NCBI RefSeq assembly: GCF_028751545.1
Contig: NZ_CP071867.1
Coordinates: 2,081,306 to 2,145,305 of the forward strand
From: Gilliamella sp. B3022
GTDB taxonomy: Bacteria > Pseudomonadota > Gammaproteobacteria > Enterobacterales > Orbaceae
Length of the DNA stretch: 64,000 bases
Direction of reading: 5' to 3'
Shown here: piece by piece, positions 1-64,000 of the stretch
Layout of the letters: every line of letters starts with the position of its first letter
Position numbering within the stretch: position 1 is the first letter of the stretch
Position numbers and translations under genes: made by a program
The notes under the pieces: model-generated
What the model was told of the DNA's origin: nothing
Databases searched by the model: none
What the model saw: the letters and a program-made list of their open reading frames with translations, nothing else

Positions 1-1
1 A

Positions 2-259
2 CAAGTCAGCCGTTTACTACGTATTCGTTATGGCAATATTAATTTACCAAAAGGATTATCGCGTGGTACATGGATGGAGCTCGGCATTGATTCTGTTAAC
101 TATTTACGTGAGCTTGTCGGCTTACCGGCAGAAGTGAAAAGTTTTACTAAAACTGCTACCTCATCGGACAAAAAAATTGTTAGACCAAAGCGTGTTAAAT
201 TGAATAATTTTTCCAAACCACCACGCCGTGCTACGGCTAAAAAACCTACTCGAAAATAG
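2..259 (+). CDS. rluB: RluB C-terminus (23S rRNA pseudouridine synthase B), partial
   Basis: Open from the window edge, so only the last 85 codons are seen. RluB makes a pseudouridine in helix 93 of 23S rRNA. The segment QVSRLLRIRYGNINLPKGL followed by RGTWMEL and NYLRELVGLP matches the end of the RsuA/RluB-family catalytic domain. The last 40 residues are a basic Lys/Arg-rich tail, as is normal for RluB. The catalytic Asp lies upstream of the window. The internal ATG at 74 is not a real start, because the conserved sequence runs through it. Confidence 0.88.
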   Translation, partial: QVSRLLRIRYGNINLPKGLSRGTWMELGIDSVNYLRELVGLPAEVKSFTKTATSSDKKIVRPKRVKLNNFSKPPRRATAKKPTRK

Positions 260-270
260 TGTTATCTATC

Positions 271-297
271 ACCTCAATACATAATTGGTATTGAGGT
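271..297 (+). terminator. Hairpin after rluB
   Basis: A 10-bp perfect stem (ACCTCAATAC / GTATTGAGGT) with a 7-nt loop starts 12 bases after the rluB stop. No T-run follows, so it may be a 3'-end stabilising hairpin rather than a strong intrinsic terminator. Confidence 0.55.
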
Positions 298-841
298 AGA
301 CACCCAATGAAAATAGCGATTAATGTTAAAAATGTTATTTTTCAATTTTCTATCAATGAGTTGGAAAATAAAGTGATAACAATAAACAAGCAATTGAACC
401 TGATAAGAAGCATCTTGAGGTTCGTAATGGACAATTTAGTCTTTGTTTTCTGAGTGAATTGCATCATTACGCAAATATCTTAAAATCTTAATTCTACCGA
501 TCATTATCTTAAAATATGGCTCATTCAATAATGAAAAATGCACTTTGCTTTGATTTGTTCATAACTGTATAAATTGGATTAAAGCTGCGGAGAATGCAGA
601 ATAAAAGTAATAAATCGTGTAGACAAGTTATGGTGGGATAGTAAGCACTTATTCTATTTTCTTGTATCAGTTTGTAAGCCGCTTCATCCGTTATTGCATA
701 ATTATTTATCGAATCATGATGTTGAGTAGAGTGAAGTTGTTTTTATCTTATTATTGCATCTAGTGTATAAGTGATAACCTGCTTAATGCAGGAATCCAAT
801 GTTTAGAAAAAGGCTTTTTAAAATAAGATGATCATGAGAAA

Positions 842-876
842 AATCTCACCATGGTTTAATTATTGTAGGTGAGATT
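842..876 (-). terminator. Intrinsic terminator of the amidohydrolase gene
   Basis: A 9-bp perfect stem (AATCTCACC / GGTGAGATT) lies just beyond the stop of the minus-strand gene at 899. Read on the minus strand it is followed by a short T-run. Confidence 0.65.
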
Positions 877-898
877 CTTATTTATATCAGCTGGTTTA

Positions 899-1915
899 TT
901 ATTCCAGTCCTAACACCATTCGTCCATTTCTGGTGGCAACATTTACAACATTATCCAGATCGGTATAACGGCAGCCAGTAACAAGCAGTTTTAGTTCTTC
1001 CCACATATTACCTGTTGAAAATGGCAACATATAATCGCTAATATTGTCGGTACCAATAGCAACAGGAATTCCTGCTTCGGCAAGTTCATCAACAGGTGTG
1101 AGAGAGTTACGGGTTGGACCTTGTTCTTCACGGCGAGGACTATCAATCCATGCAAATGGACAAGCAATAACCATCATTTTTGCTTCTTTCATTTTTTGAT
1201 ACAGTTTTTGACGATATTCTAAGCTGTGCGCTGTGATTGAAATACTGTGAATGGCAACAACACGACCATGCATGCCATGTTCTAAGGTTTTATCCGTAAG
1301 CTGTTCGGTTTCGATTTCGTCCGATGAATTAAATTGATCTACGTGGACATGCACCATTTTTCCCATTGATTTGCCTGTTTGCATGAGCACATCAAGATGC
1401 TTTAATCCCATTGCTTTACCATGATCACGTTCATCTCGGCGAGGCAAGCCTCCTATAATATCAACCAAATCGGCACCTTTATCAAACCAATAGCGAGCTT
1501 CTTTATCAATGACACCTTTAAGAGTTTGATTGACCAATTTAATGATAATGTCGTCTTTGTATGTTTCACGAGCTCGAATTGCTCCTCTAATAGCACGCTC
1601 TTCAGCAATTGGGTCAATATCCACAAATGACCCCATAGCTGTCACACCTTGTTCAATCATACGCTCAACGGCCATACTAAAATGACGATAGTAATCCTCT
1701 TCGCTCATTGATGCTTTGACTTTATCTAAGGTATCCCACTTTTCAATTAAGCTCTGTTTTTGATACACATCAAAGCTATCTACCGTTATGGTAAAAGCAC
1801 GATCAGCATGCATATGTGAATTTACCCAACCGCCATTTTGCTTAATTTTGTTCATCAAATATGCTTTTAAACTTTGATCTCGATTGGTTGATAACATTTT
1901 TTTATTATCGGTCAT
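899..1915 (-). CDS. Cytosine-deaminase-like metal-dependent amidohydrolase
   Basis: A 338-residue TIM-barrel amidohydrolase. Visible metal and active-site motifs, in order, are HMHADRAF (about residue 35), HVHVDQF (about 190), HSISITAH (about 223) and GTDN (about 288). This is the layout of the cytosine deaminase (CodA) group, which deaminates or hydrolyses nitrogen-ring substrates; the actual substrate cannot be read from sequence. The protein is shorter than CodA (about 427 residues) and its HMHADRAF motif begins only about 33 residues in, so the N-terminal beta-sandwich seems reduced. The start ATG has GAGG 7 nt upstream. A structured leader with a terminator precedes it. No CodB-type permease is adjacent. 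Confidence 0.75.
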   Translation of the reverse strand: MTDNKKMLSTNRDQSLKAYLMNKIKQNGGWVNSHMHADRAFTITVDSFDVYQKQSLIEKWDTLDKVKASMSEEDYYRHFSMAVERMIEQGVTAMGSFVDIDPIAEERAIRGAIRARETYKDDIIIKLVNQTLKGVIDKEARYWFDKGADLVDIIGGLPRRDERDHGKAMGLKHLDVLMQTGKSMGKMVHVHVDQFNSSDEIETEQLTDKTLEHGMHGRVVAIHSISITAHSLEYRQKLYQKMKEAKMMVIACPFAWIDSPRREEQGPTRNSLTPVDELAEAGIPVAIGTDNISDYMLPFSTGNMWEELKLLVTGCRYTDLDNVVNVATRNGRMVLGLE

Positions 1916-2390
1916 AATGTGCCTCTATAATTCAATTTTTTTTGGGGATGTAAGGAAAATGGTGGATAAAAAAATCCTCCATGAAGGAGGATTAAAAACA
2001 TCAACAACTGTGGATGAAAATATTGTTGATTTAAATTTAACATATCAAGCTAACCTAGTTTGTTTTTTAAAACAGTTAGGATTCTAACCGAATCGAAGTG
2101 AATAGCAAGCCTAAAATTTTAGAAAATATATAAATAAATGAAATGGTTAAAGTATTATTTTTTAGATATTATCATCAGTATTAAAATAATATCAGGTGGG
2201 GTTTTTATAGGTTATCCTATTATAAATATTTAACTTTTTGTTTAATATTAAATTTACTCGTACAAAAAAATAGATTTGTCGTAAAATATCTTTCTCAAAA
2301 AAATAATCAAATAAATAGGGTATTTTTGTTTTTATCTCTCTAAAAATACATTGTGTACCGATTTCATTTTTTAACGATCATGAGGTTAAT
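1916..2390. other. Intergenic region between amidohydrolase and ygiN-like gene
   Basis: Holds the leader at 1964-2090 and, presumably, the promoters of both divergent genes. The stretch 2091-2380 is very AT-rich and I see no gene in it. An open frame at 1884-2087 on the plus strand runs through the terminator hairpin and has no family resemblance. Confidence 0.4.
1964..2090 (-). promoter_or_regulatory. Structured 5' leader with intrinsic terminator (candidate attenuator or sRNA)
   Basis: On the minus strand, upstream of the amidohydrolase, three hairpins occur in order. The first is GTTAG-AATC-CTAAC (2075-2088). The second is an 8-bp stem ATCAACAA/TTGTTGAT (2000-2030). The third is AATCCTCC-loop-GGAGGATT (1973-1993), followed by seven Ts (968-974 past 1,000 on the plus strand as As). 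The last is a textbook intrinsic terminator about 55 nt before the start codon. No minus-strand gene lies upstream for it to terminate, because argS has its own terminator. It does not match a riboswitch class I recognise. Confidence 0.45.
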
Positions 2391-2684
2391 ATGAGCCAAT
2401 TAAATATTGTCGCCACAATAACGGTAAAAGCTGAGTATCATGAAGCTTTTCAACCTATTTTTAAAAAACTTGTCGAAGAAAGCCGAAAAGAAGCGGATTG
2501 CATCCACTATGAACTTAATCAAAGTATTACTGATCCCAATGTTTATGTAGTCATTGAAACATGGGCTTCTCAAGCAGCGATAGATAGACATAATGCCACG
2601 CCTCATTTTGTTGAATTTGCTACATTTGCTAAACGTCATGTAGAGGGTTTAGAAATTTGTGTGGTAAAACCTGTTAATTTATAA
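2391..2684 (+). CDS. Putative quinol monooxygenase, ABM fold (YgiN-like)
   Basis: A 97-residue single-domain protein of the antibiotic biosynthesis monooxygenase (ABM) family. These are dimeric ferredoxin-like proteins that act on quinols or other aromatic or reactive carbonyl substrates without a cofactor. Family marks seen: start IVATITVKAEY, then CIHYELNQS near residue 37, and VVIETWASQAAIDRHNATPHF near 53-73, the usual ABM core. Length fits the family (95-105). GAGG stands 7 nt before the ATG. It is a single-gene unit closed by a terminator. YgiN and LsrG are the closest named relatives; which substrate it uses is open. Confidence 0.75.
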   Translation: MSQLNIVATITVKAEYHEAFQPIFKKLVEESRKEADCIHYELNQSITDPNVYVVIETWASQAAIDRHNATPHFVEFATFAKRHVEGLEICVVKPVNL

Positions 2685-2716
2685 AAAACTTTGAGGTTAA
2701 CTATACGTTTAAATAT

Positions 2717-2752
2717 AAAAAAGCCACCAATATAATTTTACTGGCGGCTTTT
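2717..2752. terminator. Bidirectional terminator between ygiN-like gene and argS
   Basis: Stem AAAAGCCACC / GGCGGCTTTT with a 14-nt loop and one mismatch. A-tract on one side and T-tract on the other let it serve both converging genes. Confidence 0.75.
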
Positions 2753-2807
2753 ATAAAGTTTTTTTGCAAGATAATCTTAACTGTTTACAGCTAATTGCCT
2801 ATTTTAA

Positions 2808-4541
2808 TTACATCTTATCGACGGTTTTAATACCTAACATATCAAGACCCACTTTAAGTGTTTTAGCGGTTAATGAAGCCAACTTTAAGCGGCTTTGTTT
2901 CAAGTCTTCGTTTTCGGCCGTTAAAATAGGGCAGTTTTCATAGAAACTTGAAAATAGCGTGGCAATTTCATAAAGATAAGCACAAAGCACATGCGGAGTG
3001 CCTTCGTTTGCTACAGTGGTGATCGTTTCATCAAATTGGATCAAACGAGTAGCTAAAGCACGTTCTTTATCCGTGTCCAAACGTATGTTGCCGGTTAAAC
3101 TGTCTTCAGAAATATCAGATTTTCTAAAAACTGATAGCACCCGAGTATAAGCATACTGTAAATAAGGCGCAGTATTCCCTTCAAATGACAACATATTATC
3201 CCAATCAAATACATAATCAGTAGTACGGTTTTTAGAAAGATCCGCATATTTAACTGCACCAATGGCAACAGCATCAATGATTTGGGCAAGTTCGGCTTGT
3301 GACAGTTCAGGATTTTTGCTACGAATCAGTGAACTGGCACGCTCACAAGCTTCATCAAGCAAGTCATTTAATTTTACGGTATCGCCAGAACGTGTTTTAA
3401 ATGGTTTACCATCTTTACCAAGCATCATACCAAACATATGGTGCTCTAATTTTAACGATTCAGGAACATATTTAGCCTTATGTACAATCGTCCAAACTTG
3501 TTCTAAATGTTGATGTTGTCGAGAATCAGTATAATAAAGAATGCGATCGGCGTGTAACGTTTCATAACGGTATTTAGCACAAGCGATATCGGTTGTTGCA
3601 TACAGATAGCCACCATCACGTTTTTGGATGATAACGCCCATCGGTTCGCCTTCTTTATTTTTATATTCATCTAAAAATACGACGATCGCGCCTTCACTTT
3701 CAACCGCTAATCCTTTCTGTTTTAGATCCTTAACAATACCCGGTAACATACTGTTATAAATACTTTCACCCATGGTATCTTCAACGGTCAATGTTACGTT
3801 TAATCGTTTATACGTAGCAATGTTTTGTGTCATGGTAATATCAACAAGCTTACGCCACATATCACGACAGTACTCATCCCCACCTTGTAATTTAACCACA
3901 TAGTTACGCGCTTTTTCAGCAAAGACTTCATCTTCATCATAATGTTTTTTCGCTGCGCGATAAAAAGACTCTAAATCCGACAGTTCCATATCATTGGCAT
4001 GTTCATTTTGCATCTTTTCCAGATAAGCGATCAACATACCAAACTGCGTACCCCAGTCCCCGACATGATTAGCTCGAATGACATTATGTCCTAAAAAGGA
4101 TAATACTCGCACACTGGCATCACCAATAATTGTAGAACGCAAATGACCCACATGCATCTCTTTAGCTACGTTTGGTGCTGAATAGTCAACCACAATCGTT
4201 TGTGCTTTAGCAGGCAAAGTAATATTGAGTTTATCACTGTTTAATGCGATTTCGTTCTGCTCGGCAATCCAACTGTTTTTTAGAAAAATATTAATAAAAC
4301 CCGGACCAGCAATTTCAACTTTATCGGCAATATCATCAATATCTAAATGCTGTAAAACTTTCTCTGCCAATGCTCTTGGTGGCATACCTAGTTTTTTGGC
4401 GGTTGCCATAATACCATTAGCTTGATAATCACCAAATTGCACTTTAGCCGATTGCTTAATTAAAGCATCACAGTTGTTGTCGGCTCCAGCCAGTATCATT
4501 GCTTGCGAAACGCGTTGCGTTAATAATTGTTGAATATTCAC
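2808..4541 (-). CDS. argS: Arginyl-tRNA synthetase
   Basis: Class I aminoacyl-tRNA synthetase that charges tRNA-Arg. With a GTG start at 4541 (reading [14 protein letters not shown], aligned with the E. coli N-terminus) the protein is 577 residues, the same length as E. coli ArgS. An upstream TTG/ATG would add 21 hydrophobic residues with no family counterpart. Visible marks: N-terminal domain with [13 protein letters not shown] near residue 33, the HIGH-type signature [20 protein letters not shown] near 122-141, [16 protein letters not shown] in place of a classic KMSKS near 375, and the C-terminal anticodon-binding helices. The GTG has AGG upstream. Stand-alone gene. Confidence 0.96.
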
Positions 4542-4983
4542 ACTAAACCTAATTGAGTATAATAAAATGCCCAATATGATACCGACAAAGTGATAAATTG
4601 TCACTGTAGGATTAGTTTTAGGGGCTTTTTTTTAGAAATCTTATGTGTCTTTTTTAAAAACTTATCAAAATGCCCCATCAGTTAACAGCATCATTGATCA
4701 TGTCAACCAGTCAATAACGTTATCTATTAGACAAAAGGAAAATGAAACGGTATAGACACCTAAATATTTTTTACAAAATTGCTGTGGTTGTTTTTAGGAT
4801 AATTCGCTTTAATATTTTTATTAGATTAGGTTTTGAGTTAAAACTAGAGAATGACACTTTATTGAACAGAGTTTTATAAGAAAATCCTTATATTTTGCTG
4901 TAGGTTAATAATATTTTTTTATTATTAAAAATTCGGATAACCCGTTATATTACTTATTTAATAAAATTATAAGAGTACTGAGG
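4542..4983. other. Intergenic region between argS and ABC transporter
   Basis: About 440 AT-rich bases between two divergent genes, presumably carrying both promoters. I found no ORF of substance, no tRNA and no clear operator palindrome. Confidence 0.4.
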
Positions 4984-5769
4984 ATGAACAAATTTATAAA
5001 AATAGTATGTTGTATTGTCTTTTTAAACTTATCTCTATCCAGTCAGGCGGCATTATCAAAATCAGTTAAAATAGGTTCTGATACTTCTTATCCTCCCTTT
5101 GATTACATTGATGAGAATGGGGAAATTACGGGTTTTAATATTGAAATAACCAAAGCATTGTGTGAAAAAGCCAATCTAAAATGTATTTTTCAAACCACAG
5201 ACTTTGATGCATTAATTCCTTCACTGTTATCAAGAAAGATTGATGTGATTTCATCATCATTGATGATGACAGAAAAACGTAAAAAGCAGATTGCATTTTC
5301 AGATGAAATTTTTGCGACTCAATCACGCCTGATAACAAAAAAAGGCACGAATATAATGCCAACAATTGAATCCTTAAAAGGCAAACGAGTCGGCATTGAA
5401 CAAGGCACTTCGCAAGAACATTTTGCTAATGAAGTTTGGCGTCCAAATGGTGTGACCATTGTTCCTTATCAAAATCAGTTACAAGTTTTTTCAGATTTGG
5501 CCGCAGGGCGATTAGATGCGGCGTTGCAAGATGAAGTGACTGGAAGTTATGCATTTTTAAAACAACCACAAGGAAAGGGCTTTATTTTTGCTGGTGACGC
5601 GCTAACGGATAAAAAATATTTTGATGTCGGCGTTGGTTTAGGGTTTCGTAAAAAAGACAATGAACTTCGGGAAGCGTTTAATCACGCACTGGTTAAAATT
5701 TTAGCCGATGGAACTTATCAAAAAATCAATGATAAATACTTTGATTTTGATGTTTATAATAAGAAATAA
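4984..5769 (+). CDS. Periplasmic polar amino-acid binding protein (HisJ/ArgT family)
   Basis: A 261-residue solute-binding protein. A signal peptide of about 22 residues ends in SSQA, giving a periplasmic protein. The mature part starts with VKIGSDTSYPPFDYIDENGEITGFNIEI, the standard start of family 3 binding proteins; IDVISSSLMMTEKRKKQIAFSD and GRLDAALQD (hinge/second lobe) are also typical. HisJ, ArgT and ArtJ bind histidine, lysine/ornithine or arginine. The two permease genes directly downstream are HisQ and HisM types, which favours a basic amino acid. AAGAG lies 8 nt before the ATG. No ATPase gene is present in the operon. Confidence 0.88.
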   Translation: MNKFIKIVCCIVFLNLSLSSQAALSKSVKIGSDTSYPPFDYIDENGEITGFNIEITKALCEKANLKCIFQTTDFDALIPSLLSRKIDVISSSLMMTEKRKKQIAFSDEIFATQSRLITKKGTNIMPTIESLKGKRVGIEQGTSQEHFANEVWRPNGVTIVPYQNQLQVFSDLAAGRLDAALQDEVTGSYAFLKQPQGKGFIFAGDALTDKKYFDVGVGLGFRKKDNELREAFNHALVKILADGTYQKINDKYFDFDVYNKK

Positions 5770-5772
5770 GTG

Positions 5773-6453
5773 ATGCAAGGCTATAGTATACTCATTTTTC
5801 AAGGGGCATTCCTCACACTGGGACTGTCAATTGCTTCACTAGTCGTTGCTATTTTACTTGGTGCGATTTGCGCACTTGGTAAATTGTCACCATTGAAATT
5901 TTTACGATTAATCTGTCAGGCTTATACTTCGGTAATTCGAGGCGTGCCTGATTTGGTGTTAATGATGTTAATCTTTTTTGGTTTGCAATTTGCGGTCAAT
6001 AATATTACTGATTTTTTTAATGCGGATATCATTGAAGTTAATCCTTTTATTGCGGGTACGTTAACGCTTGGTTTTATCTATGGTGCATACTTTACCGAGA
6101 CCTTTCGTGGAGCTTATCAATCAGTAGCAAAAAATACACTTGATGCAGCTGTAGCACTTGGATTGAGTAAGATGCAGGTATTTCGTTATGTGATGTTTCC
6201 TTTAATGATGCGTTTTGCACTTCCTGGTATGGCTAATAACTGGCTTATTATACTGAAGGCGACAGCATTGGTTTCACTGTTAGGGTTGTTTGATTTAGTT
6301 AAAGCGACTAAGACAGTAGGGGAAGCAACTTATCAACCTTTATTTTTGGCATTAATTGCCGCAGCTTTTTATCTACTTTTTACCACGATTTCAATGGTTG
6401 CATTATGTTGGCTCGATAAGCACTACTCCGTAGGACTAACAAAAGCAAAATAA
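5773..6453 (+). CDS. hisQ: ABC transporter permease HisQ
   Basis: Inner-membrane permease of the basic amino-acid importer. About five hydrophobic segments are visible, with the coupling-helix (EAA) region TFRGAYQSVAKNTLDAAVAL and GLSKMQVFRYVMFPLMMR. Sequence through SVIRGVPDLVLMMLIFFGLQ and GFIYGAYFTETFRGAY is close to HisQ. The start at ATG 5773 aligns with E. coli HisQ; a GTG directly before it (5770) abuts the upstream stop. Co-transcribed with the binding protein (3 bases apart) and HisM (19 bases). It needs a HisP-type ATPase, which is not encoded here. Confidence 0.9.
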   Translation: MQGYSILIFQGAFLTLGLSIASLVVAILLGAICALGKLSPLKFLRLICQAYTSVIRGVPDLVLMMLIFFGLQFAVNNITDFFNADIIEVNPFIAGTLTLGFIYGAYFTETFRGAYQSVAKNTLDAAVALGLSKMQVFRYVMFPLMMRFALPGMANNWLIILKATALVSLLGLFDLVKATKTVGEATYQPLFLALIAAAFYLLFTTISMVALCWLDKHYSVGLTKAK

Positions 6454-6472
6454 TAAAAAAGAGCATGAGTGA

Positions 6473-7177
6473 ATGATAGAAATTCTTCAAAATTATTGGC
6501 AAGCTTTGTTATGGACTGATGGCCATAATATCACTGGTCTGGCTATGACGCTTTGGATATTAATATTATCTATTTTGATTGGCGGCATTTTGTCAGTATT
6601 TTTAGCGATAGGGCGTAATAGTCCAAATAAATTTATTAAACTGCCAATTTGGTTATTCACCTATGTTTTTAGAGGCACGCCACTGTATGTACAATTGCTC
6701 GTGATTTATACTGGAATTTATACCTTAAGCATCGTTAAAAATCACCCTTGGCTGAGCGATTTTTTTCAAAGTGGTTTAAATTGTACTATTTTGGCTTTCA
6801 CACTTAATACTTGTGCCTATACAACTGAAGTTTTTGCTGGTGCCATACGCAATGTGCCGGAGGGTGAAATTGAAGCTGCAACAGCTTTAGGTTTTAATCA
6901 TTGGCAATTATATCAATATATTATCTTTCCAAGAGCCTTTCATATTGCTTTACCCGCTTACAGTAACGAAGTAATTTTTATGTTACATTCGACGGCACTC
7001 GCCTTTACAGTAACGGTTCAAGATGTGATGAAAATTGCTCGGGATATTTATGTTGAAACGTATCAACCTTTTCATGCGTTTGGTATTGCAGCAATTATTT
7101 ATCTTTGTGTCAGTTTTGTATTAATTTTTGGTTTTAAAAAATTAGAAAAGCATTGTTTAGCCTATCAGCATCAATAA
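6473..7177 (+). CDS. hisM: ABC transporter permease HisM
   Basis: The second permease, partner of HisQ. A 234-residue membrane protein with TYVFRGTPLYVQLLVIYTG (about residue 63) and the coupling motif VFAGAIRNVPEGEIEAATAL followed by GFNHWQLYQYIIFPRAF. HALPAYSNEVIFMLHSTALAF is characteristic of HisM. It ends the operon, with a strong terminator about 70 bases later. The absence of hisP here implies a shared or distant ATPase. Confidence 0.9.
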   Translation: MIEILQNYWQALLWTDGHNITGLAMTLWILILSILIGGILSVFLAIGRNSPNKFIKLPIWLFTYVFRGTPLYVQLLVIYTGIYTLSIVKNHPWLSDFFQSGLNCTILAFTLNTCAYTTEVFAGAIRNVPEGEIEAATALGFNHWQLYQYIIFPRAFHIALPAYSNEVIFMLHSTALAFTVTVQDVMKIARDIYVETYQPFHAFGIAAIIYLCVSFVLIFGFKKLEKHCLAYQHQ

Positions 7178-7245
7178 CACCATCATTCTAAACAGAAATA
7201 TTTAAAGCTGTCACTTTTTTCAATGGATGAAACATTTATTGAAAC

Positions 7246-7284
7246 AAAAAATCAGGCGCTCATAATTATGATAGCCTGATTTTT
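7246..7284 (+). terminator. Terminator of the hisQM operon
   Basis: Perfect 11-bp stem AAAAATCAGGC / GCCTGATTTTT around a 17-nt loop, with T-tract. Its A-tract side could also stop the convergent minus-strand gene at 7306. Confidence 0.85.
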
Positions 7285-7305
7285 TGAAATTTAGTAAAGA
7301 ATTAT

Positions 7306-7677
7306 TTAATTTGTTGGATAAAAATCATCAGTCTCATCATCTCTACTATGGTCATTTGAGAAAGGTAATGCTCGAGTGCGATCGATCGGCACATAACTGC
7401 CATTTGGGGTTTCTATCTGACATTCGCCCAAATAGATCGAATATTTTGTTTGGGCATGCATACTTACTCCGCGAAAATAACAATGAGTGGCATTGTAAAG
7501 ATCATGTCGGCAAAGGATGGCTATGATTAACCACACTCCAACAATTGATAATAATACCCACTTTAAATGTTTCCATGTAAAAGACCAAAACTTTTTATCA
7601 CGAAAATGGCAGTAAACAAAAATAAGCGAAATGACCGCAAAAAATCCTAAAAATTCATATAACCAAAATAGCCACAT
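7306..7677 (-). CDS. Hypothetical membrane protein
   Basis: A 123-residue protein I do not recognise. Two hydrophobic helices (about residues 3-24 and 38-58) are joined by a short basic aromatic-rich stretch (HFRDKKFWSFTWKHLKW). A polar C-terminal half follows with two cysteines (HCYFRG, LGECQIETPNG) and an acidic tail, probably outside the membrane. AGGAGA stands 7 nt before the ATG, a strong ribosome site supporting this strand over an overlapping plus-strand frame (7284-7526) that begins in the terminator. It lies between the hisQM terminator and lexA. Confidence 0.6.
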   Translation of the reverse strand: MWLFWLYEFLGFFAVISLIFVYCHFRDKKFWSFTWKHLKWVLLSIVGVWLIIAILCRHDLYNATHCYFRGVSMHAQTKYSIYLGECQIETPNGSYVPIDRTRALPFSNDHSRDDETDDFYPTN

Positions 7678-7728
7678 ATTGTTATCTCCTAATTAACAAT
7701 TATTCGCCATTTTATACTAACTTTGTTG

Positions 7729-8355
7729 TTACATCCATGATCCATTACGAATTATACCAACTGCAATTCCTTCAATGGCGAAACTTTGCTGTTCAAGATC
7801 CACTTCGATAGGTGAAAAGTCTTGGTTTTCAGCAATTAATTGAACATGTTTGCCTTTGCGTGATAGTCTTTTAACCGTTACTTCATCATCAATACGTGCG
7901 ACCACAACTTGCCCATTTTTAACGTCTTGAGTTTTATGTACGGCAAGTAGGTCACCATCAATGATTCCTATATCCTTCATTGACATGCCATGAACTCTGA
8001 GCAAAAAATCGGCATTTGGTTTAAAGAGAGAGGGGTCGACTTGGTAGTGACTTTCAATATGTTCTTGAGCTAAAATCGGCGAGCCAGCCGCAACTTCTCC
8101 AATGAGAGGAATTCCTTGAAAATCGTTTTGATCTTCCTGACTTTCCAGTAATAAGCGTATTCCTCGAGATGAGCCAGCAATCATTTCAATTGCCCCTTTT
8201 TTGGCAAGAGCTTTGAGGTGCTCTTCAGCTGCATTTGCAGAGCGAAATCCTAATTTTTGCGCAATTTCAGCTCGAGTAGGTGGCATACCGGTTGTTTGAA
8301 TATTATCTTTGATTAAATCATAAATCTGTCTTTGGCGTTCCGTTAATGGTCTCAT
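7729..8355 (-). CDS. lexA: LexA repressor
   Basis: SOS-response repressor and self-cleaving protease. The N-terminal winged helix carries [20 protein letters not shown] (about residues 23-42). The cleavage site is AAGSP near residue 90. The catalytic Ser is in HGMSMKDIG and the Lys in [13 protein letters not shown]. Two upstream operators show autoregulation. The ATG at 8355 has AGGA 7 nt upstream; a TTG 6 nt earlier adds nothing conserved. The linker before the cleavage site is slightly longer than in E. coli. No dinF follows. Confidence 0.97.
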
Positions 8356-8364
8356 TATCAATTC

Positions 8365-8380
8365 CTGTGTTTTTATACAG
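8365..8380 (-). promoter_or_regulatory. LexA operator (SOS box 1)
   Basis: On the minus strand CTGTATAAAAACACAG: perfect CTG-N10-CAG ends, located 10 bases before the lexA start codon. Confidence 0.88.
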
Positions 8381-8384
8381 ATGT

Positions 8385-8400
8385 ATGTGATTATATACAG
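8385..8400 (-). promoter_or_regulatory. LexA operator (SOS box 2)
   Basis: On the minus strand CTGTATATAATCACAT: one mismatch (CAT for CAG). It starts 20 bp from box 1, the tandem arrangement also seen at lexA in E. coli. Confidence 0.75.
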
Positions 8401-8761
8401 CTAAAAATATAAAACCAACAATTTTATTAAATTTATTTTGGTTTAATAATTAATAAAAGCAATAGCGGACTATTTCTGCAAAATAGAGACTGTTTTTTAT
8501 CGACTATTGAAAAGATTCAGTGCTAAATGCTTTTATTTATTTAAATCAATTTCTCAATAAAAAATAACACATTTTTAATATTTTTTTAAAATTGTTTGTT
8601 TTGATCAATTAAGATTCTGAATTGAAAACACATCAATTATCCTATCTAAACAAATTTTCTATTTTTCTTTACTTTTTAGATAATTTGGCGTGTGTAATGG
8701 GAATGAGTTATATGATATACTATTTCAAGAATGTTACTTGATTGGATTTGGAATCTATTTC
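8401..8761. other. Intergenic region between lexA and coaE
   Basis: About 360 very AT-rich bases between divergent genes, expected to hold the coaE promoter. A short in-frame extension of coaE from 8690 is open but not conserved. I see nothing else. Confidence 0.4.
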
Positions 8762-9370
8762 ATGCCTTATATTGTTGCTTTGAGTGGTGGAATCGCTAGC
8801 GGTAAAAGCACCATTGCGAATCTTTTTGCTCAGTTAGGTGTGCCTATTATTGATGCTGATGTAATTGCTAAGCAAGTTGTTCAAATAGGAACAGATGCAT
8901 ATAAGCAGATTGTTAAACATTTTAGCCAAGAAATTTTATTACCCAATAATGAGCTAGATCGTAGTCAATTAAGAGAAATTATTTTCAATAATGATCATGA
9001 AAGACTCTGGCTGAATAATTTGTTACATCCAATCATTCAAGAACAAACACAAATCCAAATTGCCCAGCAAACTACTGCTTATGTCATTTGGGTTGTTCCC
9101 CTATTAGTTGAGAATAATTTACATCATTATGCAGATAAAGTCTTAATGGTTGATACACCTGAACAATTACAATTAGAGCGACTTATTCAGAGAGATAATA
9201 TCGATAAATTGCTAGCACAGAAAATGATATCATCACAAATTTCTTCTCAAAAACGATTAACTTATGCTGATGATATTATTGTCAATAATGGTGATTTGAC
9301 TTTATTAACCGCACAAGTAAATAAATTGCATCAACAATATTTAAAAAACTTTAATATTAAGAATGGTTAA
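8762..9370 (+). CDS. coaE: Dephospho-CoA kinase
   Basis: Last step of coenzyme A synthesis: phosphorylates dephospho-CoA. A 202-residue P-loop kinase. The Walker A motif GGIASGKST is near residue 9, IIDADVIAKQVV near 31, the LHPIIQ segment near 97 and VVPLLVEN near 119. The ATG at 8762 (MPYIVALSGG) matches the E. coli start; an upstream GTG at 8690 would add 24 unconserved residues. It is followed 2 bases later by zapD and then yacG, the gene order known from enterobacteria. Confidence 0.95.
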   Translation: MPYIVALSGGIASGKSTIANLFAQLGVPIIDADVIAKQVVQIGTDAYKQIVKHFSQEILLPNNELDRSQLREIIFNNDHERLWLNNLLHPIIQEQTQIQIAQQTTAYVIWVVPLLVENNLHHYADKVLMVDTPEQLQLERLIQRDNIDKLLAQKMISSQISSQKRLTYADDIIVNNGDLTLLTAQVNKLHQQYLKNFNIKNG

Positions 9371-9372
9371 GT

Positions 9373-10110
9373 ATGGATAAGATTATTTTTGAACATCCAC
9401 TAAATGAAAAGATGCGAACATGGCTACGTATTGAATTTTTATTAAAGCAATTAAATTTACATCGTCATTTTGATCAAAATAATGCACTATTGTTTTTTCA
9501 TGCTCTATCTGAATTATTAGAAATCATTGAACGTAATGATGTAAAAAGTGAATTAATTAAGGAAATTGAGTCGCTAAAAAATAAACTTCAATCTTGGGTC
9601 AATATTGAGGGGGTCGATCAAGAGTTATTAAATAATTTAATTTCTCAATTGGACGATTACTTAGTTAAATTTAACTCAATCGTGCGTTTAGGGCAGACTT
9701 TAAAAGATGACCGTTTTATTAATGCCATTCGTCAACGTTTAATGATCCCAGGGGGTTGCTGTAGTTTTGATCTTCCTTCGTTTTATTTATGGTTAGAACA
9801 GTTACAAGAAAAACGCGATAGGCAAGTACAAAATTGGTTACAACATTTGACAATTCTTGATGAGGCTTTGGCATGTTGTATGCAAATGATTCGGCAAATG
9901 GGTGAATTTAAATCATTTGTTTATAACAATAATTTTTTTCAAGAAACCAATGGCGAGTTTAATTTAATTCGAATTCGAGTTTCATTGGATAAAAATGTTT
10001 ATCCTCAAGTTTCTGGGCATATGTCACGTTATAGTATTCGATTTATACCGCTTGAAGCGAGTGAAAACACCAATACCGAAGCAATCGAATTTGAATTAGC
10101 TTGTTGTTAA
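9373..10110 (+). CDS. zapD: Cell division protein ZapD
   Basis: Cytoplasmic FtsZ-binding protein that bundles protofilaments at the Z-ring. A 245-residue protein, typical length. It starts [21 protein letters not shown], the family hallmark, has an alpha-helical N-terminal half with acidic/leucine-rich helices, and contains [21 protein letters not shown] near 122 plus a C-terminal beta domain ([21 protein letters not shown]). It lies between coaE and yacG, as in E. coli. Confidence 0.94.
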
Positions 10111-10138
10111 CATTATTAAATATTTTAGAAGAGATGCA

Positions 10139-10357
10139 ATGAATAAAGAAACTATCCAATTTGTCAAATGTCCCACTTGTCAAAAGGAGGTTGAGTGGTC
10201 AGACAAAAGTACATTTCGACCATTTTGCAGTAAACGCTGTCAACTTATCGATCTAGGTGAGTGGGCTAATGAAGAACACCGTATCGCAGATAAAGAGATG
10301 TCTGAACAAGATCTTTGGAGTGAAGATGACCTTTCCAATTATGCAGGTAAACATTAA
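10139..10357 (+). CDS. yacG: DNA gyrase inhibitor / zinc protein YacG
   Basis: A 72-residue zinc-ribbon protein that binds GyrB in E. coli. Four cysteines are set as KCPTCQKEV and [20 protein letters not shown], the conserved YacG layout, followed by an acidic C-terminal tail. The SD AGAGAT-like stretch is 5 nt upstream. Its stop overlaps the tsaD start by one base, so the two are probably translationally coupled. Confidence 0.93.
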
Positions 10358-11382
10358 TGAAAGTGCTTGGAATTGAAACGTCATGTGATGAAACAGGTAT
10401 TGCTATTTATGATGAAAAGCAAGGCTTGATCGCTAACCAACTTTATTCACAAATTAAATTGCATGCTGATTATGGTGGCGTTGTACCTGAATTGGCTTCT
10501 CGTGATCATATTCGTAAAACCGTACCATTAATTCAAGCAGCACTAAAAGAAGCTAACTTGACTTCAGCGGATATTGACGCTGTAGCTTACACTGCAGGCC
10601 CAGGTTTAGTAGGAGCTTTAATGGTTGGAGCGTCAATAGGTCGTTCTCTCGCTTATGCTTGGAATGTTCCTGCAATTGCAGTACATCATATGGAAGGGCA
10701 TTTACTTGCGCCAATGTTGGAAGATAACCCACCGTTGTATCCATTTGTAGCTTTATTGGTGTCAGGTGGGCATACACAGCTTATTAGTGTAATGGACGTT
10801 GGTCAATATCGCTTAATGGGCGAATCAATTGATGATGCTGCTGGTGAAGCATTTGATAAAACAGCTAAATTACTTGGTTTAGACTATCCAGGCGGTGCTA
10901 AACTTTCGAAATTAGCTGAGCAAGGTGATCCTTCACGTTTTCACTTTCCAAGACCTATGACTGATCGTCCTGGACTGGATTTTAGTTTTTCGGGATTAAA
11001 AACGGCTGCGGCCAACACTATCCATCAATATCATCAAGGTGTTGAGCTTGATAATCAAACCAAAGCCGATATTGCGCGTGCGTTTGAAGATGCGTTAGTT
11101 GATACATTATTAATAAAATCGCGCCGAGCACTTGAGCAAACAGGTTTTAATCGTTTGGTGATTGCGGGTGGAGTAAGTGCCAACAAAACGTTACGTAATA
11201 AATTAGCTGAGCTGATGGCTCAACGTAAAGGTCAAGTTTACTATCCGCGTATTGAATTTTGTACAGATAATGGCGCTATGATTGCGTATGCTGGTATGAT
11301 TCATTTAAAACAACAACAGTTTTGCGATTTAGCGATTAATGTTAGACCAAGATGGCCATTAAGCGAGTTAAATGTATCGTAA
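10357..11382 (+). CDS. tsaD: tRNA N6-threonylcarbamoyladenosine synthase subunit TsaD
   Basis: Transfers threonylcarbamoyl to A37 of ANN-decoding tRNAs, together with TsaB/E. A 341-residue ASKHA-fold protein. Metal ligands in [10 protein letters not shown] (about residue 110) and the late Asp in [13 protein letters not shown] (about 300) are present, as are GIETSCDET at the N-terminus and the nucleotide loops LVSGGHTQL and GGVSANKTL. Length equals the enterobacterial protein. Last gene of the coaE-zapD-yacG-tsaD run, with a terminator about 65 bases downstream. Confidence 0.97.
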
Positions 11383-11445
11383 AATATAATTTATTTAATG
11401 TTGGACTATGATTCGATTCAACGATTAATTTAGAAAATGATTTTT

Positions 11446-11470
11446 AAAGTGGGAATCTTTCCCACTTTTT
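11446..11470. terminator. Terminator after tsaD
   Basis: AAAGTGGGAA-TCTT-TTCCCACTTTTT-type hairpin with a T-run. It also lies just downstream of the convergent DUF4282 gene. Confidence 0.85.
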
Positions 11471-11491
11471 ATTGTGACTAGGAAACGAAAA

Positions 11492-11851
11492 TTAGTTTTG
11501 ATTCATAATAGTGTGATCGTCTGAACCATCAGTAATACTATCGTTTTTGTTTAACGCTAATTTTTCGATGTTTCGGTTAATATTAAATAAAACACAGATT
11601 AATTCAAAACCGATTCGGGCTGAAATAATGCCTACCACAAGAGTAATAATACCGCTGATAAGCGTGAACATTCCACCAAAAAAGCTGTATTGAAAACTAG
11701 CAAAACTAGCAAAAATCATACTCAATCCACCTATAGCGATAAATACTAACGTTATCCAATAAATAATAGTGATAAATGCTGGAGTGATCATTTTGTTGAG
11801 AGTGAAAAAATCAGTTAGCGAAAAATTCTCAGAATTTGTTACTTTTTTCAT
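11492..11851 (-). CDS. DUF4282 membrane protein
   Basis: A 119-residue protein of a small membrane family of unknown role. The start NFSLTDFFTLNKMITPAFI, followed by two hydrophobic helices (about residues 22-50 and 55-80) and then RIGFELICVLFNINRNIE, is the DUF4282 pattern. The polar tail after residue 95 is variable. It is alone on its strand, facing tsaD across a shared terminator and divergent from ycaO. Confidence 0.7.
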   Translation of the reverse strand: MKKVTNSENFSLTDFFTLNKMITPAFITIIYWITLVFIAIGGLSMIFASFASFQYSFFGGMFTLISGIITLVVGIISARIGFELICVLFNINRNIEKLALNKNDSITDGSDDHTIMNQN

Positions 11852-11978
11852 TTTATTTCCTTAATTAAAAATTATTGATGATTAATACTTTTAATTTAGA
11901 ACAATAGCGTATACATTTAAGAATAAATCTACCAATAAAGCAATATTTTTATCATATAAAAAACTTTTGAGAAACTAC

Positions 11979-13745
11979 ATGAAAACTTTTATTCCCGGCA
12001 AAGACGCTGCTCTTGAAGATTCCATTAACTATTTCCATCAACAACTCGCTTACTATGATTTAGAAGTGAAAGAAGCTTCTTGGCTTAATCCAGTGCCAAA
12101 TGTATGGTCTGTTCATATTCAAAATACCCAATGTCCACTTTGCTTTGCAAATGGTAAAGGAGCAAGTAAAAAAGCGGCATTAGCGTCAGCATTAGGTGAA
12201 TATTTTGAGCGTTTATCGACAAATTATTTTTTTTCAGATTTTTATCTCGGTGAAAATGTTGCAAATGCCGATTTTGTACATTATCCAACAGAAAAATGGT
12301 TCTCAATCCCTGAAGATGGACTTTTACCAAAAGGATTATTAACTGAAAAACTGCTTAAGTTTTACAATCCCAATGGTGAATTAACCGCTATGGATTTAAT
12401 TGATTTGCAATCAAGTCATCCTGAACGAGGAATATGTGCTTTACCTTTTGTTCAACAGTCAGATCAAAAAACCGTGTATGTGCCAGTCAATTTGATAGCT
12501 AACTTATATGCTTCTAATGGTATGTCTGCTGGCAATACGCGTAATGAAGCGCGCGTGCAAGGATTATCAGAAATTTTTGAGCGTTTCGTTAAAAATAAAA
12601 TTATTGCTCAAGCCATTAGTTTACCGATAATTCCAACTGATGTTATTGGTCGCTATCCTGAGGTATTAGCGGCGATTGAAGCGCTTGAAAATGAAGGTTT
12701 CCCGCTTTACTGCTTTGATGCTTCACTCGGTGGAGCGTTTCCAGTGATTTGTGTCGTGTTATTTAATCCCAAAAATGGCACGAGTTATGCATCCTTTGGT
12801 GCGCATCCTAATTTTGGTGTTGCGCTTGAAAGAACCGTTACTGAGCTGTTACAAGGTCGAAGCTTGAAAGATCTTGATGTGTTTTCACCACCAAGTTTTG
12901 ATAACAATGATGTTGCTGATTTGAGTAATTTAGAAACACATTTTATTGATTCAAGCGGATTAATTTCTTGGGATCTGTTTAATAAGCAATCCGATTATGA
13001 CTTTGTTGATTGGGATTTTTCCGGTACCACCGAACAAGAATTTGAAAACTTAATGGCGATTTTTAAACGCCATAAAACCGAAGTTTTAATTATGGATTAT
13101 GAGCATTTAGGTGTTTATGCTTGTCGAATTTTGGCGGTCGGAATGTCAGAAATTTATCCACCAGAGGATTTATTGCTCGCTAATAATAATATGGCGATTC
13201 ATCTTCGAGATAGAATTTTGTCGTTGCCTTATGAAAAGCTCGTCGCGAAACAGTATCTAGCCATCATTGAACAGTTGGATGATGAGGGCTTAGATGATTT
13301 TGCCCGAGTTCGTGAATTGCTTGGTATTGCAACCGGAAAAGATAATGCTTGGTTTACATTACGCATCGGTGAACTCAAAGCGATGCTGGCATTGGCGGCA
13401 AAAGATTTAGAGCAAGCTCAAGCATGGATTGACTGGACTCTTGAAATGAATGAGTCGGTTTTTACCCCTGAACGCAATCACGCTTATCGTTGCTTACAAA
13501 CATTGGTTAATTTTATGCTTGAGCGAGATAAAAAACAGTTTATCCATTATCAAGATGCATTTTATAAAATGTATGGTAAAAACTGTGTCGATGAAATGTG
13601 GCAATATGCTAATGGTGAGAAAACGTTTTTCGGCTTGGATGATTTAACCACGACGGTTAAATCATCCAATAACCATTTGCAACAATTTGCAATGCATCAA
13701 AAGTTATTGTCAGTCTATCAAACATTACATCAAGCTATGAAATAA
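11979..13745 (+). CDS. ycaO: YcaO, ribosomal protein S12 methylthiotransferase accessory factor
   Basis: ATP-dependent YcaO-fold protein that helps RimO-dependent beta-methylthiolation of S12 in E. coli. About 588 residues, matching the enterobacterial protein almost throughout: FIPGKDAALEDSI at the start, GKGASKKAALASALGEYFERLS (ATP site), NGMSAGNTRNEARVQGLSEIFER (ATP/Mg site) and FGAHPNFGVALERTVTELLQG. The C-terminal third is the TPR-like part of the non-azoline YcaO group. The ATG at 11979 aligns with E. coli; an in-frame TTG lies 12 bases before. No peptide-precursor gene is adjacent, so this is not a natural-product YcaO. Confidence 0.94.
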   Translation: MKTFIPGKDAALEDSINYFHQQLAYYDLEVKEASWLNPVPNVWSVHIQNTQCPLCFANGKGASKKAALASALGEYFERLSTNYFFSDFYLGENVANADFVHYPTEKWFSIPEDGLLPKGLLTEKLLKFYNPNGELTAMDLIDLQSSHPERGICALPFVQQSDQKTVYVPVNLIANLYASNGMSAGNTRNEARVQGLSEIFERFVKNKIIAQAISLPIIPTDVIGRYPEVLAAIEALENEGFPLYCFDASLGGAFPVICVVLFNPKNGTSYASFGAHPNFGVALERTVTELLQGRSLKDLDVFSPPSFDNNDVADLSNLETHFIDSSGLISWDLFNKQSDYDFVDWDFSGTTEQEFENLMAIFKRHKTEVLIMDYEHLGVYACRILAVGMSEIYPPEDLLLANNNMAIHLRDRILSLPYEKLVAKQYLAIIEQLDDEGLDDFARVRELLGIATGKDNAWFTLRIGELKAMLALAAKDLEQAQAWIDWTLEMNESVFTPERNHAYRCLQTLVNFMLERDKKQFIHYQDAFYKMYGKNCVDEMWQYANGEKTFFGLDDLTTTVKSSNNHLQQFAMHQKLLSVYQTLHQAMK

Positions 13746-13783
13746 ATTTTTAGTTGTTAAAAGTAGATTACTCATTTTTCATA

Positions 13784-13813
13784 CTCTTCCACCTAAAAAA
13801 CGGGTGGAAGAGT
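13784..13813. terminator. Terminator between ycaO and the sdhL-type gene
   Basis: Perfect 11-bp stem ACTCTTCCACC / GGTGGAAGAGT with an 8-nt loop between two converging genes. Confidence 0.8.
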
Positions 13814-13820
13814 TTGTGAT

Positions 13821-14651
13821 CTAACCTTGTCTTGCAAAATTTCCTGCTTGCTCCACTAACTTTTTACTTGGCGTAACGCCGGTATACAACACAAATTGCT
13901 CTAATGCTTGTATTACAGCTACATCTGCACCAGAAATAATCGTTTTATTGAGTGATTTGGCGTATTTGATCATTGGCGTTTCAACGGGTAGAGCAACCAC
14001 ATCGAACACAATATCGGCATTTTCAATCATTACTTTTGGAAAAGCCAAATCATGAGCTTCATTGCCGCCAAGCATGCCAATTGGTGTTACATTAATAATG
14101 AGTTTTGCCTGTTCAGGAGCGATGTCTTGTTCGTTTTTCACCCATGCATAACCATAGCGTTTGGCTAAAGCTTCACCTTTTGTTTGGTTACGCGCAGCAA
14201 TGAAGCCATTTTTAAAACCTGCATCATAAAAGGCTCCAATTACTGCATTAGCCATTCCACCACTTCCTTTTAATACAAAGGTCGTATTGTTATCAATGTT
14301 GTTTTCTTGAACGAGCTTAGCAACCGCAATATAATCAGTGTTATAGGCTTTTAAATAGTGGTCAGTATTGACTATCGTATTGACCGATTGAATCGACTTT
14401 ACTGAATCATCTAATTCATCAATAAACTCGATACAGGCTTCTTTATAAGGCATTGAAATGGCACAACCACGAATGGCTAATGCTTTGATACCATAAATTG
14501 CATCTTTCAAGTTATTAGTGGTAAAAGCTTTATAAAGATAGTTTAAATCGAGTTTTTCATATAAATAATTATGAAAACGGGTACCGAAATTGCTTGGTCT
14601 TGCAGAAAGGGACATGCAAACGATTGTATCTTTATTAATAATTCTTGCCAT
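13821..14651 (-). CDS. Shikimate 5-dehydrogenase-like protein (HI_0607 / SdhL type)
   Basis: A 276-residue AroE-superfamily oxidoreductase. The N-terminal half has SLSARPSNFGTRFHNYLYEKL in place of the AroE start, then GCAISMPYKE and SVNTIVN...AYNTDY (substrate Lys/Asn/Asp positions). The NAD(P) loop is KGSGGMANAV near residue 128, and GADVAVIQALEQFVLYTG closes the fold. The sequence tracks Haemophilus HI_0607 rather than AroE or YdiB; that subgroup has weak shikimate activity and an uncertain real substrate. Stand-alone gene ending at a terminator. Confidence 0.85.
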   Translation of the reverse strand: MARIINKDTIVCMSLSARPSNFGTRFHNYLYEKLDLNYLYKAFTTNNLKDAIYGIKALAIRGCAISMPYKEACIEFIDELDDSVKSIQSVNTIVNTDHYLKAYNTDYIAVAKLVQENNIDNNTTFVLKGSGGMANAVIGAFYDAGFKNGFIAARNQTKGEALAKRYGYAWVKNEQDIAPEQAKLIINVTPIGMLGGNEAHDLAFPKVMIENADIVFDVVALPVETPMIKYAKSLNKTIISGADVAVIQALEQFVLYTGVTPSKKLVEQAGNFARQG

Positions 14652-14723
14652 TGTATCGAATCCTTGTGATCATAGTTAAACTCAGATTTATTTTAACACT
14701 TTATTTAATCGACTGATAAGATT

Positions 14724-15062
14724 ATGGTTGCCCACAATACCGGACCAAAAATACAAGAAGAAAAAAAAACCGTTAGAGCAATGATTTATCTATATTGCAA
14801 CAAACATCATCATTCCAAATTTAACCAATTATGTGAAGAGTGCGATGACTTGTTGCAATTTGCCATGAAACGCTTAACTATGTGCCGTTTTGGTGAGAAA
14901 AAAACGACCTGTGAGCGATGCCCTAAACATTGTTATCCAAAAAATTATAAACACAAAATTAAACAAGTTATGCGTTTTGCAGGACCAAGAATGATTATTC
15001 ATCATCCAATCATGGCTTTTAAGCATTTGTACAAAAATTTGATGAATAAAAAGCATTGCTAA
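14724..15062 (+). CDS. Nitrous-oxide-stimulated promoter (NOSP) family protein
   Basis: A 112-residue small Cys/His protein. The pattern TVRAMIYLYCNKHH, LCEECDDLLQFAMKRLTMCRFGEKKTTCERCPKHCY and MRFAGPRMIIHHPIMA is that of the NOSP family (Pfam name), whose function is unknown. Seven cysteines clustered at about residues 29-73 suggest a metal site. The family name comes from a promoter assay, not from a known role. No obvious operon partner. Confidence 0.75.
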   Translation: MVAHNTGPKIQEEKKTVRAMIYLYCNKHHHSKFNQLCEECDDLLQFAMKRLTMCRFGEKKTTCERCPKHCYPKNYKHKIKQVMRFAGPRMIIHHPIMAFKHLYKNLMNKKHC

Positions 15063-15068
15063 TTTGTT

Positions 15069-15114
15069 TTACTCACTAGCAATGATGCGGTATTTTCTGA
15101 TCGCTAATGAGTAA
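15069..15114. terminator. Hairpin between NOSP gene and TonB receptor
   Basis: A 12-bp stem TTACTCACTAGC / GCTAATGAGTAA with one mismatch and a 22-nt loop in the 71-base gap between converging genes. Confidence 0.55.
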
Positions 15115-15133
15115 GCAAGGTTAATCATTCACT

Positions 15134-17281
15134 TTAGAATTTCATACTTGCACTTAAGACAGCGTGGAATTTAGCTGCTGGAATCGATTCATAAGCTGTC
15201 GTATAATTCTTATTTAAAATATTATTGAGATCTATACCAATATGGTATTGGCGTTCGGTACCGAACGATGTTGTTGTTGATAAATTCAGTGTAGACCATC
15301 CTCGATAATGATAAACGGCTGAATCACTACGCTGTTTGGCTTTGCTTGCAAATCGCATAAACAGATCGGAATCAATATCAAATGTATCAAAGTAGGCGGT
15401 ATGTTTTATTCCTGCATTTCCTGTAAAGCGTGGATTGCCTGTATTATAAGTGCTGTCGCTTTCTGTTTCAATTTTACGGCGTAAATAATTGGCCCTTAAA
15501 TAAGGGGTGGCAGGTAGATCTAAATACTCAATACTCAATTCTAATCCATGAGTTTTGGCTTTATTGGCATTAATGTAGTAAGTATAATTACGCCCCGATG
15601 TTCCTTCACAAATAGCTGAACCATTACAGTTCATTTGTGTAATGTAATTTTTTGCGTTCGAAAAATAAACTGCACTATCAATTAACCATTTGTGATTGTT
15701 ATAACGTAAACCAATTTCATAGTTATTGGATTTTTCAGCTTTTAAATCAGAGTTACCATAAATCGTTTGCGAGGCCGCTGAAGTGACTGCATAAAGATGT
15801 GAAAGTGTTGGATAAACATATCCTTGTGCAAAAGAGGCTCTTAATTGAGCATTTTCAATTCCAGAATAAGTTAAACCTGATGACACAACAAAGTTATTAT
15901 CATGGTCTTTCTTCTTCCCATCATTTTTAATGTCTGATGAAGTTGCGCCTGTAACAGGAACTTTATTGACTGTCGTATAACCTTTTATTTGTTCTGATTT
16001 TACCCAGGATTGGCGAGCACCAATATTCCAGGAAATATCATCGGTAATTGCCCATTCATTTTGTCCAAATAGTGACAAGCTTGATTGCTGCCATTTATTG
16101 GTTAAATATTTATGCTGTGTGTAACTTGTTTTTGATGATGGCATTTTTGCTACAACAACATTATGGGAATCTTGATCAACATTATCTAGTTGATACTGCA
16201 TACCACTAATAAGTTTCATATCTTTACGTGGCTCAAAATCTGATTGCAATGTCATACCATATGTTTTTTGTTCATCATCAGTGGCTGTGTTGGTTTTCAC
16301 GTTCATAATACGTGCGGGTGACACCACAACATGATTTCTAAATTGGCGATTTAATTTTTGTGCATAAGCATCATAGTGAAGTCTTTTTAAGAAATTACCA
16401 TTAACTTCATAGTCATAAAAGAATCCGACTTTTTCTCGTTGTAATTTCGGGAGTTTCACCCAGAATTCTTTAACTTCTGATAAGTTATCATCTTTGTCCG
16501 TATAGGTTTTAGTATCAAGCTTATAACGATCTAATGATATGCCCAATTTGTGTTTATCAAGATTCAGCCCTAACCATGAACTTAAACTGTTATTACTAAA
16601 ATCGGTATCGTGAAGTTTGCCTTGATAAGCTTTACGATCATTATTTTCAGCATAAGTTCCACTAACACGGTAATCAAAAATACCATCAATTGAACCGTTT
16701 ACAGTGCCCATCTCAGTAAAACCATTAGTTGATTGATTATAAATAAATTTCATATCGCCATTGAAGGGTGTGCCATTTTTGCTACCTTTACGCGTAATAA
16801 AATTAACCACGCCACCAATCGCTTGTGAACCATACAATACGGAATGAGGCCCTTTGATCACCTCTATGCGTTCAACAGATTCCATGTCGATTAACACACC
16901 CGCACTCGAACCATGCCCGGAACGATGATAAGTAACTTCTTGACCATCAATTAACATTAAAATACGGGAAGGCGCTTCACCTCGAATCATGATTTGTTTG
17001 CGTCCTGCAAGAGCATTATCAGTAATTTCAACCCCAGGAATGTCTCGTAGTGCTTCAACAATTGAGTCACCATTTTGTTTTTCGATTTCATCATGATTAA
17101 TGGCATTTACAGATACTGTGCTATCCCAAATGGTTTTTTCGTTACGATCTGCGCTAACAATAATGGCATCTTGAGGATTGCTTTTTTGTTCATTTGCAAA
17201 AGCATCCGTACAAAAGAAGAGGTTGAACATCGCTACATAACAGCTTGGTTTAATGAAATTTTTGGTACAAATTGTTCTCAT
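15134..17281 (-). CDS. TonB-dependent outer-membrane receptor, iron-regulated
   Basis: A 715-residue outer-membrane active transporter for an iron source. The signal peptide ends at DAFA (about residue 29). The TonB box is DAIIVSAD near 38-45. The plug domain contains VEALRDIPGVEI, RGEAPSRILMLIDGQE and ERIEVIKGPHSVLYGSQAIGGVVNFITRKG. A beta-barrel follows, ending NNILNKNYTTAYESIPAAKFHAVLSASMKF with a terminal Phe. The plug resembles the heme/hemoglobin and colicin-I receptor group. The ligand is not determined, and no heme or siderophore transport genes are adjacent. An excellent Fur box sits upstream. Confidence 0.9.
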   Translation of the reverse strand: MRTICTKNFIKPSCYVAMFNLFFCTDAFANEQKSNPQDAIIVSADRNEKTIWDSTVSVNAINHDEIEKQNGDSIVEALRDIPGVEITDNALAGRKQIMIRGEAPSRILMLIDGQEVTYHRSGHGSSAGVLIDMESVERIEVIKGPHSVLYGSQAIGGVVNFITRKGSKNGTPFNGDMKFIYNQSTNGFTEMGTVNGSIDGIFDYRVSGTYAENNDRKAYQGKLHDTDFSNNSLSSWLGLNLDKHKLGISLDRYKLDTKTYTDKDDNLSEVKEFWVKLPKLQREKVGFFYDYEVNGNFLKRLHYDAYAQKLNRQFRNHVVVSPARIMNVKTNTATDDEQKTYGMTLQSDFEPRKDMKLISGMQYQLDNVDQDSHNVVVAKMPSSKTSYTQHKYLTNKWQQSSLSLFGQNEWAITDDISWNIGARQSWVKSEQIKGYTTVNKVPVTGATSSDIKNDGKKKDHDNNFVVSSGLTYSGIENAQLRASFAQGYVYPTLSHLYAVTSAASQTIYGNSDLKAEKSNNYEIGLRYNNHKWLIDSAVYFSNAKNYITQMNCNGSAICEGTSGRNYTYYINANKAKTHGLELSIEYLDLPATPYLRANYLRRKIETESDSTYNTGNPRFTGNAGIKHTAYFDTFDIDSDLFMRFASKAKQRSDSAVYHYRGWSTLNLSTTTSFGTERQYHIGIDLNNILNKNYTTAYESIPAAKFHAVLSASMKF

Positions 17282-17331
17282 TATCTTACTTTTCCTGGAC
17301 AGTTTTTTACTTAACTATGTAAACATAATGT

Positions 17332-17350
17332 AAATGATAATCATTATTAT
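17332..17350 (-). promoter_or_regulatory. Fur box of the TonB receptor gene
   Basis: AAATGATAATCATTATTAT is a near-consensus Fur site (GATAATGATAATCATTATC), about 50 bases upstream of the receptor start. It implies repression by Fe(II)-Fur. The region continues to alr at 17490 without other clear sites. Confidence 0.85.
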
Positions 17351-17489
17351 TCTATATGTAAATAATTAAATTTATTGAAATTGTGAAAGTTTGATTGTTC
17401 GGACTTGGTTTTCTTATGAAAAGAAAAATTTGTCATTATTGATAACAATATTTACAATGATTACTTAATAAAGATTTAGGTTGATAAAA

Positions 17490-18578
17490 ATGTCTATCGC
17501 AGTAATAGAAGTTAATCGTCAAGCAATTGTTCATAATGTCGAGTATATTCGAAAGATTGCACCAAATAGTCAATTGGTAGCCATCATTAAAGCAAATGCG
17601 TATTCTCATGGTATTATAGGTGTTGCTGAACTGTTGCAAAACAAGGTGGACAGCTTTGGTGTATCGCGTATTTGTGAAGCAATGCTGTTGCGTCAAAAAG
17701 GGATCAATACCCCTATTATTTGTTTAGAAGGTTTTTTTCCTCATGATGATATCGTTGATTTAGTTGATTTCAATATTCAATCTGCTGTTCACAGTAAATG
17801 GCAAATTGATGCATTACAATCCTCCTCCCTTGAAAACGAAATTACTGCATGGTTCAAACTTGATACAGGGATGCATCGTTTGGGTTTTAATCTTGATGAA
17901 GCCAAGAGGGAATTTTATCGCTTAGCCAGTTGTTCGGTAGTACGTAAACCCATTAATATTATCAGTCATTTTAGTTCTGCCGATGAATTAAACTCCGAAC
18001 AAACTTTAAAACAGATTGCATTATTCGATCAGTTCATTACCTCAATTGAAAATAAATCTCTGATAGGTAAATGTTCGATCGCAGCATCAGGCGGTACACT
18101 TGCTTGGCCGCAATCGCAACGTGAAATCATTCGCCCTGGCATTGCGTTATACGGCATATCGCCCTTTAATGAACCCATTGGCGAATTAAAACCTGCTATG
18201 ACACTTAAATCCGAACTTATCGCAGTACGGAGTCATAAAAAGGGTGAATCAGTTGGTTATGGTCAGATCTGGTGTAGTGAGCAAGATACAAAATTGGGTG
18301 TCGTAGCAATGGGATATGGTGATGGTTATCCTAGAAATATCCCTGAAAATACGCCAGTTTTAGTTAATGGTCGCAGAGTACCGATCGTAGGTCATGTATC
18401 AATGGACATGATTGTGGTCGATTTAGGTATCGATAGTCAGGATAAACCAGGTGATGAAGTGATATTTTGGGGACAAATGTTGCCAGTTGAAGAGATCGCT
18501 AAATATACAGGTATCAGTCCTTATGAATTAATTACACGCTTGACTGCACGAGCAAAAATCCATTATGTAGATAGATAA
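17490..18578 (+). CDS. alr: Alanine racemase
   Basis: PLP enzyme that makes D-alanine for peptidoglycan. A 362-residue fold-type III racemase. The PLP-binding Lys is in AIIKANAYSHG (about residue 35; Ser replaces the usual second Gly). The catalytic Tyr motif is SVGYGQIW and the C-terminal part carries MGYGDGYPRN and GHVSMDMIVVDLG. The ATG at 17490 (MSIAVIEVNR) has AGG 9 nt upstream; a TTG 9 bases earlier is too close to the SD. mltG follows after 3 bases, linking two peptidoglycan functions in one transcript. Confidence 0.95.
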   Translation: MSIAVIEVNRQAIVHNVEYIRKIAPNSQLVAIIKANAYSHGIIGVAELLQNKVDSFGVSRICEAMLLRQKGINTPIICLEGFFPHDDIVDLVDFNIQSAVHSKWQIDALQSSSLENEITAWFKLDTGMHRLGFNLDEAKREFYRLASCSVVRKPINIISHFSSADELNSEQTLKQIALFDQFITSIENKSLIGKCSIAASGGTLAWPQSQREIIRPGIALYGISPFNEPIGELKPAMTLKSELIAVRSHKKGESVGYGQIWCSEQDTKLGVVAMGYGDGYPRNIPENTPVLVNGRRVPIVGHVSMDMIVVDLGIDSQDKPGDEVIFWGQMLPVEEIAKYTGISPYELITRLTARAKIHYVDR

Positions 18579-18581
18579 GTT

Positions 18582-19595
18582 ATGATTAAAAAAATATTTT
18601 TATATACGTTATTTACCCTTATTATAATTGTCGTTGGTTCTTTTAGTATCTGTTACTACTGTTTACAGCAGTTTTCTAAGCAGCAAATTAATGTGACACC
18701 TGAAAATCAAATGTTTGTTTTGAAAAAAGGTACATCAATGCATCAATTAATCGATCAACTTAAAGAGTCGAAATTGATGGATAGAGCTTTTCTGTTGCCT
18801 TATTTATATAAGTTAGATCCATCCTTAAGTTCCATCAAAGCTGGAACGTACCAATTACATCCTCATATGACAGTTGAAGAATTTTTACTATTAATGGTAT
18901 CGGGTAAAGAAAGTAATTTCTCCATTCAGTTTGTTGAAGGTAAACGTGCTAAGGATTGGCTAAAATTGATTCACAATACCCCATATATTCAGCAAACCTT
19001 AGCTGAAAAAACGGATGAAGAGATTGCAAAATTGTTAGGTATCGAAGGTTCAATTGAAGGTTGGTTGACTCCTGACACCTATCTTTATACGGCTGATACG
19101 TTAGATATTAATATATTAAAACGTGCGCATATGACTATGAAAAGCAATTTACAAAAAATTTGGGATAACCGTGATAGTGATTTACCGTATCGATCACCTT
19201 ATGAAATGCTGATTATTGCTTCAATCATTGAAAAAGAAACGGCTCTTAGCTCTGAACGCGCGAATGTCGCTTCCGTATTTGTAAATCGCTTGAAATCAAA
19301 AATGAAGTTGCAAACCGATCCCACTATTATTTATGGTTTAGGCGATAACTATACCGGAGTTATTAGGCGTATAGACTTAACAGATACCAAAAATCCTTAT
19401 AATACCTATGTCATTGACGGATTACCGCCAACACCTATTGCTATGCCAAGTTTAGCCTCATTAGAAGCGGCAGCACACCCAGCTAAAACAAATTATCTGT
19501 TCTTTGTCGCTAATGGTACAGGTGGGCATACGTTTTCTAGCAATTATGGAAATCACCAGCAGGCGGTCAATGAGTATCGTAAAATGACAAAATAG
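18582..19595 (+). CDS. mltG: Endolytic murein transglycosylase MltG (YceG-like)
   Basis: Inner-membrane lytic transglycosylase that cleaves nascent glycan strands. A 337-residue protein. A single N-terminal membrane helix (about 4-28) is followed by a LysM-like domain (VLKKGTSMHQLIDQL) and the YceG catalytic domain. The catalytic Glu is in IASIIEKETALSSER (about residue 216). LQTDPTIIYGLG and NPYNTYVIDGLPPTPIAMPS are family signatures. In E. coli this gene is paired with tmk-holB; here it follows alr and ends at a terminator. Confidence 0.95.
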   Translation: MIKKIFLYTLFTLIIIVVGSFSICYYCLQQFSKQQINVTPENQMFVLKKGTSMHQLIDQLKESKLMDRAFLLPYLYKLDPSLSSIKAGTYQLHPHMTVEEFLLLMVSGKESNFSIQFVEGKRAKDWLKLIHNTPYIQQTLAEKTDEEIAKLLGIEGSIEGWLTPDTYLYTADTLDINILKRAHMTMKSNLQKIWDNRDSDLPYRSPYEMLIIASIIEKETALSSERANVASVFVNRLKSKMKLQTDPTIIYGLGDNYTGVIRRIDLTDTKNPYNTYVIDGLPPTPIAMPSLASLEAAAHPAKTNYLFFVANGTGGHTFSSNYGNHQQAVNEYRKMTK

Positions 19596-19679
19596 GGGAA
19601 TTAAGTTTAAAATCACTTAAATAAAATTAACGGTTTTTTCAACCAGTTTAATTGACTTCATACCTGTTAAAATTTGAAT

Positions 19680-19711
19680 TTACCGCAAGTAAATTTGCGG
19701 TAATTTTTTTA
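19680..19711 (+). terminator. Terminator of alr-mltG
   Basis: Stem TTACCGCAA / TTGCGGTAA, 6-nt loop, then T-rich ATTTTTTTAAC. It lies between converging mltG and ampD. Confidence 0.8.
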
Positions 19712-19714
19712 ACA

Positions 19715-20578
19715 TTACTTTTGTGATGAGGATAATTCATCAAGCTGCTTGATTAAAATTAACAAATTATGGGTGCTTGTTTCTTCATCTTTTAAGGCTT
19801 CTTCAAAATACGGATGTAGGGCAAATTGCGGTAAATTGGCATTAGACTCAATGAGTGCTCGCATTCGAGGAATAAAAATCCATTGTAACCATTCATGTGC
19901 TTGCATAGTATCAAGCGCAAAAGGTTGTTCACTTAAAAAGGCATCAGGATTAGGCGGCGACGTTTGCCATAATGAAATGTTTTGCAATTCTTCGACGATT
20001 AACTCAAGTTGATTTTCAAATTGTTTTAATTGCGATTGTTGAGCAAGCAACCCTTGATAATATTGCCAATCAAAACATGGACCGGGATCGGTCTTACGAT
20101 CAGGGGCAATATCACTATGACCTGTAATATTTTCAATAGGATAATTTTGTTGCAGTAATAAGGTTACCGCGATAAGTTGTTGATATTGTATATCCGTAAA
20201 ATTATCCGTATCACATCCCTCCATTTCAATACCAATTGAAAAGTTATTACAGTTTTCTTGACCTTCAAAGATTGATTTACCTGCATGCCAAGCACGTTTA
20301 TCAAATGGTACAAATTGCATCATTTCACCATCACGACGAATGAATAGGTGGCTTGATACTTTTAGTTGATGGATTGTTGCAAAGTAAGGGTGTTCATTCG
20401 GATCAAGCTTACCTGTAAATAACTGCTCTACATAAGGACCACCATATTGATTAGGTGGTAAGCTGATATTATGGATCACCAGTAATGAAATAGATTGGTT
20501 GACTGGGCGCTCATCATAAAAAGGCGAAATGATCTGTTTAACACCTTGTAACCAACCATTAACAATTTTTAGTGACAT
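19715..20578 (-). CDS. ampD: AmpD amidase fused to a YqcC (DUF446) domain
   Basis: 287 residues, about 100 longer than AmpD. Residues 1-185 are AmpD, the cytoplasmic 1,6-anhydro-N-acetylmuramyl-L-alanine amidase of murein recycling: VIHNISLPPNQYGG (zinc His), FIRRDGEMMQFVPFDKRAWHAG, SIGIEMEG and GHSDIAPDRKTDPGPCFDW (zinc His and Asp). Residues about 190-287 match YqcC, a small helical protein that is separate in E. coli: FALDTMQAHEWLQWIFIPRMRALIE and FALHPYFEEAL. The ATG at 20578 has GGAG 6 nt upstream. Divergent from ppdD, as in the enterobacterial ampD/nadC/ppdD neighbourhood. Confidence 0.9.
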   Translation of the reverse strand: MSLKIVNGWLQGVKQIISPFYDERPVNQSISLLVIHNISLPPNQYGGPYVEQLFTGKLDPNEHPYFATIHQLKVSSHLFIRRDGEMMQFVPFDKRAWHAGKSIFEGQENCNNFSIGIEMEGCDTDNFTDIQYQQLIAVTLLLQQNYPIENITGHSDIAPDRKTDPGPCFDWQYYQGLLAQQSQLKQFENQLELIVEELQNISLWQTSPPNPDAFLSEQPFALDTMQAHEWLQWIFIPRMRALIESNANLPQFALHPYFEEALKDEETSTHNLLILIKQLDELSSSQK

Positions 20579-20781
20579 ATTAAACTCCAACTGACTTTAA
20601 AAGAAGCTTGTTTATACCATTTACAATTGTGATGTATTTCACAAACAAAGCTTACTGCATTCAAAATCTTGCAAAAATAGTGCATTTTATTTTCCAAAAT
20701 ATCGATTTTCTTATTATTTCATTTTTTTGTTTTGCTATAAAGTCGTTACTTGAATCTTTTACTTTATATTAAGAGGAAATT

Positions 20782-21213
20782 ATGTCCAATCAATCAGGAT
20801 TTACATTATTTGAGCTAATGATTGCCATTGTTGTAATCGCTATTTTAACTGCTATTGGTTTACCTGCTTATCAAGGATATGTAAAAAAAGCAGCTTTAAC
20901 TGATATGCTGCAAACCATGACGGCTTATAAAACTGCTGTTGAAATTTGTGCAATTGAACAAGGTAATTTAACTCATTGCAAAAGCGGTAGTAATGGTGTG
21001 CCACTAACCAAAAGTACCAATTATGTTACTTCAGTTACCGTTGCAAACGGTACAATCACTTTAGTTGGTACAAGTGCTTTGACGGGGTTAACTACGACTT
21101 TAACACCCACTGTCAATTCTGGTCATGGAGGATTAGATTGGACTCGAGCTTGCTTAACTTCACCAGTAGATGACAGTCTAACAGCTGCCTGTGAAGATAT
21201 TTTTAAATTCTAG
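20782..21213 (+). CDS. ppdD: Type IV pilin PpdD
   Basis: A 143-residue major type IV pilin. The prepilin leader MSNQSG is cut before Phe7 by the prepilin peptidase encoded downstream, followed by FTLFELMIAIVVIAILTAIG, with Glu5 of the mature chain present. The body tracks enterobacterial PpdD: YVKKAALTDMLQTM, TAVEICAIEQG and a C-terminal CEDIF. Four cysteines form the two expected disulfides (CAIEQGNLTHC; RAC...AACED). AGAGGAA precedes the ATG. First gene of ppdD-hofB-hofC-pilD. Confidence 0.93.
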   Translation: MSNQSGFTLFELMIAIVVIAILTAIGLPAYQGYVKKAALTDMLQTMTAYKTAVEICAIEQGNLTHCKSGSNGVPLTKSTNYVTSVTVANGTITLVGTSALTGLTTTLTPTVNSGHGGLDWTRACLTSPVDDSLTAACEDIFKF

Positions 21214-21246
21214 TTTAATAAATATTTAGAGTAAGGAAAGTTTATA

Positions 21247-22356
21247 ATGCAAGAAGAACAGTTGGTCGCAAGTCTTGATAAATTGCTGCTATCAGCGTTA
21301 GATAAACGAGCTTCGGACATTCATTTTGAACCTTATCATAATTACTATCGTATTCGAATGCGTATTGATGGTGTGTTACAAGATATGCTAACGCCACCGT
21401 TTTCCTTAGCTAAACAAATAGCCGCTAGATTGAAAATTATGGCCAATCTTAATATTGCCGAGCAGAGATTACCACAAGATGGACAATTGATGATTGACCG
21501 CTATGCCATGCGAATCTCTACGTTACCGGTCATAAACGGTGAAAAAATTGTTTTACGAGTGATGGATAATCAAGAATCTAAGTTGACGATCAATGATTTA
21601 GGTCTCAGTGCTGATAATTTACTGAGTTTTCAAAAGCTACTTGATTACCCGCAAGGTTTAATTTTGGTGACCGGTCCAACTGGTAGCGGTAAAACAGTGA
21701 CACTATACAGTGGACTAAAAAGATTAAACCGCAGTGATCGAAATATTTGTAGTGTTGAAGATCCGATTGAAGTTCCAATTGAAGGAATTAATCAAACCTC
21801 AGTTAATATTAAAGCTGGTTTGACTTTTTCCGTAATACTTCGTGCATTATTAAGACAAGATCCTGATGTAATGATGATAGGTGAAATTCGCGATCAAGAA
21901 ACGGCAGAAATTGCAATTCAAGCAGCGCAAACAGGGCATTTGGTTTTATCGACATTACATACCAATTCAAGTATTGAAGCGCTGACACGTTTAAATCAAA
22001 TGGGAATTGAAAATTATCTACTTTCATCGAGTTTGAAGTTAATTATTGCACAGCGATTAGTACGTAAGCTTTGCAACTATTGTAAAGTTGTGTCCAATCA
22101 GTTAATTTTTTTAGGTGATGAAGCTATACCTCATCATATTGCAACGGGATGTTCACATTGCATTGGTGGTTATAAAGGACGAATGGGTTTATACGAATTT
22201 CTTGTGCTAACGCCAGAAATCCAACATCAAATATTGACTCATCAGCTTTCTGTTCCAGCAAGTATGATCACTTTAAAACAAGCAGGTTATAAGATGATCA
22301 AAGATGGCATTACCTCAGTTGCTGAATTACATCGAGTTTTAGGTGATTTTGTATGA
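21247..22356 (+). CDS. hofB: Type IV pilus assembly ATPase (HofB/PilB, short form)
   Basis: Cytoplasmic hexameric ATPase that drives pilus polymerisation. At 369 residues it is shorter than HofB (about 460) or PilB (about 560) because it lacks the N-terminal domain that contacts the membrane platform in longer homologues. It begins almost at the core: DKRASDIHFEPY, Walker A TGPTGSGKT (about residue 140), Asp box, Walker B RQDPDVMMIGEIRD and HLVLSTLHTN. The zinc tetracysteine is kept (CNYC...CSHC). The start has AAGGAAAG upstream. Its stop overlaps the next start (ATGA). Confidence 0.9.
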   Translation: MQEEQLVASLDKLLLSALDKRASDIHFEPYHNYYRIRMRIDGVLQDMLTPPFSLAKQIAARLKIMANLNIAEQRLPQDGQLMIDRYAMRISTLPVINGEKIVLRVMDNQESKLTINDLGLSADNLLSFQKLLDYPQGLILVTGPTGSGKTVTLYSGLKRLNRSDRNICSVEDPIEVPIEGINQTSVNIKAGLTFSVILRALLRQDPDVMMIGEIRDQETAEIAIQAAQTGHLVLSTLHTNSSIEALTRLNQMGIENYLLSSSLKLIIAQRLVRKLCNYCKVVSNQLIFLGDEAIPHHIATGCSHCIGGYKGRMGLYEFLVLTPEIQHQILTHQLSVPASMITLKQAGYKMIKDGITSVAELHRVLGDFV

Positions 22357-23528
22357 AAAGGCTTTATAGTTGGTATGACTTAGATTTTCATCAATATCAA
22401 GTAATTGCAACTTCACAAAGTGATGCAAAAAAACAACTATTAGTGCAAGGTAAAATAGCCATAAAAGTCAAAGCGGGCAATTTTATAACAGCCCATACTT
22501 TTAACCGCTCGGAATTACTGAATATAACGATACAATTGGCAACTATGTTAAAGGCTGGATTATCGATAATTGACAGTCTAAATTTATTGGTCGAAGAACA
22601 ATCTAAACCCCATTGGCAATATTTAATGAATGAAATTGGGGAGAAAATCATAAAGGGTGAATCCTTATCCAGTGCATTATCCAGACATAATTATGTGTTT
22701 TCTTCACTGTATTGTGAAATTATTGCTACAGGGGAACTTACGGGTAAACTTGATGAAAGTTTTGAACAATTGGCCTCATTACTCGAAAAATCCATTAAAT
22801 TACAAAAAAATCTTAAAAAGGCTATGCGTTATCCTATATTTTTATTTTCTGTAGCAATAATAGTCAGCTTAGTTATGTTATTATTTGTTTTGCCAAAATT
22901 TTCAGATATCTATCATGATTTTGATGCTCAACTCCCTTTTTTTACACAATGCATTATTGATATTAGTCATTATCTGCAACAAAATTGGCCAATATACACT
23001 ATCGGTTTTTTTGGGGGGATGGTTGTTTTTCAGTATTATATTAAAAAGCGATATCATACTAAAATTGAAATCGCCTTAGCCAAAATGCCTTTCGTTAATA
23101 AGATCATTCAAACAAGTTGTTTAACTCAAATTTTCCAAACAATTGCAATAACTCAACAAGCTGGAATTCCGTTATTGATGGGTTTAACCGCTGCGGCTAA
23201 TGCTTCTTACCATTGTATTTATCGCAATAGTATTTTGCAAATCATTTCAGGAATTGAGCAAGGACACTCCTTCAGTCATGTTTTACATCAACAACCTTGT
23301 TTTCCAAACTTGTGCCGTCAGTTAATTCATGTCGGCGAGCAATCCGGCACCTTAGATCTGATGTTAAGTCGTTTGGCTCAATATTATGAAGCACAAAATC
23401 AAACATTAATTGAAAATCTATCTCAATTTTTTGAACCTTTATTGATGTTAGTATTGGCAGTGATCATTGGTGGTTTGATTATTGCTATGTATTTACCGAT
23501 ATTCCAACTTGGTGAAGTGATTCATTAA
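22353..23528 (+). CDS. hofC: Type IV pilus inner-membrane platform protein (HofC/PilC)
   Basis: Polytopic platform protein of the pilus machine, 391 residues with two GspF/T2SSF repeats. The first repeat has LATMLKAGLSIIDSLNLL and a hydrophobic helix at about 165-185; the second has QTIAITQQAGIPLLMGLTAAA and a final helix LLMLVLAVIIGGLIIAMYLPIF, the usual PilC ending. Overlaps hofB by 4 bases and the peptidase gene by 1, so translation is coupled across the operon. Confidence 0.92.
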   Translation: MKRLYSWYDLDFHQYQVIATSQSDAKKQLLVQGKIAIKVKAGNFITAHTFNRSELLNITIQLATMLKAGLSIIDSLNLLVEEQSKPHWQYLMNEIGEKIIKGESLSSALSRHNYVFSSLYCEIIATGELTGKLDESFEQLASLLEKSIKLQKNLKKAMRYPIFLFSVAIIVSLVMLLFVLPKFSDIYHDFDAQLPFFTQCIIDISHYLQQNWPIYTIGFFGGMVVFQYYIKKRYHTKIEIALAKMPFVNKIIQTSCLTQIFQTIAITQQAGIPLLMGLTAAANASYHCIYRNSILQIISGIEQGHSFSHVLHQQPCFPNLCRQLIHVGEQSGTLDLMLSRLAQYYEAQNQTLIENLSQFFEPLLMLVLAVIIGGLIIAMYLPIFQLGEVIH

Positions 23529-24250
23529 TGATAATGTTCATAATTCTATGTCTTGGACTTTGTGTGGGTAGCTTTGTTAATGTCGCATACAGTCGTTTTG
23601 TTCCTTCACAAACATTATCTGTTTACCTAAAAGAAATAAGTTTCAAGCATTCAATCTGCCCTACTTGTCAAACTAAATTAAACTATTGGCATTTAATTCC
23701 CATTGTTTCTTGGTTAATTTTAAAAAGGCGTTGTTATTATTGTCAAAACATCATTTTATTCAGATATGTTATATGGGAAATAGTGGTCGCTGTTTTATTT
23801 GTGGTTATTTATTTAGATAAAGGTTTCAGTTATCAAAGTGTCATTTTGATGTTTCTCAGTTGCTATTTTTTACTGTTGGCATCCATTGATTTTAAGTACT
23901 TTTTACTGCCTGATTTTTTTACTCAACCATTGATGTGGTCTGGGTTAATTGCCGCCTATTTCAATCTAACCCTCATTAGGTTAGATGATGCTTTAATTGG
24001 TATTTTATGTGGTTATCTTTTATTGAAATTACCAGCTATTATGTTTTATCTAATTTTTAAAAAACAGGGATTAGGTGGAGGGGATATAAAACTGCTTGCT
24101 GCTCTTGGTACTTGGATTCCTTATCCATTGCTAGCATTATTATTAATAATTTCCTCACTATTAGGTATGCTCTATTATTTATTTCAGAAGAATATCTTGA
24201 AAAAACAATCTTTAACTGATGCCGAGCGTGATAAATCACGCTCAAATTAA
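23528..24250 (+). CDS. pilD: Prepilin peptidase (A24); 3' end altered by prophage
   Basis: Membrane aspartyl protease that cleaves and N-methylates prepilins such as PpdD. The N-terminal methylase part has CVGSFVNVAYSRF and the zinc tetracysteine CPTC...CYYC. Catalytic aspartates are in ASIDFKYFLLPD and GLGGGDIKLL. The final codons (DAERDKSRSN plus stop) lie inside a 768-bp sequence repeated in the prophage, so the C-terminus is probably phage-encoded. Joining the sequence before 24212 to that after 59758 gives an alternative ending SLTGTKLLLLHEITQKL with a stop at 59806-59808. Both catalytic sites are upstream of the junction, so activity is likely kept. Confidence 0.88.
   Translation: MIMFIILCLGLCVGSFVNVAYSRFVPSQTLSVYLKEISFKHSICPTCQTKLNYWHLIPIVSWLILKRRCYYCQNIILFRYVIWEIVVAVLFVVIYLDKGFSYQSVILMFLSCYFLLLASIDFKYFLLPDFFTQPLMWSGLIAAYFNLTLIRLDDALIGILCGYLLLKLPAIMFYLIFKKQGLGGGDIKLLAALGTWIPYPLLALLLIISSLLGMLYYLFQKNILKKQSLTDAERDKSRSN
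24212..24218. repeat. Candidate target-site duplication, tail-side copy
   Basis: TTAACTG, repeated at 59758-59764. Mu-type transposition makes a 5-6 bp duplication; TTAAC followed by TG (a usual Mu-type terminal dinucleotide) fits the tail-side end, but the other end then does not finish in CA. Confidence 0.5.
24224..24243. other. Perfect 20-bp palindrome at the prophage terminus
   Basis: GAGCGTGATAAATCACGCTC: 9-bp arms around AA, 7 bases inside the proposed phage end. Repeated at 24992-25011 in the second copy. No T-run on either side, so a protein-binding site is as likely as a terminator. Confidence 0.6.
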
Positions 24251-24302
24251 GTGATAATTAACTATTTTGTATTTTTCATCATATGAAAACAAATTACAAA
24301 TA

Positions 24303-24984
24303 TTAAGCTTTAATTTGTAAAATGTATTTTTGTAAACTTTCTAACTCGGATTTTGTGTCGTATGTGTAAATCCGAATTTCATCAAAACGTTCAGTGTCAT
24401 TAATTTCCAATTCGTGAGAATTTTCATTTGTTACTACTGTTTTCTTTAGTTCACCAGCTAAATAATATTCAATATGATATTCAACAGTTTCTGGTTTATC
24501 AATATTGCCCTCATTATATGCAATGAGATTATCTTGTTGTATTTCTTTGTTTCTATGTAACCATGTTAATACTATTGTTTCTTGTTCTTTTAGTGTTATT
24601 GTCTCTGTAATAACACCATTAACCTGTAAATTAGCTGGAGGGTATGGTCGTGCGGCTCTTGCGTTAAATTTTAGTGCTCGAATAGGAGCTTTATTTGCAC
24701 TGAGTGTTCCAGTATTAGTTTGTGTTAACTGTTGAACATAAGCAACTTCACCTTTTAAATATTCAATGCCGTCCGTTTCAAATAGGCTATCAAAAAACCA
24801 GATAAACGAATCTTTACTATGTGTTTGTGGTAATGTGTCTGCACATCCCCTTGCTATTGTTACGGTGCCATTTAACTCATCAAATGCATCAATTCGAATG
24901 ATTTCATTACCAATAATAGCTGCGCTGCCAATTGAAACATCTGTCATATTTTTGTTAAAAATCACGCTTAATTGTGTATCTACT
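24303..24984 (-). pseudogene. Truncated duplicate of the tail-tip gene
   Basis: Encodes the last 227 residues or so of the tail-tip protein at 25071-27281 (from VDTQLSVIFNKNMTDVS to the stop), cut off at the repeat junction at 24984. A spurious in-frame start 30 bases further out (antisense to the copied pilD end) would give a 236-residue product, but there is no ribosome site of note. Product of the tandem duplication. Confidence 0.85.
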
Positions 24985-25752
24985 TGATGCCGAGCGTGAT
25001 AAATCACGCTCAAATTAAGTGATAATTAACTATTTTGTATTTTTCATCATATGAAAACAAATTACAAATATTAAGCTTTAATTTGTAAAATGTATTTTTG
25101 TAAACTTTCTAACTCGGATTTTGTGTCGTATGTGTAAATCCGAATTTCATCAAAACGTTCAGTGTCATTAATTTCCAATTCGTGAGAATTTTCATTTGTT
25201 ACTACTGTTTTCTTTAGTTCACCAGCTAAATAATATTCAATATGATATTCAACAGTTTCTGGTTTATCAATATTGCCCTCATTATATGCAATGAGATTAT
25301 CTTGTTGTATTTCTTTGTTTCTATGTAACCATGTTAATACTATTGTTTCTTGTTCTTTTAGTGTTATTGTCTCTGTAATAACACCATTAACCTGTAAATT
25401 AGCTGGAGGGTATGGTCGTGCGGCTCTTGCGTTAAATTTTAGTGCTCGAATAGGAGCTTTATTTGCACTGAGTGTTCCAGTATTAGTTTGTGTTAACTGT
25501 TGAACATAAGCAACTTCACCTTTTAAATATTCAATGCCGTCCGTTTCAAATAGGCTATCAAAAAACCAGATAAACGAATCTTTACTATGTGTTTGTGGTA
25601 ATGTGTCTGCACATCCCCTTGCTATTGTTACGGTGCCATTTAACTCATCAAATGCATCAATTCGAATGATTTCATTACCAATAATAGCTGCGCTGCCAAT
25701 TGAAACATCTGTCATATTTTTGTTAAAAATCACGCTTAATTGTGTATCTACT
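24985..25752. repeat. 768-bp tandem direct repeat, copy 2
   Basis: Second copy; it contains the true 3' end of the intact tail-tip gene and an internal copy of the phage-terminal palindrome. Divergence from copy 1 starts at 25754 (one base, T, is ambiguous at the junction). Confidence 0.93.
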
Positions 25753-27281
25753 TTACTTAACTGACGTTTACTTATTAATACCGCACTTGGTGTAAAGTCA
25801 CATGTTCCTTTTATTGTAAAATCAGCCCCTTCAGTTGCCGTTTGTAATAAATAGTTAATTGACTGTGAATTTGGCTGAGCAGAAACTAGGAGCATATAGC
25901 CTGACTCGTTATTAACATCATGATTTGATAACTGGCTCATTGCAAAATAGGGAGATTCGAATAACATATAATTTTCAACTGGCCTTGGTGTTGTATCTTG
26001 AACTAGCCCTGTTCCAGATTGATTACCACTGTTATAAACTGTATCTGCCAATCCAAAAACATCCTGAATTGCGGTGATTTCAATCATTCCATCTTCGTGC
26101 TCGTTAATAGAGCCAACCCGCATGACCATATCTTTGATATCCCTGTCTGGCAGTGATACCCGAAAACAATCAGCAGGAGTTAATATTTCACCGCGGCGAT
26201 CAAACTGAATTGTTAAACGCCTTAAACCCGCAATTCCAGATTCCAGTTCTCGCTGTGCAACACGTGCAGCCAGCTCAAATGTGGGTAGTGCTTTATATTC
26301 AATAGAGCTACTGATTAAACCAACAGCTTGAATTGCACCTAAATTTTGTGCCCGAACTTCACTATCCTCGTTCGTTACTGGATTATGCCATTTTACGGCA
26401 ATTTCATTTGGTACATTATCGGAAGCGCTACTATCGTCGTCCTGTACCACTAAAATACCATTATCATAATTAAACAATGGTAAATCTTCTTTTTTGTAAT
26501 TATCACGAATCAGTTTTAGTTTAATTTTTCCTGTTGTTAAATCGGCATATTGTACTGCGCCTATATGATCTAACACCTGCTGTATAAATGTATCTAATCC
26601 ATCTTGTCGATTGTAACGAAAGCATAAACCGAATTTTTCATTATATAGAATATCAGCAGCAGTTTTAAATGAATCTAAATCAAAATCCTCATATAGTTGC
26701 AATCCTCGTCCCCAATCATTGTTAGTTCCGCACTCTATCAAAATATGCGCAGGATTCATTGCATGAATAGTTCTTAAATTGCTATTTATTCCATTATCTT
26801 TTTCATGAATTGTTGATGTATCATCATATAACATGATGATACATTTCTCTGGGTACCATACTTCGTTATTTGACCAACCTTGTGTTGTACGTCTGACTCT
26901 ATATTTCCACGGTTTTGGACTTGCTGAATAAGCACTAATTAAACCGTCAAAGAACGTCGTAACCATGCCCCGAAAACCAGGCACAACGCCGCCCAGTAAA
27001 TTTTTTACACGACTAGTTGGCTCCTGATCTGCATTACCCATTGCAATTTCAAATATGCCTTTAATTCCACCTTCACCACCAACATTAGTACCACCAAACA
27101 AATTCGGCTTATCAATATAAATTGATTTGCTAACAGTGACTTCATTTGCTTTACCTGCAAAAACTGTTTTATCATCAGCAGTAATGGCAACTAACTCATT
27201 AATCGGTCCACGCCCAAGGCCTGACTGAATACTGAAGTAGTATTTATAGCCAATAGTTGTTTTCTTTTTTTTACTGCCCAT
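25071..27281 (-). CDS. Phage tail tip protein (phage-tail_3 / J-like)
   Basis: A 736-residue protein, last gene of the late operon, probably the central tail-tip component that contacts the host. It begins KKKTTIGYKYYFSIQSGLGRGPINELVAITADDK, the usual opening of putative tail proteins in siphovirus-type transposable phages. It continues through a phage-tail_3-like region (FCLRYNRQD-type segment near 245, LAARVAQRELESGIAG near 350, RGEILTPADCFRVSLPD near 383). The C-terminal about 150 residues look like a fibronectin-III-type domain (PYPPANLQVNG...EYHIEYYLAGE). SD GAGGTAAGT is next to the ATG. No separate tail fibre gene follows. Confidence 0.8.
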   Translation of the reverse strand: MGSKKKKTTIGYKYYFSIQSGLGRGPINELVAITADDKTVFAGKANEVTVSKSIYIDKPNLFGGTNVGGEGGIKGIFEIAMGNADQEPTSRVKNLLGGVVPGFRGMVTTFFDGLISAYSASPKPWKYRVRRTTQGWSNNEVWYPEKCIIMLYDDTSTIHEKDNGINSNLRTIHAMNPAHILIECGTNNDWGRGLQLYEDFDLDSFKTAADILYNEKFGLCFRYNRQDGLDTFIQQVLDHIGAVQYADLTTGKIKLKLIRDNYKKEDLPLFNYDNGILVVQDDDSSASDNVPNEIAVKWHNPVTNEDSEVRAQNLGAIQAVGLISSSIEYKALPTFELAARVAQRELESGIAGLRRLTIQFDRRGEILTPADCFRVSLPDRDIKDMVMRVGSINEHEDGMIEITAIQDVFGLADTVYNSGNQSGTGLVQDTTPRPVENYMLFESPYFAMSQLSNHDVNNESGYMLLVSAQPNSQSINYLLQTATEGADFTIKGTCDFTPSAVLISKRQLSKVDTQLSVIFNKNMTDVSIGSAAIIGNEIIRIDAFDELNGTVTIARGCADTLPQTHSKDSFIWFFDSLFETDGIEYLKGEVAYVQQLTQTNTGTLSANKAPIRALKFNARAARPYPPANLQVNGVITETITLKEQETIVLTWLHRNKEIQQDNLIAYNEGNIDKPETVEYHIEYYLAGELKKTVVTNENSHELEINDTERFDEIRIYTYDTKSELESLQKYILQIKA

Positions 27282-27283
27282 AC

Positions 27284-27502
27284 TTACCTCTTCTGTACTC
27301 TTTGTTTTGCCAGTTCAACAATACGAATAGCTAACGCATCACCTGTACTTAAAATTGTTTCGCTATCAATCCCACCATTTTGAACAAAATCATTAAAACT
27401 CAGTTTATAGTGTTTAAACCAAGCTTTTAGACCCCACGCACAACCACCTCCTCGGCGAATATCGGCCATAGTTATCCATATACTATTTTCTAATTGCTTC
27501 AT
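27284..27502 (-). CDS. Small tail-module protein
   Basis: 72 residues from ATG 27502 (MKQLENSIWITMADIRRGGG). The pattern MADIRRGGGCAWGLKAWFKHYKLSFNDFVQNGGIDSETILSTGDALAIRIVE is common just before the tail-tip gene in D3112/B3-type transposable phages; its role is not known. It overlaps the upstream gene by 20 bases in another frame and ends 2 bases before the tail-tip start. A longer frame reaching 27622 lacks conserved sequence and was not used. Confidence 0.65.
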   Translation of the reverse strand: MKQLENSIWITMADIRRGGGCAWGLKAWFKHYKLSFNDFVQNGGIDSETILSTGDALAIRIVELAKQRVQKR

Positions 27503-27713
27503 AACGATAATTTCCATAAGCCAGCACAAACCAATCCGCAGTCCAACAGTCACCAAAAAACACACACTGTGGTGTTCCTTCTGTTGGCTGAGGATAATCA
27601 AAGTCATCAAACGTTGCTGCATTAACCTTATTATTATGTTTTTTGGCTAATGCTTGATTTAGAAAATAGGATGCAACCAGTACAACAACAAAACGCGCAA
27701 TCGCCCACCACAT
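27483..27713 (-). CDS. Small membrane-associated tail-module protein
   Basis: 76 residues from ATG 27713, chosen because AGGAGG lies 6 nt upstream. A hydrophobic N-terminal helix (WWAIARFVVVLVASYFLNQAL) is followed by a short polar linker and an aromatic C-terminus (CVFFGDCWTADWFVLAYGNYRYEAIRK). A protein of this type is regularly found between the BR0599 protein and the tail tip in siphovirus-type Mu-like phages. I know of no assigned function. Confidence 0.65.
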   Translation of the reverse strand: MWWAIARFVVVLVASYFLNQALAKKHNNKVNAATFDDFDYPQPTEGTPQCVFFGDCWTADWFVLAYGNYRYEAIRK

Positions 27714-27723
27714 AATGAACCTC

Positions 27724-28536
27724 CTAGAATAATTTAGTAATGCTATACGGTGATTTGCCGGGCATATGTGGACAACCACCATAATTCAAATGGTTATTAA
27801 ATTTATTTTCACAGGTATTAATTGTATTATCACAACCAGGGTATACATTAATTATCAAACCAACACTTAAGCCGTAAGTTCCACCATATAGGCTTAAATT
27901 ATTGTTGTTATGCATGCGAATACCTCGCCTTTCTGTTAGACCTTCAAACTCATATTCAATATAGCCACCACTAAAGTAACCATTATTAATATCTTGTGGT
28001 ACATTAAATGTAATTGATTTACCATCTAATGCGGTGATCTCTAATCCTGAAATGACATAATGACGGGCTTTAACCTTACATCTACTATCATAAAGTGCAT
28101 GAGGGCACTTTCTGCCCCAGGTCAACCTTAATCCCTGACGACCAAATGTATTAACAATATTAGTGGTGATAATTTTGGCTTCACCAATTTTTTCACGTTT
28201 GACTTCAGTGATATTACCTACCCATACCACCCGTAACTCTTGTTGATTATCATGATAATGCATGCGATAAATTCTAATTTTTACCGATGTACTCGGTGGC
28301 ACACCTCGGTAAAAAGAAACCACTTTATTCGTAACCGGTAAGATAATTTCGACATTATTATTACTGCTTGCTGATAATCCATTATCACTAATTGCAATCG
28401 CTTCCCATAGCGCATTATTAACCATTATTGAGCGATCGGCATTTGTATAGTGGTAATACAAATTCTGCCTTTTAAACTCATACAGTGTTAATGGTTGACC
28501 ATTTGCAACAGAATACTCAAACTCATTCCAACTCAT
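27724..28536 (-). CDS. Phage BR0599-family / DUF2163 tail protein
   Basis: 270 residues. The N-terminal half (EFEYSVANGQPLTLYEFKRQNLYYHYTNADR) and the centre (RVVWVGNITEVKREKIGEAKIITTN) are DUF2163-like. The C-terminal third, with CPHALYDSRCKV, YPGCDNTINTCENKFNNHLNYGGCPHMPG, is the Cys-rich BR0599 signature, which also occurs in gene transfer agents. It is thought to be a distal-tail hub component. It overlaps the upstream gene by 14 bases. Confidence 0.8.
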   Translation of the reverse strand: MSWNEFEYSVANGQPLTLYEFKRQNLYYHYTNADRSIMVNNALWEAIAISDNGLSASSNNNVEIILPVTNKVVSFYRGVPPSTSVKIRIYRMHYHDNQQELRVVWVGNITEVKREKIGEAKIITTNIVNTFGRQGLRLTWGRKCPHALYDSRCKVKARHYVISGLEITALDGKSITFNVPQDINNGYFSGGYIEYEFEGLTERRGIRMHNNNNLSLYGGTYGLSVGLIINVYPGCDNTINTCENKFNNHLNYGGCPHMPGKSPYSITKLF

Positions 28537-30184
28537 ACCGTACCTCCCTAAATGTAACGTTTATTTTTGCCGTGCCGTCAGCATCAGTTAAATGCTCCCA
28601 TACAACTTTGTCATCATTTAAACGGCATAGACGCATTATGGATATTTTGATTACTTCTTGGCACATAAATGCAACTTTTTTATTGAGCAACAACCGAAGT
28701 CCACCTTTGTTATTGCTTTTTACGTTGACAATTTCACGATATAAAATGCGGTTACCTCTCAGTAAAATTCTTAAGAACTGTCTACCGAGATAAGTTTCAG
28801 TCATGTTATTTTGTTCAATATCTAAAATTTCACTGGTTGCATCATCAACTAGTTTGCAATCATTGCTAAACGAGGGTACAAAAATTGGTTTTTGGCGACC
28901 ACGGAGGGCATAAAACAAGGCACGCAGTTCAAGTTGTTTATTACGACCATTAATTAAAAATTCATGGGATTGAGTAATAAAAACACGATTTGCGCTATCT
29001 GAGTAGTACACGATACCAGTTTGATTGTCGATTTCACGTCGCATTGATTCATATGAAACATGTACATCATCTGACCAATCTGGTTCTTGCTCCAGTACAT
29101 AAAAATTATTGTACATAGGTAGTTCAACATTAACGTTAATGTCATTTTTTTCAACAATTAAAAATCGTAACTCTGCGGTTGCTAATTCATCTGTTCGCCT
29201 GATAATTTTAGGTGGTTCAGTCAATTTTGCCGATTTAATAGGAAATACTTTGGCACCTTTTAAAACAGCTGTATATATTGGTTCGGATAGAGTAATACTT
29301 GAATTTGTAATTGACTCAATATTGGACACAATCGTATTACTATCATTCATAACTGTTAGATTACCGCCAACACGATAGTCTCGCCCGATAGTTGATAAAT
29401 AGATTGTCTTATCACCTGGTTTGATTTCTTTATCCAGTAATGCACTATCACTATAAATCGGCAATGAAAATGAGCTTAAATAGTTATGAAATAGTATATT
29501 TTCAATTTGTCGACGTTCATGTTGATGGATAAGTATTTGAAATTCAAATGTGCGACGTGGTGTTAATCGCATTGCTACTCGCTGTTCTGCCCCTGTTTGT
29601 GATTGATGTATATTGGTTTTCCATTCTAATGTTTCAGTAATACCTTGCGACCAATTCGGTGAGAGGGAAAGCGGTAGCGAACGATTACCGCTAACAACTA
29701 ATGTAACGGTTTCAGCGTTTAAAAAATGAAACGAAATTGTGCAGTCAATGCTATCCGTGCCATGACTATCAATATCAATCGATAACACTTTTAAGCTTAA
29801 TCGACTAAATAAAAGTGGTAACGCCACATTACTGACAGTGACCCCTTGTTTGTCACTATAGGTAATATCAGTCAAAATTTTACTGCTGAAATAACCGTTG
29901 AAAATTGATACTTCTATAGTGCGTTGATTACTAACATAACCAACATCAATAGTGGATGGATTAATATAGAGCTTGTTATAAATAATATTTAAAAATGATT
30001 GTGTAATGTAACCTTTTCGCACATTGAATAACTGCAACGGTATTCCGCGTGTAACTGGCCCTGTTTTGTCTTCAACGACAAAGGAGAGACGAGCCATACC
30101 TTGGTATTGTTGCAAATCAAAGCTGCGCTGACCACGTAGCTTTTTCAAACCATTAATAACGTATCCTGTATGTTTGGTACTCAT
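28523..30184 (-). CDS. Phage tail protein (distal tail, siphovirus type)
   Basis: 553 residues from ATG 30184, which overlaps the upstream stop (ATGA); a GTG 3 bases earlier is possible. Beta-rich, with RVAMRLTPRRTFEFQILIHQHERRQIENILF near 200, LPIYSDSALLDKEIKPGD near 240, GAKVFPIKSAKLTEPPKIIRRTDELATAELRF near 310 and RALFYALRGRQKPIFVPSF near 430. This is the large protein found between the tape measure and the BR0599 protein in siphovirus-type transposable phages. The biochemical role (hub or Dit-like) is inferred from position. Confidence 0.65.
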   Translation of the reverse strand: MSTKHTGYVINGLKKLRGQRSFDLQQYQGMARLSFVVEDKTGPVTRGIPLQLFNVRKGYITQSFLNIIYNKLYINPSTIDVGYVSNQRTIEVSIFNGYFSSKILTDITYSDKQGVTVSNVALPLLFSRLSLKVLSIDIDSHGTDSIDCTISFHFLNAETVTLVVSGNRSLPLSLSPNWSQGITETLEWKTNIHQSQTGAEQRVAMRLTPRRTFEFQILIHQHERRQIENILFHNYLSSFSLPIYSDSALLDKEIKPGDKTIYLSTIGRDYRVGGNLTVMNDSNTIVSNIESITNSSITLSEPIYTAVLKGAKVFPIKSAKLTEPPKIIRRTDELATAELRFLIVEKNDINVNVELPMYNNFYVLEQEPDWSDDVHVSYESMRREIDNQTGIVYYSDSANRVFITQSHEFLINGRNKQLELRALFYALRGRQKPIFVPSFSNDCKLVDDATSEILDIEQNNMTETYLGRQFLRILLRGNRILYREIVNVKSNNKGGLRLLLNKKVAFMCQEVIKISIMRLCRLNDDKVVWEHLTDADGTAKINVTFREVRYELE

Positions 30185-31143
30185 CACTCAATTACTCTAT
30201 AAAAGTAGCCAAGGTCATAACTGTTATCTTCATCTTGAACTTTATCTGTGACAGTTTGAAACATTGTTGCCGCACAGCAATAATATTTTTCACCATTAAT
30301 TTCACGAATAGTACCAGGAACAACACCATCAATTCTGGCAACATAAAAATCAGGAACTACACCGATGCGTTGATATTGTTTGCTAGCCAAATGCAGATAA
30401 ATGGATTGTGGCACCAACGTTATCAAATTATTAAATTGAGATAAACTTGCCTCAACAAGCAACATATCAGGGTGGGGTTTATAGTCACGCCGAATTGTTG
30501 CATCACCAATACCCATTGCGCCTATTCCTTCATAACCTGACTCATTTGCGCCAAAAAAATAATCTTTGTCCTCAACTCTAATAACGTTAGCGAATGTACG
30601 CCAAGGGAGCGATCCGATATACAAGTACATATCACTGGTGAAGGGATATGATGCGTAACTTGTATCATTAGTGTTTGTTGAATGTGTTCCGTACGCATAA
30701 TGACCACCATTGTAAATTCCATCTTTTTTTATTGTTCCAATACCAAAATGACGAAAACGACGAGAATCGACACGTACAACAACATGAATATATTGTGCTG
30801 TTGCTAAAAATGTATATGATGCAAATGGTTCATTATGAAAATTAGTACCAGCACCCCAATAATAACGATAGAAATTTGCTTTACCGTTAAACGAGCTTGA
30901 GCCTGTTTGATTGTCCCAGGGTAAATTTGCTTTAAACTGATTATTGATGGCAATGTACAACGTGGGGAGTGAATTTGATGTGCCAACTTTTAGGCTCCAA
31001 AAACATTTTTCATTATGTAAATAGAGTTCTTTTTCTTTAGTATTAATTTTATCAACAACCCACCCATTAACTGATTGTGCAAATGTCGCCAATTTTGATA
31101 ATAAATCCATAACCGACGAGGCGTTACCCGTTTGATATGCCAT
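30184..31143 (-). CDS. Phage tail protein, paralogue 2
   Basis: 319 residues, start MAYQTGNASSVMDLLSKLATFAQSVNGWVVDK. It shares its opening and general layout with the next gene upstream (MAYQSGIADNEIDLLDKLNLFL), so the two look like diverged paralogues. Middle and end are rich in aromatic residues and glycine (FYRYYWGAGTNFHNEPFASYTF, GIGAMGIGDATIRRDYKPHPD), as in virion surface proteins. Proteins with this MAY-TG-A-DLL-KL start sit after the tape measure in related phages. Function unknown. Confidence 0.7.
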   Translation of the reverse strand: MAYQTGNASSVMDLLSKLATFAQSVNGWVVDKINTKEKELYLHNEKCFWSLKVGTSNSLPTLYIAINNQFKANLPWDNQTGSSSFNGKANFYRYYWGAGTNFHNEPFASYTFLATAQYIHVVVRVDSRRFRHFGIGTIKKDGIYNGGHYAYGTHSTNTNDTSYASYPFTSDMYLYIGSLPWRTFANVIRVEDKDYFFGANESGYEGIGAMGIGDATIRRDYKPHPDMLLVEASLSQFNNLITLVPQSIYLHLASKQYQRIGVVPDFYVARIDGVVPGTIREINGEKYYCCAATMFQTVTDKVQDEDNSYDLGYFYRVIE

Positions 31144-31157
31144 GTTTAGCTCCTATC

Positions 31158-32096
31158 CTATATTTTTTCAATTGCAAAAAAATCAATATTTGTTACACGA
31201 AAACCGTTTTGAAAAATAATAAATTCGCGACCATCATCGGTTTTAATCGTATCTTCTGCCGCTCGACTTAATCCTGGTACCCAGTAAACACCATCTAACG
31301 CTCCCCAAAATTGAGTTGCACCTTTTGTCACGTCAACAATGGAAACAGGATAAAGTGGTGAGTAGCTATCAGGTGATGCAGTTAATGCATTGATTTTTTT
31401 ATTGCCATAATAATAAAATTGTTCAATACCTCTTGGATAAACTAACATTGTTTGGCTACCTTTTGAACCATAAAACTGTTGCCATGATTGCGCTGGGGTA
31501 AATACATAAAAATGATTGTTACGCGGGTCGATAATTGAGGAAAAATAATCTGTTGTGATTGAATATCGCAGTAATTCATTATTACAACTACCTGCAATGA
31601 CAAGTGGATAAGGGTACTCATTTGGCAATGCGTTTGGTAGCATAAATCCGCAATAACAACTTGAATAAACAGTTGTCATTTTTGTTACCACAACAAAACG
31701 ACGATTATTAGCAAAAAACCAGTAATGTAGTGGATTATTATCAGCAAATAGTCCAACTTGTGTGCAATTTAACATACCGCTAAATATGTCATTGGGTTGA
31801 TTGATTAATTCAACATTAAAGTAGGTTCCACCGCAGAAATAAAGATTATAAGTATCATTTAAAATGCTATTATCTGTTTTACACGCAACATAAATATTAT
31901 TGCCAACAGTCGCTCCCGGCGCACTCCATGCATATGATTTTCGTTTTGCTATAGTTGCTGTAGCTGCAGTTTCGCCGCTGTAAATTTCTGTCCAGTTATC
32001 ACCTGTTTTAACTAATTCACTATCAGTTGTTAAAAATAGATTTAATTTATCCAGTAAATCGATTTCGTTATCTGCAATTCCACTTTGATACGCCAT
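31158..32096 (-). CDS. Phage tail protein, paralogue 1
   Basis: 312 residues, start MAYQSGIADNEIDLLDKLNLFLTTDSELVKTGDNWTEIY. Paralogue of the following gene. Cysteines are frequent (CNNELLRYS, SCYCGFMLP), and the sequence is rich in Tyr/Phe/Asn. It is translated immediately after the tape-measure gene (3 bases). The N-terminal TGDNWTEIY-type motif is typical of these tail proteins; the ligand, if any, is unknown. Confidence 0.7.
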   Translation of the reverse strand: MAYQSGIADNEIDLLDKLNLFLTTDSELVKTGDNWTEIYSGETAATATIAKRKSYAWSAPGATVGNNIYVACKTDNSILNDTYNLYFCGGTYFNVELINQPNDIFSGMLNCTQVGLFADNNPLHYWFFANNRRFVVVTKMTTVYSSCYCGFMLPNALPNEYPYPLVIAGSCNNELLRYSITTDYFSSIIDPRNNHFYVFTPAQSWQQFYGSKGSQTMLVYPRGIEQFYYYGNKKINALTASPDSYSPLYPVSIVDVTKGATQFWGALDGVYWVPGLSRAAEDTIKTDDGREFIIFQNGFRVTNIDFFAIEKI

Positions 32097-32099
32097 AGA

Positions 32100-35000
32100 T
32101 TAAATCTCCAAATCTTGTTTAATTGTTTGTCTATTTGCTCGAATAAATGTTTTAAATGCTCTACCACCCGTCACACTATTAATGCCACGACTGACCATAT
32201 CACCCGCATCAATGAATAGTTCTTGCTGAATAACGGGACTTAATACAGTTGGTGAGCTTTTGCGTTGTTGGTTATCATCAAGTAATGGCGCTTTTGGAAT
32301 ATTGACATTGCTAACAGGTCCACCTGTTGCATAATAATGTAATCGTCCCGTATTGATAGCGTGAAGATAGTCGAGACCGTATTTTTTCACAGATTCAGCT
32401 TTCACAACAAATTCACCGTTTGATAAGCGAGCAGGGATTGAATCTGATGTGCTTGTACCGGGTCCACTGATATAACCACCAGTCGCTGCCACAACAGATG
32501 CTGCACCGGCTAACCCAGACATAGCAGAACTACCCGCACTAGCCGATGTAATTGCTGTGTATAAGGTCGCTGCACCACTTGAAAATGCGCCTGCCATTGC
32601 ACCTGTTAATCCTGCGGTGCCCGTTGTCATTGCGGTAGTTAATGAAGTGCCCAGTTCAACCGAACCAACACTTGTCGCAGAGGTTATTGCTGTGCTCATC
32701 AATTCTGCTGAAGCGATAGCACTGGCATTTTCTGCTGTATCGGTTATTGAGCTAAAAAGTGATTTACCCAAATTACTGAGTTGATTCATGGCAATATCAG
32801 CAAGACCTTTACTTGCTACCTGAGCCATTGCTGATACGATACTTTGTGCAAGGTTTAATAATGCGTCTTTTAATTCAAACGTACCTTTTGCTAAAGAATC
32901 AAGACTACCTTGGATACCGCTTTGCAACCCGTTTTTAAATGCATTGGTTAATGCATCGGTAGTTTTATTTAGTTCTGCAATTTGCAGCTGAAGTGTAGCA
33001 AGTGCTTTTTGTGCATTTTCCCCAACTTGACCCGGAAGCGTTGTCATAGCTTGCAAAGTAGGTAAATATTTGGCAAGTTCTTGCGCTGTTTGCTTGTGCA
33101 AATCAACTAATTGGCTTTGTCCTTCAATTTGTGTAATTAAACCAGCAGTTACTTGTGCTTGTATACTTTGTTCTTTTATTGACTGTTGTGATTGTGCTTG
33201 CTGAACTTTTGCTAAAATTTCGGCAAGATTTGCTTCAGCTTTTTTTAGTGGCAATAACTGGTCAATTAAATCAATACCTTCAATATTTTTATTGGCTTTA
33301 AGTTGCGCTATAACGGCTTGATACCATCTATCAATTTCTGCTGTTTTAATTCTGGTTGGGTCAAACAATAACGAATTGAGTTGATTTTGTAATTCGTCAT
33401 TAAGTTTTTTATTTTCGTGTGCTGTAATTGCATTATTTGCCGCATTAGCTCGATTACGTTGCTCTAACGTTAATTTTTGAGAATCAATCAACGTTTGCCG
33501 AGTTGCATATGTTTTTTGTGTCTGCTTATCCACTTGTGATTCCAGCGATTTTATAAATTGTTCTGTTTCACGTGCTGCAGATTTTGCCGCTCGAGCTGAT
33601 TCTTGTATTGCTTTTTTCTTTGCTTCGTGCGCATCTATCAATTTTGCATTAGCGATGATTTCTTTTTTGAGCTCTGGGCTAGCGTTTTTATACTGACCTT
33701 TTTCTATTTCATAAAGTGCTTTAGCAACTGCTGTGCTTTTTTCTTGTAACGCAACTTTATTTTTTAATTGTTCGTTATATTGTCTTAGCTGTTTATCCGT
33801 GATTTCTTTTACATCTTTATCATATTGACCGCCTGAAAATGATTTACCGTCTTTTGATTTAACCCCTTGTGCTTGTAAATCTTTACGACCCTTTTCATCG
33901 GCCCACAGCGATTCATATTTTTTACGTAATTCATCAACAGCTTTAGCTTGTTTTTCGGCATCACTGGCATTTTGTTTATGCAGCTCATCAAGCTCTTTTT
34001 GGGCATTGATTGCTTTTTCATTAATTACATCTGTGTCATGCTTTTCTTGTGCTTCTTTTTGAAGTTTATCTCGTTGAGTCTGTTTTTCTTGTAATGCTTT
34101 ATCATCATTTTTAGTATATGGAATAGATACTGACCCAGGAACAATATAAAAACCTCTATTTTTAGCTCCCTCCATTCGTTCAATATCTTCGTCTGAGCTT
34201 GATAACCCTAAACTAAATTTTAGCTCTTTTTTAAATCCTTCACCTATATCACTCACGCCATTTTTGAAAAGGCGCCACGCATTTTCTAACCAATTGAGCT
34301 GTTCTTTCATCTTATTAGCGCTGACTTCCATCTCTGAAGCATATTTATCTGTAGCGATTGCAATAGCCTCTTCGGTTCTACCTTGCTCTTCTAATGCGCT
34401 TATACGCTGATAAGTAGCCAGATCTAAAAAGTGATATTGTTTATTACTTTCAACAGCCCAGCTTGTGACCGAATTTTCAATACCTTTAAATGATTGAACG
34501 GCGTCTTGGGCACTTTTTTCTGTCACAGTTGCCATATAGGCTGATGCAGTAGCAATATTTTCAATCGTTTTTGCTGATAATCGCCCCGCTGATGTCAGTT
34601 CTGCAATAACACCACGTGTTTCACTGTAGTTATGATTAATTTTACCGATACGCTGAGACATAGCCTCAAGCCCGCCTGCGGTAGCACCGGCATAATTACC
34701 CGTTGAAATTAAGGCACGATTAAACCGCTCTTGGTCTGAAATTATCGTACTTATCACTTGGGACATTTTGTAAAAAGTCGCGATGAAAACACCCACCGAT
34801 AATGTGGCTGCACTAAATAATGGCGGTAATCGTCCAGTCATGTTGCCAATTGTCAGCAATGAATTTCCCGCTGATGCAAAATTACCACTCGATAATTGTT
34901 TAAACATACTGATGATGCTACGACGGGCGCCTTTGGTATTTAAATCTAATTTTTTAGTACTTTCATTGAGCGTTTCAACCGTTGATAATGCAGCACGTTG

Positions 35001-35432
35001 ATTATTGATTTTCCCAAGATAATCATCAAACGTATCAGTATCAATCACGCCTGCTTTTTTGGATTTCCTTAATTTGCTTTCTAGCTCATCTAAACGACTT
35101 AGACCTTTTGTAGCAGGATCAATACTAGCAAGTAATTTGTCTAAACCTTGGCGCAGTTTTTCAACTTCTTTTTTATGCGCTTCAGCTGCTTTAGCGGCAA
35201 TACTTTGTGCTTTAGCTTGTTTTTCAGCAGCAGCGGCAGCTTGCGCACCACGGTTCATTGCCTCAGTTTGTGCCGTATAAACATCTTTGATGCTTTGAGC
35301 ACTTTTTTTGTTAGCATCTTGAGCAACATTTGCTGACTCTTTCAGTTCAGCATTTAATTGACTGATATTATCTTTTGCTCTATTCACATCAGCCGTGAAT
35401 TTCATTGCAATATTCATATCGTTATTAGCCAT
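32100..35432 (-). CDS. Tail tape measure protein
   Basis: 1,110 residues, the longest gene of the prophage. It sets the length of a non-contractile tail and is threaded through the tail tube. A coiled-coil Ala/Lys/Gln-rich N-terminus is followed by a prophage tape-measure domain (GNYAGATAGGLEAMSQRIG, TIENIATASAYMATVTEKSAQDAVQSF near 240-300). Long coiled coils run from about 430 to 800, and the hydrophobic Ala/Ser/Thr-rich C-terminal part ends in GGYISGPGTSTSDSIPARLSNGEFVV, the lambda-type C-terminal motif. It follows the frameshifted chaperone gene, the usual order. Confidence 0.92.
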   Translation of the reverse strand: MANNDMNIAMKFTADVNRAKDNISQLNAELKESANVAQDANKKSAQSIKDVYTAQTEAMNRGAQAAAAAEKQAKAQSIAAKAAEAHKKEVEKLRQGLDKLLASIDPATKGLSRLDELESKLRKSKKAGVIDTDTFDDYLGKINNQRAALSTVETLNESTKKLDLNTKGARRSIISMFKQLSSGNFASAGNSLLTIGNMTGRLPPLFSAATLSVGVFIATFYKMSQVISTIISDQERFNRALISTGNYAGATAGGLEAMSQRIGKINHNYSETRGVIAELTSAGRLSAKTIENIATASAYMATVTEKSAQDAVQSFKGIENSVTSWAVESNKQYHFLDLATYQRISALEEQGRTEEAIAIATDKYASEMEVSANKMKEQLNWLENAWRLFKNGVSDIGEGFKKELKFSLGLSSSDEDIERMEGAKNRGFYIVPGSVSIPYTKNDDKALQEKQTQRDKLQKEAQEKHDTDVINEKAINAQKELDELHKQNASDAEKQAKAVDELRKKYESLWADEKGRKDLQAQGVKSKDGKSFSGGQYDKDVKEITDKQLRQYNEQLKNKVALQEKSTAVAKALYEIEKGQYKNASPELKKEIIANAKLIDAHEAKKKAIQESARAAKSAARETEQFIKSLESQVDKQTQKTYATRQTLIDSQKLTLEQRNRANAANNAITAHENKKLNDELQNQLNSLLFDPTRIKTAEIDRWYQAVIAQLKANKNIEGIDLIDQLLPLKKAEANLAEILAKVQQAQSQQSIKEQSIQAQVTAGLITQIEGQSQLVDLHKQTAQELAKYLPTLQAMTTLPGQVGENAQKALATLQLQIAELNKTTDALTNAFKNGLQSGIQGSLDSLAKGTFELKDALLNLAQSIVSAMAQVASKGLADIAMNQLSNLGKSLFSSITDTAENASAIASAELMSTAITSATSVGSVELGTSLTTAMTTGTAGLTGAMAGAFSSGAATLYTAITSASAGSSAMSGLAGAASVVAATGGYISGPGTSTSDSIPARLSNGEFVVKAESVKKYGLDYLHAINTGRLHYYATGGPVSNVNIPKAPLLDDNQQRKSSPTVLSPVIQQELFIDAGDMVSRGINSVTGGRAFKTFIRANRQTIKQDLEI

Positions 35433-35434
35433 TA

Positions 35435-36063
35435 TTATTGCTCTCCGCGTAACTGTTTTACAAACTTTGTAACTTGTTTACCACCATTAAAGCCAACACA
35501 AATATCTTCAACTCTGTTGGCTCGTTCTCGATTTTGTAACTTAATTAATTCATCGTAATACAGCAGTAATTGGCGTTGCGTATAATGCGGTAACTGCTGT
35601 GGATCATGTCCGTTTTTAATTAATAGTGTAAAAACTTCACTCCAGCTTACTGATTTGCCTGTTTTGCAGCGTTTTGCCGAATGATTTTGCGAGTTACCGC
35701 GTTCATAAAAAAACGAGAGTTAACAACCCACCACCAATCAAGTAATTGCAAACCATCTTCATATAACAACGCTTCAATAAACGAAATCGGTTTTTGAATA
35801 GAGGTACTGATTAATGAATAAACCAATTCTAAATTACCCATAATAATTGTGTCGGCTTGCTCAATAGTGATTTTGTTTGTACCGTTCATTTCATTCACAA
35901 TTAATGCAACAAACTGGTCAATCTCATTACTGATTGTTAGTGCATCTTTAAATGAATATTCACGTACTGTAATTGTTTCACCAGCTAGCACGATCTCACG
36001 ATTCGGCATTAATGTTGCTAAATCATTTGATTCTTCTTTTGTTGCTGTCACTTTTTCTGCCAT
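35435..36063 (-). CDS. Tail assembly chaperone GT fusion, made by -1 frameshift
   Basis: A second open frame (-1 relative to the chaperone) runs from about 35735 to TAA at 35437-35435 and has no ATG, GTG or TTG. It therefore needs frameshifting. A perfect slippery heptamer T-TTT-TTT (minus strand, 35713-35707) is in the right phase. Slipping there gives a fusion of about 209 residues (119 from frame 0 and 90 from frame -1). A second candidate, A-AAA, is at 35665-35662. The extension reads WSEVFTLLIKNGHDPQQL...VKQLRGEQ. Lambda G/GT and Mu use the same strategy at this location, directly before the tape measure. Confidence 0.78.
35647..36063 (-). CDS. Tail assembly chaperone (G-like)
   Basis: 138-residue frame-0 product. 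Mostly helical: ETITVREYSFKDALTISNEIDQFVALIV, then ISFIEALLYEDGLQLLDWWWVVNSRFFMNA. It sits between the tail tube and tape-measure genes, where phages place a chaperone that coats the tape measure before tube assembly. A fraction of ribosomes are expected to shift frame near its 3' end to make the longer form listed separately. Confidence 0.75.
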   Translation of the reverse strand: MAEKVTATKEESNDLATLMPNREIVLAGETITVREYSFKDALTISNEIDQFVALIVNEMNGTNKITIEQADTIIMGNLELVYSLISTSIQKPISFIEALLYEDGLQLLDWWWVVNSRFFMNAVTRKIIRQNAAKQANQ

Positions 36064-36135
36064 GTTATTTACCTACTAATAAAATTAGAGAGTTGAATAA
36101 TTAGCGGTGACACATCACCGCATAATAAAATAAAT

Positions 36136-36897
36136 TTATTTCGCCTTTTGAACGTATGAGCCAAAATAACCAAGTGAACTATCCTTGTTTTGACTCATAT
36201 CAGCCAAGACCGTGGCAGTAAGCGGTAATTCACCGTATCCCTCATTGTGTAGTAACGAAAAGTTAGAAATTGGATTGAATTTAACGCGGAATAGCTCCAC
36301 AATTACATGTTCATTTTCACGGTCAGTATTGATACCATCAAGCATAAACCAACGCTCAGGCGGTTGACGGGTAAAAATGCCCAAGCTTTCAGTCTTAGCA
36401 TATGAATAATCTACCGTTGCTGTTAATGCTTGTGTAGTTAATAATTTGATTAATCCTGCATAGGCTGATTCGATTTCATAATCTGTGCCTAATACTAATG
36501 TAGTTCCATCAGCAATTTTTAACTCAACATCAGCAACAAAGGGGTTAGCTAACTTTATGCGGTCACCAATGACTAAGTCGGCTGGTAATTTTTCATCAGT
36601 GACAATACCTGCCTCAACAGTAATTTTTTCACCATAAAGCGCTAACGCAATGTTTTCGATTGACCAATCTTTTAGCGTTAAGTTTAACGTGCCACTTTTA
36701 CCTAGTGTTAATTCACCAACTTGTAAGCGTTGTCCTGTGTATGATTCATTTTGTGTCACGGTTTCAACACTTAACTCCATCTCGCAAGAGTCAGCGGTAC
36801 CCACATGCCGAAAGGCATTAGGTCGAACGGGTGAATTGGCGGTATTACGGGTGGCAAGATTTATGGTACCTTGTAAACTCATTAATAAATCTGACAT
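36136..36897 (-). CDS. Major tail tube protein
   Basis: 253 residues, beta-rich. LLMSLQGTINLATRN at the start, LTLGKSGTLNLTLKDWSIENIALALYGE near 65, then LVLGTDYEIESAYAGLIKLL (a pattern common in siphovirus tube proteins) and a C-terminal VELFRVKFNPISNFSLLHNEGYGELPLTATVLAD. AGGAGA precedes the ATG. There is no sheath gene anywhere in the cluster, so the tail is non-contractile. It lies between the terminator protein and the chaperone, as expected for a tube subunit. Confidence 0.8.
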   Translation of the reverse strand: MSDLLMSLQGTINLATRNTANSPVRPNAFRHVGTADSCEMELSVETVTQNESYTGQRLQVGELTLGKSGTLNLTLKDWSIENIALALYGEKITVEAGIVTDEKLPADLVIGDRIKLANPFVADVELKIADGTTLVLGTDYEIESAYAGLIKLLTTQALTATVDYSYAKTESLGIFTRQPPERWFMLDGINTDRENEHVIVELFRVKFNPISNFSLLHNEGYGELPLTATVLADMSQNKDSSLGYFGSYVQKAK

Positions 36898-36916
36898 ATC
36901 TTTCTCCTAAAATTAT

Positions 36917-37366
36917 TTATCGGCTACCGATGAAGTGTTGGGTTTGAAATGAATCAATCCAAACCAGCACGCCATTTTGAAAACCTAACGTTTGCCCACC
37001 AGTCCAACTAACTGGGCGAACGCCGTCAATAAACTGAACTGTTTTACCAATCAACAAATCGCGCACAGCTCCAATCACTGGGTTAGCTAGCTGTTTAACA
37101 TTTTGAATATTGGTTGCTTGGCTAGAAATATCACGAGCAACAACCACAACACCAAAATTAACACTGACTGACTGCCGTGTACCTGCGGGCTTATCGTTGG
37201 GTGTTTCTTTACCAAGCAAAACGTAAGCCGCTGGTGTCGGCGCTGAAGTTAAATCGGTTAACTTACTGTATTCAGCACTAGTACCAACAAAAACTAAGGT
37301 TTTATCCGCTAATAGGCTTCTTAGCTTTTCAGCAATCACTGAAACATCAAATGGTGCGCTACTCAT
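36917..37366 (-). CDS. Tail terminator protein (Gp37-like)
   Basis: 149 residues. VIAEKLRSLLADKTLVFVGTSAEYSKL at the start, then AAYVLLGKETPNDKPAGTRQSVSVNFGVVVVARD and a C-terminal GQTLGFQNGVLVWIDSFQTQHFIG. This is the Gp37-like tail terminator pattern of Mu-related phages: a ring that caps the finished tail and joins it to the head. It overlaps the DUF1320 gene by 4 bases. Confidence 0.75.
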   Translation of the reverse strand: MSSAPFDVSVIAEKLRSLLADKTLVFVGTSAEYSKLTDLTSAPTPAAYVLLGKETPNDKPAGTRQSVSVNFGVVVVARDISSQATNIQNVKQLANPVIGAVRDLLIGKTVQFIDGVRPVSWTGGQTLGFQNGVLVWIDSFQTQHFIGSR

Positions 37367-37884
37367 CGTCCAAAATCCCGTAATGTGTTCATATCAAATA
37401 CTCTTACCGGTCCAGTCTGTTTTGGTACACCACCTGCAACAGGCAATGCATCATCAATGCCTAGTGAATATTTCCCTTCAGCGACCATTTTTAGAAAGCC
37501 CAGAACTTGTTTGTAATCACGCACGATAGGATCGCTTTTTTCATCAGAAACACGATTGCGATGTAATTTGTAACGAACAATAATGCGTGCCCAATCTGTC
37601 AATAATCGAGGCACAACAGTTAATGGCAGCTTATGCCCACGCTGACGCAAAAAACCATTGATTTCAGCTTCCGAATCGTTGATTGACTCAGTAATGCGCG
37701 AAATCGTTGCATGAGCCGCAGCCACATCATCCGTCGACCAGGAAGACGTATCTTGTTTATGAATAATTGCACTAAGTAAATCACTCGAAACAGGGATCTC
37801 ACCATCTTGAGCAACTGTTTGCGACAGTTCAATAAGACCCGGGCGCTCAGCGAGGTTAAGCAATGTAATATATGGAACATTCAT
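37363..37884 (-). CDS. DUF1320 (gp36-like) head completion protein
   Basis: 173 residues, helical. VPYITLLNLAERPGLIELSQTV at the start, SWSTDDVAAAHATISRITESINDSEAEINGFLRQRGHKLPL near 48-90, and LLTDWARIIVRYKLH. This is the DUF1320 pattern, a head-tail connector component. It lies between the major capsid and tail terminator genes. The family opens with a similar helical segment in Mu gp36. Confidence 0.8.
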   Translation of the reverse strand: MNVPYITLLNLAERPGLIELSQTVAQDGEIPVSSDLLSAIIHKQDTSSWSTDDVAAAHATISRITESINDSEAEINGFLRQRGHKLPLTVVPRLLTDWARIIVRYKLHRNRVSDEKSDPIVRDYKQVLGFLKMVAEGKYSLGIDDALPVAGGVPKQTGPVRVFDMNTLRDFGR

Positions 37885-37935
37885 CTTATCTCCCTCAAAC
37901 CAACAATAATTTATTGTTGGTTTTAGTTCACATTA

Positions 37936-38862
37936 TTATCCATTTGCTGGAATAACATTTTCAAACAAATAGCCCGCATCTTTAGCCACAACTAGCTCTT
38001 TGACCGATTCACCGACTCGAACACGTTGACCACCACGTAAACCGATATCAGGATCAACAATCGAACCCGAAACACGATCTTTAAATTGAGCTGTATAACC
38101 GAACGTCACACCACCTTTAGTATTTGCTAATTTATTGCGTACCGTGAATGATGCTTTATTGCCCCAAGCACGAAGTAATGCTGGCGATTTACCTGGTTTT
38201 GCACTATTTAAAAATGCATCACCGACATAAATAGCTTCTAACTCTAATAAGTCAGCTAAAAATCCGAGAGGAACTAAACCACTTTCACCGGCATTTCCAT
38301 GATATGCTGAAACAATCTTTGGATGACGACGTAATATTGTGGCAACTCGACGTCCTAGTGTGCCGATATTTGGACGCTGAACCATTGCATCGAATGCATC
38401 CGTTATTAATGCTACTGGGTCACTATCAGGATTATTCCATTGCTGTGCAGAAGTTAATGTTTGTTTATTGCTGTAATTTGCACCATTAAATAGCAAATTT
38501 GCAGCTCGAACCTCACGATCTAACAAAATTAAATCAGTCGTGGCCTCAACGGCATGACCAAGTGGGTTATAGCCTGTAATGGCTGTATCAATATCATCTT
38601 GAGGGACAGGGCTATCGAGTCCCCAATCTTCAACTGAGCTTTCTTTTTCTTTGGCACTAAACTCAACTTGATTCGGTTGTGACGTCCTACCAACTTTGGT
38701 ATTAGGCAAAGTAAATCGCTCTGAAAAATCAAATTCAAGCCATTTAAATGATGTGCTAGAAACAGGCACACGGGGCAAAACCTCATCGGCAATTAACTTA
38801 TTATTACGGTAACCGATAGCAATTGCAGTCAACTGCGGTTCAACGGGAAAAGGACGTTGCAT
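37936..38862 (-). CDS. Major capsid protein
   Basis: 308 residues, no obvious cleaved delta domain. AIAIGYRNNKLIADEVLPRVPVSSTSFKWLEFDFSERF at the start, then ILLDREVRAANLLFNGANY, RRVATILRRHPKIVSAYHG and a final VGESVKELVVAKDAGYLFENVIP, as in capsid proteins of Mu-like siphoviruses (HK97 fold expected). The scaffold is supplied by the internal start in the protease gene. AGGAG is 6 nt before the ATG. Confidence 0.85.
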   Translation of the reverse strand: MQRPFPVEPQLTAIAIGYRNNKLIADEVLPRVPVSSTSFKWLEFDFSERFTLPNTKVGRTSQPNQVEFSAKEKESSVEDWGLDSPVPQDDIDTAITGYNPLGHAVEATTDLILLDREVRAANLLFNGANYSNKQTLTSAQQWNNPDSDPVALITDAFDAMVQRPNIGTLGRRVATILRRHPKIVSAYHGNAGESGLVPLGFLADLLELEAIYVGDAFLNSAKPGKSPALLRAWGNKASFTVRNKLANTKGGVTFGYTAQFKDRVSGSIVDPDIGLRGGQRVRVGESVKELVVAKDAGYLFENVIPANG

Positions 38863-38923
38863 ATAAAACTCCTATTTATAAAATTGTTTATCAAAGACCA
38901 TGGACCATTAGTTAAATAAAAGG

Positions 38924-39283
38924 TTAAGCTTGTTTGCTTGGTGCAATCCAAATAGTGCCTAACTCATCGGCATCACCCGCAACTTCGGCATAGCCAATAA
39001 TAAAATCACCTGACATTGCTTTTTTAGCTCGACCATCGGCATTTGCTGTGATTGGATCACCAATCGCAATTGTTTCGCTATAAAAAACTTGTGCCAACCC
39101 ACTGCGCACAACATCAAACACTTCACCGTCACCACCACCAACAATTGTTGATACACCGATTAATAATGCGTTACCGTCAATCGCTGTTTTTGCTAGCCCA
39201 TCTTCACTACCATGGCACACAATTAAACGGGGTTTGATTTCGCCTTCAGCGATTTTTGCTACTGTTAATCCTGGAATATTCAT
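38924..39283 (-). CDS. DUF2190-like capsid decoration protein
   Basis: 119 residues: GNALLIGVSTIVGGGDGEVFDVVRSGLAQVFYSETIAIGDPITANADGRAKKAMSG and IIGYAEVAGDADELGTIWIAPSKQA. The short beta-barrel-like, Gly/Ala-rich pattern is that of phage capsid cement proteins (DUF2190 type) which decorate and stabilise the head. It lies between the protease/scaffold and capsid genes, the standard place. Confidence 0.75.
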   Translation of the reverse strand: MNIPGLTVAKIAEGEIKPRLIVCHGSEDGLAKTAIDGNALLIGVSTIVGGGDGEVFDVVRSGLAQVFYSETIAIGDPITANADGRAKKAMSGDFIIGYAEVAGDADELGTIWIAPSKQA

Positions 39284-39348
39284 ATAAAAACCTTTTGGTT
39301 AAAATTAAAATGATGCTGATATTAATAATCAGCCTGTAATTAATGCTC

Positions 39349-39825
39349 TTACTTTTTAGCTTTGGTTACATGCGTAACTGCTTGGCTAATTGAAATTGTA
39401 TTGCCTTTGTCTGCCTGTTCTTTTTGATATGCCTTGGCTGCATCAGCAATAACTTTTGGATCTTGTTTATCAACGTTATCTTCACTATCACTAGCAGCCG
39501 ATTTTTCAGCAAAGTTCATAAAAGCGGGACGCTCTGAAAGTACTTTTTTGATTAAATCAACTGGGGAACTGTTAACAGTTGCATCACCTTCAGCAAATGA
39601 AATTGGTTCATTGCCTAGTGACATAAACACTTCAACGACTGTAGTTTTATGAGCAGGTAATAATTTCCCATCTTTAACTAACTCATCAGCAAAAGCAGCA
39701 AATTCCGCTCGCTTGTTAGTTTGTTCTTTTTCTAGCAATGCTTGTTCACGTTTGGCTAGTTCAGCATTTTTAGCGTCAATTGCAGCTTGTTGTTCGGCAA
39801 AGCTAGCGTCTAAAGGTTGTGGCAT
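39349..39825 (-). CDS. Capsid scaffold from an internal start in the protease gene
   Basis: In-frame ATG at 39825 (MPQPLDASFAEQQAAIDAK) preceded by AGGAG 9 nt upstream in an A-rich run, one of the best ribosome sites in the prophage. It would give a 158-residue scaffold identical to the end of the protease, as in Mu gpI/gpZ. Coiled-coil-forming (AAIDAKNAELAKREQALLEKEQ) near the start; Gln/Lys/Ala-rich end. Confidence 0.75.
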   Translation of the reverse strand: MPQPLDASFAEQQAAIDAKNAELAKREQALLEKEQTNKRAEFAAFADELVKDGKLLPAHKTTVVEVFMSLGNEPISFAEGDATVNSSPVDLIKKVLSERPAFMNFAEKSAASDSEDNVDKQDPKVIADAAKAYQKEQADKGNTISISQAVTHVTKAKK

Positions 39826-40425
39826 TTTTTCTTTCTCCTTTTGTTTTCTGTCGGATATTGCACGCAATGATTCAAGGCGCCATTGCGGTAAAAATAAGTC
39901 AGCACTGGCAATGCCAGCTTTTTCAATCAGTAGGTCACGCAAATTAGCTAAAATTGAAATCAAATTCTCATCAAATTCTTCATCAGCCATCGAGAACTCA
40001 GCAGCACCTTGCTTGCCGTCAGATTCGGCAAAACTGGCGTCAGGCAAGCCTTTAATGGCCGGCGCTGCAGCACCTAAAAAGCCGATATGCCGAGCATAGT
40101 AATGACCGGGTTTAGGATTGCCTGGAGAATCTGGTAAATAAATTGAAAGTGAACGTTTTTTATAACTGCCCGCATTATAGGCTTCAGCAAATTCTGGATT
40201 AATCTGATCTAACTTGGCATAAACCAAACCATCTTTTACTTCAAATGATTTTGCCCACGCATACGCAGGAGCAGTTAATTTGGGGTGACCAATTACAGCA
40301 GGTGCTTCAGATAGGGTTGGATCATAGCTTTCAGCTAAATCAATACAGTTTTCTAAAGTAAAAGTGATTTTTCGACCATCTACCGCAGTATGCGTACCAG
40401 GTTTAAAAACGGGGATAAGTGCCAT
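39349..40425 (-). CDS. Mu I-like capsid protease with C-terminal scaffold
   Basis: 358 residues. The N-terminal 150 residues are the Mu-like prophage I protease: FTLENCIDLAESYDPTLSEAPAVIGHPKL, AYNAGSYKKRSLSIYLPDS and HIGFLGAAAPAIKGLPD. The C-terminal half is a Glu/Ala/Lys-rich scaffold with a coiled coil. It cleaves scaffold (and itself) during head maturation. SD GGAG lies in a hairpin (40431-40457). The motif at 40481-40504 upstream suggests that a transcript starts here. An internal start is listed separately. Confidence 0.88.
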   Translation of the reverse strand: MALIPVFKPGTHTAVDGRKITFTLENCIDLAESYDPTLSEAPAVIGHPKLTAPAYAWAKSFEVKDGLVYAKLDQINPEFAEAYNAGSYKKRSLSIYLPDSPGNPKPGHYYARHIGFLGAAAPAIKGLPDASFAESDGKQGAAEFSMADEEFDENLISILANLRDLLIEKAGIASADLFLPQWRLESLRAISDRKQKEKEKMPQPLDASFAEQQAAIDAKNAELAKREQALLEKEQTNKRAEFAAFADELVKDGKLLPAHKTTVVEVFMSLGNEPISFAEGDATVNSSPVDLIKKVLSERPAFMNFAEKSAASDSEDNVDKQDPKVIADAAKAYQKEQADKGNTISISQAVTHVTKAKK

Positions 40426-40430
40426 AAAAA

Positions 40431-40457
40431 ATGCTCCAACAAATTGATATAGAGCAT
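40431..40457 (-). promoter_or_regulatory. Hairpin covering the protease-gene ribosome site
   Basis: 6-bp stem ATGCTC/GAGCAT with a 15-nt loop; the minus-strand 3' arm contains GGAGCAT, the Shine-Dalgarno of the gene starting at 40425. Confidence 0.5.
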
Positions 40458-40480
40458 CATGACTTATTTTGAGAAAAGGG

Positions 40481-40504
40481 TAATCTGAACGCGGGCAGAT
40501 AATT
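40481..40504 (-). promoter_or_regulatory. Late-promoter motif, copy 1
   Basis: 24-bp sequence with core TGAACGCGGGCAGAT, 21/24 identical to 48659-48682. It lies 56 bp upstream of the protease start, against 62 bp for the holin copy. Candidate binding site for a Mor/C-type activator of late transcription. Confidence 0.55.
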
Positions 40505-40656
40505 TTTTAATGATTTGGAAAGGGGAACGGCAAAATAATAGAAGAAATATACACTAAAAACTTATTATAAAGCATTTACAACACGATTAAAGTGATTCGT
40601 AAACAAACTAATTAGCCTTTTTTAGTAAAGTGGCTTAAAACGCGTTATATTGCGTT

Positions 40657-41139
40657 TTAAGCAAAACCCAAGTTCTCACGCACAACATCGACCAATAGCA
40701 ATTTATCTTGGGCACTAATACCTAGCCATGGTCTTGCTGGAATTACCAATTGTTTTACTGGACGACCACCAACATTTAATGCATTAGCGCTGACGGGTTT
40801 AATAATTCCGCCAAATTGATGGATAGCACCGTACACTAGATTGGTACCAAACAATAATGTATTACCTTCAATCTGCCAATGCAACGTACTTCTTAGATTA
40901 CCATCTAGCGTTAAAATTTTATCTTTTTGTTTGGGTTTAGATTGTTGATACCACGGTGATAATGCTTGCCATGGTATACCGTCTGGAGATTCTTGTGCAT
41001 TAAAGCGTGCTTCATGAATATCAAGTAATACTTCGCCCATATGACTAAATAAACGTTGAGTATCATCTATGGCTGCTTCAATATAAAGCATAGCATCAAG
41101 TGCATCTTGTATATTAAACTCAATATTTACGCCAGTCAT
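40657..41139 (-). CDS. Virion morphogenesis protein (Mu gpG-like)
   Basis: 160 residues from ATG 41139 (MTGVNIEFNIQDALDAMLY), with AGGTGAAAAA upstream; an open extension to 41265 overlaps the F gene and is not conserved. MGEVLLDIHEARFNAQESPDGIPWQALSPWY and KILTLDGNLRSTLHWQ, then YGAIHQFGG, are the phage virion morphogenesis (Mu gpG) pattern, a head-to-tail joining or tail completion role. It follows the F gene after about 100 bases and precedes the protease. Confidence 0.88.
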   Translation of the reverse strand: MTGVNIEFNIQDALDAMLYIEAAIDDTQRLFSHMGEVLLDIHEARFNAQESPDGIPWQALSPWYQQSKPKQKDKILTLDGNLRSTLHWQIEGNTLLFGTNLVYGAIHQFGGIIKPVSANALNVGGRPVKQLVIPARPWLGISAQDKLLLVDVVRENLGFA

Positions 41140-41236
41140 TTTTTCACCTATACTAGTTTGTATGTACGGGCAGCTTCCGCCAAAGCCTCGAATCCCACGT
41201 ACAGCGACCCAATCGTGGCGGTGATTGGGTTTTATT

Positions 41237-42466
41237 TTATGTTCGTTTAAACACTCGAACACCAACCCTCAGTTGCTCTAGATAGTCGGGGTTATCAGGC
41301 GCAAATGTCGTCACACCGAGCCAACCATCATCACCCACTTCAAATACCGCAAGCATTGGCTTAACTTCACCATCAATCATAAAACGCGAGATATAACGCC
41401 GACGAACTACCGATTTTTGTAGATGATCAAAGTATTCCATTCTTGTCCAAATTTCATCGGGCAGTTTTAACGAATCCGCAAGTAACAATAAAAATTGCTC
41501 ACGACCACGTTTTGTAACTTTCAATTCACCAGTTTTGCTAACAGTGAAAAGCTGTTTACCGATTACTAATGCATCACCGGCTACATCTTTAAAAATAGCT
41601 GGTTTAGTTAACGTTGCGCCAAATTTATTTAAGAAAATATTGGCATAATCTGCTTCAGTTAGGCCTTTTTCTAACAGTCTATTTTTACTTACTTCACGGA
41701 TAGCTGGCCATTCATCAGTTGCTTTGCTTGATGGTAAACCTCGTTTTAAAGTTGGATCTGTATCTAATGGATTTGGTACAAAATTATCAAGTCTTGATTG
41801 TCCGGGGATATGTTCAAAACTTGGGTCAATCCCTTCTGGCACTCTTACAATACGCGGATTACCACTATTTTCACCAATCACTCTATCAACCCAATTTATT
41901 GTTGGTGCTTTGTCAGGTTGGTGTTTTCCCATTCTTTTTAAATCACCTTTAGTTCGCCCACGAACACGACATTGACAACCATAGCCATTGGGTGGAAAGT
42001 GAGTATTCCACCAAGGATCATTAAAATCTAATACCAGATGATCCCAACTTTGATGAAGTTCACGAGGGTGTTCAACATAATCACTATGCAAATATTCCAT
42101 ATATGGAAATTTAGCATCACGTAATTGTTGATAACGTCCAGCTTGATAAGATGAATTTAAATTCGTTTCATAGATGATACGAGTACGCCAGTTAAAACCG
42201 CCGTTATAACTCCAACCATAACGTTCTACTATCTCAGCAAAGTCTTTACGGAACTCATCCAGTGTAGTACCTTGGCTAATTGCTTTATCAATAGCTGCAC
42301 GAAAATCATTTAGTAATGCATTACGATTAGCACCCGCCACAACAAAGGCATAATCATGCTCATTATTGTAGATATCTACATAGCTGTTTGTGGGCACATT
42401 TGCTTTACGTCTGAAGAATTCAATTTGCTCTTTAAATGGCAACGAGCCATATGCGACATTAACCAT
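41237..42466 (-). CDS. Minor head protein (Mu gpF / SPP1 gp7) with C-terminal nuclease-like domain
   Basis: About 409 residues from ATG 42466 (SD GAGGA, 9 nt). Residues 1-185 are the head morphogenesis domain: YETNLNSSYQAGRYQQLRDAKFPYMEYLHSD and WWNTHFPPNGYGCQCRVRGRTKGDLKR (the Cys-rich signature). Residues about 255-409 (LPDEIWTRMEYFDHLQKSVVRRRYISRFMIDG...DGWLGVTTFAPDN...LRVGVRVFKR) match the phage Barnase-EndoU-ColicinE5/D-RelE-like nuclease (PBECR2) pattern. If active, an RNase-like toxin would be packed with the head. It overlaps the portal gene end by 8 bases. Confidence 0.85.
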   Translation of the reverse strand: MVNVAYGSLPFKEQIEFFRRKANVPTNSYVDIYNNEHDYAFVVAGANRNALLNDFRAAIDKAISQGTTLDEFRKDFAEIVERYGWSYNGGFNWRTRIIYETNLNSSYQAGRYQQLRDAKFPYMEYLHSDYVEHPRELHQSWDHLVLDFNDPWWNTHFPPNGYGCQCRVRGRTKGDLKRMGKHQPDKAPTINWVDRVIGENSGNPRIVRVPEGIDPSFEHIPGQSRLDNFVPNPLDTDPTLKRGLPSSKATDEWPAIREVSKNRLLEKGLTEADYANIFLNKFGATLTKPAIFKDVAGDALVIGKQLFTVSKTGELKVTKRGREQFLLLLADSLKLPDEIWTRMEYFDHLQKSVVRRRYISRFMIDGEVKPMLAVFEVGDDGWLGVTTFAPDNPDYLEQLRVGVRVFKRT

Positions 42467-43955
42467 TTTTGCTATCCTCAAGTAGTTCTGTGCGACCTGC
42501 TAAATTAGCTGCTGTTAATGCTTCAGCCATGACCTTTGCATATTCATCTAATTGCATATCGGGAATTAGCTTAAATAACTTATCACGTAATTCTTCTAAT
42601 GATTGTACGCTATCAACCAGTTCTTTAATTTGATTAATCCATTGGTCGGTAATAGGTTGCATCTCGGTATTTAAACGATTTGATTGCAACACAGGTGCAA
42701 AGTTATTCGGTTGCTGTTCGGCAAAATCAACGTTTTTTAAAGATTGCACATCAATCGGTTCTGCTGGTGCTGGTTGCGGTTTTTCTTCCCATTCCCCGCC
42801 GTACGTATCTTGCACATGAGCTAACGTTGGGCGGTAGCCAGTGGATTCAATAATATTTTTATCACGTTCTGACATTGATTTTAAATCTTCTGGTTCATCA
42901 AAAATACGTGAAACCTGAGGAACAGCAGCACCGGGAAAATTCATCTGTGTAAACCATGTACCAGGTCCACGATTCCAGCTTTCACACATTACATCAGAAT
43001 CTGATTTAGCAATTGATGTTAGTACCGCAGCTTGTAATGACTCATCACCACCGATTGAACTAGATGCACCACCTGAAGAAGTGATTTGCCCAACGGTTAC
43101 ACGCCTAATTGCTTCGTTCATTGAGTCATAGAATGCCTTATAATCGCCTGCGCCTGAGCGTGCTATTTGTAGCAATTCAAGCGTCATGCCATCTGGCATG
43201 ATGATGCCTGAATCGGTCTGAATTGCACGAGTGAGTGACAGTAAGTCCCGTTTTTGTTCAGGTGTTGCACCTGTACTATATTTTCCCACAGCCGTTGGCA
43301 TGCCGAATTTTTCCAGAAAAATTAGCCAGAACTTAATATCATTGCGTTTAAAAAAGCTTGGCCAGTAAAGCCAGTGAGCAAGTCCAAGTCCATACGGTTC
43401 ATCATCATGATCGGCACCTGTGGCATAATGCCAAAAGTACGGTGCATCACAAGCAACACCTTCATGCATATTATTGGGCGTTAATAAGCGCAGTTCACCC
43501 ATTGGAGTAAACCGAAAACGACGCCGATCACGAACTTTGATATCATTAATCCAATATAGATTATCTTTGATGCCATAAATTAACTCCGCAACAGCATAAC
43601 CATAAAAAACACCGTAGTGCATTAATTTAGTCACTCGGTCAAATCCCACCGATTTTAGTAACTCACTCATCGCGTCAGCAGCTTCAGTATCAATTGGTTT
43701 ATCGCCCCCAGGCTCAACTTTCCATTCGCGTGAAATCACTGCATCTTGACGTTGGGTGAAGGCTGATTTAACTTCATCGTCGTTTAAAACTTCTTTGTAA
43801 ATATCTAAACGGCCACCACCCCGATTACGAAGCACACTATCATCGGGTAGCGCTAGTGCACCCACAAAGGGACGAGTAATATCATTACCATCACCTGTTC
43901 CGGCTACTTCACGGCCAGTTTCAACGCTTGGCTTTTTGCCTTTAGACCATAACAT
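42459..43955 (-). CDS. Portal protein (DUF935, Mu gp29-like)
   Basis: About 498 residues from ATG 43955, which overlaps the terminase stop by one base. The DUF935 portal: RDAVISREWKVEPGG near 87, RVTKLMHYGVFYGYAVAELIYG near 120, HYATGADHDDEPYGLGLAHWLYWPSFFKRNDIKFWLIFLEKFGMPTAVGKYS and DSMNEAIRRVTVGQITSSGGASS. It forms the dodecameric vertex through which DNA is packed and leaves. Between terminase and minor head protein, as in Mu. Confidence 0.93.
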   Translation of the reverse strand: MLWSKGKKPSVETGREVAGTGDGNDITRPFVGALALPDDSVLRNRGGGRLDIYKEVLNDDEVKSAFTQRQDAVISREWKVEPGGDKPIDTEAADAMSELLKSVGFDRVTKLMHYGVFYGYAVAELIYGIKDNLYWINDIKVRDRRRFRFTPMGELRLLTPNNMHEGVACDAPYFWHYATGADHDDEPYGLGLAHWLYWPSFFKRNDIKFWLIFLEKFGMPTAVGKYSTGATPEQKRDLLSLTRAIQTDSGIIMPDGMTLELLQIARSGAGDYKAFYDSMNEAIRRVTVGQITSSGGASSSIGGDESLQAAVLTSIAKSDSDVMCESWNRGPGTWFTQMNFPGAAVPQVSRIFDEPEDLKSMSERDKNIIESTGYRPTLAHVQDTYGGEWEEKPQPAPAEPIDVQSLKNVDFAEQQPNNFAPVLQSNRLNTEMQPITDQWINQIKELVDSVQSLEELRDKLFKLIPDMQLDEYAKVMAEALTAANLAGRTELLEDSKNG

Positions 43956-45634
43956 CAAATAAATCCTCCAAAATCGTTACCGCCACGAACTGTTCCAAAA
44001 CCAGTATCGGCAAATTGTCCAAATGATGAATCATTCACATAACCATATAACTGATGATAAATATCACGCTCGCCTGTTGATTGTCCCTCAATTTGTGCCG
44101 TTTTATTTAACGTTGCATACCAAGCTAAGCAGCCAGCAATTGCAGAGTCACCGTGGCGAACTAAATCAGGATCTTTTAAGTCCTTCCTCTCCAGTTTCGG
44201 TACCATTGGAATTCCGTCAACAGAGCGTACGGCACGTAAATCTTGCTCAATATTTGAATCACGTGGAATATCAATTGTGCCATCTTCAAATGCGCTGATA
44301 AATTTTTGCATCCACAGTCCATACCATTGGCGGTTTAAATTAATTTCTGCAATAAATGGTCGACCAAATTTATCTGCTGTATATTCAGCTAAAACCATGC
44401 CAGGGCCCGTAGCATCCATTGCACCACCCATTAAGCGCGGTAATTTGCTAATAATAAAAAATAAAATCTGCTGTTGTTGAGCGGATGGTACATTATTTAA
44501 CTCAACCGAAAATGGCACTTTACGCATTAAATTTTGTTCAATAGCCATTGGCCAAATAACTGAAAAATGGCGATGTCTAGCAAAGTCCATTCCAAAAACA
44601 TGCTCATGTTGGTGATTTAAGACTGCTATCAATGGCTCTATATCTTGCTGAATCCAGTTATCACACCACGAAATGCGATCTAATTCATCTTTTTCAGCAA
44701 AATCATCACCGCAGATCAAGCGCAATACTGGACGTTCCTCACGCATAGCACGTTCAATCCAAACACCCGGAATACAGACACCTTGACCATCACGAGGAAT
44801 AGCATCAAGCTCTTCACGCATAGCGGCTTTATTTGGTCCGTATGAATTACGAATTGTTGTATACCATTTCTTTTTTGACTCAATGGTTGGCTCTTCTCCT
44901 TTCATATAACAAACACGTTCATATAGACCGTTAGCAACAGCATCATCAAATGTCACTCGGTAAACTTGTGCTGTGTCACCATATATACCGTTTTCGATAT
45001 CGATAACAAATTGATTAAATGGATTGAATTTACCATTATGTGATGAAATAACGATGATGCGACCTCCCCAGATTAATAAAGCTGTTGCGGCATCAAGTAC
45101 ACATTGTACGTCTTGGTGAAACGCAGCCTCATCAATAATGACTAAACCTTGTAAACCACGGATATTAGCGGGACGAGAAGATAACGCCGTAATTTGATAG
45201 CCTGATGAAAAACGAATTCGGTACGCCGTGATATAACGTGAATTTTTATTTTCATCAACATCTTCAAATAGAAACTCTTCAATACTTGATACTGATGATG
45301 ATTGTTGCTCGGCAATAACTTTAGAAAACTTGGCACAATAGCCGATAAATTCAAGGCCTTTTTCTTTTGTGTCACCAATATAGAAAACATTCATACCACC
45401 AGCAGATTTACGAGCACCAGCGACAAGTACCGCTTCAAAACTGAATGCAAAAGTAATACCTGTACGACGACCTTTCGGAATAGCTAAAATAGCAGCTTGA
45501 ATTTTTAACGCTTCAATTTGGTGTTTCATCAACACGCCATCAAATAACGGATTAAAATTATCAGGAATATCACGGGCACGGGCGGGTAATTCCTCCCATT
45601 CAATCACTCTAACGGTGGATGCAAGTTGCTTCAT
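43955..45634 (-). CDS. Terminase large subunit (Mu gp28-like)
   Basis: 559 residues; packaging ATPase plus nuclease that cuts headful concatemers or host-flanked Mu DNA. IAAILAIPKGRRTGITFAFSFEAVL (Walker-like, Arg-Arg-Thr-Gly) near 45, GLQGLVIIDEAAFHQDV (Walker B) near 165, IIVISSHNGKFN (coupling motif), and nuclease-domain acidic residues in FGMDFARHRHFSVIW and GGAMDATGPGMVLAEY. The ATG overlaps the small-subunit stop by one base, so the two are translationally coupled. Confidence 0.93.
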   Translation of the reverse strand: MKQLASTVRVIEWEELPARARDIPDNFNPLFDGVLMKHQIEALKIQAAILAIPKGRRTGITFAFSFEAVLVAGARKSAGGMNVFYIGDTKEKGLEFIGYCAKFSKVIAEQQSSSVSSIEEFLFEDVDENKNSRYITAYRIRFSSGYQITALSSRPANIRGLQGLVIIDEAAFHQDVQCVLDAATALLIWGGRIIVISSHNGKFNPFNQFVIDIENGIYGDTAQVYRVTFDDAVANGLYERVCYMKGEEPTIESKKKWYTTIRNSYGPNKAAMREELDAIPRDGQGVCIPGVWIERAMREERPVLRLICGDDFAEKDELDRISWCDNWIQQDIEPLIAVLNHQHEHVFGMDFARHRHFSVIWPMAIEQNLMRKVPFSVELNNVPSAQQQQILFFIISKLPRLMGGAMDATGPGMVLAEYTADKFGRPFIAEINLNRQWYGLWMQKFISAFEDGTIDIPRDSNIEQDLRAVRSVDGIPMVPKLERKDLKDPDLVRHGDSAIAGCLAWYATLNKTAQIEGQSTGERDIYHQLYGYVNDSSFGQFADTGFGTVRGGNDFGGFI

Positions 45635-46182
45635 TATTTGATCCCTAATACTTTTTCTTTCCAGAATTGGATTGAATTTTCATCAAGACCTTGTGCTTTG
45701 GCTACACTATTAAGATTTGACTCTTGCTCGCGCAATAACTTGTCACGTGCTGCTTTTTCGATTTCCTGCCGCTCTTTAAAACTTAATTGACGGGCTTGCA
45801 TGGCTTCTTTAGCGGCTTTCGCTAAAAAACTAATATCCTTGATAGTGATATCTTCTGATTCATGCGCCTTAAATGCAGCACGCGTTGCCAGCGTTGTAAC
45901 AGCCTGAGCAAGTAGTGCCCCTGATTTATCATCAACACTATCACCAAGTTCATCAACCAAAATACGTGATGCTGTTTCAATTTCACGTAAGCTATTAGTC
46001 ATTTCATTAAAACCTTTTTGATAGCGGTGAAGACTAGAACGGCTTGGCGTATCAGTACTTGGGAATTTTTGTTGCAGCTCTGCAATCATTTCATCAAGAG
46101 TAAGTTGATCTGCTCGTAGTAGTTTCTCAATATAACTACGTACCTCAGGCTCTAGTTTGTGGATCGTTGATTTACGTCCCAT
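45634..46182 (-). CDS. DUF3486 protein (Mu gp27-like, small terminase)
   Basis: 182 residues: GRKSTIHKLEPEVRSYIEKLLRADQLTLDEMIAELQQKFP with an HTH, SRSSLHRYQKGF, then a helical part AQAVTTLATRAAFKAHESEDITIKDISFLAKAAKEAMQARQLSFKER. This is the DUF3486 pattern; the position before the large subunit supports a DNA-recognising small terminase role. Confidence 0.88.
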   Translation of the reverse strand: MGRKSTIHKLEPEVRSYIEKLLRADQLTLDEMIAELQQKFPSTDTPSRSSLHRYQKGFNEMTNSLREIETASRILVDELGDSVDDKSGALLAQAVTTLATRAAFKAHESEDITIKDISFLAKAAKEAMQARQLSFKERQEIEKAARDKLLREQESNLNSVAKAQGLDENSIQFWKEKVLGIK

Positions 46183-46184
46183 AA

Positions 46185-46481
46185 TTACGCTCCTGCGCTT
46201 GGACGTTTTACACCAGGCACAACAACTTTACCAGTGGCCACATCAGCACCAAAATCGGTTAAACGAGCAACAACAACACTACCGATTGTTTCGGTTTTAA
46301 TTAAGTCTTGTTGTCCAAGCCAACTTAAATGGGTTTTAACTTGATCACGACTAATAGCGTGGCCATAGTGATCTAACGCACTATAGATAATACTAGAATT
46401 ACTGCTATAACTTGGCATTTCATATAAGATACGCAAAATAACCAAACGTTGATCTTCTTTTAAAAATTCAGCGTAGCTCAT
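46185..46481 (-). CDS. VpaChn25_0724-family phage protein (BcepMu gp26-like)
   Basis: 98 residues: FLKEDQRLVILRILYEMPSYSSNSSIIYSALDHYGHAISRDQVKTHLSWLGQQDLIK is a winged-helix-like fold; LTDFGADVATGKVVVPGVKRPSAGA ends it. This small protein regularly precedes the DUF3486 gene in BcepMu-type and other Mu-like phages. It probably binds DNA; its role is not established. Confidence 0.8.
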   Translation of the reverse strand: MSYAEFLKEDQRLVILRILYEMPSYSSNSSIIYSALDHYGHAISRDQVKTHLSWLGQQDLIKTETIGSVVVARLTDFGADVATGKVVVPGVKRPSAGA

Positions 46482-46487
46482 AATTCC

Positions 46488-46790
46488 TCACTTGTTCTTT
46501 AATAAAAATTGGTTAATGTTATCTAATTGACGAGATAATCCTGAAAGCCGATCAGATAACTGATTTAAAGTAGCTTCATTACTACTTAATTTTTCAATCA
46601 ATTTTGTTACCTGATGCTGAGTTGGTAATGACTTAACCGTCTCTTCAACTTGTGTTACTCGAATACGTAAGTCTAGTAGCTCTTTTTGGCTAGCCGATTG
46701 GCGACCAATTAACCATGAGTAAACGCCAACCACCGCCATTACAGCCCATTGCAGAAACTGCCAGTTAAAGGTAAGTTCATTAAAATTCAT
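46488..46790 (-). CDS. DUF2730 protein (Mu gp25-like)
   Basis: 100 residues: one membrane helix (about residues 10-26, FLQWAVMAVVGVYSWLIG) followed by a coiled coil (ELLDLRIRVTQVEETVKSLP, LSSNEATLNQLSDRLSGL). DUF2730 proteins sit between lysis and packaging genes in Mu-like phages. A possible accessory lysis or membrane role is inference only. Confidence 0.8.
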   Translation of the reverse strand: MNFNELTFNWQFLQWAVMAVVGVYSWLIGRQSASQKELLDLRIRVTQVEETVKSLPTQHQVTKLIEKLSSNEATLNQLSDRLSGLSRQLDNINQFLLKNK

Positions 46791-46990
46791 CGTTGTTTAT
46801 TCCTTTTTTCTTCCAATACTGCACATTCAATACATAAATCAGTAACGACTAACTTTCGACGTGCTTCAGCTATAAGCTCTTCACAGATTCGACAATACAG
46901 GCTTGATACTCCCGTTTTTGCTTGATGTTTTGCTAATATTCGTTCTCGTGCTTCCATTTCAACAGTTGATGCTAAATCAGCGTTATCCAT
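46787..46990 (-). CDS. TraR/DksA-type zinc finger protein
   Basis: 67 residues. A short helical arm with acidic residues (NADLASTVEMEARERILAKHQAK) is followed by CRICEELIAEARRKLVVTDLCIECA, the C4 zinc finger of the TraR/DksA family. Small phage versions bind RNA polymerase in the secondary channel and may tune host transcription. It overlaps both neighbours by a few bases. Confidence 0.85.
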   Translation of the reverse strand: MDNADLASTVEMEARERILAKHQAKTGVSSLYCRICEELIAEARRKLVVTDLCIECAVLEEKRNKQR

Positions 46991-47288
46991 TGTTTACCTC
47001 GTTGATATATTTTATTAGTTCAATAAGTCGACCTGAGCACTGCCCGTATTGATCATAAAGCTGTTTTAAGGCTTCAGCTAAACCATCCGCCGTATTATTT
47101 CGCCGTTTTACGGGTAATTCGCATGGTACCGTCAGTTGTGCTGGTAAAACCATGGGTTGTTGCTTGAGCGGCATTTGCACGGGCTGAGTCGATGAACTGC
47201 AAGACACTATCATCAAACACGCAATGACTGCGATCATTAGCCGTTTTGTTAAGTGCATCCTGTAATGCTTGAGTTGATTGTTCATCAT
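46983..47288 (-). CDS. Rz1: Rz1 o-spanin lipoprotein
   Basis: 101 residues. Signal peptide with lipobox IVSC (Cys about residue 30), then a proline-rich stretch (QPVQMPLKQQPMVLPAQLTVP), typical of outer-membrane Rz1. It begins inside Rz in another frame and continues past the Rz stop (47095), giving a nested then overlapping pair. AAAGGA lies 7 nt before the ATG at 47288. A later in-frame ATG at 47258 is also possible. Confidence 0.82.
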   Translation of the reverse strand: MMNNQLKHYRMHLTKRLMIAVIACLMIVSCSSSTQPVQMPLKQQPMVLPAQLTVPCELPVKRRNNTADGLAEALKQLYDQYGQCSGRLIELIKYINEVNNG

Positions 47289-47562
47289 ATAATTTCCTTT
47301 CTGCTATCTGCTGTGACAATGAATAACTTGCATCATTAGCGGTTTTAGTTAGTTGCTTTGTGCTCTCAATCAATTGACTTAAAGTATCCATTGCTTGTTG
47401 CGCTTCTAAAGCAATATATTCTTGTTTAGCCATTGATTTGCCATGACTGATACCTAATTGGTAAAGTGAACCAAAACCAACAATCAAAATTATTCCCAAC
47501 AAAAAATAACTTTTATTGCTCACAAAAAAGCTTTTGATTAATTTGTATATATTTTTAATCAT
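47095..47562 (-). CDS. Rz: Rz i-spanin
   Basis: 155 residues: one N-terminal membrane helix (about 19-37, YFLLGIILIVGFGSLYQLG) and a coiled-coil periplasmic part (AMDTLSQLIESTKQLTKTANDASYSLSQQIAER). It acts with the Rz1 lipoprotein encoded in another frame to fuse inner and outer membranes at lysis. Overlaps the endolysin end by 8 bases. Confidence 0.82.
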   Translation of the reverse strand: MIKNIYKLIKSFFVSNKSYFLLGIILIVGFGSLYQLGISHGKSMAKQEYIALEAQQAMDTLSQLIESTKQLTKTANDASYSLSQQIAERKLYDEQSTQALQDALNKTANDRSHCVFDDSVLQFIDSARANAAQATTHGFTSTTDGTMRITRKTAK

Positions 47563-48178
47563 TACAAACTCCTAAACCCCAATTCTCAGAAATATAAACA
47601 GGCTGCCAACGGTAGATAATGCGAATCGGATAATCACGGTTTTCTTTAAAATTAATACTTTTACGTCCGCCATTAATATTTTCAACTACACCCCAGTAGT
47701 GTGTGGCATCTTGGTATTCTCGTTTTGCTCGCTGACGATCACGATTAACCCAACCCAAACCACCGTTATAAGCTGATAAAACAAATCCCCAGTGGTCACA
47801 ATCACTAGCCACTTTATTTACACGTTGATATAACCAATAATCATATTGAACTAAGGCACGCAGTGCCCAAGATGGGTTGTACGGCTCATTACTACCCAAT
47901 GATTTAGGGTAAGCCTCTGCAATCCAATCAGCCGTAGTTGGCATAAACTGAGCCAAACCTTGAGCACCCACATGTGATTTTGCGTTTACTTTCCATCTTG
48001 ATTCCTGATGAATTTGCGCTGCAAACAATGCAATTGGCGCATCAAGACCAAAAATTGCACGTGCATTACGTGTCAGTTCCCGTTGATGTTGCTTAGCATC
48101 ATTTGGTACACCTGCTATAGCAGGCGTTAAATGACAACTAAATAGCATAAATACAATAAGTAAGGTTAAGCAACGCAT
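47555..48178 (-). CDS. Endolysin: lytic transglycosylase (SLT, BcepMu gp22-like)
   Basis: 207 residues. The N-terminal hydrophobic segment (residues 2-22) ends in a signal-like AIAG, so it could be exported by Sec or act as a signal-anchor. Then AAQIHQESRWKVNAKSHVGAQGLAQFMPTTADW, the SLT domain with catalytic Glu (about residue 58), and LSAYNGGLGWVNRDR. It cleaves murein glycan with anhydro-bond formation. Second gene of the lysis cassette after the holin. Confidence 0.9.
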   Translation of the reverse strand: MRCLTLLIVFMLFSCHLTPAIAGVPNDAKQHQRELTRNARAIFGLDAPIALFAAQIHQESRWKVNAKSHVGAQGLAQFMPTTADWIAEAYPKSLGSNEPYNPSWALRALVQYDYWLYQRVNKVASDCDHWGFVLSAYNGGLGWVNRDRQRAKREYQDATHYWGVVENINGGRKSINFKENRDYPIRIIYRWQPVYISENWGLGVCND

Positions 48179-48180
48179 GG

Positions 48181-48597
48181 CTATAATCCAAGTGTTACGC
48201 CAAGAATCACAGCGGAAACAATCAACGCCCGACGAATCAGAACAACCGCAAACAGAGTTCGATACTCATCAAGAACAGGGTATTCCGCACACATTTTGGA
48301 ATCCATTGCCTCTGGTTGTTCATTGTTTTCTAAAGACTCAATATATTGCTTGGTATAAAAATCAGGACCAAACTCTTTCCAATCGTTATATAAATAACCT
48401 CCAGGAGATGCATAAGGGAAAAGCGCACGGTCAAGGTGATAACCAACAACAGCAGAAAGTAAAACAAGAGATAGTTTATAAACTACAACAGGCAACTGTT
48501 GAGGTGATAGTAGCGTAATAATTGCAAATAAAGTAATAGCGACTAAATACCATTTAAGCAGACGAATTTGGGATAATTTTTTGATAGGGTGTTCCAT
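48181..48597 (-). CDS. Putative holin
   Basis: 138 residues from ATG 48597 (MEHPIKKLS), chosen because GAGG lies 6 nt upstream. Three hydrophobic stretches: about 14-31 (WYLVAITLFAIITLLSP), 36-52 (VVYKLSLVLLSAVVGYHLDRALFPYA) and the C-terminal RALIVSAVILGVTLGL. HLDRALFP and GGYLYNDW are typical of the putative holin found before SLT endolysins in BcepMu-like phages. It starts the late operon behind the motif at 48659-48682. Confidence 0.72.
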   Translation of the reverse strand: MEHPIKKLSQIRLLKWYLVAITLFAIITLLSPQQLPVVVYKLSLVLLSAVVGYHLDRALFPYASPGGYLYNDWKEFGPDFYTKQYIESLENNEQPEAMDSKMCAEYPVLDEYRTLFAVVLIRRALIVSAVILGVTLGL

Positions 48598-48603
48598 AAA
48601 AAA

Positions 48604-48631
48604 CCTCATAATTAATTAGTAATGTATGAGG
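48604..48631 (-). promoter_or_regulatory. Hairpin covering the holin ribosome site
   Basis: 7-bp stem CCTCATA / TATGAGG, 14-nt loop. The arm TATGAGG on the minus strand includes the holin Shine-Dalgarno, so translation of the holin may be held back. Confidence 0.5.
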
Positions 48632-48658
48632 TTATTATGATCTTACTTACTTGAAATG

Positions 48659-48682
48659 TAATTTGAACGGGGGCAGATTATT
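48659..48682 (-). promoter_or_regulatory. Late-promoter motif, copy 2
   Basis: 24-bp sequence with core TGAACGGGGGCAGAT, 62 bp upstream of the holin start. It shares 21 of 24 bases with 40481-40504. Candidate activator site for the lysis-packaging-head transcript. Confidence 0.55.
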
Positions 48683-48715
48683 CATTAACAATCTAAATGT
48701 AATTGATATTTTCAA

Positions 48716-49087
48716 TTATAAATAACGGTATGATTGAGGTGCCACAATATTATTACCCAAATAGTTCAAAGGTTTAGGTTCCTCATATTGAGTCACTCTA
48801 CCAACAGCGATAGCAAAGGCTTGTTGTTTTTGTTCAAAATATGCGTCATAAAACCGCTTACTTATACCCGCATATTTTTTTGTTTTTTCCCACACTAAAT
48901 CAGGATTATCCGATATTACGTAATCTATATCAAATTCTCCAACGACTTTTCCAACAGTCATTGTCGCATAAATCACTATAGTCTTAACCGATTTATTTTT
49001 AAAAATATTTTTTCTAAATTCAAATCGTTTTTCACCAGATAATATTTTTGTAACAAATTCTGGTTTAATTGATAATAAAACTTTCAT
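48716..49087 (-). CDS. ASCH-domain protein
   Basis: 123 residues from ATG 49087 (MKVLLSIKPEFVTKILSGEKRFEFRKNIFK, AGG 8 nt upstream); a GTG 9 bases before is less likely. The start is the PUA-like ASCH pattern; VYATMTVGKVVGEFDIDYV follows. ASCH proteins bind or cleave modified RNA or nucleosides. It overlaps the end of the frameshifted GNAT gene by 23 bases, so the two formed a two-gene unit, a cargo (moron) insert between the lysis genes and the repressor. Confidence 0.78.
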   Translation of the reverse strand: MKVLLSIKPEFVTKILSGEKRFEFRKNIFKNKSVKTIVIYATMTVGKVVGEFDIDYVISDNPDLVWEKTKKYAGISKRFYDAYFEQKQQAFAIAVGRVTQYEEPKPLNYLGNNIVAPQSYRYL

Positions 49088-50128
49088 TAATTTCACCTAG
49101 TTTTAATATTTTTTCAAATTGATTATCGCTTAGTTTTAAACAAGACCATCTTTCTTTTTCGTTCAAACCAACCTCATTGATTAGTATTGCTCTATTGGGG
49201 CGACGAGATAATGCGATATTATATGTAAACTTTATTACATAACAAGGAGAATAAGTTTTTGTAATAATTTTTAGAATATAATTGATTCAATTCATCTAAT
49301 GTGAATACACTATATTTACTACAATAGTCAACAAACTTTTTATTGCTAGAAAAAGAAGAAATAGTCCTTACTTCTTCAATAACACAGATTGATGTCGTAA
49401 CGGCAGAATAATAGGCGCTTTTACCTTCTTCCCTTGTTCTATAAATTACTACAATATCGCCTTTATTAAAATTACCAGTCATTGGGATATTAGAAATATA
49501 AACTTTATGAATACTATTTGTATGAGAAACATCATCAATTATTGAGCTTGATTCTGTTTTTAAAATTGAATCAGGGAAAAGTTGAGTATGGTATTTTGGG
49601 TATACAGCCAATAAATATTTATTTGTTTTAGTATTAATATATGGGTAATCTTTTTCCAAATCCCCCAAAAAAGTTCTTTTTTTAGTAATACATTTTCTGT
49701 ACCATTATTACTTTGTTTTGTACCATGTATACAAAAACCATATCGTTTAAAAAGATTAATTAAATAATTATGTTTATCAAAAACTGTAACGTATATCCCT
49801 GAAACATTATTTGCTACGGCGTTATCAAATATTTTTTTATAAAACGCTCACCACGTAATGTTCCTGCCGGGTTGAATTTAAATGTACCAATCTTTAGATA
49901 ACGTCCATTAGTTAATGGAGGAGTAATATCATCAACATTATTTTCTAACTTTAAATACATAAAACCATCGATAGATGAATAATTATATAAAACAAATGCA
50001 GTATCTTTTGTTTTTACTTTCTTATTCCACCAATCAACAAAGCCATGAGCATAATCGCGTTTTAACGAATTAAAAAAAGGATCTGAAAAATTAACTTCTG
50101 AGAATTTTTGTATCTTTAAGTTATCCAT
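49065..50128 (-). pseudogene. Frameshifted GNAT acetyltransferase gene
   Basis: Three homopolymer indels split one reading frame. An A-run at 49838-49832 (minus strand) has seven As where eight keep the frame. A T-run/G-run at 49672-49662 lacks one base. An A-run at 49260-49256 has one extra. Repaired in silico it reads [38 protein letters not shown], then DYPYINTKTNKYLLAVYPKYHTQLFPDSIL and DVSHTNSIHKVYI, ending RRPNRAILINEVGLNEKERW. This is a GNAT with a C-terminal region, in a family often seen next to ASCH genes. It is inactive as sequenced, unless these are sequencing errors. Confidence 0.72.
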
Positions 50129-50215
50129 ATCTATCCCTCATATTCAAAATTGACAATAGTTATAGGTGTTTATTATATTTAGCCATTAATGTTAATTATT
50201 CTATTACTGTCAAAC

Positions 50216-50305
50216 TTACTCTTCCCCACAATCTTTCTTCTTTTCAACTTCTTTTAATTGCTCCAACCGCCTATTCGCATCTTTGAGAGCTTCAGCCAAT
50301 CCCAA
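50216..50305 (-). pseudogene. Small fragment resembling an Rz1 end
   Basis: A 29-codon frame from a TTG at 50305: GLAEALKDANRRLEQLKEVEKKKDC. Its GLAEAL start echoes the end of the Rz1 encoded at 46983 (DGLAEALKQLY). It is probably a leftover of another lysis cassette; it could also be chance. Confidence 0.3.
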
Positions 50306-50307
50306 AT

Positions 50308-50682
50308 TTAATCATTTTTATTACAATTAACTTTCCATTTTTCCTCAAACCATTCTTTATTAATCAATGGTTCAATAGTAAATTTCGATGTTTCTGTATC
50401 GATTAGTGAACCATTTTTTGTAATATCAACTTTAACAAAAAAACGAAGAGGGAAACCATAATAATTACCATACATGTCTTTAAAATCAGCGTAGCCACAG
50501 ACATAACTACGAAATGCATCATCGGAACTATTATTTTCTTCTACAAAGTATACTCGGCTAAATTTTGGATCTTTCAAGTGTTTTTCAGCTCTCTCTTTTC
50601 CTAAATCAACAGCCAACTTATCATTTGGATAATCACAGCCCATTAATAAAATCGAAATACAAAATAACCATAATTTTTTCAT
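50308..50682 (-). CDS. Predicted lipoprotein
   Basis: 124 residues with a lipobox LLMGC (Cys about 16), so probably an outer-membrane or periplasmic lipoprotein. The mature part is polar (DPKFSRVYFVEENNSSDDAFRSYVCGYADFKDMYGNYYGFPLRFFVKVDIT), with two more cysteines near 62 and 120. I do not recognise the family. It is in the cargo region between the repressor operon and the GNAT/ASCH genes; a lipoprotein made by a lysogen could change its surface (inference). Confidence 0.65.
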   Translation of the reverse strand: MKKLWLFCISILLMGCDYPNDKLAVDLGKERAEKHLKDPKFSRVYFVEENNSSDDAFRSYVCGYADFKDMYGNYYGFPLRFFVKVDITKNGSLIDTETSKFTIEPLINKEWFEEKWKVNCNKND

Positions 50683-50691
50683 CTTTAATCC

Positions 50692-51276
50692 TTAAAAAAT
50701 AATCGCCCCCAAAATAAAACCCACGGCAAATATTGCTAACGTGGGTTTTATTTGAGTTCTGAACAAAGTTATTGTTTGGTTATATAAATTTTGATTATTT
50801 AATTTCTCTAAATTAGAAAGTTCTTCAACATAATTTAATACATTTTGTAGCTGCATTTTATTAAGCCGTTTTAAATCTGAAGTACAAAATTGCCGTTTAC
50901 TGTAATGATTCATCTTATCTTTTAATTCATCTTTGCCATTAATTTCACAAAGAATCAAATGGATAAGCATTTTGCAAGATGCTTTTTCTTTAGCTGCTTC
51001 AAATTCATCAGTTAAAAATTTATCAGCAATAGGAAATTGTGAAACAGTTATTTCATTAATACTACAAACACCAAGAGTAGCGTGTAGTTTAAGCCATAGT
51101 TCTCGTGCCGTTAACTCCCCATAGTTTTCAATATCAGAAATTAAACTATGAAGTGATTTTCGTTGAGCTGGAACCAAAGGGCGAGTATCTAACTCATCAT
51201 CATTACTTGACGTAATATTATAAATATCTCTACCAGCTATTTGTTCTGCCGTATTATCCTGAAATCTAACCGTCAC
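50692..51276 (-). CDS. Phage protein with AGRDIY motif and C-terminal membrane helix
   Basis: 194 residues. The N-terminal DNTAEQIAGRDIYNITSS resembles the C-terminal tail of the repressor directly upstream (GEGQIAGGNIYTT). The central helical part (PAQRKSLHSLISDIENYGELTARELWLKLHATLGV) looks like phage antirepressor/ORF6C-type helices, but the match is weak. A final hydrophobic helix (LAIFAVGFILGAIIF) anchors it in the membrane. It overlaps the repressor gene by 4 bases, so they are co-expressed in the lysogen. Function unknown. Confidence 0.55.
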   Translation of the reverse strand: MTVRFQDNTAEQIAGRDIYNITSSNDDELDTRPLVPAQRKSLHSLISDIENYGELTARELWLKLHATLGVCSINEITVSQFPIADKFLTDEFEAAKEKASCKMLIHLILCEINGKDELKDKMNHYSKRQFCTSDLKRLNKMQLQNVLNYVEELSNLEKLNNQNLYNQTITLFRTQIKPTLAIFAVGFILGAIIF

Positions 51277-51689
51277 TTTGTTTTCCGCCTCCTAGTTGTA
51301 TAAATATTTCCACCAGCAATTTGACCTTCACCTCGAATTGTATTATTCGAAATATTAACCCCTGCCTGCTGAGCCGTTCCTGCCGTTAGTGCACCTAAGG
51401 CTGCCGCTTTAATAGATAATGGAGCATTTCTATACATGTTTAGTAATTCATATTCATCAGCATTAATTTCATTTTCTTGTGACTTATGACCTGTCAATAT
51501 ATATTGAATATTAGCTCCAGAAATGGCGAGAGAAGCGAGCACTTCACCGCCTGGGACAGCAATGCCACGCTCATATTTACCCCACATTTCTCTTGAAATA
51601 CCACACGTATCGGCAATATCACCTTGAGATAATCTTAGCCTTTTCCTTTCTTCTTTTAATCTTAATACGCACTGAGAATTAAAGTTCAT
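51273..51689 (-). CDS. Phage repressor, Cro/CI-type HTH
   Basis: 138 residues from ATG 51689 (MNFNSQCVLRLKEERKRLRLSQGDIADTCGISREMWGKYERG); a longer upstream frame crosses the operators and is not conserved. HTH_3 domain at about 7-60, then SLAISGANIQYILTG and a short tail with AGGNIYT. It sits divergently from the early operon behind three operator-like repeats, the place of the BcepMu repressor. It has no LexA-type peptidase domain, so RecA-type autocleavage is not expected. Confidence 0.8.
   Translation of the reverse strand: MNFNSQCVLRLKEERKRLRLSQGDIADTCGISREMWGKYERGIAVPGGEVLASLAISGANIQYILTGHKSQENEINADEYELLNMYRNAPLSIKAAALGALTAGTAQQAGVNISNNTIRGEGQIAGGNIYTTRRRKTK
51674..51689. promoter_or_regulatory. 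Operator-like repeat O1
   Basis: GAGAATTAAAGTTCAT, 13 of 16 bases as in O2. It overlaps the repressor start codon. Confidence 0.5.
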
Positions 51690-51706
51690 AAAATAACCTT
51701 GACAAA

Positions 51707-51722
51707 GAGAACTAAAGTTCTC
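51707..51722. promoter_or_regulatory. Operator-like repeat O2
   Basis: GAGAACTAAAGTTCTC: 7-bp perfect arms with a 2-bp centre, between the divergent repressor and early genes. Confidence 0.65.
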
Positions 51723-51773
51723 ATAATATAACACATAAATTACACATTTATTCGTAACACAAAGGAGCACAAC

Positions 51774-51968
51774 ATGAATACTAAAGTTCTTACTCCCGAG
51801 CAAGTAAAACAGCAGTTTCGTCAAAAAGGGCTAACATTTACCCAATGGGCACATGATAACGGTTATCACCCAGTCGATGTTTATCGTGTCACAAATGGTT
51901 TTACCAAAGCAAGCCGAGGCAAAATGCACGAAATAGCAGTAAAACTTGGCTTAAAACAAGCTTACTAA
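51774..51968 (+). CDS. Small DNA-binding protein (Cro/Ner-like)
   Basis: 64 residues: PEQVKQQFRQKGLTFTQWAHDNGYHPVDVYRVTNGFTKASRGKMHEIAVKLGLK, a single HTH, the BcepMu-type first rightward gene. It starts the early operon (SD AAAGGAG, 6 nt before the ATG). By position and size it is the likely switch regulator opposing the repressor. Confidence 0.78.
   Translation: MNTKVLTPEQVKQQFRQKGLTFTQWAHDNGYHPVDVYRVTNGFTKASRGKMHEIAVKLGLKQAY
51776..51791. promoter_or_regulatory. Operator-like repeat O3
   Basis: GAATACTAAAGTTCTT, 13 of 16 bases as in O2, overlapping the start of the Ner-like gene. O1-O2 are 33 bp apart and O2-O3 69 bp. Confidence 0.5.
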
Positions 51969-52013
51969 TGCTGATTGTAACAGTTTTTCACATATAGAAA
52001 AAGGGCGAAAGAC

Positions 52014-52319
52014 ATGCATAGAACACAAATTTCAACGTCTGGCACTCGAATACTTAAGGTACTAAAAGCGCTTAAAGGTTATACGTTAACGGGTTTATCT
52101 AACGGCGATATCGCAAAGATGATTAATGAATCGCCTGTTAATGTAACGCGTTCACTTCAAACACTAATCGAGGAAGGACTAGTAATTAAGTTAGATAATG
52201 GTTTGTTTGCTCATAGTGTGCAAATGTTGCAAATAGCCCAAGCGCATGCAATTCACATCACTAAAATGCAAGACCAAATAACAGAAATCAATCAGCGTAT
52301 TACGGCTGGCGCAAGATAA
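52014..52319 (+). CDS. IclR-type HTH early protein
   Basis: 101 residues: TSGTRILKVLKALKGYTLTGLSNGDIAKMINESPVNVTRSLQTLIEEGLV is a winged-helix (IclR N-terminal type), then a helical tail (QITEINQRITAGAR). The second early gene; DNA-binding role predicted, target unknown. Confidence 0.75.
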   Translation: MHRTQISTSGTRILKVLKALKGYTLTGLSNGDIAKMINESPVNVTRSLQTLIEEGLVIKLDNGLFAHSVQMLQIAQAHAIHITKMQDQITEINQRITAGAR

Positions 52320-52330
52320 GGATAACCAAA

Positions 52331-53338
52331 ATGGCAAGAACCGCAAACAAAGCAAAAGAAGAAATTGAACTACCTGCAATTGATGAGCAAGGGATTAATA
52401 ACACAATGAATACCATTACTACGATTCAAAGTGAATATAACGAAGAACGGGATCTAGTTAATCAGCTTTTGGGGCAAGCGCAAATGGCTGATGCTTTTGC
52501 TAAATTTTCCGTGACCGTCACGACTTCTAAATTAAAATTTGTTAAAGAAAACAAGCTTTATCGTGCATTAAAAGGTAAAAAAAGTCGTGACGGTCACGAG
52601 TTTTTAACTGGCACATGGCAAGAATTTTGTTCTCTATTAGGGCGTTCTGTTGAACAAATAGATGAAGATATTCGTAATCTAAATATGTTAGGCGAAGAAG
52701 CCCTTGAATCTATGTCACGCATGGGCATCGGCTACCGTGAATTACGCCAATATCGCAAACTGCCCGAAGACCAGAAAACAGCACTGATTGAAGTTGCTAA
52801 AGCAGGAGATAAAGAGGCATTAGTTGAATTGGCAGAAGAATTTATTGCTAAAAATGCTAAAGAAAAAGAGCAGCTCAAAAAAGAAAATAGTAATTTGCAA
52901 GCTGATTATAAAGCCCTGAGCAAACGTAATGCTGATGTAGCGAAAGAAAAGGAAGAATTAGCAATAAAATTGGCTCAATTTGAAATGAAAACCGTACCAC
53001 TTGATGAGCGTTTAGAGCCGTTTAAAAAACAGATAGCAGAAACGCAATCACGCATGGATAAGCTATTTGAAGAACAAAGGCAGTATGTAGACATTATGTA
53101 TAAATTAATGCTCGAAATACTGGAGAATGACCCTGATTACGATCCCGAAAAACCATATTCATTGCCTGAATCAATGCAAATTACATTATTAACATTGAAT
53201 GGTTCAGCCGTATTAACTTTAGATCAAGCTCGTTATGTACATCGTGAACTTTGGAGCAAATTTGATAGCGATATTATAGAAGCTCAACAGCGACAAGAAT
53301 CTTTAGTAAATGAGAATATCCAAGATTTATATAAATGA
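52331..53338 (+). CDS. Early phage protein with coiled coil
   Basis: 335 residues. TWQEFCSLLGRSVEQIDEDIRNLNMLGEEALESMSRMGIGYRELRQYRKLP near 90-140 looks HTH-like (KorB/ParB-related layout). A charged coiled coil follows (EKEQLKKENSNLQADYKALSKRNADVAKEKEEL) near 175-215, then a helical C-terminus. It lies directly before the transposase gene, as in BcepMu-type phages. I cannot assign a function. An inverted repeat lies within its 5' part. Confidence 0.6.
   Translation: MARTANKAKEEIELPAIDEQGINNTMNTITTIQSEYNEERDLVNQLLGQAQMADAFAKFSVTVTTSKLKFVKENKLYRALKGKKSRDGHEFLTGTWQEFCSLLGRSVEQIDEDIRNLNMLGEEALESMSRMGIGYRELRQYRKLPEDQKTALIEVAKAGDKEALVELAEEFIAKNAKEKEQLKKENSNLQADYKALSKRNADVAKEKEELAIKLAQFEMKTVPLDERLEPFKKQIAETQSRMDKLFEEQRQYVDIMYKLMLEILENDPDYDPEKPYSLPESMQITLLTLNGSAVLTLDQARYVHRELWSKFDSDIIEAQQRQESLVNENIQDLYK
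52510..52598. repeat. 17-bp inverted repeat within the early gene
   Basis: CGTGACCGTCACGACTT at 52510-52526 and its exact reverse complement at 52582-52598, each with a near-palindromic core (CGTGACCGTCACG); 55 bp apart. Confidence 0.7.
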
Positions 53339-53362
53339 TATTTCATATCAAGGGAATAAAAA

Positions 53363-55144
53363 ATGGTATCACCTAATATTCGCAACTATTTAAATGAATT
53401 AGCAATTAAGCTAGATAACACAAATTTTGGTTCAAGAAGCGCTATTATGAGTGAAGCTCAAGCCTTTTTAGGTATTTCTAAACAAACTATTTACCGACAA
53501 TTAAAAGAGTTTTGTGGTTGGTCAAGTGATCGGAAATGCAGAGCTGATAAAGGTGATACAAGTGTTTCTGATATTGCTTTAAATGTGGTCGGAGCAATAT
53601 GTAAAGAGTCGGTGCGTGATAATGGTAAACAAACTATGTTTACAACAACAGCAACAAGTATTGCAAAACAAAATGGTTATGAAATTGGTGTAAGTACTAA
53701 TCATTTTACTAGGTTATTACGAAACCGCAAAATGAATGTAAAAGCACAACAAGTGGCAAATCCTGTTCAGTCATTACGTGCATTACATCCTAATCATGTG
53801 CACGAAGTAGATCCTTCTCTATGCCTAATTTATTACATGAAAGATAAACAACATATTATGCGTGACCGTGATTTTTATAAAAACAAGTTAGAAAATTACG
53901 CAAAAGTTAAATATAAGGTTTGGCGTTACACTTTATACGACAAGGCATCAGGAATGATTATACCGTGGTATGTTGAAGCTGCTGGCGAAAACCAACATTC
54001 ATTATTCCAATTTTTAATGTTTGCGTGGGGTAAGCAAGATGGACGTTTATTTCATGGTGTACCACAGCTGCTTTACTGGGATAAAGGTTCATCCAATACT
54101 TCATCAGCTATCAAAAACTTATTGGACCATTTGGAAGTGAAATACCTTGAGCACGAGGCAGGTAATGCGCGTGCCAAAGGTGGTGTGGAAAATGCCAATA
54201 ATATCATCGAAACACAGTTCGAAAGTCGTTTAAAATTTCAACCAGTTAGCAGTATTGATGAATTAAATCATGCAGCAATGAACTGGGCAGAAGCCTATAA
54301 CGCCAACAGACTGCCAGGACAAGATACACGTTTACGTCGTATTGGACTTGCTGAACCTGTATCACGTCAATCGCTTTGGCAGCATATTACAGCAGAACAA
54401 TTACGAATATTGCCGTCAGTAGAAATTTGCCAAGCATTAATGGCAAGTCGAGAACAAGAGCGCCAAGTTAAAGCGGATTTAACCATTAGTTTCAAACATC
54501 CTCAAGCTGACAGTTCACTGATTTATAGTTTAAAAGGCTTAGATGGTATTACTGTTAAAGATAAAGTCAGTGTGCGTTCATTAGTTTACGGTGATTGTGC
54601 TATTCAAATTGAAGTCCCCCGTTATGACGGTGAAGCACTGATTTATCGTGTTGATCCAGATCGCAATTTTGATAAGTTTGGACAACGTTTAGATGCACCA
54701 GTGATTGGCGAGGAATATAAATCTAAAGGTGATACTGAAATTGAACAAGCAACAAAAGCGATGGATCAAGTGGCATACCCAAACATGACCGAAGATGAAA
54801 TCAAAAAAGCGAAGCAAAAACAAGTAGCACCGTTCGGCGGTCAGCTCAATACACTCAGTTATCTAGGAGATATTAATCATCCTGCTTACTTTGAACAAAA
54901 AGGCAATGAAATTGAAACACCGGAACATTTAAAGCCAGCTACCACAACATTAACGCTAACCGCGGCTTTAATGCGTATTACCAGTTCAATCGGTCGCAGA
55001 TTAACAACTGATGAAAATAAGTGGCTATCCGCTCGTTATCAAGATGGTGTTCCCGAAGATTCGTTAGAATCACTGATTCGTACATTTACAACGCCCGTTA
55101 CAGCAATCGCAGACGGTACAACAGGTTTTAGGAGTGTTAAATAA
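53363..55144 (+). CDS. DDE transposase, Mu A-like
   Basis: 593 residues; the phage integrase/replicase. N-terminal HTH domains bind the phage ends. The catalytic core has HEVDPS (first Asp, about residue 150), LLYWDKGS (second Asp, about 235) and GGVENANNIIE (Glu, about 272). A Mu-transposase C-terminal part follows. It runs away from the structural genes toward the right-hand end, the BcepMu orientation. SD AAGGGA 8 nt before the ATG. Confidence 0.93.
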   Translation: MVSPNIRNYLNELAIKLDNTNFGSRSAIMSEAQAFLGISKQTIYRQLKEFCGWSSDRKCRADKGDTSVSDIALNVVGAICKESVRDNGKQTMFTTTATSIAKQNGYEIGVSTNHFTRLLRNRKMNVKAQQVANPVQSLRALHPNHVHEVDPSLCLIYYMKDKQHIMRDRDFYKNKLENYAKVKYKVWRYTLYDKASGMIIPWYVEAAGENQHSLFQFLMFAWGKQDGRLFHGVPQLLYWDKGSSNTSSAIKNLLDHLEVKYLEHEAGNARAKGGVENANNIIETQFESRLKFQPVSSIDELNHAAMNWAEAYNANRLPGQDTRLRRIGLAEPVSRQSLWQHITAEQLRILPSVEICQALMASREQERQVKADLTISFKHPQADSSLIYSLKGLDGITVKDKVSVRSLVYGDCAIQIEVPRYDGEALIYRVDPDRNFDKFGQRLDAPVIGEEYKSKGDTEIEQATKAMDQVAYPNMTEDEIKKAKQKQVAPFGGQLNTLSYLGDINHPAYFEQKGNEIETPEHLKPATTTLTLTAALMRITSSIGRRLTTDENKWLSARYQDGVPEDSLESLIRTFTTPVTAIADGTTGFRSVK

Positions 55145-56379
55145 TGTTGAAATTAAAAAGCGTAATGAAGCAATTCAATATCAAACAGGCGCAACTCGCT
55201 AAACATATTGATTATAAAGGCAATTCAATCAGCCAAGCAGTAATTAGCCAGCTCGTTAATCACAATATTTGGCCACGCTCTATTAAACATGAAGAACTAA
55301 AGCAGAAGATTGAAAAGGCATTAATAAAATTAGGTTTAAGCAATGATTATTTACTAAATATTTTTGAAGAAGAAACTGACACAGCCGAAATCTTGGCGGA
55401 CGACGCTGTGCCAGTTGACTCAAATGAAAATGAACATTTAACAAAGGAGTCAGCCTATATGTTACTACGAAAACAAACTATAAATCGAGATGCGCGTGCA
55501 CATTTTCGCATTCCTCGTGACCCGTTCACTGACGAAATGACCGAAGACGCTGATGTTTATCTATCTGATGATATCCGTTACGTTCGTGCAGCAATGCGTC
55601 AAACAGCCAAGCATGGTGGAATGCTGTCAGTGATAGGTGAATCGGGAAGCGGTAAATCGACATTGCGACATGATTTAATTGATTGGATCAATATTAATCA
55701 TGAACCAATAACTGTTATCGAGCCGTATGTACTAGGTTTAGAAGACAATGAGGTTAAAGGAAAATCGCTCAAAAGTATGGATATAAGTAGTGCAATTATA
55801 AGCGCTATCAACCCCCAAGCTAAACCAAAACGTAGTGCAGAAGCCCGTGCAAGGCAAATGCACGAATTACTGAAAAATAGTGCGCTATCAGGTCGTAAAC
55901 ATCTGTTAATTATTGAAGAAGCACACGGATTACCAATTCCAACGCTAAAGCATCTAAAGCGATTTTATGAACTGCAAGAAGGTTTTAAAAAATTACTATC
56001 AATAATTCTAATTGGACAAACAGAGCTACAAACAAAACTATCAGAGTATAACCCAGAGGTTCGTGAAGTTGTGCAACGCTGCGAAGTTGTGAACTTAAAA
56101 CCACTTGATTTTAAAGTTGAAGAATATATCAAGCATAAATTTTCACGTGTTGATATGGACTATACAACATTATTTGATTCATCTGCATTTACTGAAATCA
56201 TCAATCGGTTACGTGTTGCAACAACACGTCGAGGTGAAAAACAAGTGCGATCATTATGCTATCCATTAGCAGTAAATAACCTTGTTTCTAACGCATTAAA
56301 TCTAGCTGCACGCATTGGTGCGCCAAAAGTTACAGGTGAAATAATTGTTGAATGTATCAAAGATCGAGGAGATATCTGA
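55144..56379 (+). CDS. AAA+ transposition helper (Mu B-like)
   Basis: 411 residues. An N-terminal HTH (KSVMKQFNIKQAQLAKHIDYKGNSISQAVISQLV, residues 5-40) precedes an AAA+ ATPase: Walker A IGESGSGKST near 165, Walker B LLIIEEAHG near 257, then ILIGQTEL. It selects targets and activates the transposase. Its ATG overlaps the transposase stop, giving coupled translation. AGGAG upstream. Confidence 0.92.
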   Translation: MLKLKSVMKQFNIKQAQLAKHIDYKGNSISQAVISQLVNHNIWPRSIKHEELKQKIEKALIKLGLSNDYLLNIFEEETDTAEILADDAVPVDSNENEHLTKESAYMLLRKQTINRDARAHFRIPRDPFTDEMTEDADVYLSDDIRYVRAAMRQTAKHGGMLSVIGESGSGKSTLRHDLIDWININHEPITVIEPYVLGLEDNEVKGKSLKSMDISSAIISAINPQAKPKRSAEARARQMHELLKNSALSGRKHLLIIEEAHGLPIPTLKHLKRFYELQEGFKKLLSIILIGQTELQTKLSEYNPEVREVVQRCEVVNLKPLDFKVEEYIKHKFSRVDMDYTTLFDSSAFTEIINRLRVATTRRGEKQVRSLCYPLAVNNLVSNALNLAARIGAPKVTGEIIVECIKDRGDI

Positions 56380-56651
56380 TGAAAAAGAACCAACTAATCA
56401 GTAATAACATCAATGCGGTTAATAAGGCTGTAAATATATTATCTAATGAAGAATTAACTGTCATTGGTTTTTATCATGATTCACTTTCAAAGCCAACTAT
56501 TGAAATTGAGCATCACCCTAAGTGCAATAAATATATAGATGCTGGTCAAGCAACGTATTATCGACACGAAGGGCACTATCGATTTGGGCAGTTTGAATTA
56601 AATGGCTGTCGAGTTATATGGAAAGAACGTGATATTAGTCGCTTGCATTAA
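56379..56651 (+). CDS. Small early phage protein
   Basis: 90 residues from ATG 56379 (SD GAGGAG), overlapping the B gene stop by one base. Contains HHPKCNKYIDAGQATYYRHEGHYRFGQFELNGCRVIWK, rich in His, Tyr and Arg. Two Cys and several His could bind zinc. Family not recognised; such a protein often sits between B and Gam in these phages. Confidence 0.6.
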   Translation: MKKNQLISNNINAVNKAVNILSNEELTVIGFYHDSLSKPTIEIEHHPKCNKYIDAGQATYYRHEGHYRFGQFELNGCRVIWKERDISRLH

Positions 56652-56670
56652 TCGAATAGGAGCTATAGAA

Positions 56671-57192
56671 ATGATAAAGACTAAAAAACGTATTAAAGCT
56701 ACCGCATCAATCTATGTTGTGCAATCTAAAGAACAAGCATCAGAAGCTATTAAATATTTGGGCGATATACAGCGTGAATTAATTCGATTAGAAACCGAAA
56801 TGAACGACAAAATCGCAGATATTACAAAAAGTTATTCATCAAGTATTGAAGTGTTAAAAAAGAAGGCGACAGAAATACAAAAAGGGATCCAAATTTGGTG
56901 CGAAGCAAACCGTGATGTTTTAACAAACAATGGTAAAGTTAAATCAGCCAATTTAGTTACTGGTGAAGTGCAATGGCGTAACCGCCCACCGTCGTGTGTT
57001 ATTCGTGGTTTAGAAACGGTTATAGAAACACTAAAAAAGCTAAAACTGGAACGATTTATTCGTACAAAAGAAGAAGTTAATAAAGAAGCTATTTTGAATG
57101 AACCAAACGTTGTCGCTCATGTGCCAGGTATTACCATTAAAAAAGATGTAGAAGATTTTGCGATAGTGCCTTTTGAACAGGAGGTTATCTAA
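56671..57192 (+). CDS. gam: Host-nuclease inhibitor Gam
   Basis: 173 residues from ATG 56671 (SD AGGAG). KRIKATASIYVVQSKEQASEAIKYLGDIQRELIRLETEMNDKIADI is the Mu Gam start, with VQWRNRPPSCVIRGLETVIETLK near 95-118. Gam coats linear DNA ends and protects them from RecBCD; it is a Ku-like protein. It protects replicating or packaged phage DNA. Confidence 0.9.
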   Translation: MIKTKKRIKATASIYVVQSKEQASEAIKYLGDIQRELIRLETEMNDKIADITKSYSSSIEVLKKKATEIQKGIQIWCEANRDVLTNNGKVKSANLVTGEVQWRNRPPSCVIRGLETVIETLKKLKLERFIRTKEEVNKEAILNEPNVVAHVPGITIKKDVEDFAIVPFEQEVI

Positions 57193-57194
57193 TC

Positions 57195-57338
57195 ATGCAA
57201 ACACAAGATTTTTATATTTTGCATCAATTTATATTAAGCCAGACAGCTAATTTTATAGTTCACTGTAAAGAGTATGGTTTATCTGAATTTGAAGCGGATC
57301 GCATCATTGACGAGCTAGAGGAATTAGCTAATGGGTAA
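57195..57338 (+). CDS. Small early protein (47 aa)
   Basis: Too short to be picked up by size. ATG at 57195 closely follows Gam (2 bases) with AGGAGG-like GAGG 11 nt upstream. It reads MQTQDFYILHQFILSQTANF, then EYGLSEFEADRIIDELEELANG, and its end overlaps the next start by 8 bases, which supports real coupling. No family recognised; its acidic helical end could bind a partner protein. Confidence 0.5.
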   Translation: MQTQDFYILHQFILSQTANFIVHCKEYGLSEFEADRIIDELEELANG

Positions 57339-57540
57339 ATTTTCTAGCCCTAAACGTTATATGCCCGACCATTATATTTCAATCAGCCATGAACATTCAT
57401 TTATGCGTGAAGTAACTGGTCAGGGTTATGTTGATGGAAAGCTGTACGATGAACTTTATGCTGAATATGTAAAATTAAAATCAGCTAAAACATTAAAACA
57501 GCGTTTTGTTAGTTTTTTAAGGTGTTTTTATGACAAATAA
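57331..57540 (+). CDS. Small early phage protein
   Basis: 69 residues: GKFSSPKRYMPDHYISISHEHSFMREVTGQGYVDGKLYDELYAEYVKLKSAKTL. GAGG is 9 nt before the ATG, inside the previous frame. It overlaps the next gene by 11 bases. No family recognised. Confidence 0.55.
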   Translation: MGKFSSPKRYMPDHYISISHEHSFMREVTGQGYVDGKLYDELYAEYVKLKSAKTLKQRFVSFLRCFYDK

Positions 57541-58219
57541 TAATGAAAAGTATATTGAAAAAATCAAAAAACTTTTAGCGTTAGCAAAATCAACAAATCC
57601 CAACGAAGCTGCTATTGCTATGAATCAAGCCATCAAATTGATGGTAAAACATAATATCAGTAATAAAGATGTGGAATTATCTGAAATTGAGGAACATGTG
57701 TCAAAACATGCCCCTTCAAATGCAGAGAAACCACCAAGATATTTTTCAATATTAGTAAGTATCATTTCAAGCGCATTTGGCGTGCGAGCTTATTTTACTC
57801 GGGAAAACAATAAACGAAAGGTTTCATTTTATGGACTAAGGGAACGACCACAATTAGCCGCTTATACCTTTGACGTTTTAAGTGTTCAATTAGTTAAAGC
57901 TCGGAAAGAATTCTTATCGCAACAAAATGGTAATTGTAAAAAAATCACTAAAATTAACCGAGCTGATGCGTTCTGTGTTGGCTGGGTTAATGGTGTTTAT
58001 CAATTAATTGAAGATTTTGCAATGACTGATGAGGAACTAAATCTATTAGCTGAATATAGAAAGACAAAAGAGTTATCGCCAGCTAAGGTTAGAGATGCTA
58101 AAAAGTGTAATGGTTCAGATTCTTCACAATTTATTGGTTACTTACAAGGTAAAACCGCTCAATTGAATCATGGTGTATCAAATTCAGGTTATTCTCCATC
58201 ATTAATAGGGGGTAAATAG
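57530..58219 (+). CDS. DUF2786 phage protein
   Basis: 229 residues. KYIEKIKKLLALAKSTNPNEAAIAMNQAIKLMVKHNI is the DUF2786 opening, followed by a second domain (FSILVSIISSAFGVRAYFTRE, GLRERPQLAAYTFDVLSVQLVKARKEFL, ADAFCVGWVNGVY). Common in transposable phage early regions; function unknown. AAGG upstream. Confidence 0.8.
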   Translation: MTNNNEKYIEKIKKLLALAKSTNPNEAAIAMNQAIKLMVKHNISNKDVELSEIEEHVSKHAPSNAEKPPRYFSILVSIISSAFGVRAYFTRENNKRKVSFYGLRERPQLAAYTFDVLSVQLVKARKEFLSQQNGNCKKITKINRADAFCVGWVNGVYQLIEDFAMTDEELNLLAEYRKTKELSPAKVRDAKKCNGSDSSQFIGYLQGKTAQLNHGVSNSGYSPSLIGGK

Positions 58220-58624
58220 ATGAAATCTAAATATATCAAGCTGATTCATATTGCAAAATCTCAACTTAATCTTGATGACGATACCTATCGTCATCTATTA
58301 ATGAATATAACTAAAAAAACTAGTACCAAGGATATGACAGTTTGGGAACTGGAAAAAATTCTAAATCACCTTAAATCAAAAGGTTTTAAAGTTAAATCAT
58401 CAAAAAAAACAGGGAAGATAACTGCTACAGAACCAGTTCATAAAAAAATACGCTCATTATGGCTAGAGCTAGCTGATGCAGGTGAAATCAAAAATCGTTC
58501 TGAAAAAGCTATCAATTCTTATGTAAAACGTATTACTGGTGTTGAAGTGATGGATTGGATTACTCAAAAACAAGCAATGGTTGTAATTGAAAGCCTAAAA
58601 AGTTGGCTAGAACGCGTCGCGTAA
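58220..58624 (+). CDS. gemA: gp16-family regulator (GemA-like, DUF1018)
   Basis: 134 residues: KLIHIAKSQLNLDDDTYRHLLMNITKKTSTKDMTVWELEKILNHLKSKGFK, then KKIRSLWLELADAGEIKNRSEKAINSYVKRITGVEVMDWITQKQAMVVIESLKSW. This is the Mu gp16/GemA family, which affects host gene expression and DNA topology in Mu. It starts right after the DUF2786 stop. Confidence 0.88.
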   Translation: MKSKYIKLIHIAKSQLNLDDDTYRHLLMNITKKTSTKDMTVWELEKILNHLKSKGFKVKSSKKTGKITATEPVHKKIRSLWLELADAGEIKNRSEKAINSYVKRITGVEVMDWITQKQAMVVIESLKSWLERVA

Positions 58625-58636
58625 CAAGGAATAAAA

Positions 58637-59143
58637 ATGAAATTAAAACGTTGCCCAATTTGTCATAATGAAATTAATTTAGAAGCATTGGTAGAGGATG
58701 ATTCAGGCAGAGAACTACTTATATTAGTAAGTAATTTAAACTATGGCTGTGCTAAGCCGATGATTGCCTATATTGGTTTGTTTCGTACTCAAAAATCAAA
58801 TTTGAGTAACTCACGAGCGGTAAATTTAATAAATGAGGTACTACAACTTTTTCAACCAAGTAGGCATCTAGCACACGCGCTACGGGAAACGGTTAATAAT
58901 ATTCACGCTAAGCGTTTAACTAGTGAGTACAAACCGTTTAAAAATCATAATTATCTAAAGTCAGTTTATGATTCTACTAAACATTTATTTGCGTACGTTG
59001 AACATAAAGAAGAAGACAAACCCGCTCGTAGCAGTAATGAAGAGTATTTTGAACAGATGTATAGGGCTGGTGTTGACTTTAGTAAATTAGAAAAAAATAT
59101 ACCAGGCGCACTAGATTGGTATAAGAAGAAAACAGGAGCGTAA
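58637..59143 (+). CDS. Early phage protein with N-terminal CPIC zinc ribbon
   Basis: 168 residues. KRCPICHNEINLEALVEDDSGRELLILVSNL holds a single CxxC with an HNE, so a half zinc site at most. AKPMIAYIGLFRTQKSNLSNSRAVNLINEVLQLF is frequent in this phage group. Position between GemA and Mor suggests a regulatory or replication accessory role; unassigned. Confidence 0.65.
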   Translation: MKLKRCPICHNEINLEALVEDDSGRELLILVSNLNYGCAKPMIAYIGLFRTQKSNLSNSRAVNLINEVLQLFQPSRHLAHALRETVNNIHAKRLTSEYKPFKNHNYLKSVYDSTKHLFAYVEHKEEDKPARSSNEEYFEQMYRAGVDFSKLEKNIPGALDWYKKKTGA

Positions 59144-59146
59144 ATT

Positions 59147-59509
59147 ATGACCAAGTCTGCAATATCTATTAAACGTCATGAACTACTAACGCATATATCA
59201 TTATCTGTGGCTAATGAAGCCATGGATTATGGTCTACCTGAAGATATTGCGGTTCATCTTGGCGATAGTATTGCAAATACAATTTCAGAACTGTTCGGCG
59301 GTCAGAACATTACGTTTCCACGCGACTACAGATTTAAACTAAACCAACGAGACTTGCAAATCTATGACGCATTTAAAGGCAATAACTACGCAGAACTAAG
59401 TCAAAAATATAAAATGACAGAACGAGGTATCAGAAAAGTAATCGACCGAGTTCATAAACGAATGATAAAAGAAAAACAACCAACATTGTTTGATTTTAAT
59501 GACGCCTAA
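59147..59509 (+). CDS. mor: Mor transcription activator
   Basis: 120 residues, Mor/C family: VANEAMDYGLPEDIAVHLGDSIANTISELFGGQNITFPRDYRFKLNQRDLQIYDAFKGNNYAELSQKYKMTERGIRKVIDRVHKR, with the dimer domain and a C-terminal HTH. It activates middle or late transcription. It is the last early gene, only about 250 bp from the phage end. It is the obvious candidate to read the late motifs at 40481 and 48659. I see no separate C gene. Confidence 0.92.
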   Translation: MTKSAISIKRHELLTHISLSVANEAMDYGLPEDIAVHLGDSIANTISELFGGQNITFPRDYRFKLNQRDLQIYDAFKGNNYAELSQKYKMTERGIRKVIDRVHKRMIKEKQPTLFDFNDA

Positions 59510-59757
59510 TTAATTTTAGAGCAAAATTTTTTAGGCAATTTTTTATTTCATATCTTGTAACACTTTTTCAAAAAACAATTTCATTATTTCCCTGTTTATT
59601 TTGTTATATCCCATTTATCTCATCATTCTGTTATTATTTATCATGTTCTATTTCATTTAACCATGATTCCATTTGGTCCATTTTTATTAATTTCTGGTTA
59701 TTATCTTTGTTATTTTTGTCAAGAAGTTTCAGATCAACTATCCGTTTTAATCAATAA
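59510..59757. other. Early-side prophage end region with transposase-site-like repeats
   Basis: 248 AT-rich bases with no supported gene. Three related motifs on the plus strand, CTGTTTATTTTGTTATA (59592), CTGTTATTATTTATCAT (59628) and CTGGTTATTATCTTTG (59694), are spaced 36 and 66 bp, resembling the arrays of transposase-binding sites at Mu ends. On the other strand a similar GATAATTAAC lies near 24252. The sites are inferred. Confidence 0.4.
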
Positions 59758-59764
59758 TTAACTG
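59758..59764. repeat. Candidate target-site duplication, early-side copy
   Basis: TTAACTG, same as 24212-24218. Host sequence resumes here: the remaining ACT GGT ACC AAA CTG frame is the probable original end of the prepilin peptidase gene, with a stop at 59806-59808. The stretch up to 59911 holds the M20 gene's promoter region, and I see nothing else in it. Confidence 0.5.
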
Positions 59765-59911
59765 GTACCAAACTGTTGCTGTTACACGAAATAACTCAAA
59801 AACTCTAATCTCAGTAAAAATTGTTATTTTCATAAAAGGTAAAATAGCAGTATAGTAAAGCGCATTTATACCCTTTTCAGTTAAAAAAAGAAAATCAATA
59901 AGGAATTTATA

Positions 59912-61063
59912 ATGAGTACCATCAATGAATTGAAATTAGAAATGATCAATTGGCGCCATCATATTCACGCTCATCCTGAAACCGCTTTTGAAGAGATCAA
60001 TACGACAAAATTTATAATCGAAAAATTGAAATCTTTTGGTATTACCGAATTGTATACAGAGTTTGCACCAACTGGCGTAGTTGGTATTATTAAAGGTAAT
60101 AAAGATGGACGATGGATTGCCTTGCGGGCTGATATTGATGCCTTAGATATTATTGAAGAAAATGATATGGCTTATTGTTCAACAATAACCGGTAAAATGC
60201 ATGCTTGTGGTCATGATGGTCATACAGCAACGTTATTAGGGACAGCTAAATATTTAAGTGAACATCGGGATTTTGCTGGGACAGTTGTTGTCATTTTTCA
60301 ACCTGCCGAAGAAAACGAAGGAGGGGCACGTGTTATGGTTGAAAATGGATTATTCGAACGTTTTCCAATACAAGCGGTATACGGAATTCATAATCAGCCT
60401 AATATGAAACTCAACCATTTCTATGTAACTCATGGTCCAATGATGGCATCCTATGATGTTTTCGAGATAAAAATTACAGGTGTCGGTGCTCATGCAGCAG
60501 CGCCTCATTTGAGTAAAGATACAATTTTGACCGCGACTCAAATTGTTAATGGCTTACAAAGTATTGTGAGTCGTAATGCTGACCCACTTAGTGCATTAGT
60601 GGTCAGCGTAACTCAAATCCATAGTGGTGATACTTGGAATGTCATACCGCAACAAGCAGTGATTCGAGGAACGGTTAGGACTTTTGATGCACAAGTTCAA
60701 GATATGGCTGAAAATCGTATTAAACAAATTGCAACAGGTATCGCATCAACCTTTGAAGCTAAAGCTGAAGTAGACTATCAAAGACGTTATCCTGCCACTA
60801 TCAATTATGTAAAACAAGCAGAAATTGCTATTAAAGCGGCTAAAAAGGCAGTGGGAGAATCCCATGTTATTATTGATCCAAATCCATCAATGGGTGCGGA
60901 GGACTTCGCTTTTATGTTAAAAAAAATACCCGGTGCTTATGTGTGGTTAGGTGCTGGTGAAGGCGCTAACTTACATAATCCCGCTTATAACTTTAATGAT
61001 GAGGTTTTAACCACTGGCGTTGAATATTTTATTGAAATAGTTCATCAAGAATTAGGCAAATAA
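59912..61063 (+). CDS. M20 amidohydrolase (hippurate hydrolase / N-acyl-amino-acid type)
   Basis: 383 residues, soluble metallo-aminoacylase. Zinc motif HACGHDGHTATLLGTA near 90-105, catalytic PAEENEGGARVMV near 128, dimerisation domain with GVGAHAAAPH and GAEDFAFML at the end. It hydrolyses N-acylated amino acids or peptides; substrate unknown. AAGGAA 7 nt before the ATG. Single gene with a terminator. Confidence 0.88.
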   Translation: MSTINELKLEMINWRHHIHAHPETAFEEINTTKFIIEKLKSFGITELYTEFAPTGVVGIIKGNKDGRWIALRADIDALDIIEENDMAYCSTITGKMHACGHDGHTATLLGTAKYLSEHRDFAGTVVVIFQPAEENEGGARVMVENGLFERFPIQAVYGIHNQPNMKLNHFYVTHGPMMASYDVFEIKITGVGAHAAAPHLSKDTILTATQIVNGLQSIVSRNADPLSALVVSVTQIHSGDTWNVIPQQAVIRGTVRTFDAQVQDMAENRIKQIATGIASTFEAKAEVDYQRRYPATINYVKQAEIAIKAAKKAVGESHVIIDPNPSMGAEDFAFMLKKIPGAYVWLGAGEGANLHNPAYNFNDEVLTTGVEYFIEIVHQELGK

Positions 61064-61110
61064 ACACCCTTATTAATTAATGTTTAATTAATATAAATAC
61101 TAAAATGATT

Positions 61111-61151
61111 AAACAGTTAACCAATTAACTCTATTTTATGGTTAACTGTTT
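61111..61151. terminator. Terminator between M20 gene and ygfZ
   Basis: A 12-bp perfect stem AAACAGTTAACC / GGTTAACTGTTT with a 17-nt loop between two converging genes. Confidence 0.75.
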
Positions 61152-61179
61152 GATGAGTATCTATGAATCAGATGTTTTA

Positions 61180-62058
61180 TTAATGGAAACTAAGTACACT
61201 ATCAGTTTCCCCTTTTACTCTAAACGGGGTATTTAAATCGATACCATTAACCAGAACAACTTGTACATAAATATCATTATTTTGATTAAGTTTTAAAGCC
61301 GCCAAAACTTGACCGCTTTCTCGCCAATTACCATCAATTTGGTATTCAATCGTACCACCGATAGTAGGTAAGACAGCGCTTTTACCGGTTAATAAATAAA
61401 GCCCACGTTTGTTGGCTCCTCGATATTGTGCTCGAGCGACCATTTCTTGCCCACAATAACATCCTTTATCAAAACTAATAGCATTGAGATACTGTAAATT
61501 ACAGGCTTGAGGTAATAAGCTTACAATATTTTCTGCATCAATAATGGCATAACCAGCTTCTAAATCAAGTTGTAACCAACGGCTACAAGGTTCTAAATCA
61601 TTATTGATTGCCTCAGGTGTTATCTTTATGACCCTAACATGAGGAGAGGTTAATTTTATATAGGTTACATTATTTTCAGTAAAGCAATTATTATTTGTGA
61701 ATTTAGAAAGTATTTCACTAGGTATTGCTGGAGAATCTAATCCAACAATATTTAAGTCCGTGACAGGTTCAATGCTTACTTTAGAAAAGACTGCATATTT
61801 TTTTAAGGCAGCCATTTGTTTTTCTACTACACTTTTTCGAACGATGTAGTAAATATCTTGACCTCGTTGGAATATTAGTAAATTGCTCCACATTTTTCCC
61901 TGAGAGTCACAGTGTGCTGCAAATAATGCTGTTTGTTCTGTAAGATTATCAATATTTATTGTAACTTGTCCTTGCAAATATTTATGATTATCAGTACCAG
62001 AAACTTTGACTAATTGCCAATCAGCAAGTGAGATGGGTTTAATTGAGAGAATGCTCAT
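61180..62058 (-). CDS. ygfZ: tRNA-modifying protein YgfZ
   Basis: 292 residues; folate-dependent protein of the GcvT-like family that supports Fe-S enzyme function (for example MiaB). The signature KGCYCGQEMVARAQYRG is near residue 196, with the Cys kept. Starts PISLADWQLVKVSGTDNHKYLQGQVTINIDNL, the usual GcvT-fold opening. Length fits (about 300). Single gene divergent from ilvI. Confidence 0.93.
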   Translation of the reverse strand: MSILSIKPISLADWQLVKVSGTDNHKYLQGQVTINIDNLTEQTALFAAHCDSQGKMWSNLLIFQRGQDIYYIVRKSVVEKQMAALKKYAVFSKVSIEPVTDLNIVGLDSPAIPSEILSKFTNNNCFTENNVTYIKLTSPHVRVIKITPEAINNDLEPCSRWLQLDLEAGYAIIDAENIVSLLPQACNLQYLNAISFDKGCYCGQEMVARAQYRGANKRGLYLLTGKSAVLPTIGGTIEYQIDGNWRESGQVLAALKLNQNNDIYVQVVLVNGIDLNTPFRVKGETDSVLSFH

Positions 62059-62343
62059 AATAAGGCCTATTTTATAGTAATGGAATCTAGAATCAGTATT
62101 GCCAGAAATTAACTTATTAAGAGTTTATATAAATACGAGAAAAATAACAATAAAATCAATAAATAATATTTTAACGAAAAATTATTATACATTGTTTTAA
62201 TTAATGTTATTTATCACAATTTAAAATATCAGATGATTATTAAAATTTGTCTCACTTATATTATTGAGTTTATTGATTTTATGTATAAGTTAATGCAAAA
62301 TGAACCATTAGATGACAAATTAGTTATATTGGAGGCAATAAGC

Positions 62344-64000
62344 ATGGCAAAATTGTCAGGTGCGGAGATGGTCATTCAATCTTTGATTGATCAAGGAGTA
62401 AAACAAATATTTGGTTATCCTGGAGGAAGTGTTCTTGATATCTATGATGCAATTCACACACTGGGTGGAATTGAACATATTTTAGTTCGTCATGAACAAG
62501 CTGCTGTGCATATGGCGGATGGTTATGCTAGATCAACGGGTGATGTTGGTGTAGTTTTGGTTACATCAGGTCCTGGCGCAACTAATACAATAACTGGGAT
62601 TGCCACCGCATATATGGATTCAGTGCCATTGGTAATTTTGTCCGGTCAAGTAGCCAGTAATCTTATCGGTAATGATGCTTTTCAAGAATGCGATATGGTT
62701 GGTATTTCACGTCCAATTGTTAAACATAGTTTTCTAATCAAAAATAGCAAAGATATTCCTGAAACTATAAAAAAAGCGTTTTATATCGCATCGACAGGTA
62801 GACCTGGACCGGTAGTGGTTGATTTACCGAAAGATATTGTTAACCCTGCTAATAAATATCATTATCATTATCCTGAAAAAGTATTAATGCGTTCGTATAA
62901 TCCAACTATTCAGGGTCATAAACAACAGATCAAAAAAGCGTTAACAACTTTATTGTCCGCTAAAAAGCCCGTGTTATTTGTAGGTGGTGGTGTAATTAGT
63001 GCTGATGCGAGCTATGAAATTAAAACGCTAACAGAAAAATTAAATTTACCTGTAGCTTCAACACTAATGGGTATTAGTGCTTTTCCTGGAACAGATAAGC
63101 ATTTTTTAGGGATGATCGGTATGCATGGAGTATATGAAGCCAATATGGCGATGCATAATGCAGATGTGATTGTTGCTATCGGTGCACGTTTTGATGATCG
63201 TACGACCAATAATGTTGAAAAATATTGTCCAAAAGCCAAAATCATCCATATTGATATCGATCCTACCTCAATATCCAAAACAATACAGGCAACGATTCCG
63301 GTTGTTGGTGATGCCAAAGTTGTTCTTGAAATCCTATTATCTATGTTAGATGAATCAAATATTGACCGTGATCTTGATGCTTTAATTGATTGGTGGAAAC
63401 AAATTGAACATTGGCGTGCACGTCACTGCTTAGCCTATAATCACGAAGGTCAAAATATCAAACCTCAAGAAGCCATCGAAGTATTGTATAAATTGACTAA
63501 AGGTAATGCCTATGTGACAACCGATGTGGGTCAACACCAAATGTTCACTGCACTTTATTACCCATTTGATAAACCGCGTCACTTTATTACATCTGGTGGG
63601 TTGGGTACCATGGGCTTTGGCTTACCAGCAGCTCTGGGCGTTAAATTGGCTTTTCCGAATAAAACTGTTGTTTGCGTGACTGGTGATGGTAGTATTCAAA
63701 TGAACATCCAAGAACTTTCAACCGCACTTCAATATGGCTTGCCTGTGTTGGTATTGAATCTTAATAATCGCTTTTTAGGTATGGTTAAACAGTGGCAAGA
63801 TATGATTTATGCTGGTCGTCACTCATGTTCTTATATGGAGTCTTTACCTGATTTTGCCAAAATTGCCGAAGCTTACGGTCATGTTGGTATAGTAATATCT
63901 AAGCGTGAAGAACTCGAACCAAAACTTAAACAAGCGTTAGCAATTAAAAATCGTTTGGTCTTTTTGGATGTCATGACAGATGCTACAGAACATGTGTATC
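62344..64000 (+). CDS. ilvI: Acetolactate synthase large subunit IlvI (5' part; runs off window)
   Basis: 552 codons seen, truncated by the window end. Thiamine-dependent enzyme starting valine/isoleucine synthesis. Start [36 protein letters not shown] with catalytic Glu in [19 protein letters not shown] (about residue 48), FAD region, and TPP site [12 protein letters not shown], all as in E. coli IlvI. GGAGG lies 8 nt before the ATG. The frame is open 37 codons further upstream from an ATG at 62233, an Ile-rich stretch without a ribosome site. Small subunit IlvH is expected beyond the window. Confidence 0.95.

Follow-up and report, generated by a model that had tools for sequence, protein, structure and literature searches.

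Transposable phages must avoid self-destruction, and Mu does so almost perfectly. Among about 10 million insertions of wild-type Mu no self-insertion is reported, while Mu without MuB formed Mu-Mu junctions at 85 sites (PMC7350765); Mu has also been termed "fairly, but not entirely, immune" (PMC2837660). In Ab30, a P. aeruginosa phage of the D3112 group, 0.4% of events are reported to strike a phage copy, joining phage ends to internal phage sites, and its right-end domain D9 spans 700 bp while the adjoining domain D8 is the second densest in insertions (PMC5977238). According to the same source, Mu packages from the left, with a right end whose variable length ranges from a few hundred bp to 2-3 kb. 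Outside phages, tandem direct duplications also arise in maize, where the Ac transposase, acting on reversed ends, joins one end of an element to a target close by (PMC3744419). In the open-licence PMC literature we found no transposable prophage described with a duplicated terminus and no transposable phage in Gilliamella, both weak negatives; in PMC13331135, "mu-like" occurs as a keyword only.

The prophage described here lies in a window of 64,000 nucleotides from Gilliamella sp. B3022, where it occupies positions 24217..59655 (35,439 bp, or 34,671 bp without a surplus terminal copy). From its gene content it reads as a complete-looking B3-like transposable prophage. The gene set is that of the transposable siphophage type (TnpA, an AAA+ transposition protein, tape measure and J-like tail protein), and both terminase subunits, portal, protease, major head protein and holin are also encoded. 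The predicted DDE-type transposase TnpA is located at 53363..55144 (+ strand; phrog_310, E 1.9e-85), the AAA+ transposition protein TnpB, with a putative MuB-like role, at 55144..56379 (+; phrog_296, PF13401, AAA_22), a Mu Gam-like end protection protein at 56602..57192 (+; phrog_491) and a Mor-like late activator at 59147..59509 (+; phrog_532). TnpA, TnpB, Gam, Mor and the structural genes all look complete as open reading frames. A comparison of the ORF map with B3 showed divergent arms, with early genes read toward one end and late genes toward the other. Pseudomonas phage B3 (Beetrevirus, AF232233) has in common with the prophage these two arms, the TnpB-TnpA order, TG...CA ends, a Mor-like gene as the outermost early gene, a tail gene near the other end and, as reported in PMC8705779, a 6-bp target duplication. 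B3 differs in carrying further genes beyond its J homologue, in having no duplicated end in the record ends inspected, and in its host, which in the present case is Gilliamella. TnpA of the prophage shares 60.5% identity with its counterpart in Pseudomonas phage Komp_PAO1_1 and 31.8% with the B3 protein; on this comparison of TnpA, the prophage is not filed in the genus Beetrevirus.

The limits of the prophage were determined from empty sites in the related genomes G002, G011 and G014. Here, the pilD alignment stops at 24216 and the downstream alignment begins at 59656, with an overlap of 6 bases. The prophage thus extends from 24217 to 59655 with TTTAAC as its 6-bp target, the left copy lying within pilD at 24211..24216 and the right copy at 59656..59661. 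The target duplication had initially been given as the 5-bp TTAAC; both the empty sites and paired ends correct this to 6 bp. Flanks share 6 bp in all nine prophages for which both ends could be paired, namely the present one, G007, G008 (ends on two contigs), G009, G019, G020, G028 C68, G029 and IMG/VR 2899604519; this count leaves out G017, where one late and two early ends lie on different contigs with unpaired flanks, and an unpaired late end at G028:C16. Further, the same terminus stands beside differing host flanks in 10 of 10 distinct late ends of relatives for which flank is available. The prophage ends are TG...CA, and TGATAAAT is present at both of them, 12 bases in. In the Gilliamella genome (G000) the early end was found once, besides one 22-bp chance match, and searches with the early end and with the 768-bp unit described below revealed no second prophage copy, which eliminates such a copy as a source or recombination partner. 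An end-like 20-bp match at G000:C1:2203714-2203733 was discarded as its surrounding sequence (L137) has no other likeness to an end.

The late, tail-side end of this prophage is present twice. Positions 24217-24984 and 24985-25752 are adjacent direct copies with no mismatches across 768 bp, and the match at period 768 runs for 769 bases, leaving a junction ambiguity of 1 bp. The start of the unit coincides to the base with the late terminus as fixed by the three empty sites and by eight relatives with paired ends. The initial annotation had claimed an identical 768-bp repeat, a 1-bp ambiguity and a start exactly at the prophage/host junction, all of which is borne out. The outer, surplus copy (24217..24984) has the structure host|terminus..x, where x is a site 768 bp inside the phage, whereas the inner copy (24985..25752), which is collinear with relatives, reads x|terminus..x..rest. 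At the inner junction (24984..24985, x|TGATGCC) the exact phage terminus is therefore joined without homology to an internal site of the same phage. No further match to the unit was found beyond both copies in the 2,599,312-base single-contig genome (E <= 0.001). It is also the sole exact tandem duplication of period 30-5000 in 464,000 bases of this genome (the window and 20 stretches of 20 kb), and the 768-bp duplication by itself accounts for all 670 100-mers that are repeated in the window. Each copy contains a terminal near-palindrome (24224..24243 and 24992..25011) which includes the TGATAAAT motif common to the early end. This palindrome was rejected as an essential end element, being absent from the late ends of the diverged phages in G007, G017, G019, G020, G028 and G029.

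On the host side, the phage interrupts the prepilin peptidase gene pilD (23528..24250, + strand) ahead of a conserved-looking C-terminal segment (IIPFGPF...). After the common ...KKQSLT, the 33 C-terminal residues kept in G002, G011 and G014 are gone and 10 codons follow instead. That the last 10 codons of pilD are altered had been noted before; they are new in the sense that they are phage-terminus sequence, taking the place of 33 residues. Judged from this truncation, type IV pilin processing is probably lost. On the phage side, the duplication had been described as cutting the tail-tip gene. This applies to the surplus outer copy, of which only the 3' part remains (24303..24984, - strand; mechanical ORF 24303-25013), but not to the inner gene at 25071..27281 (-; phrog_1101, E 1.6e-237), which encodes a whole J-like tail protein of 736 aa, is collinear with relatives and is 96% identical over residues 1-736 in G008 and G009.

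Related prophages carry this end in single copy. The suggested comparison of the tail-tip 3' end in G008, G009 and the IMG/VR loci L108-L110 (two of these loci seem to be the G008 and G009 prophages again) showed a collinear tail-gene end, a single terminus and then host DNA. L114 ends at the terminus, and L111-L113 are uninformative on its copy number because they end 86 bp short of it. We then searched flanks of other transposable phage ends for phage DNA. In Gilliamella, none of 10 distinct late ends and none of 16 early ends had a flank (<=600 bp) matching the phage of the window, a survey in which the diverged relatives' own DNA could be missed. Among 23 B3/DMS3-type (Pseudomonas-type) late ends from IMG/VR, three had no usable flank and none of the remaining 20 lay inside its own phage, with a weak 53-bp flank match at L172 (E 7e-4) taken as chance. 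Pattern matches inside phage genes (L113, and the + strand matches of L153 and L089), chance matches (L148, L149), flankless ends (L114, L128) and repeat entries of prophages present in two collections were dropped before counting. Five further places stayed uncounted: the early ends L090 and L092, which did not match the pattern, and G027:C15:446, G028:C35 and G028:C11, for which there were no loci. The B3/DMS3 survey included a further 8 early ends, and phage DNA was seen in the flank only at L163. At this locus (positions 3556-3725) a B3/DMS3-type late end lies 120 bp from a DMS3-type early end, both pointing outward, which represents either two prophages in tandem or a phage genome circularized through its host overhang.

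The x|terminus junction has the shape of a transposase strand-transfer product, and the duplication is probably the scar of a self-insertion by this B3-like phage that was later resolved, as far as the sequence can tell. The transposase would have joined the late end of one phage copy, in direct orientation, to the internal site x within either that copy or another one, in an event that would escape target immunity. Three resolutions may be envisaged. A nested full-length insertion could lose about 34.7 kb through homologous recombination between both copies. Alternatively, the late end of one sister chromosome could be joined straight to the other sister, or autointegration could yield a 768-bp circle that recombines back in. 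As a third route, the variable end of the headful could include 768 bp of phage flank when a nested copy is packaged, and the next infection would then pair the outer late end with the early end; Mu-like headful packaging by the present phage is assumed here. All three fit equally, since each gives host-[end..x][end..x..rest]-host and a single target duplication, and the resulting phage, read from its sequence, has a complete tail gene and two late ends that are identical in sequence. An intact two-ended nest, in which x would be duplicated over 6 bp and joined to a second early end, is absent from G000. As the early end is single there, no intact nested copy exists and only a resolved product is possible. 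All three resolutions require that the early-end/x junction be missing, but they then leave no independent trace of it, a point against self-insertion. The initial annotation had proposed a self-targeting or one-ended transposition event that involved no recombination between homologous sequences. The terminus is indeed joined 768 bp inside the phage; "one-ended", however, is too narrow, as a two-ended nest followed by loss, or the headful route, leaves the same sequence. In the same way, the absence of homologous recombination holds for the x|terminus junction while the later resolution may have proceeded by it. Insertion of a mini-element [terminus..x] as a unit beside the prophage was rejected, with no TTTAAC at the inner junction and x not ending in CA. 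Cleavage at a pseudo-end was rejected too, because the closest end-like motif (25722-25739) does not have the spacing of a real end.

Known systems resemble this event only in part. Ab30 likewise has phage ends joined to internal phage sites, but its reported self-insertions occurred in virion DNA during lytic growth and were not retained in a prophage (PMC5977238). If the scale of its end domains D9 and D8 carries over, x, at 768 bp from the late terminus, would fall immediately beyond the quiet zone (PMC5977238). Mu-Mu junctions in Mu without MuB are alike, whereas the present prophage carries a full-length-looking TnpB gene. The maize Ac case involves two nearby elements, a cut-and-paste hAT transposase and 8-bp duplications (PMC3744419), as opposed to one presumably replicative phage and its own interior. 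By analogy, the wild-type Mu record of none in about 10 million would speak against self-insertion (PMC7350765), and no such scar was observed at the other surveyed phage ends (10 late and 16 early in Gilliamella, 20 late of the Pseudomonas type).

Another objection to self-insertion is that an untrimmed contig overlap would yield an identical sequence. If the assembly broke at the terminus, a pilD contig running 768 bp into the phage and a contig starting at the terminus could have been merged without trimming. We regard such an artefact as unlikely but still serious. Assembly error had already been named as the main alternative, and this was if anything understated, as six contigs of related phages stop at the late terminus, three of them exactly (L114, L168, L170) and three one base outside it (L180 and both G010 contigs), although IMG/VR contigs may have been trimmed. 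The artefact would also explain why both copies are without differences, and 768 equals 3 x 256; some long-read assemblers use 256-bp bins. On the other hand, the genome forms one closed-looking contig in which the phage is present once, so that no repeat forced an assembly break, and there is no second exact tandem duplication in 464 kb. This last observation equally weighs against an ordinary end-joining duplication that started at the terminus by chance. Its 1-bp junction homology is compatible with end joining, but the chance of a random breakpoint landing on the exact terminus is only ca. 1e-4 as a rough estimate, which makes this explanation extremely improbable. The exact terminus and an arbitrary x without homology would likewise be accounted for by misrepair of the end at integration, with host-side synthesis copying 768 bp of the phage before ligation to the displaced strand starting at the terminus. 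A displacement of 768 nt followed by ligation to an unresected flap is, however, long for repair, and we know of no described case of such end misrepair; we therefore consider it very improbable.

If self-insertion is accepted as the origin of the duplication, the position of x may be asked about separately. Of the phage interior, the strip at 25545-26045 of the window, some 560-1060 bp in from the terminus, most resembles both the late and the early end. When likeness to both ends is combined, the highest-scoring 300-bp bins fall at x, and the only interior match of at least 14/18 to the late-end 18-mer sits 13 bp from x. With dinucleotide-shuffled ends, a top match <=200 bp from x was obtained for both ends in 0 of 300 trials (7 of 300 and 9 of 300 for the ends singly) and the local likeness sum around x was reached in 0 of 300, for a window that had been picked after seeing the data. 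The close relative G009 has its best bins in the same region, but five of five diverged relatives do not, and in these single end-likeness scores of 13.5-14.5 arise elsewhere by chance compared with 12.5 in the present phage. It is very doubtful that x was not random, in the sense that pseudo-ends in the strip would have drawn the transposase past target immunity and the redundant late end would have been passed on via the variable end of the headful.

If real, the locus represents a natural lysogen in which the outcome of failed immunity has been retained near a phage end. Such a self-insertion would be survivable because the tail gene is whole on the inner side. It would further provide a natural test of which of two identical ends the transposase uses and of whether the packaging overhang can bring an additional end into a new host. 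As an artefact, the duplication would instead illustrate a mode of assembly failure at transposable-phage ends.

Two additional observations concern the ends of related phages. In the two-contig genome G010 (L128, L129, L138, L139, L091), each contig ends one base outside a phage late terminus, and these late ends are the same over 1,024 bases. When that base is added to the end of contig 2 (...TTGGA), the result is TTGGAT, which is also the 6-bp flank of the early end in the contig-1 prophage; on this sequence match, the end of contig 2 probably joins that of contig 1. Across the diverged phages of G007, G017, G019, G020, G028 and G029, the early end (window 59500-59655) is 95-98% identical to that of the present phage, while late ends are about 70-74% and tail proteins about 48-50% identical. 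The early end is thus far more alike than the late end and tail protein, which indicates that the two ends evolve as separate modules.
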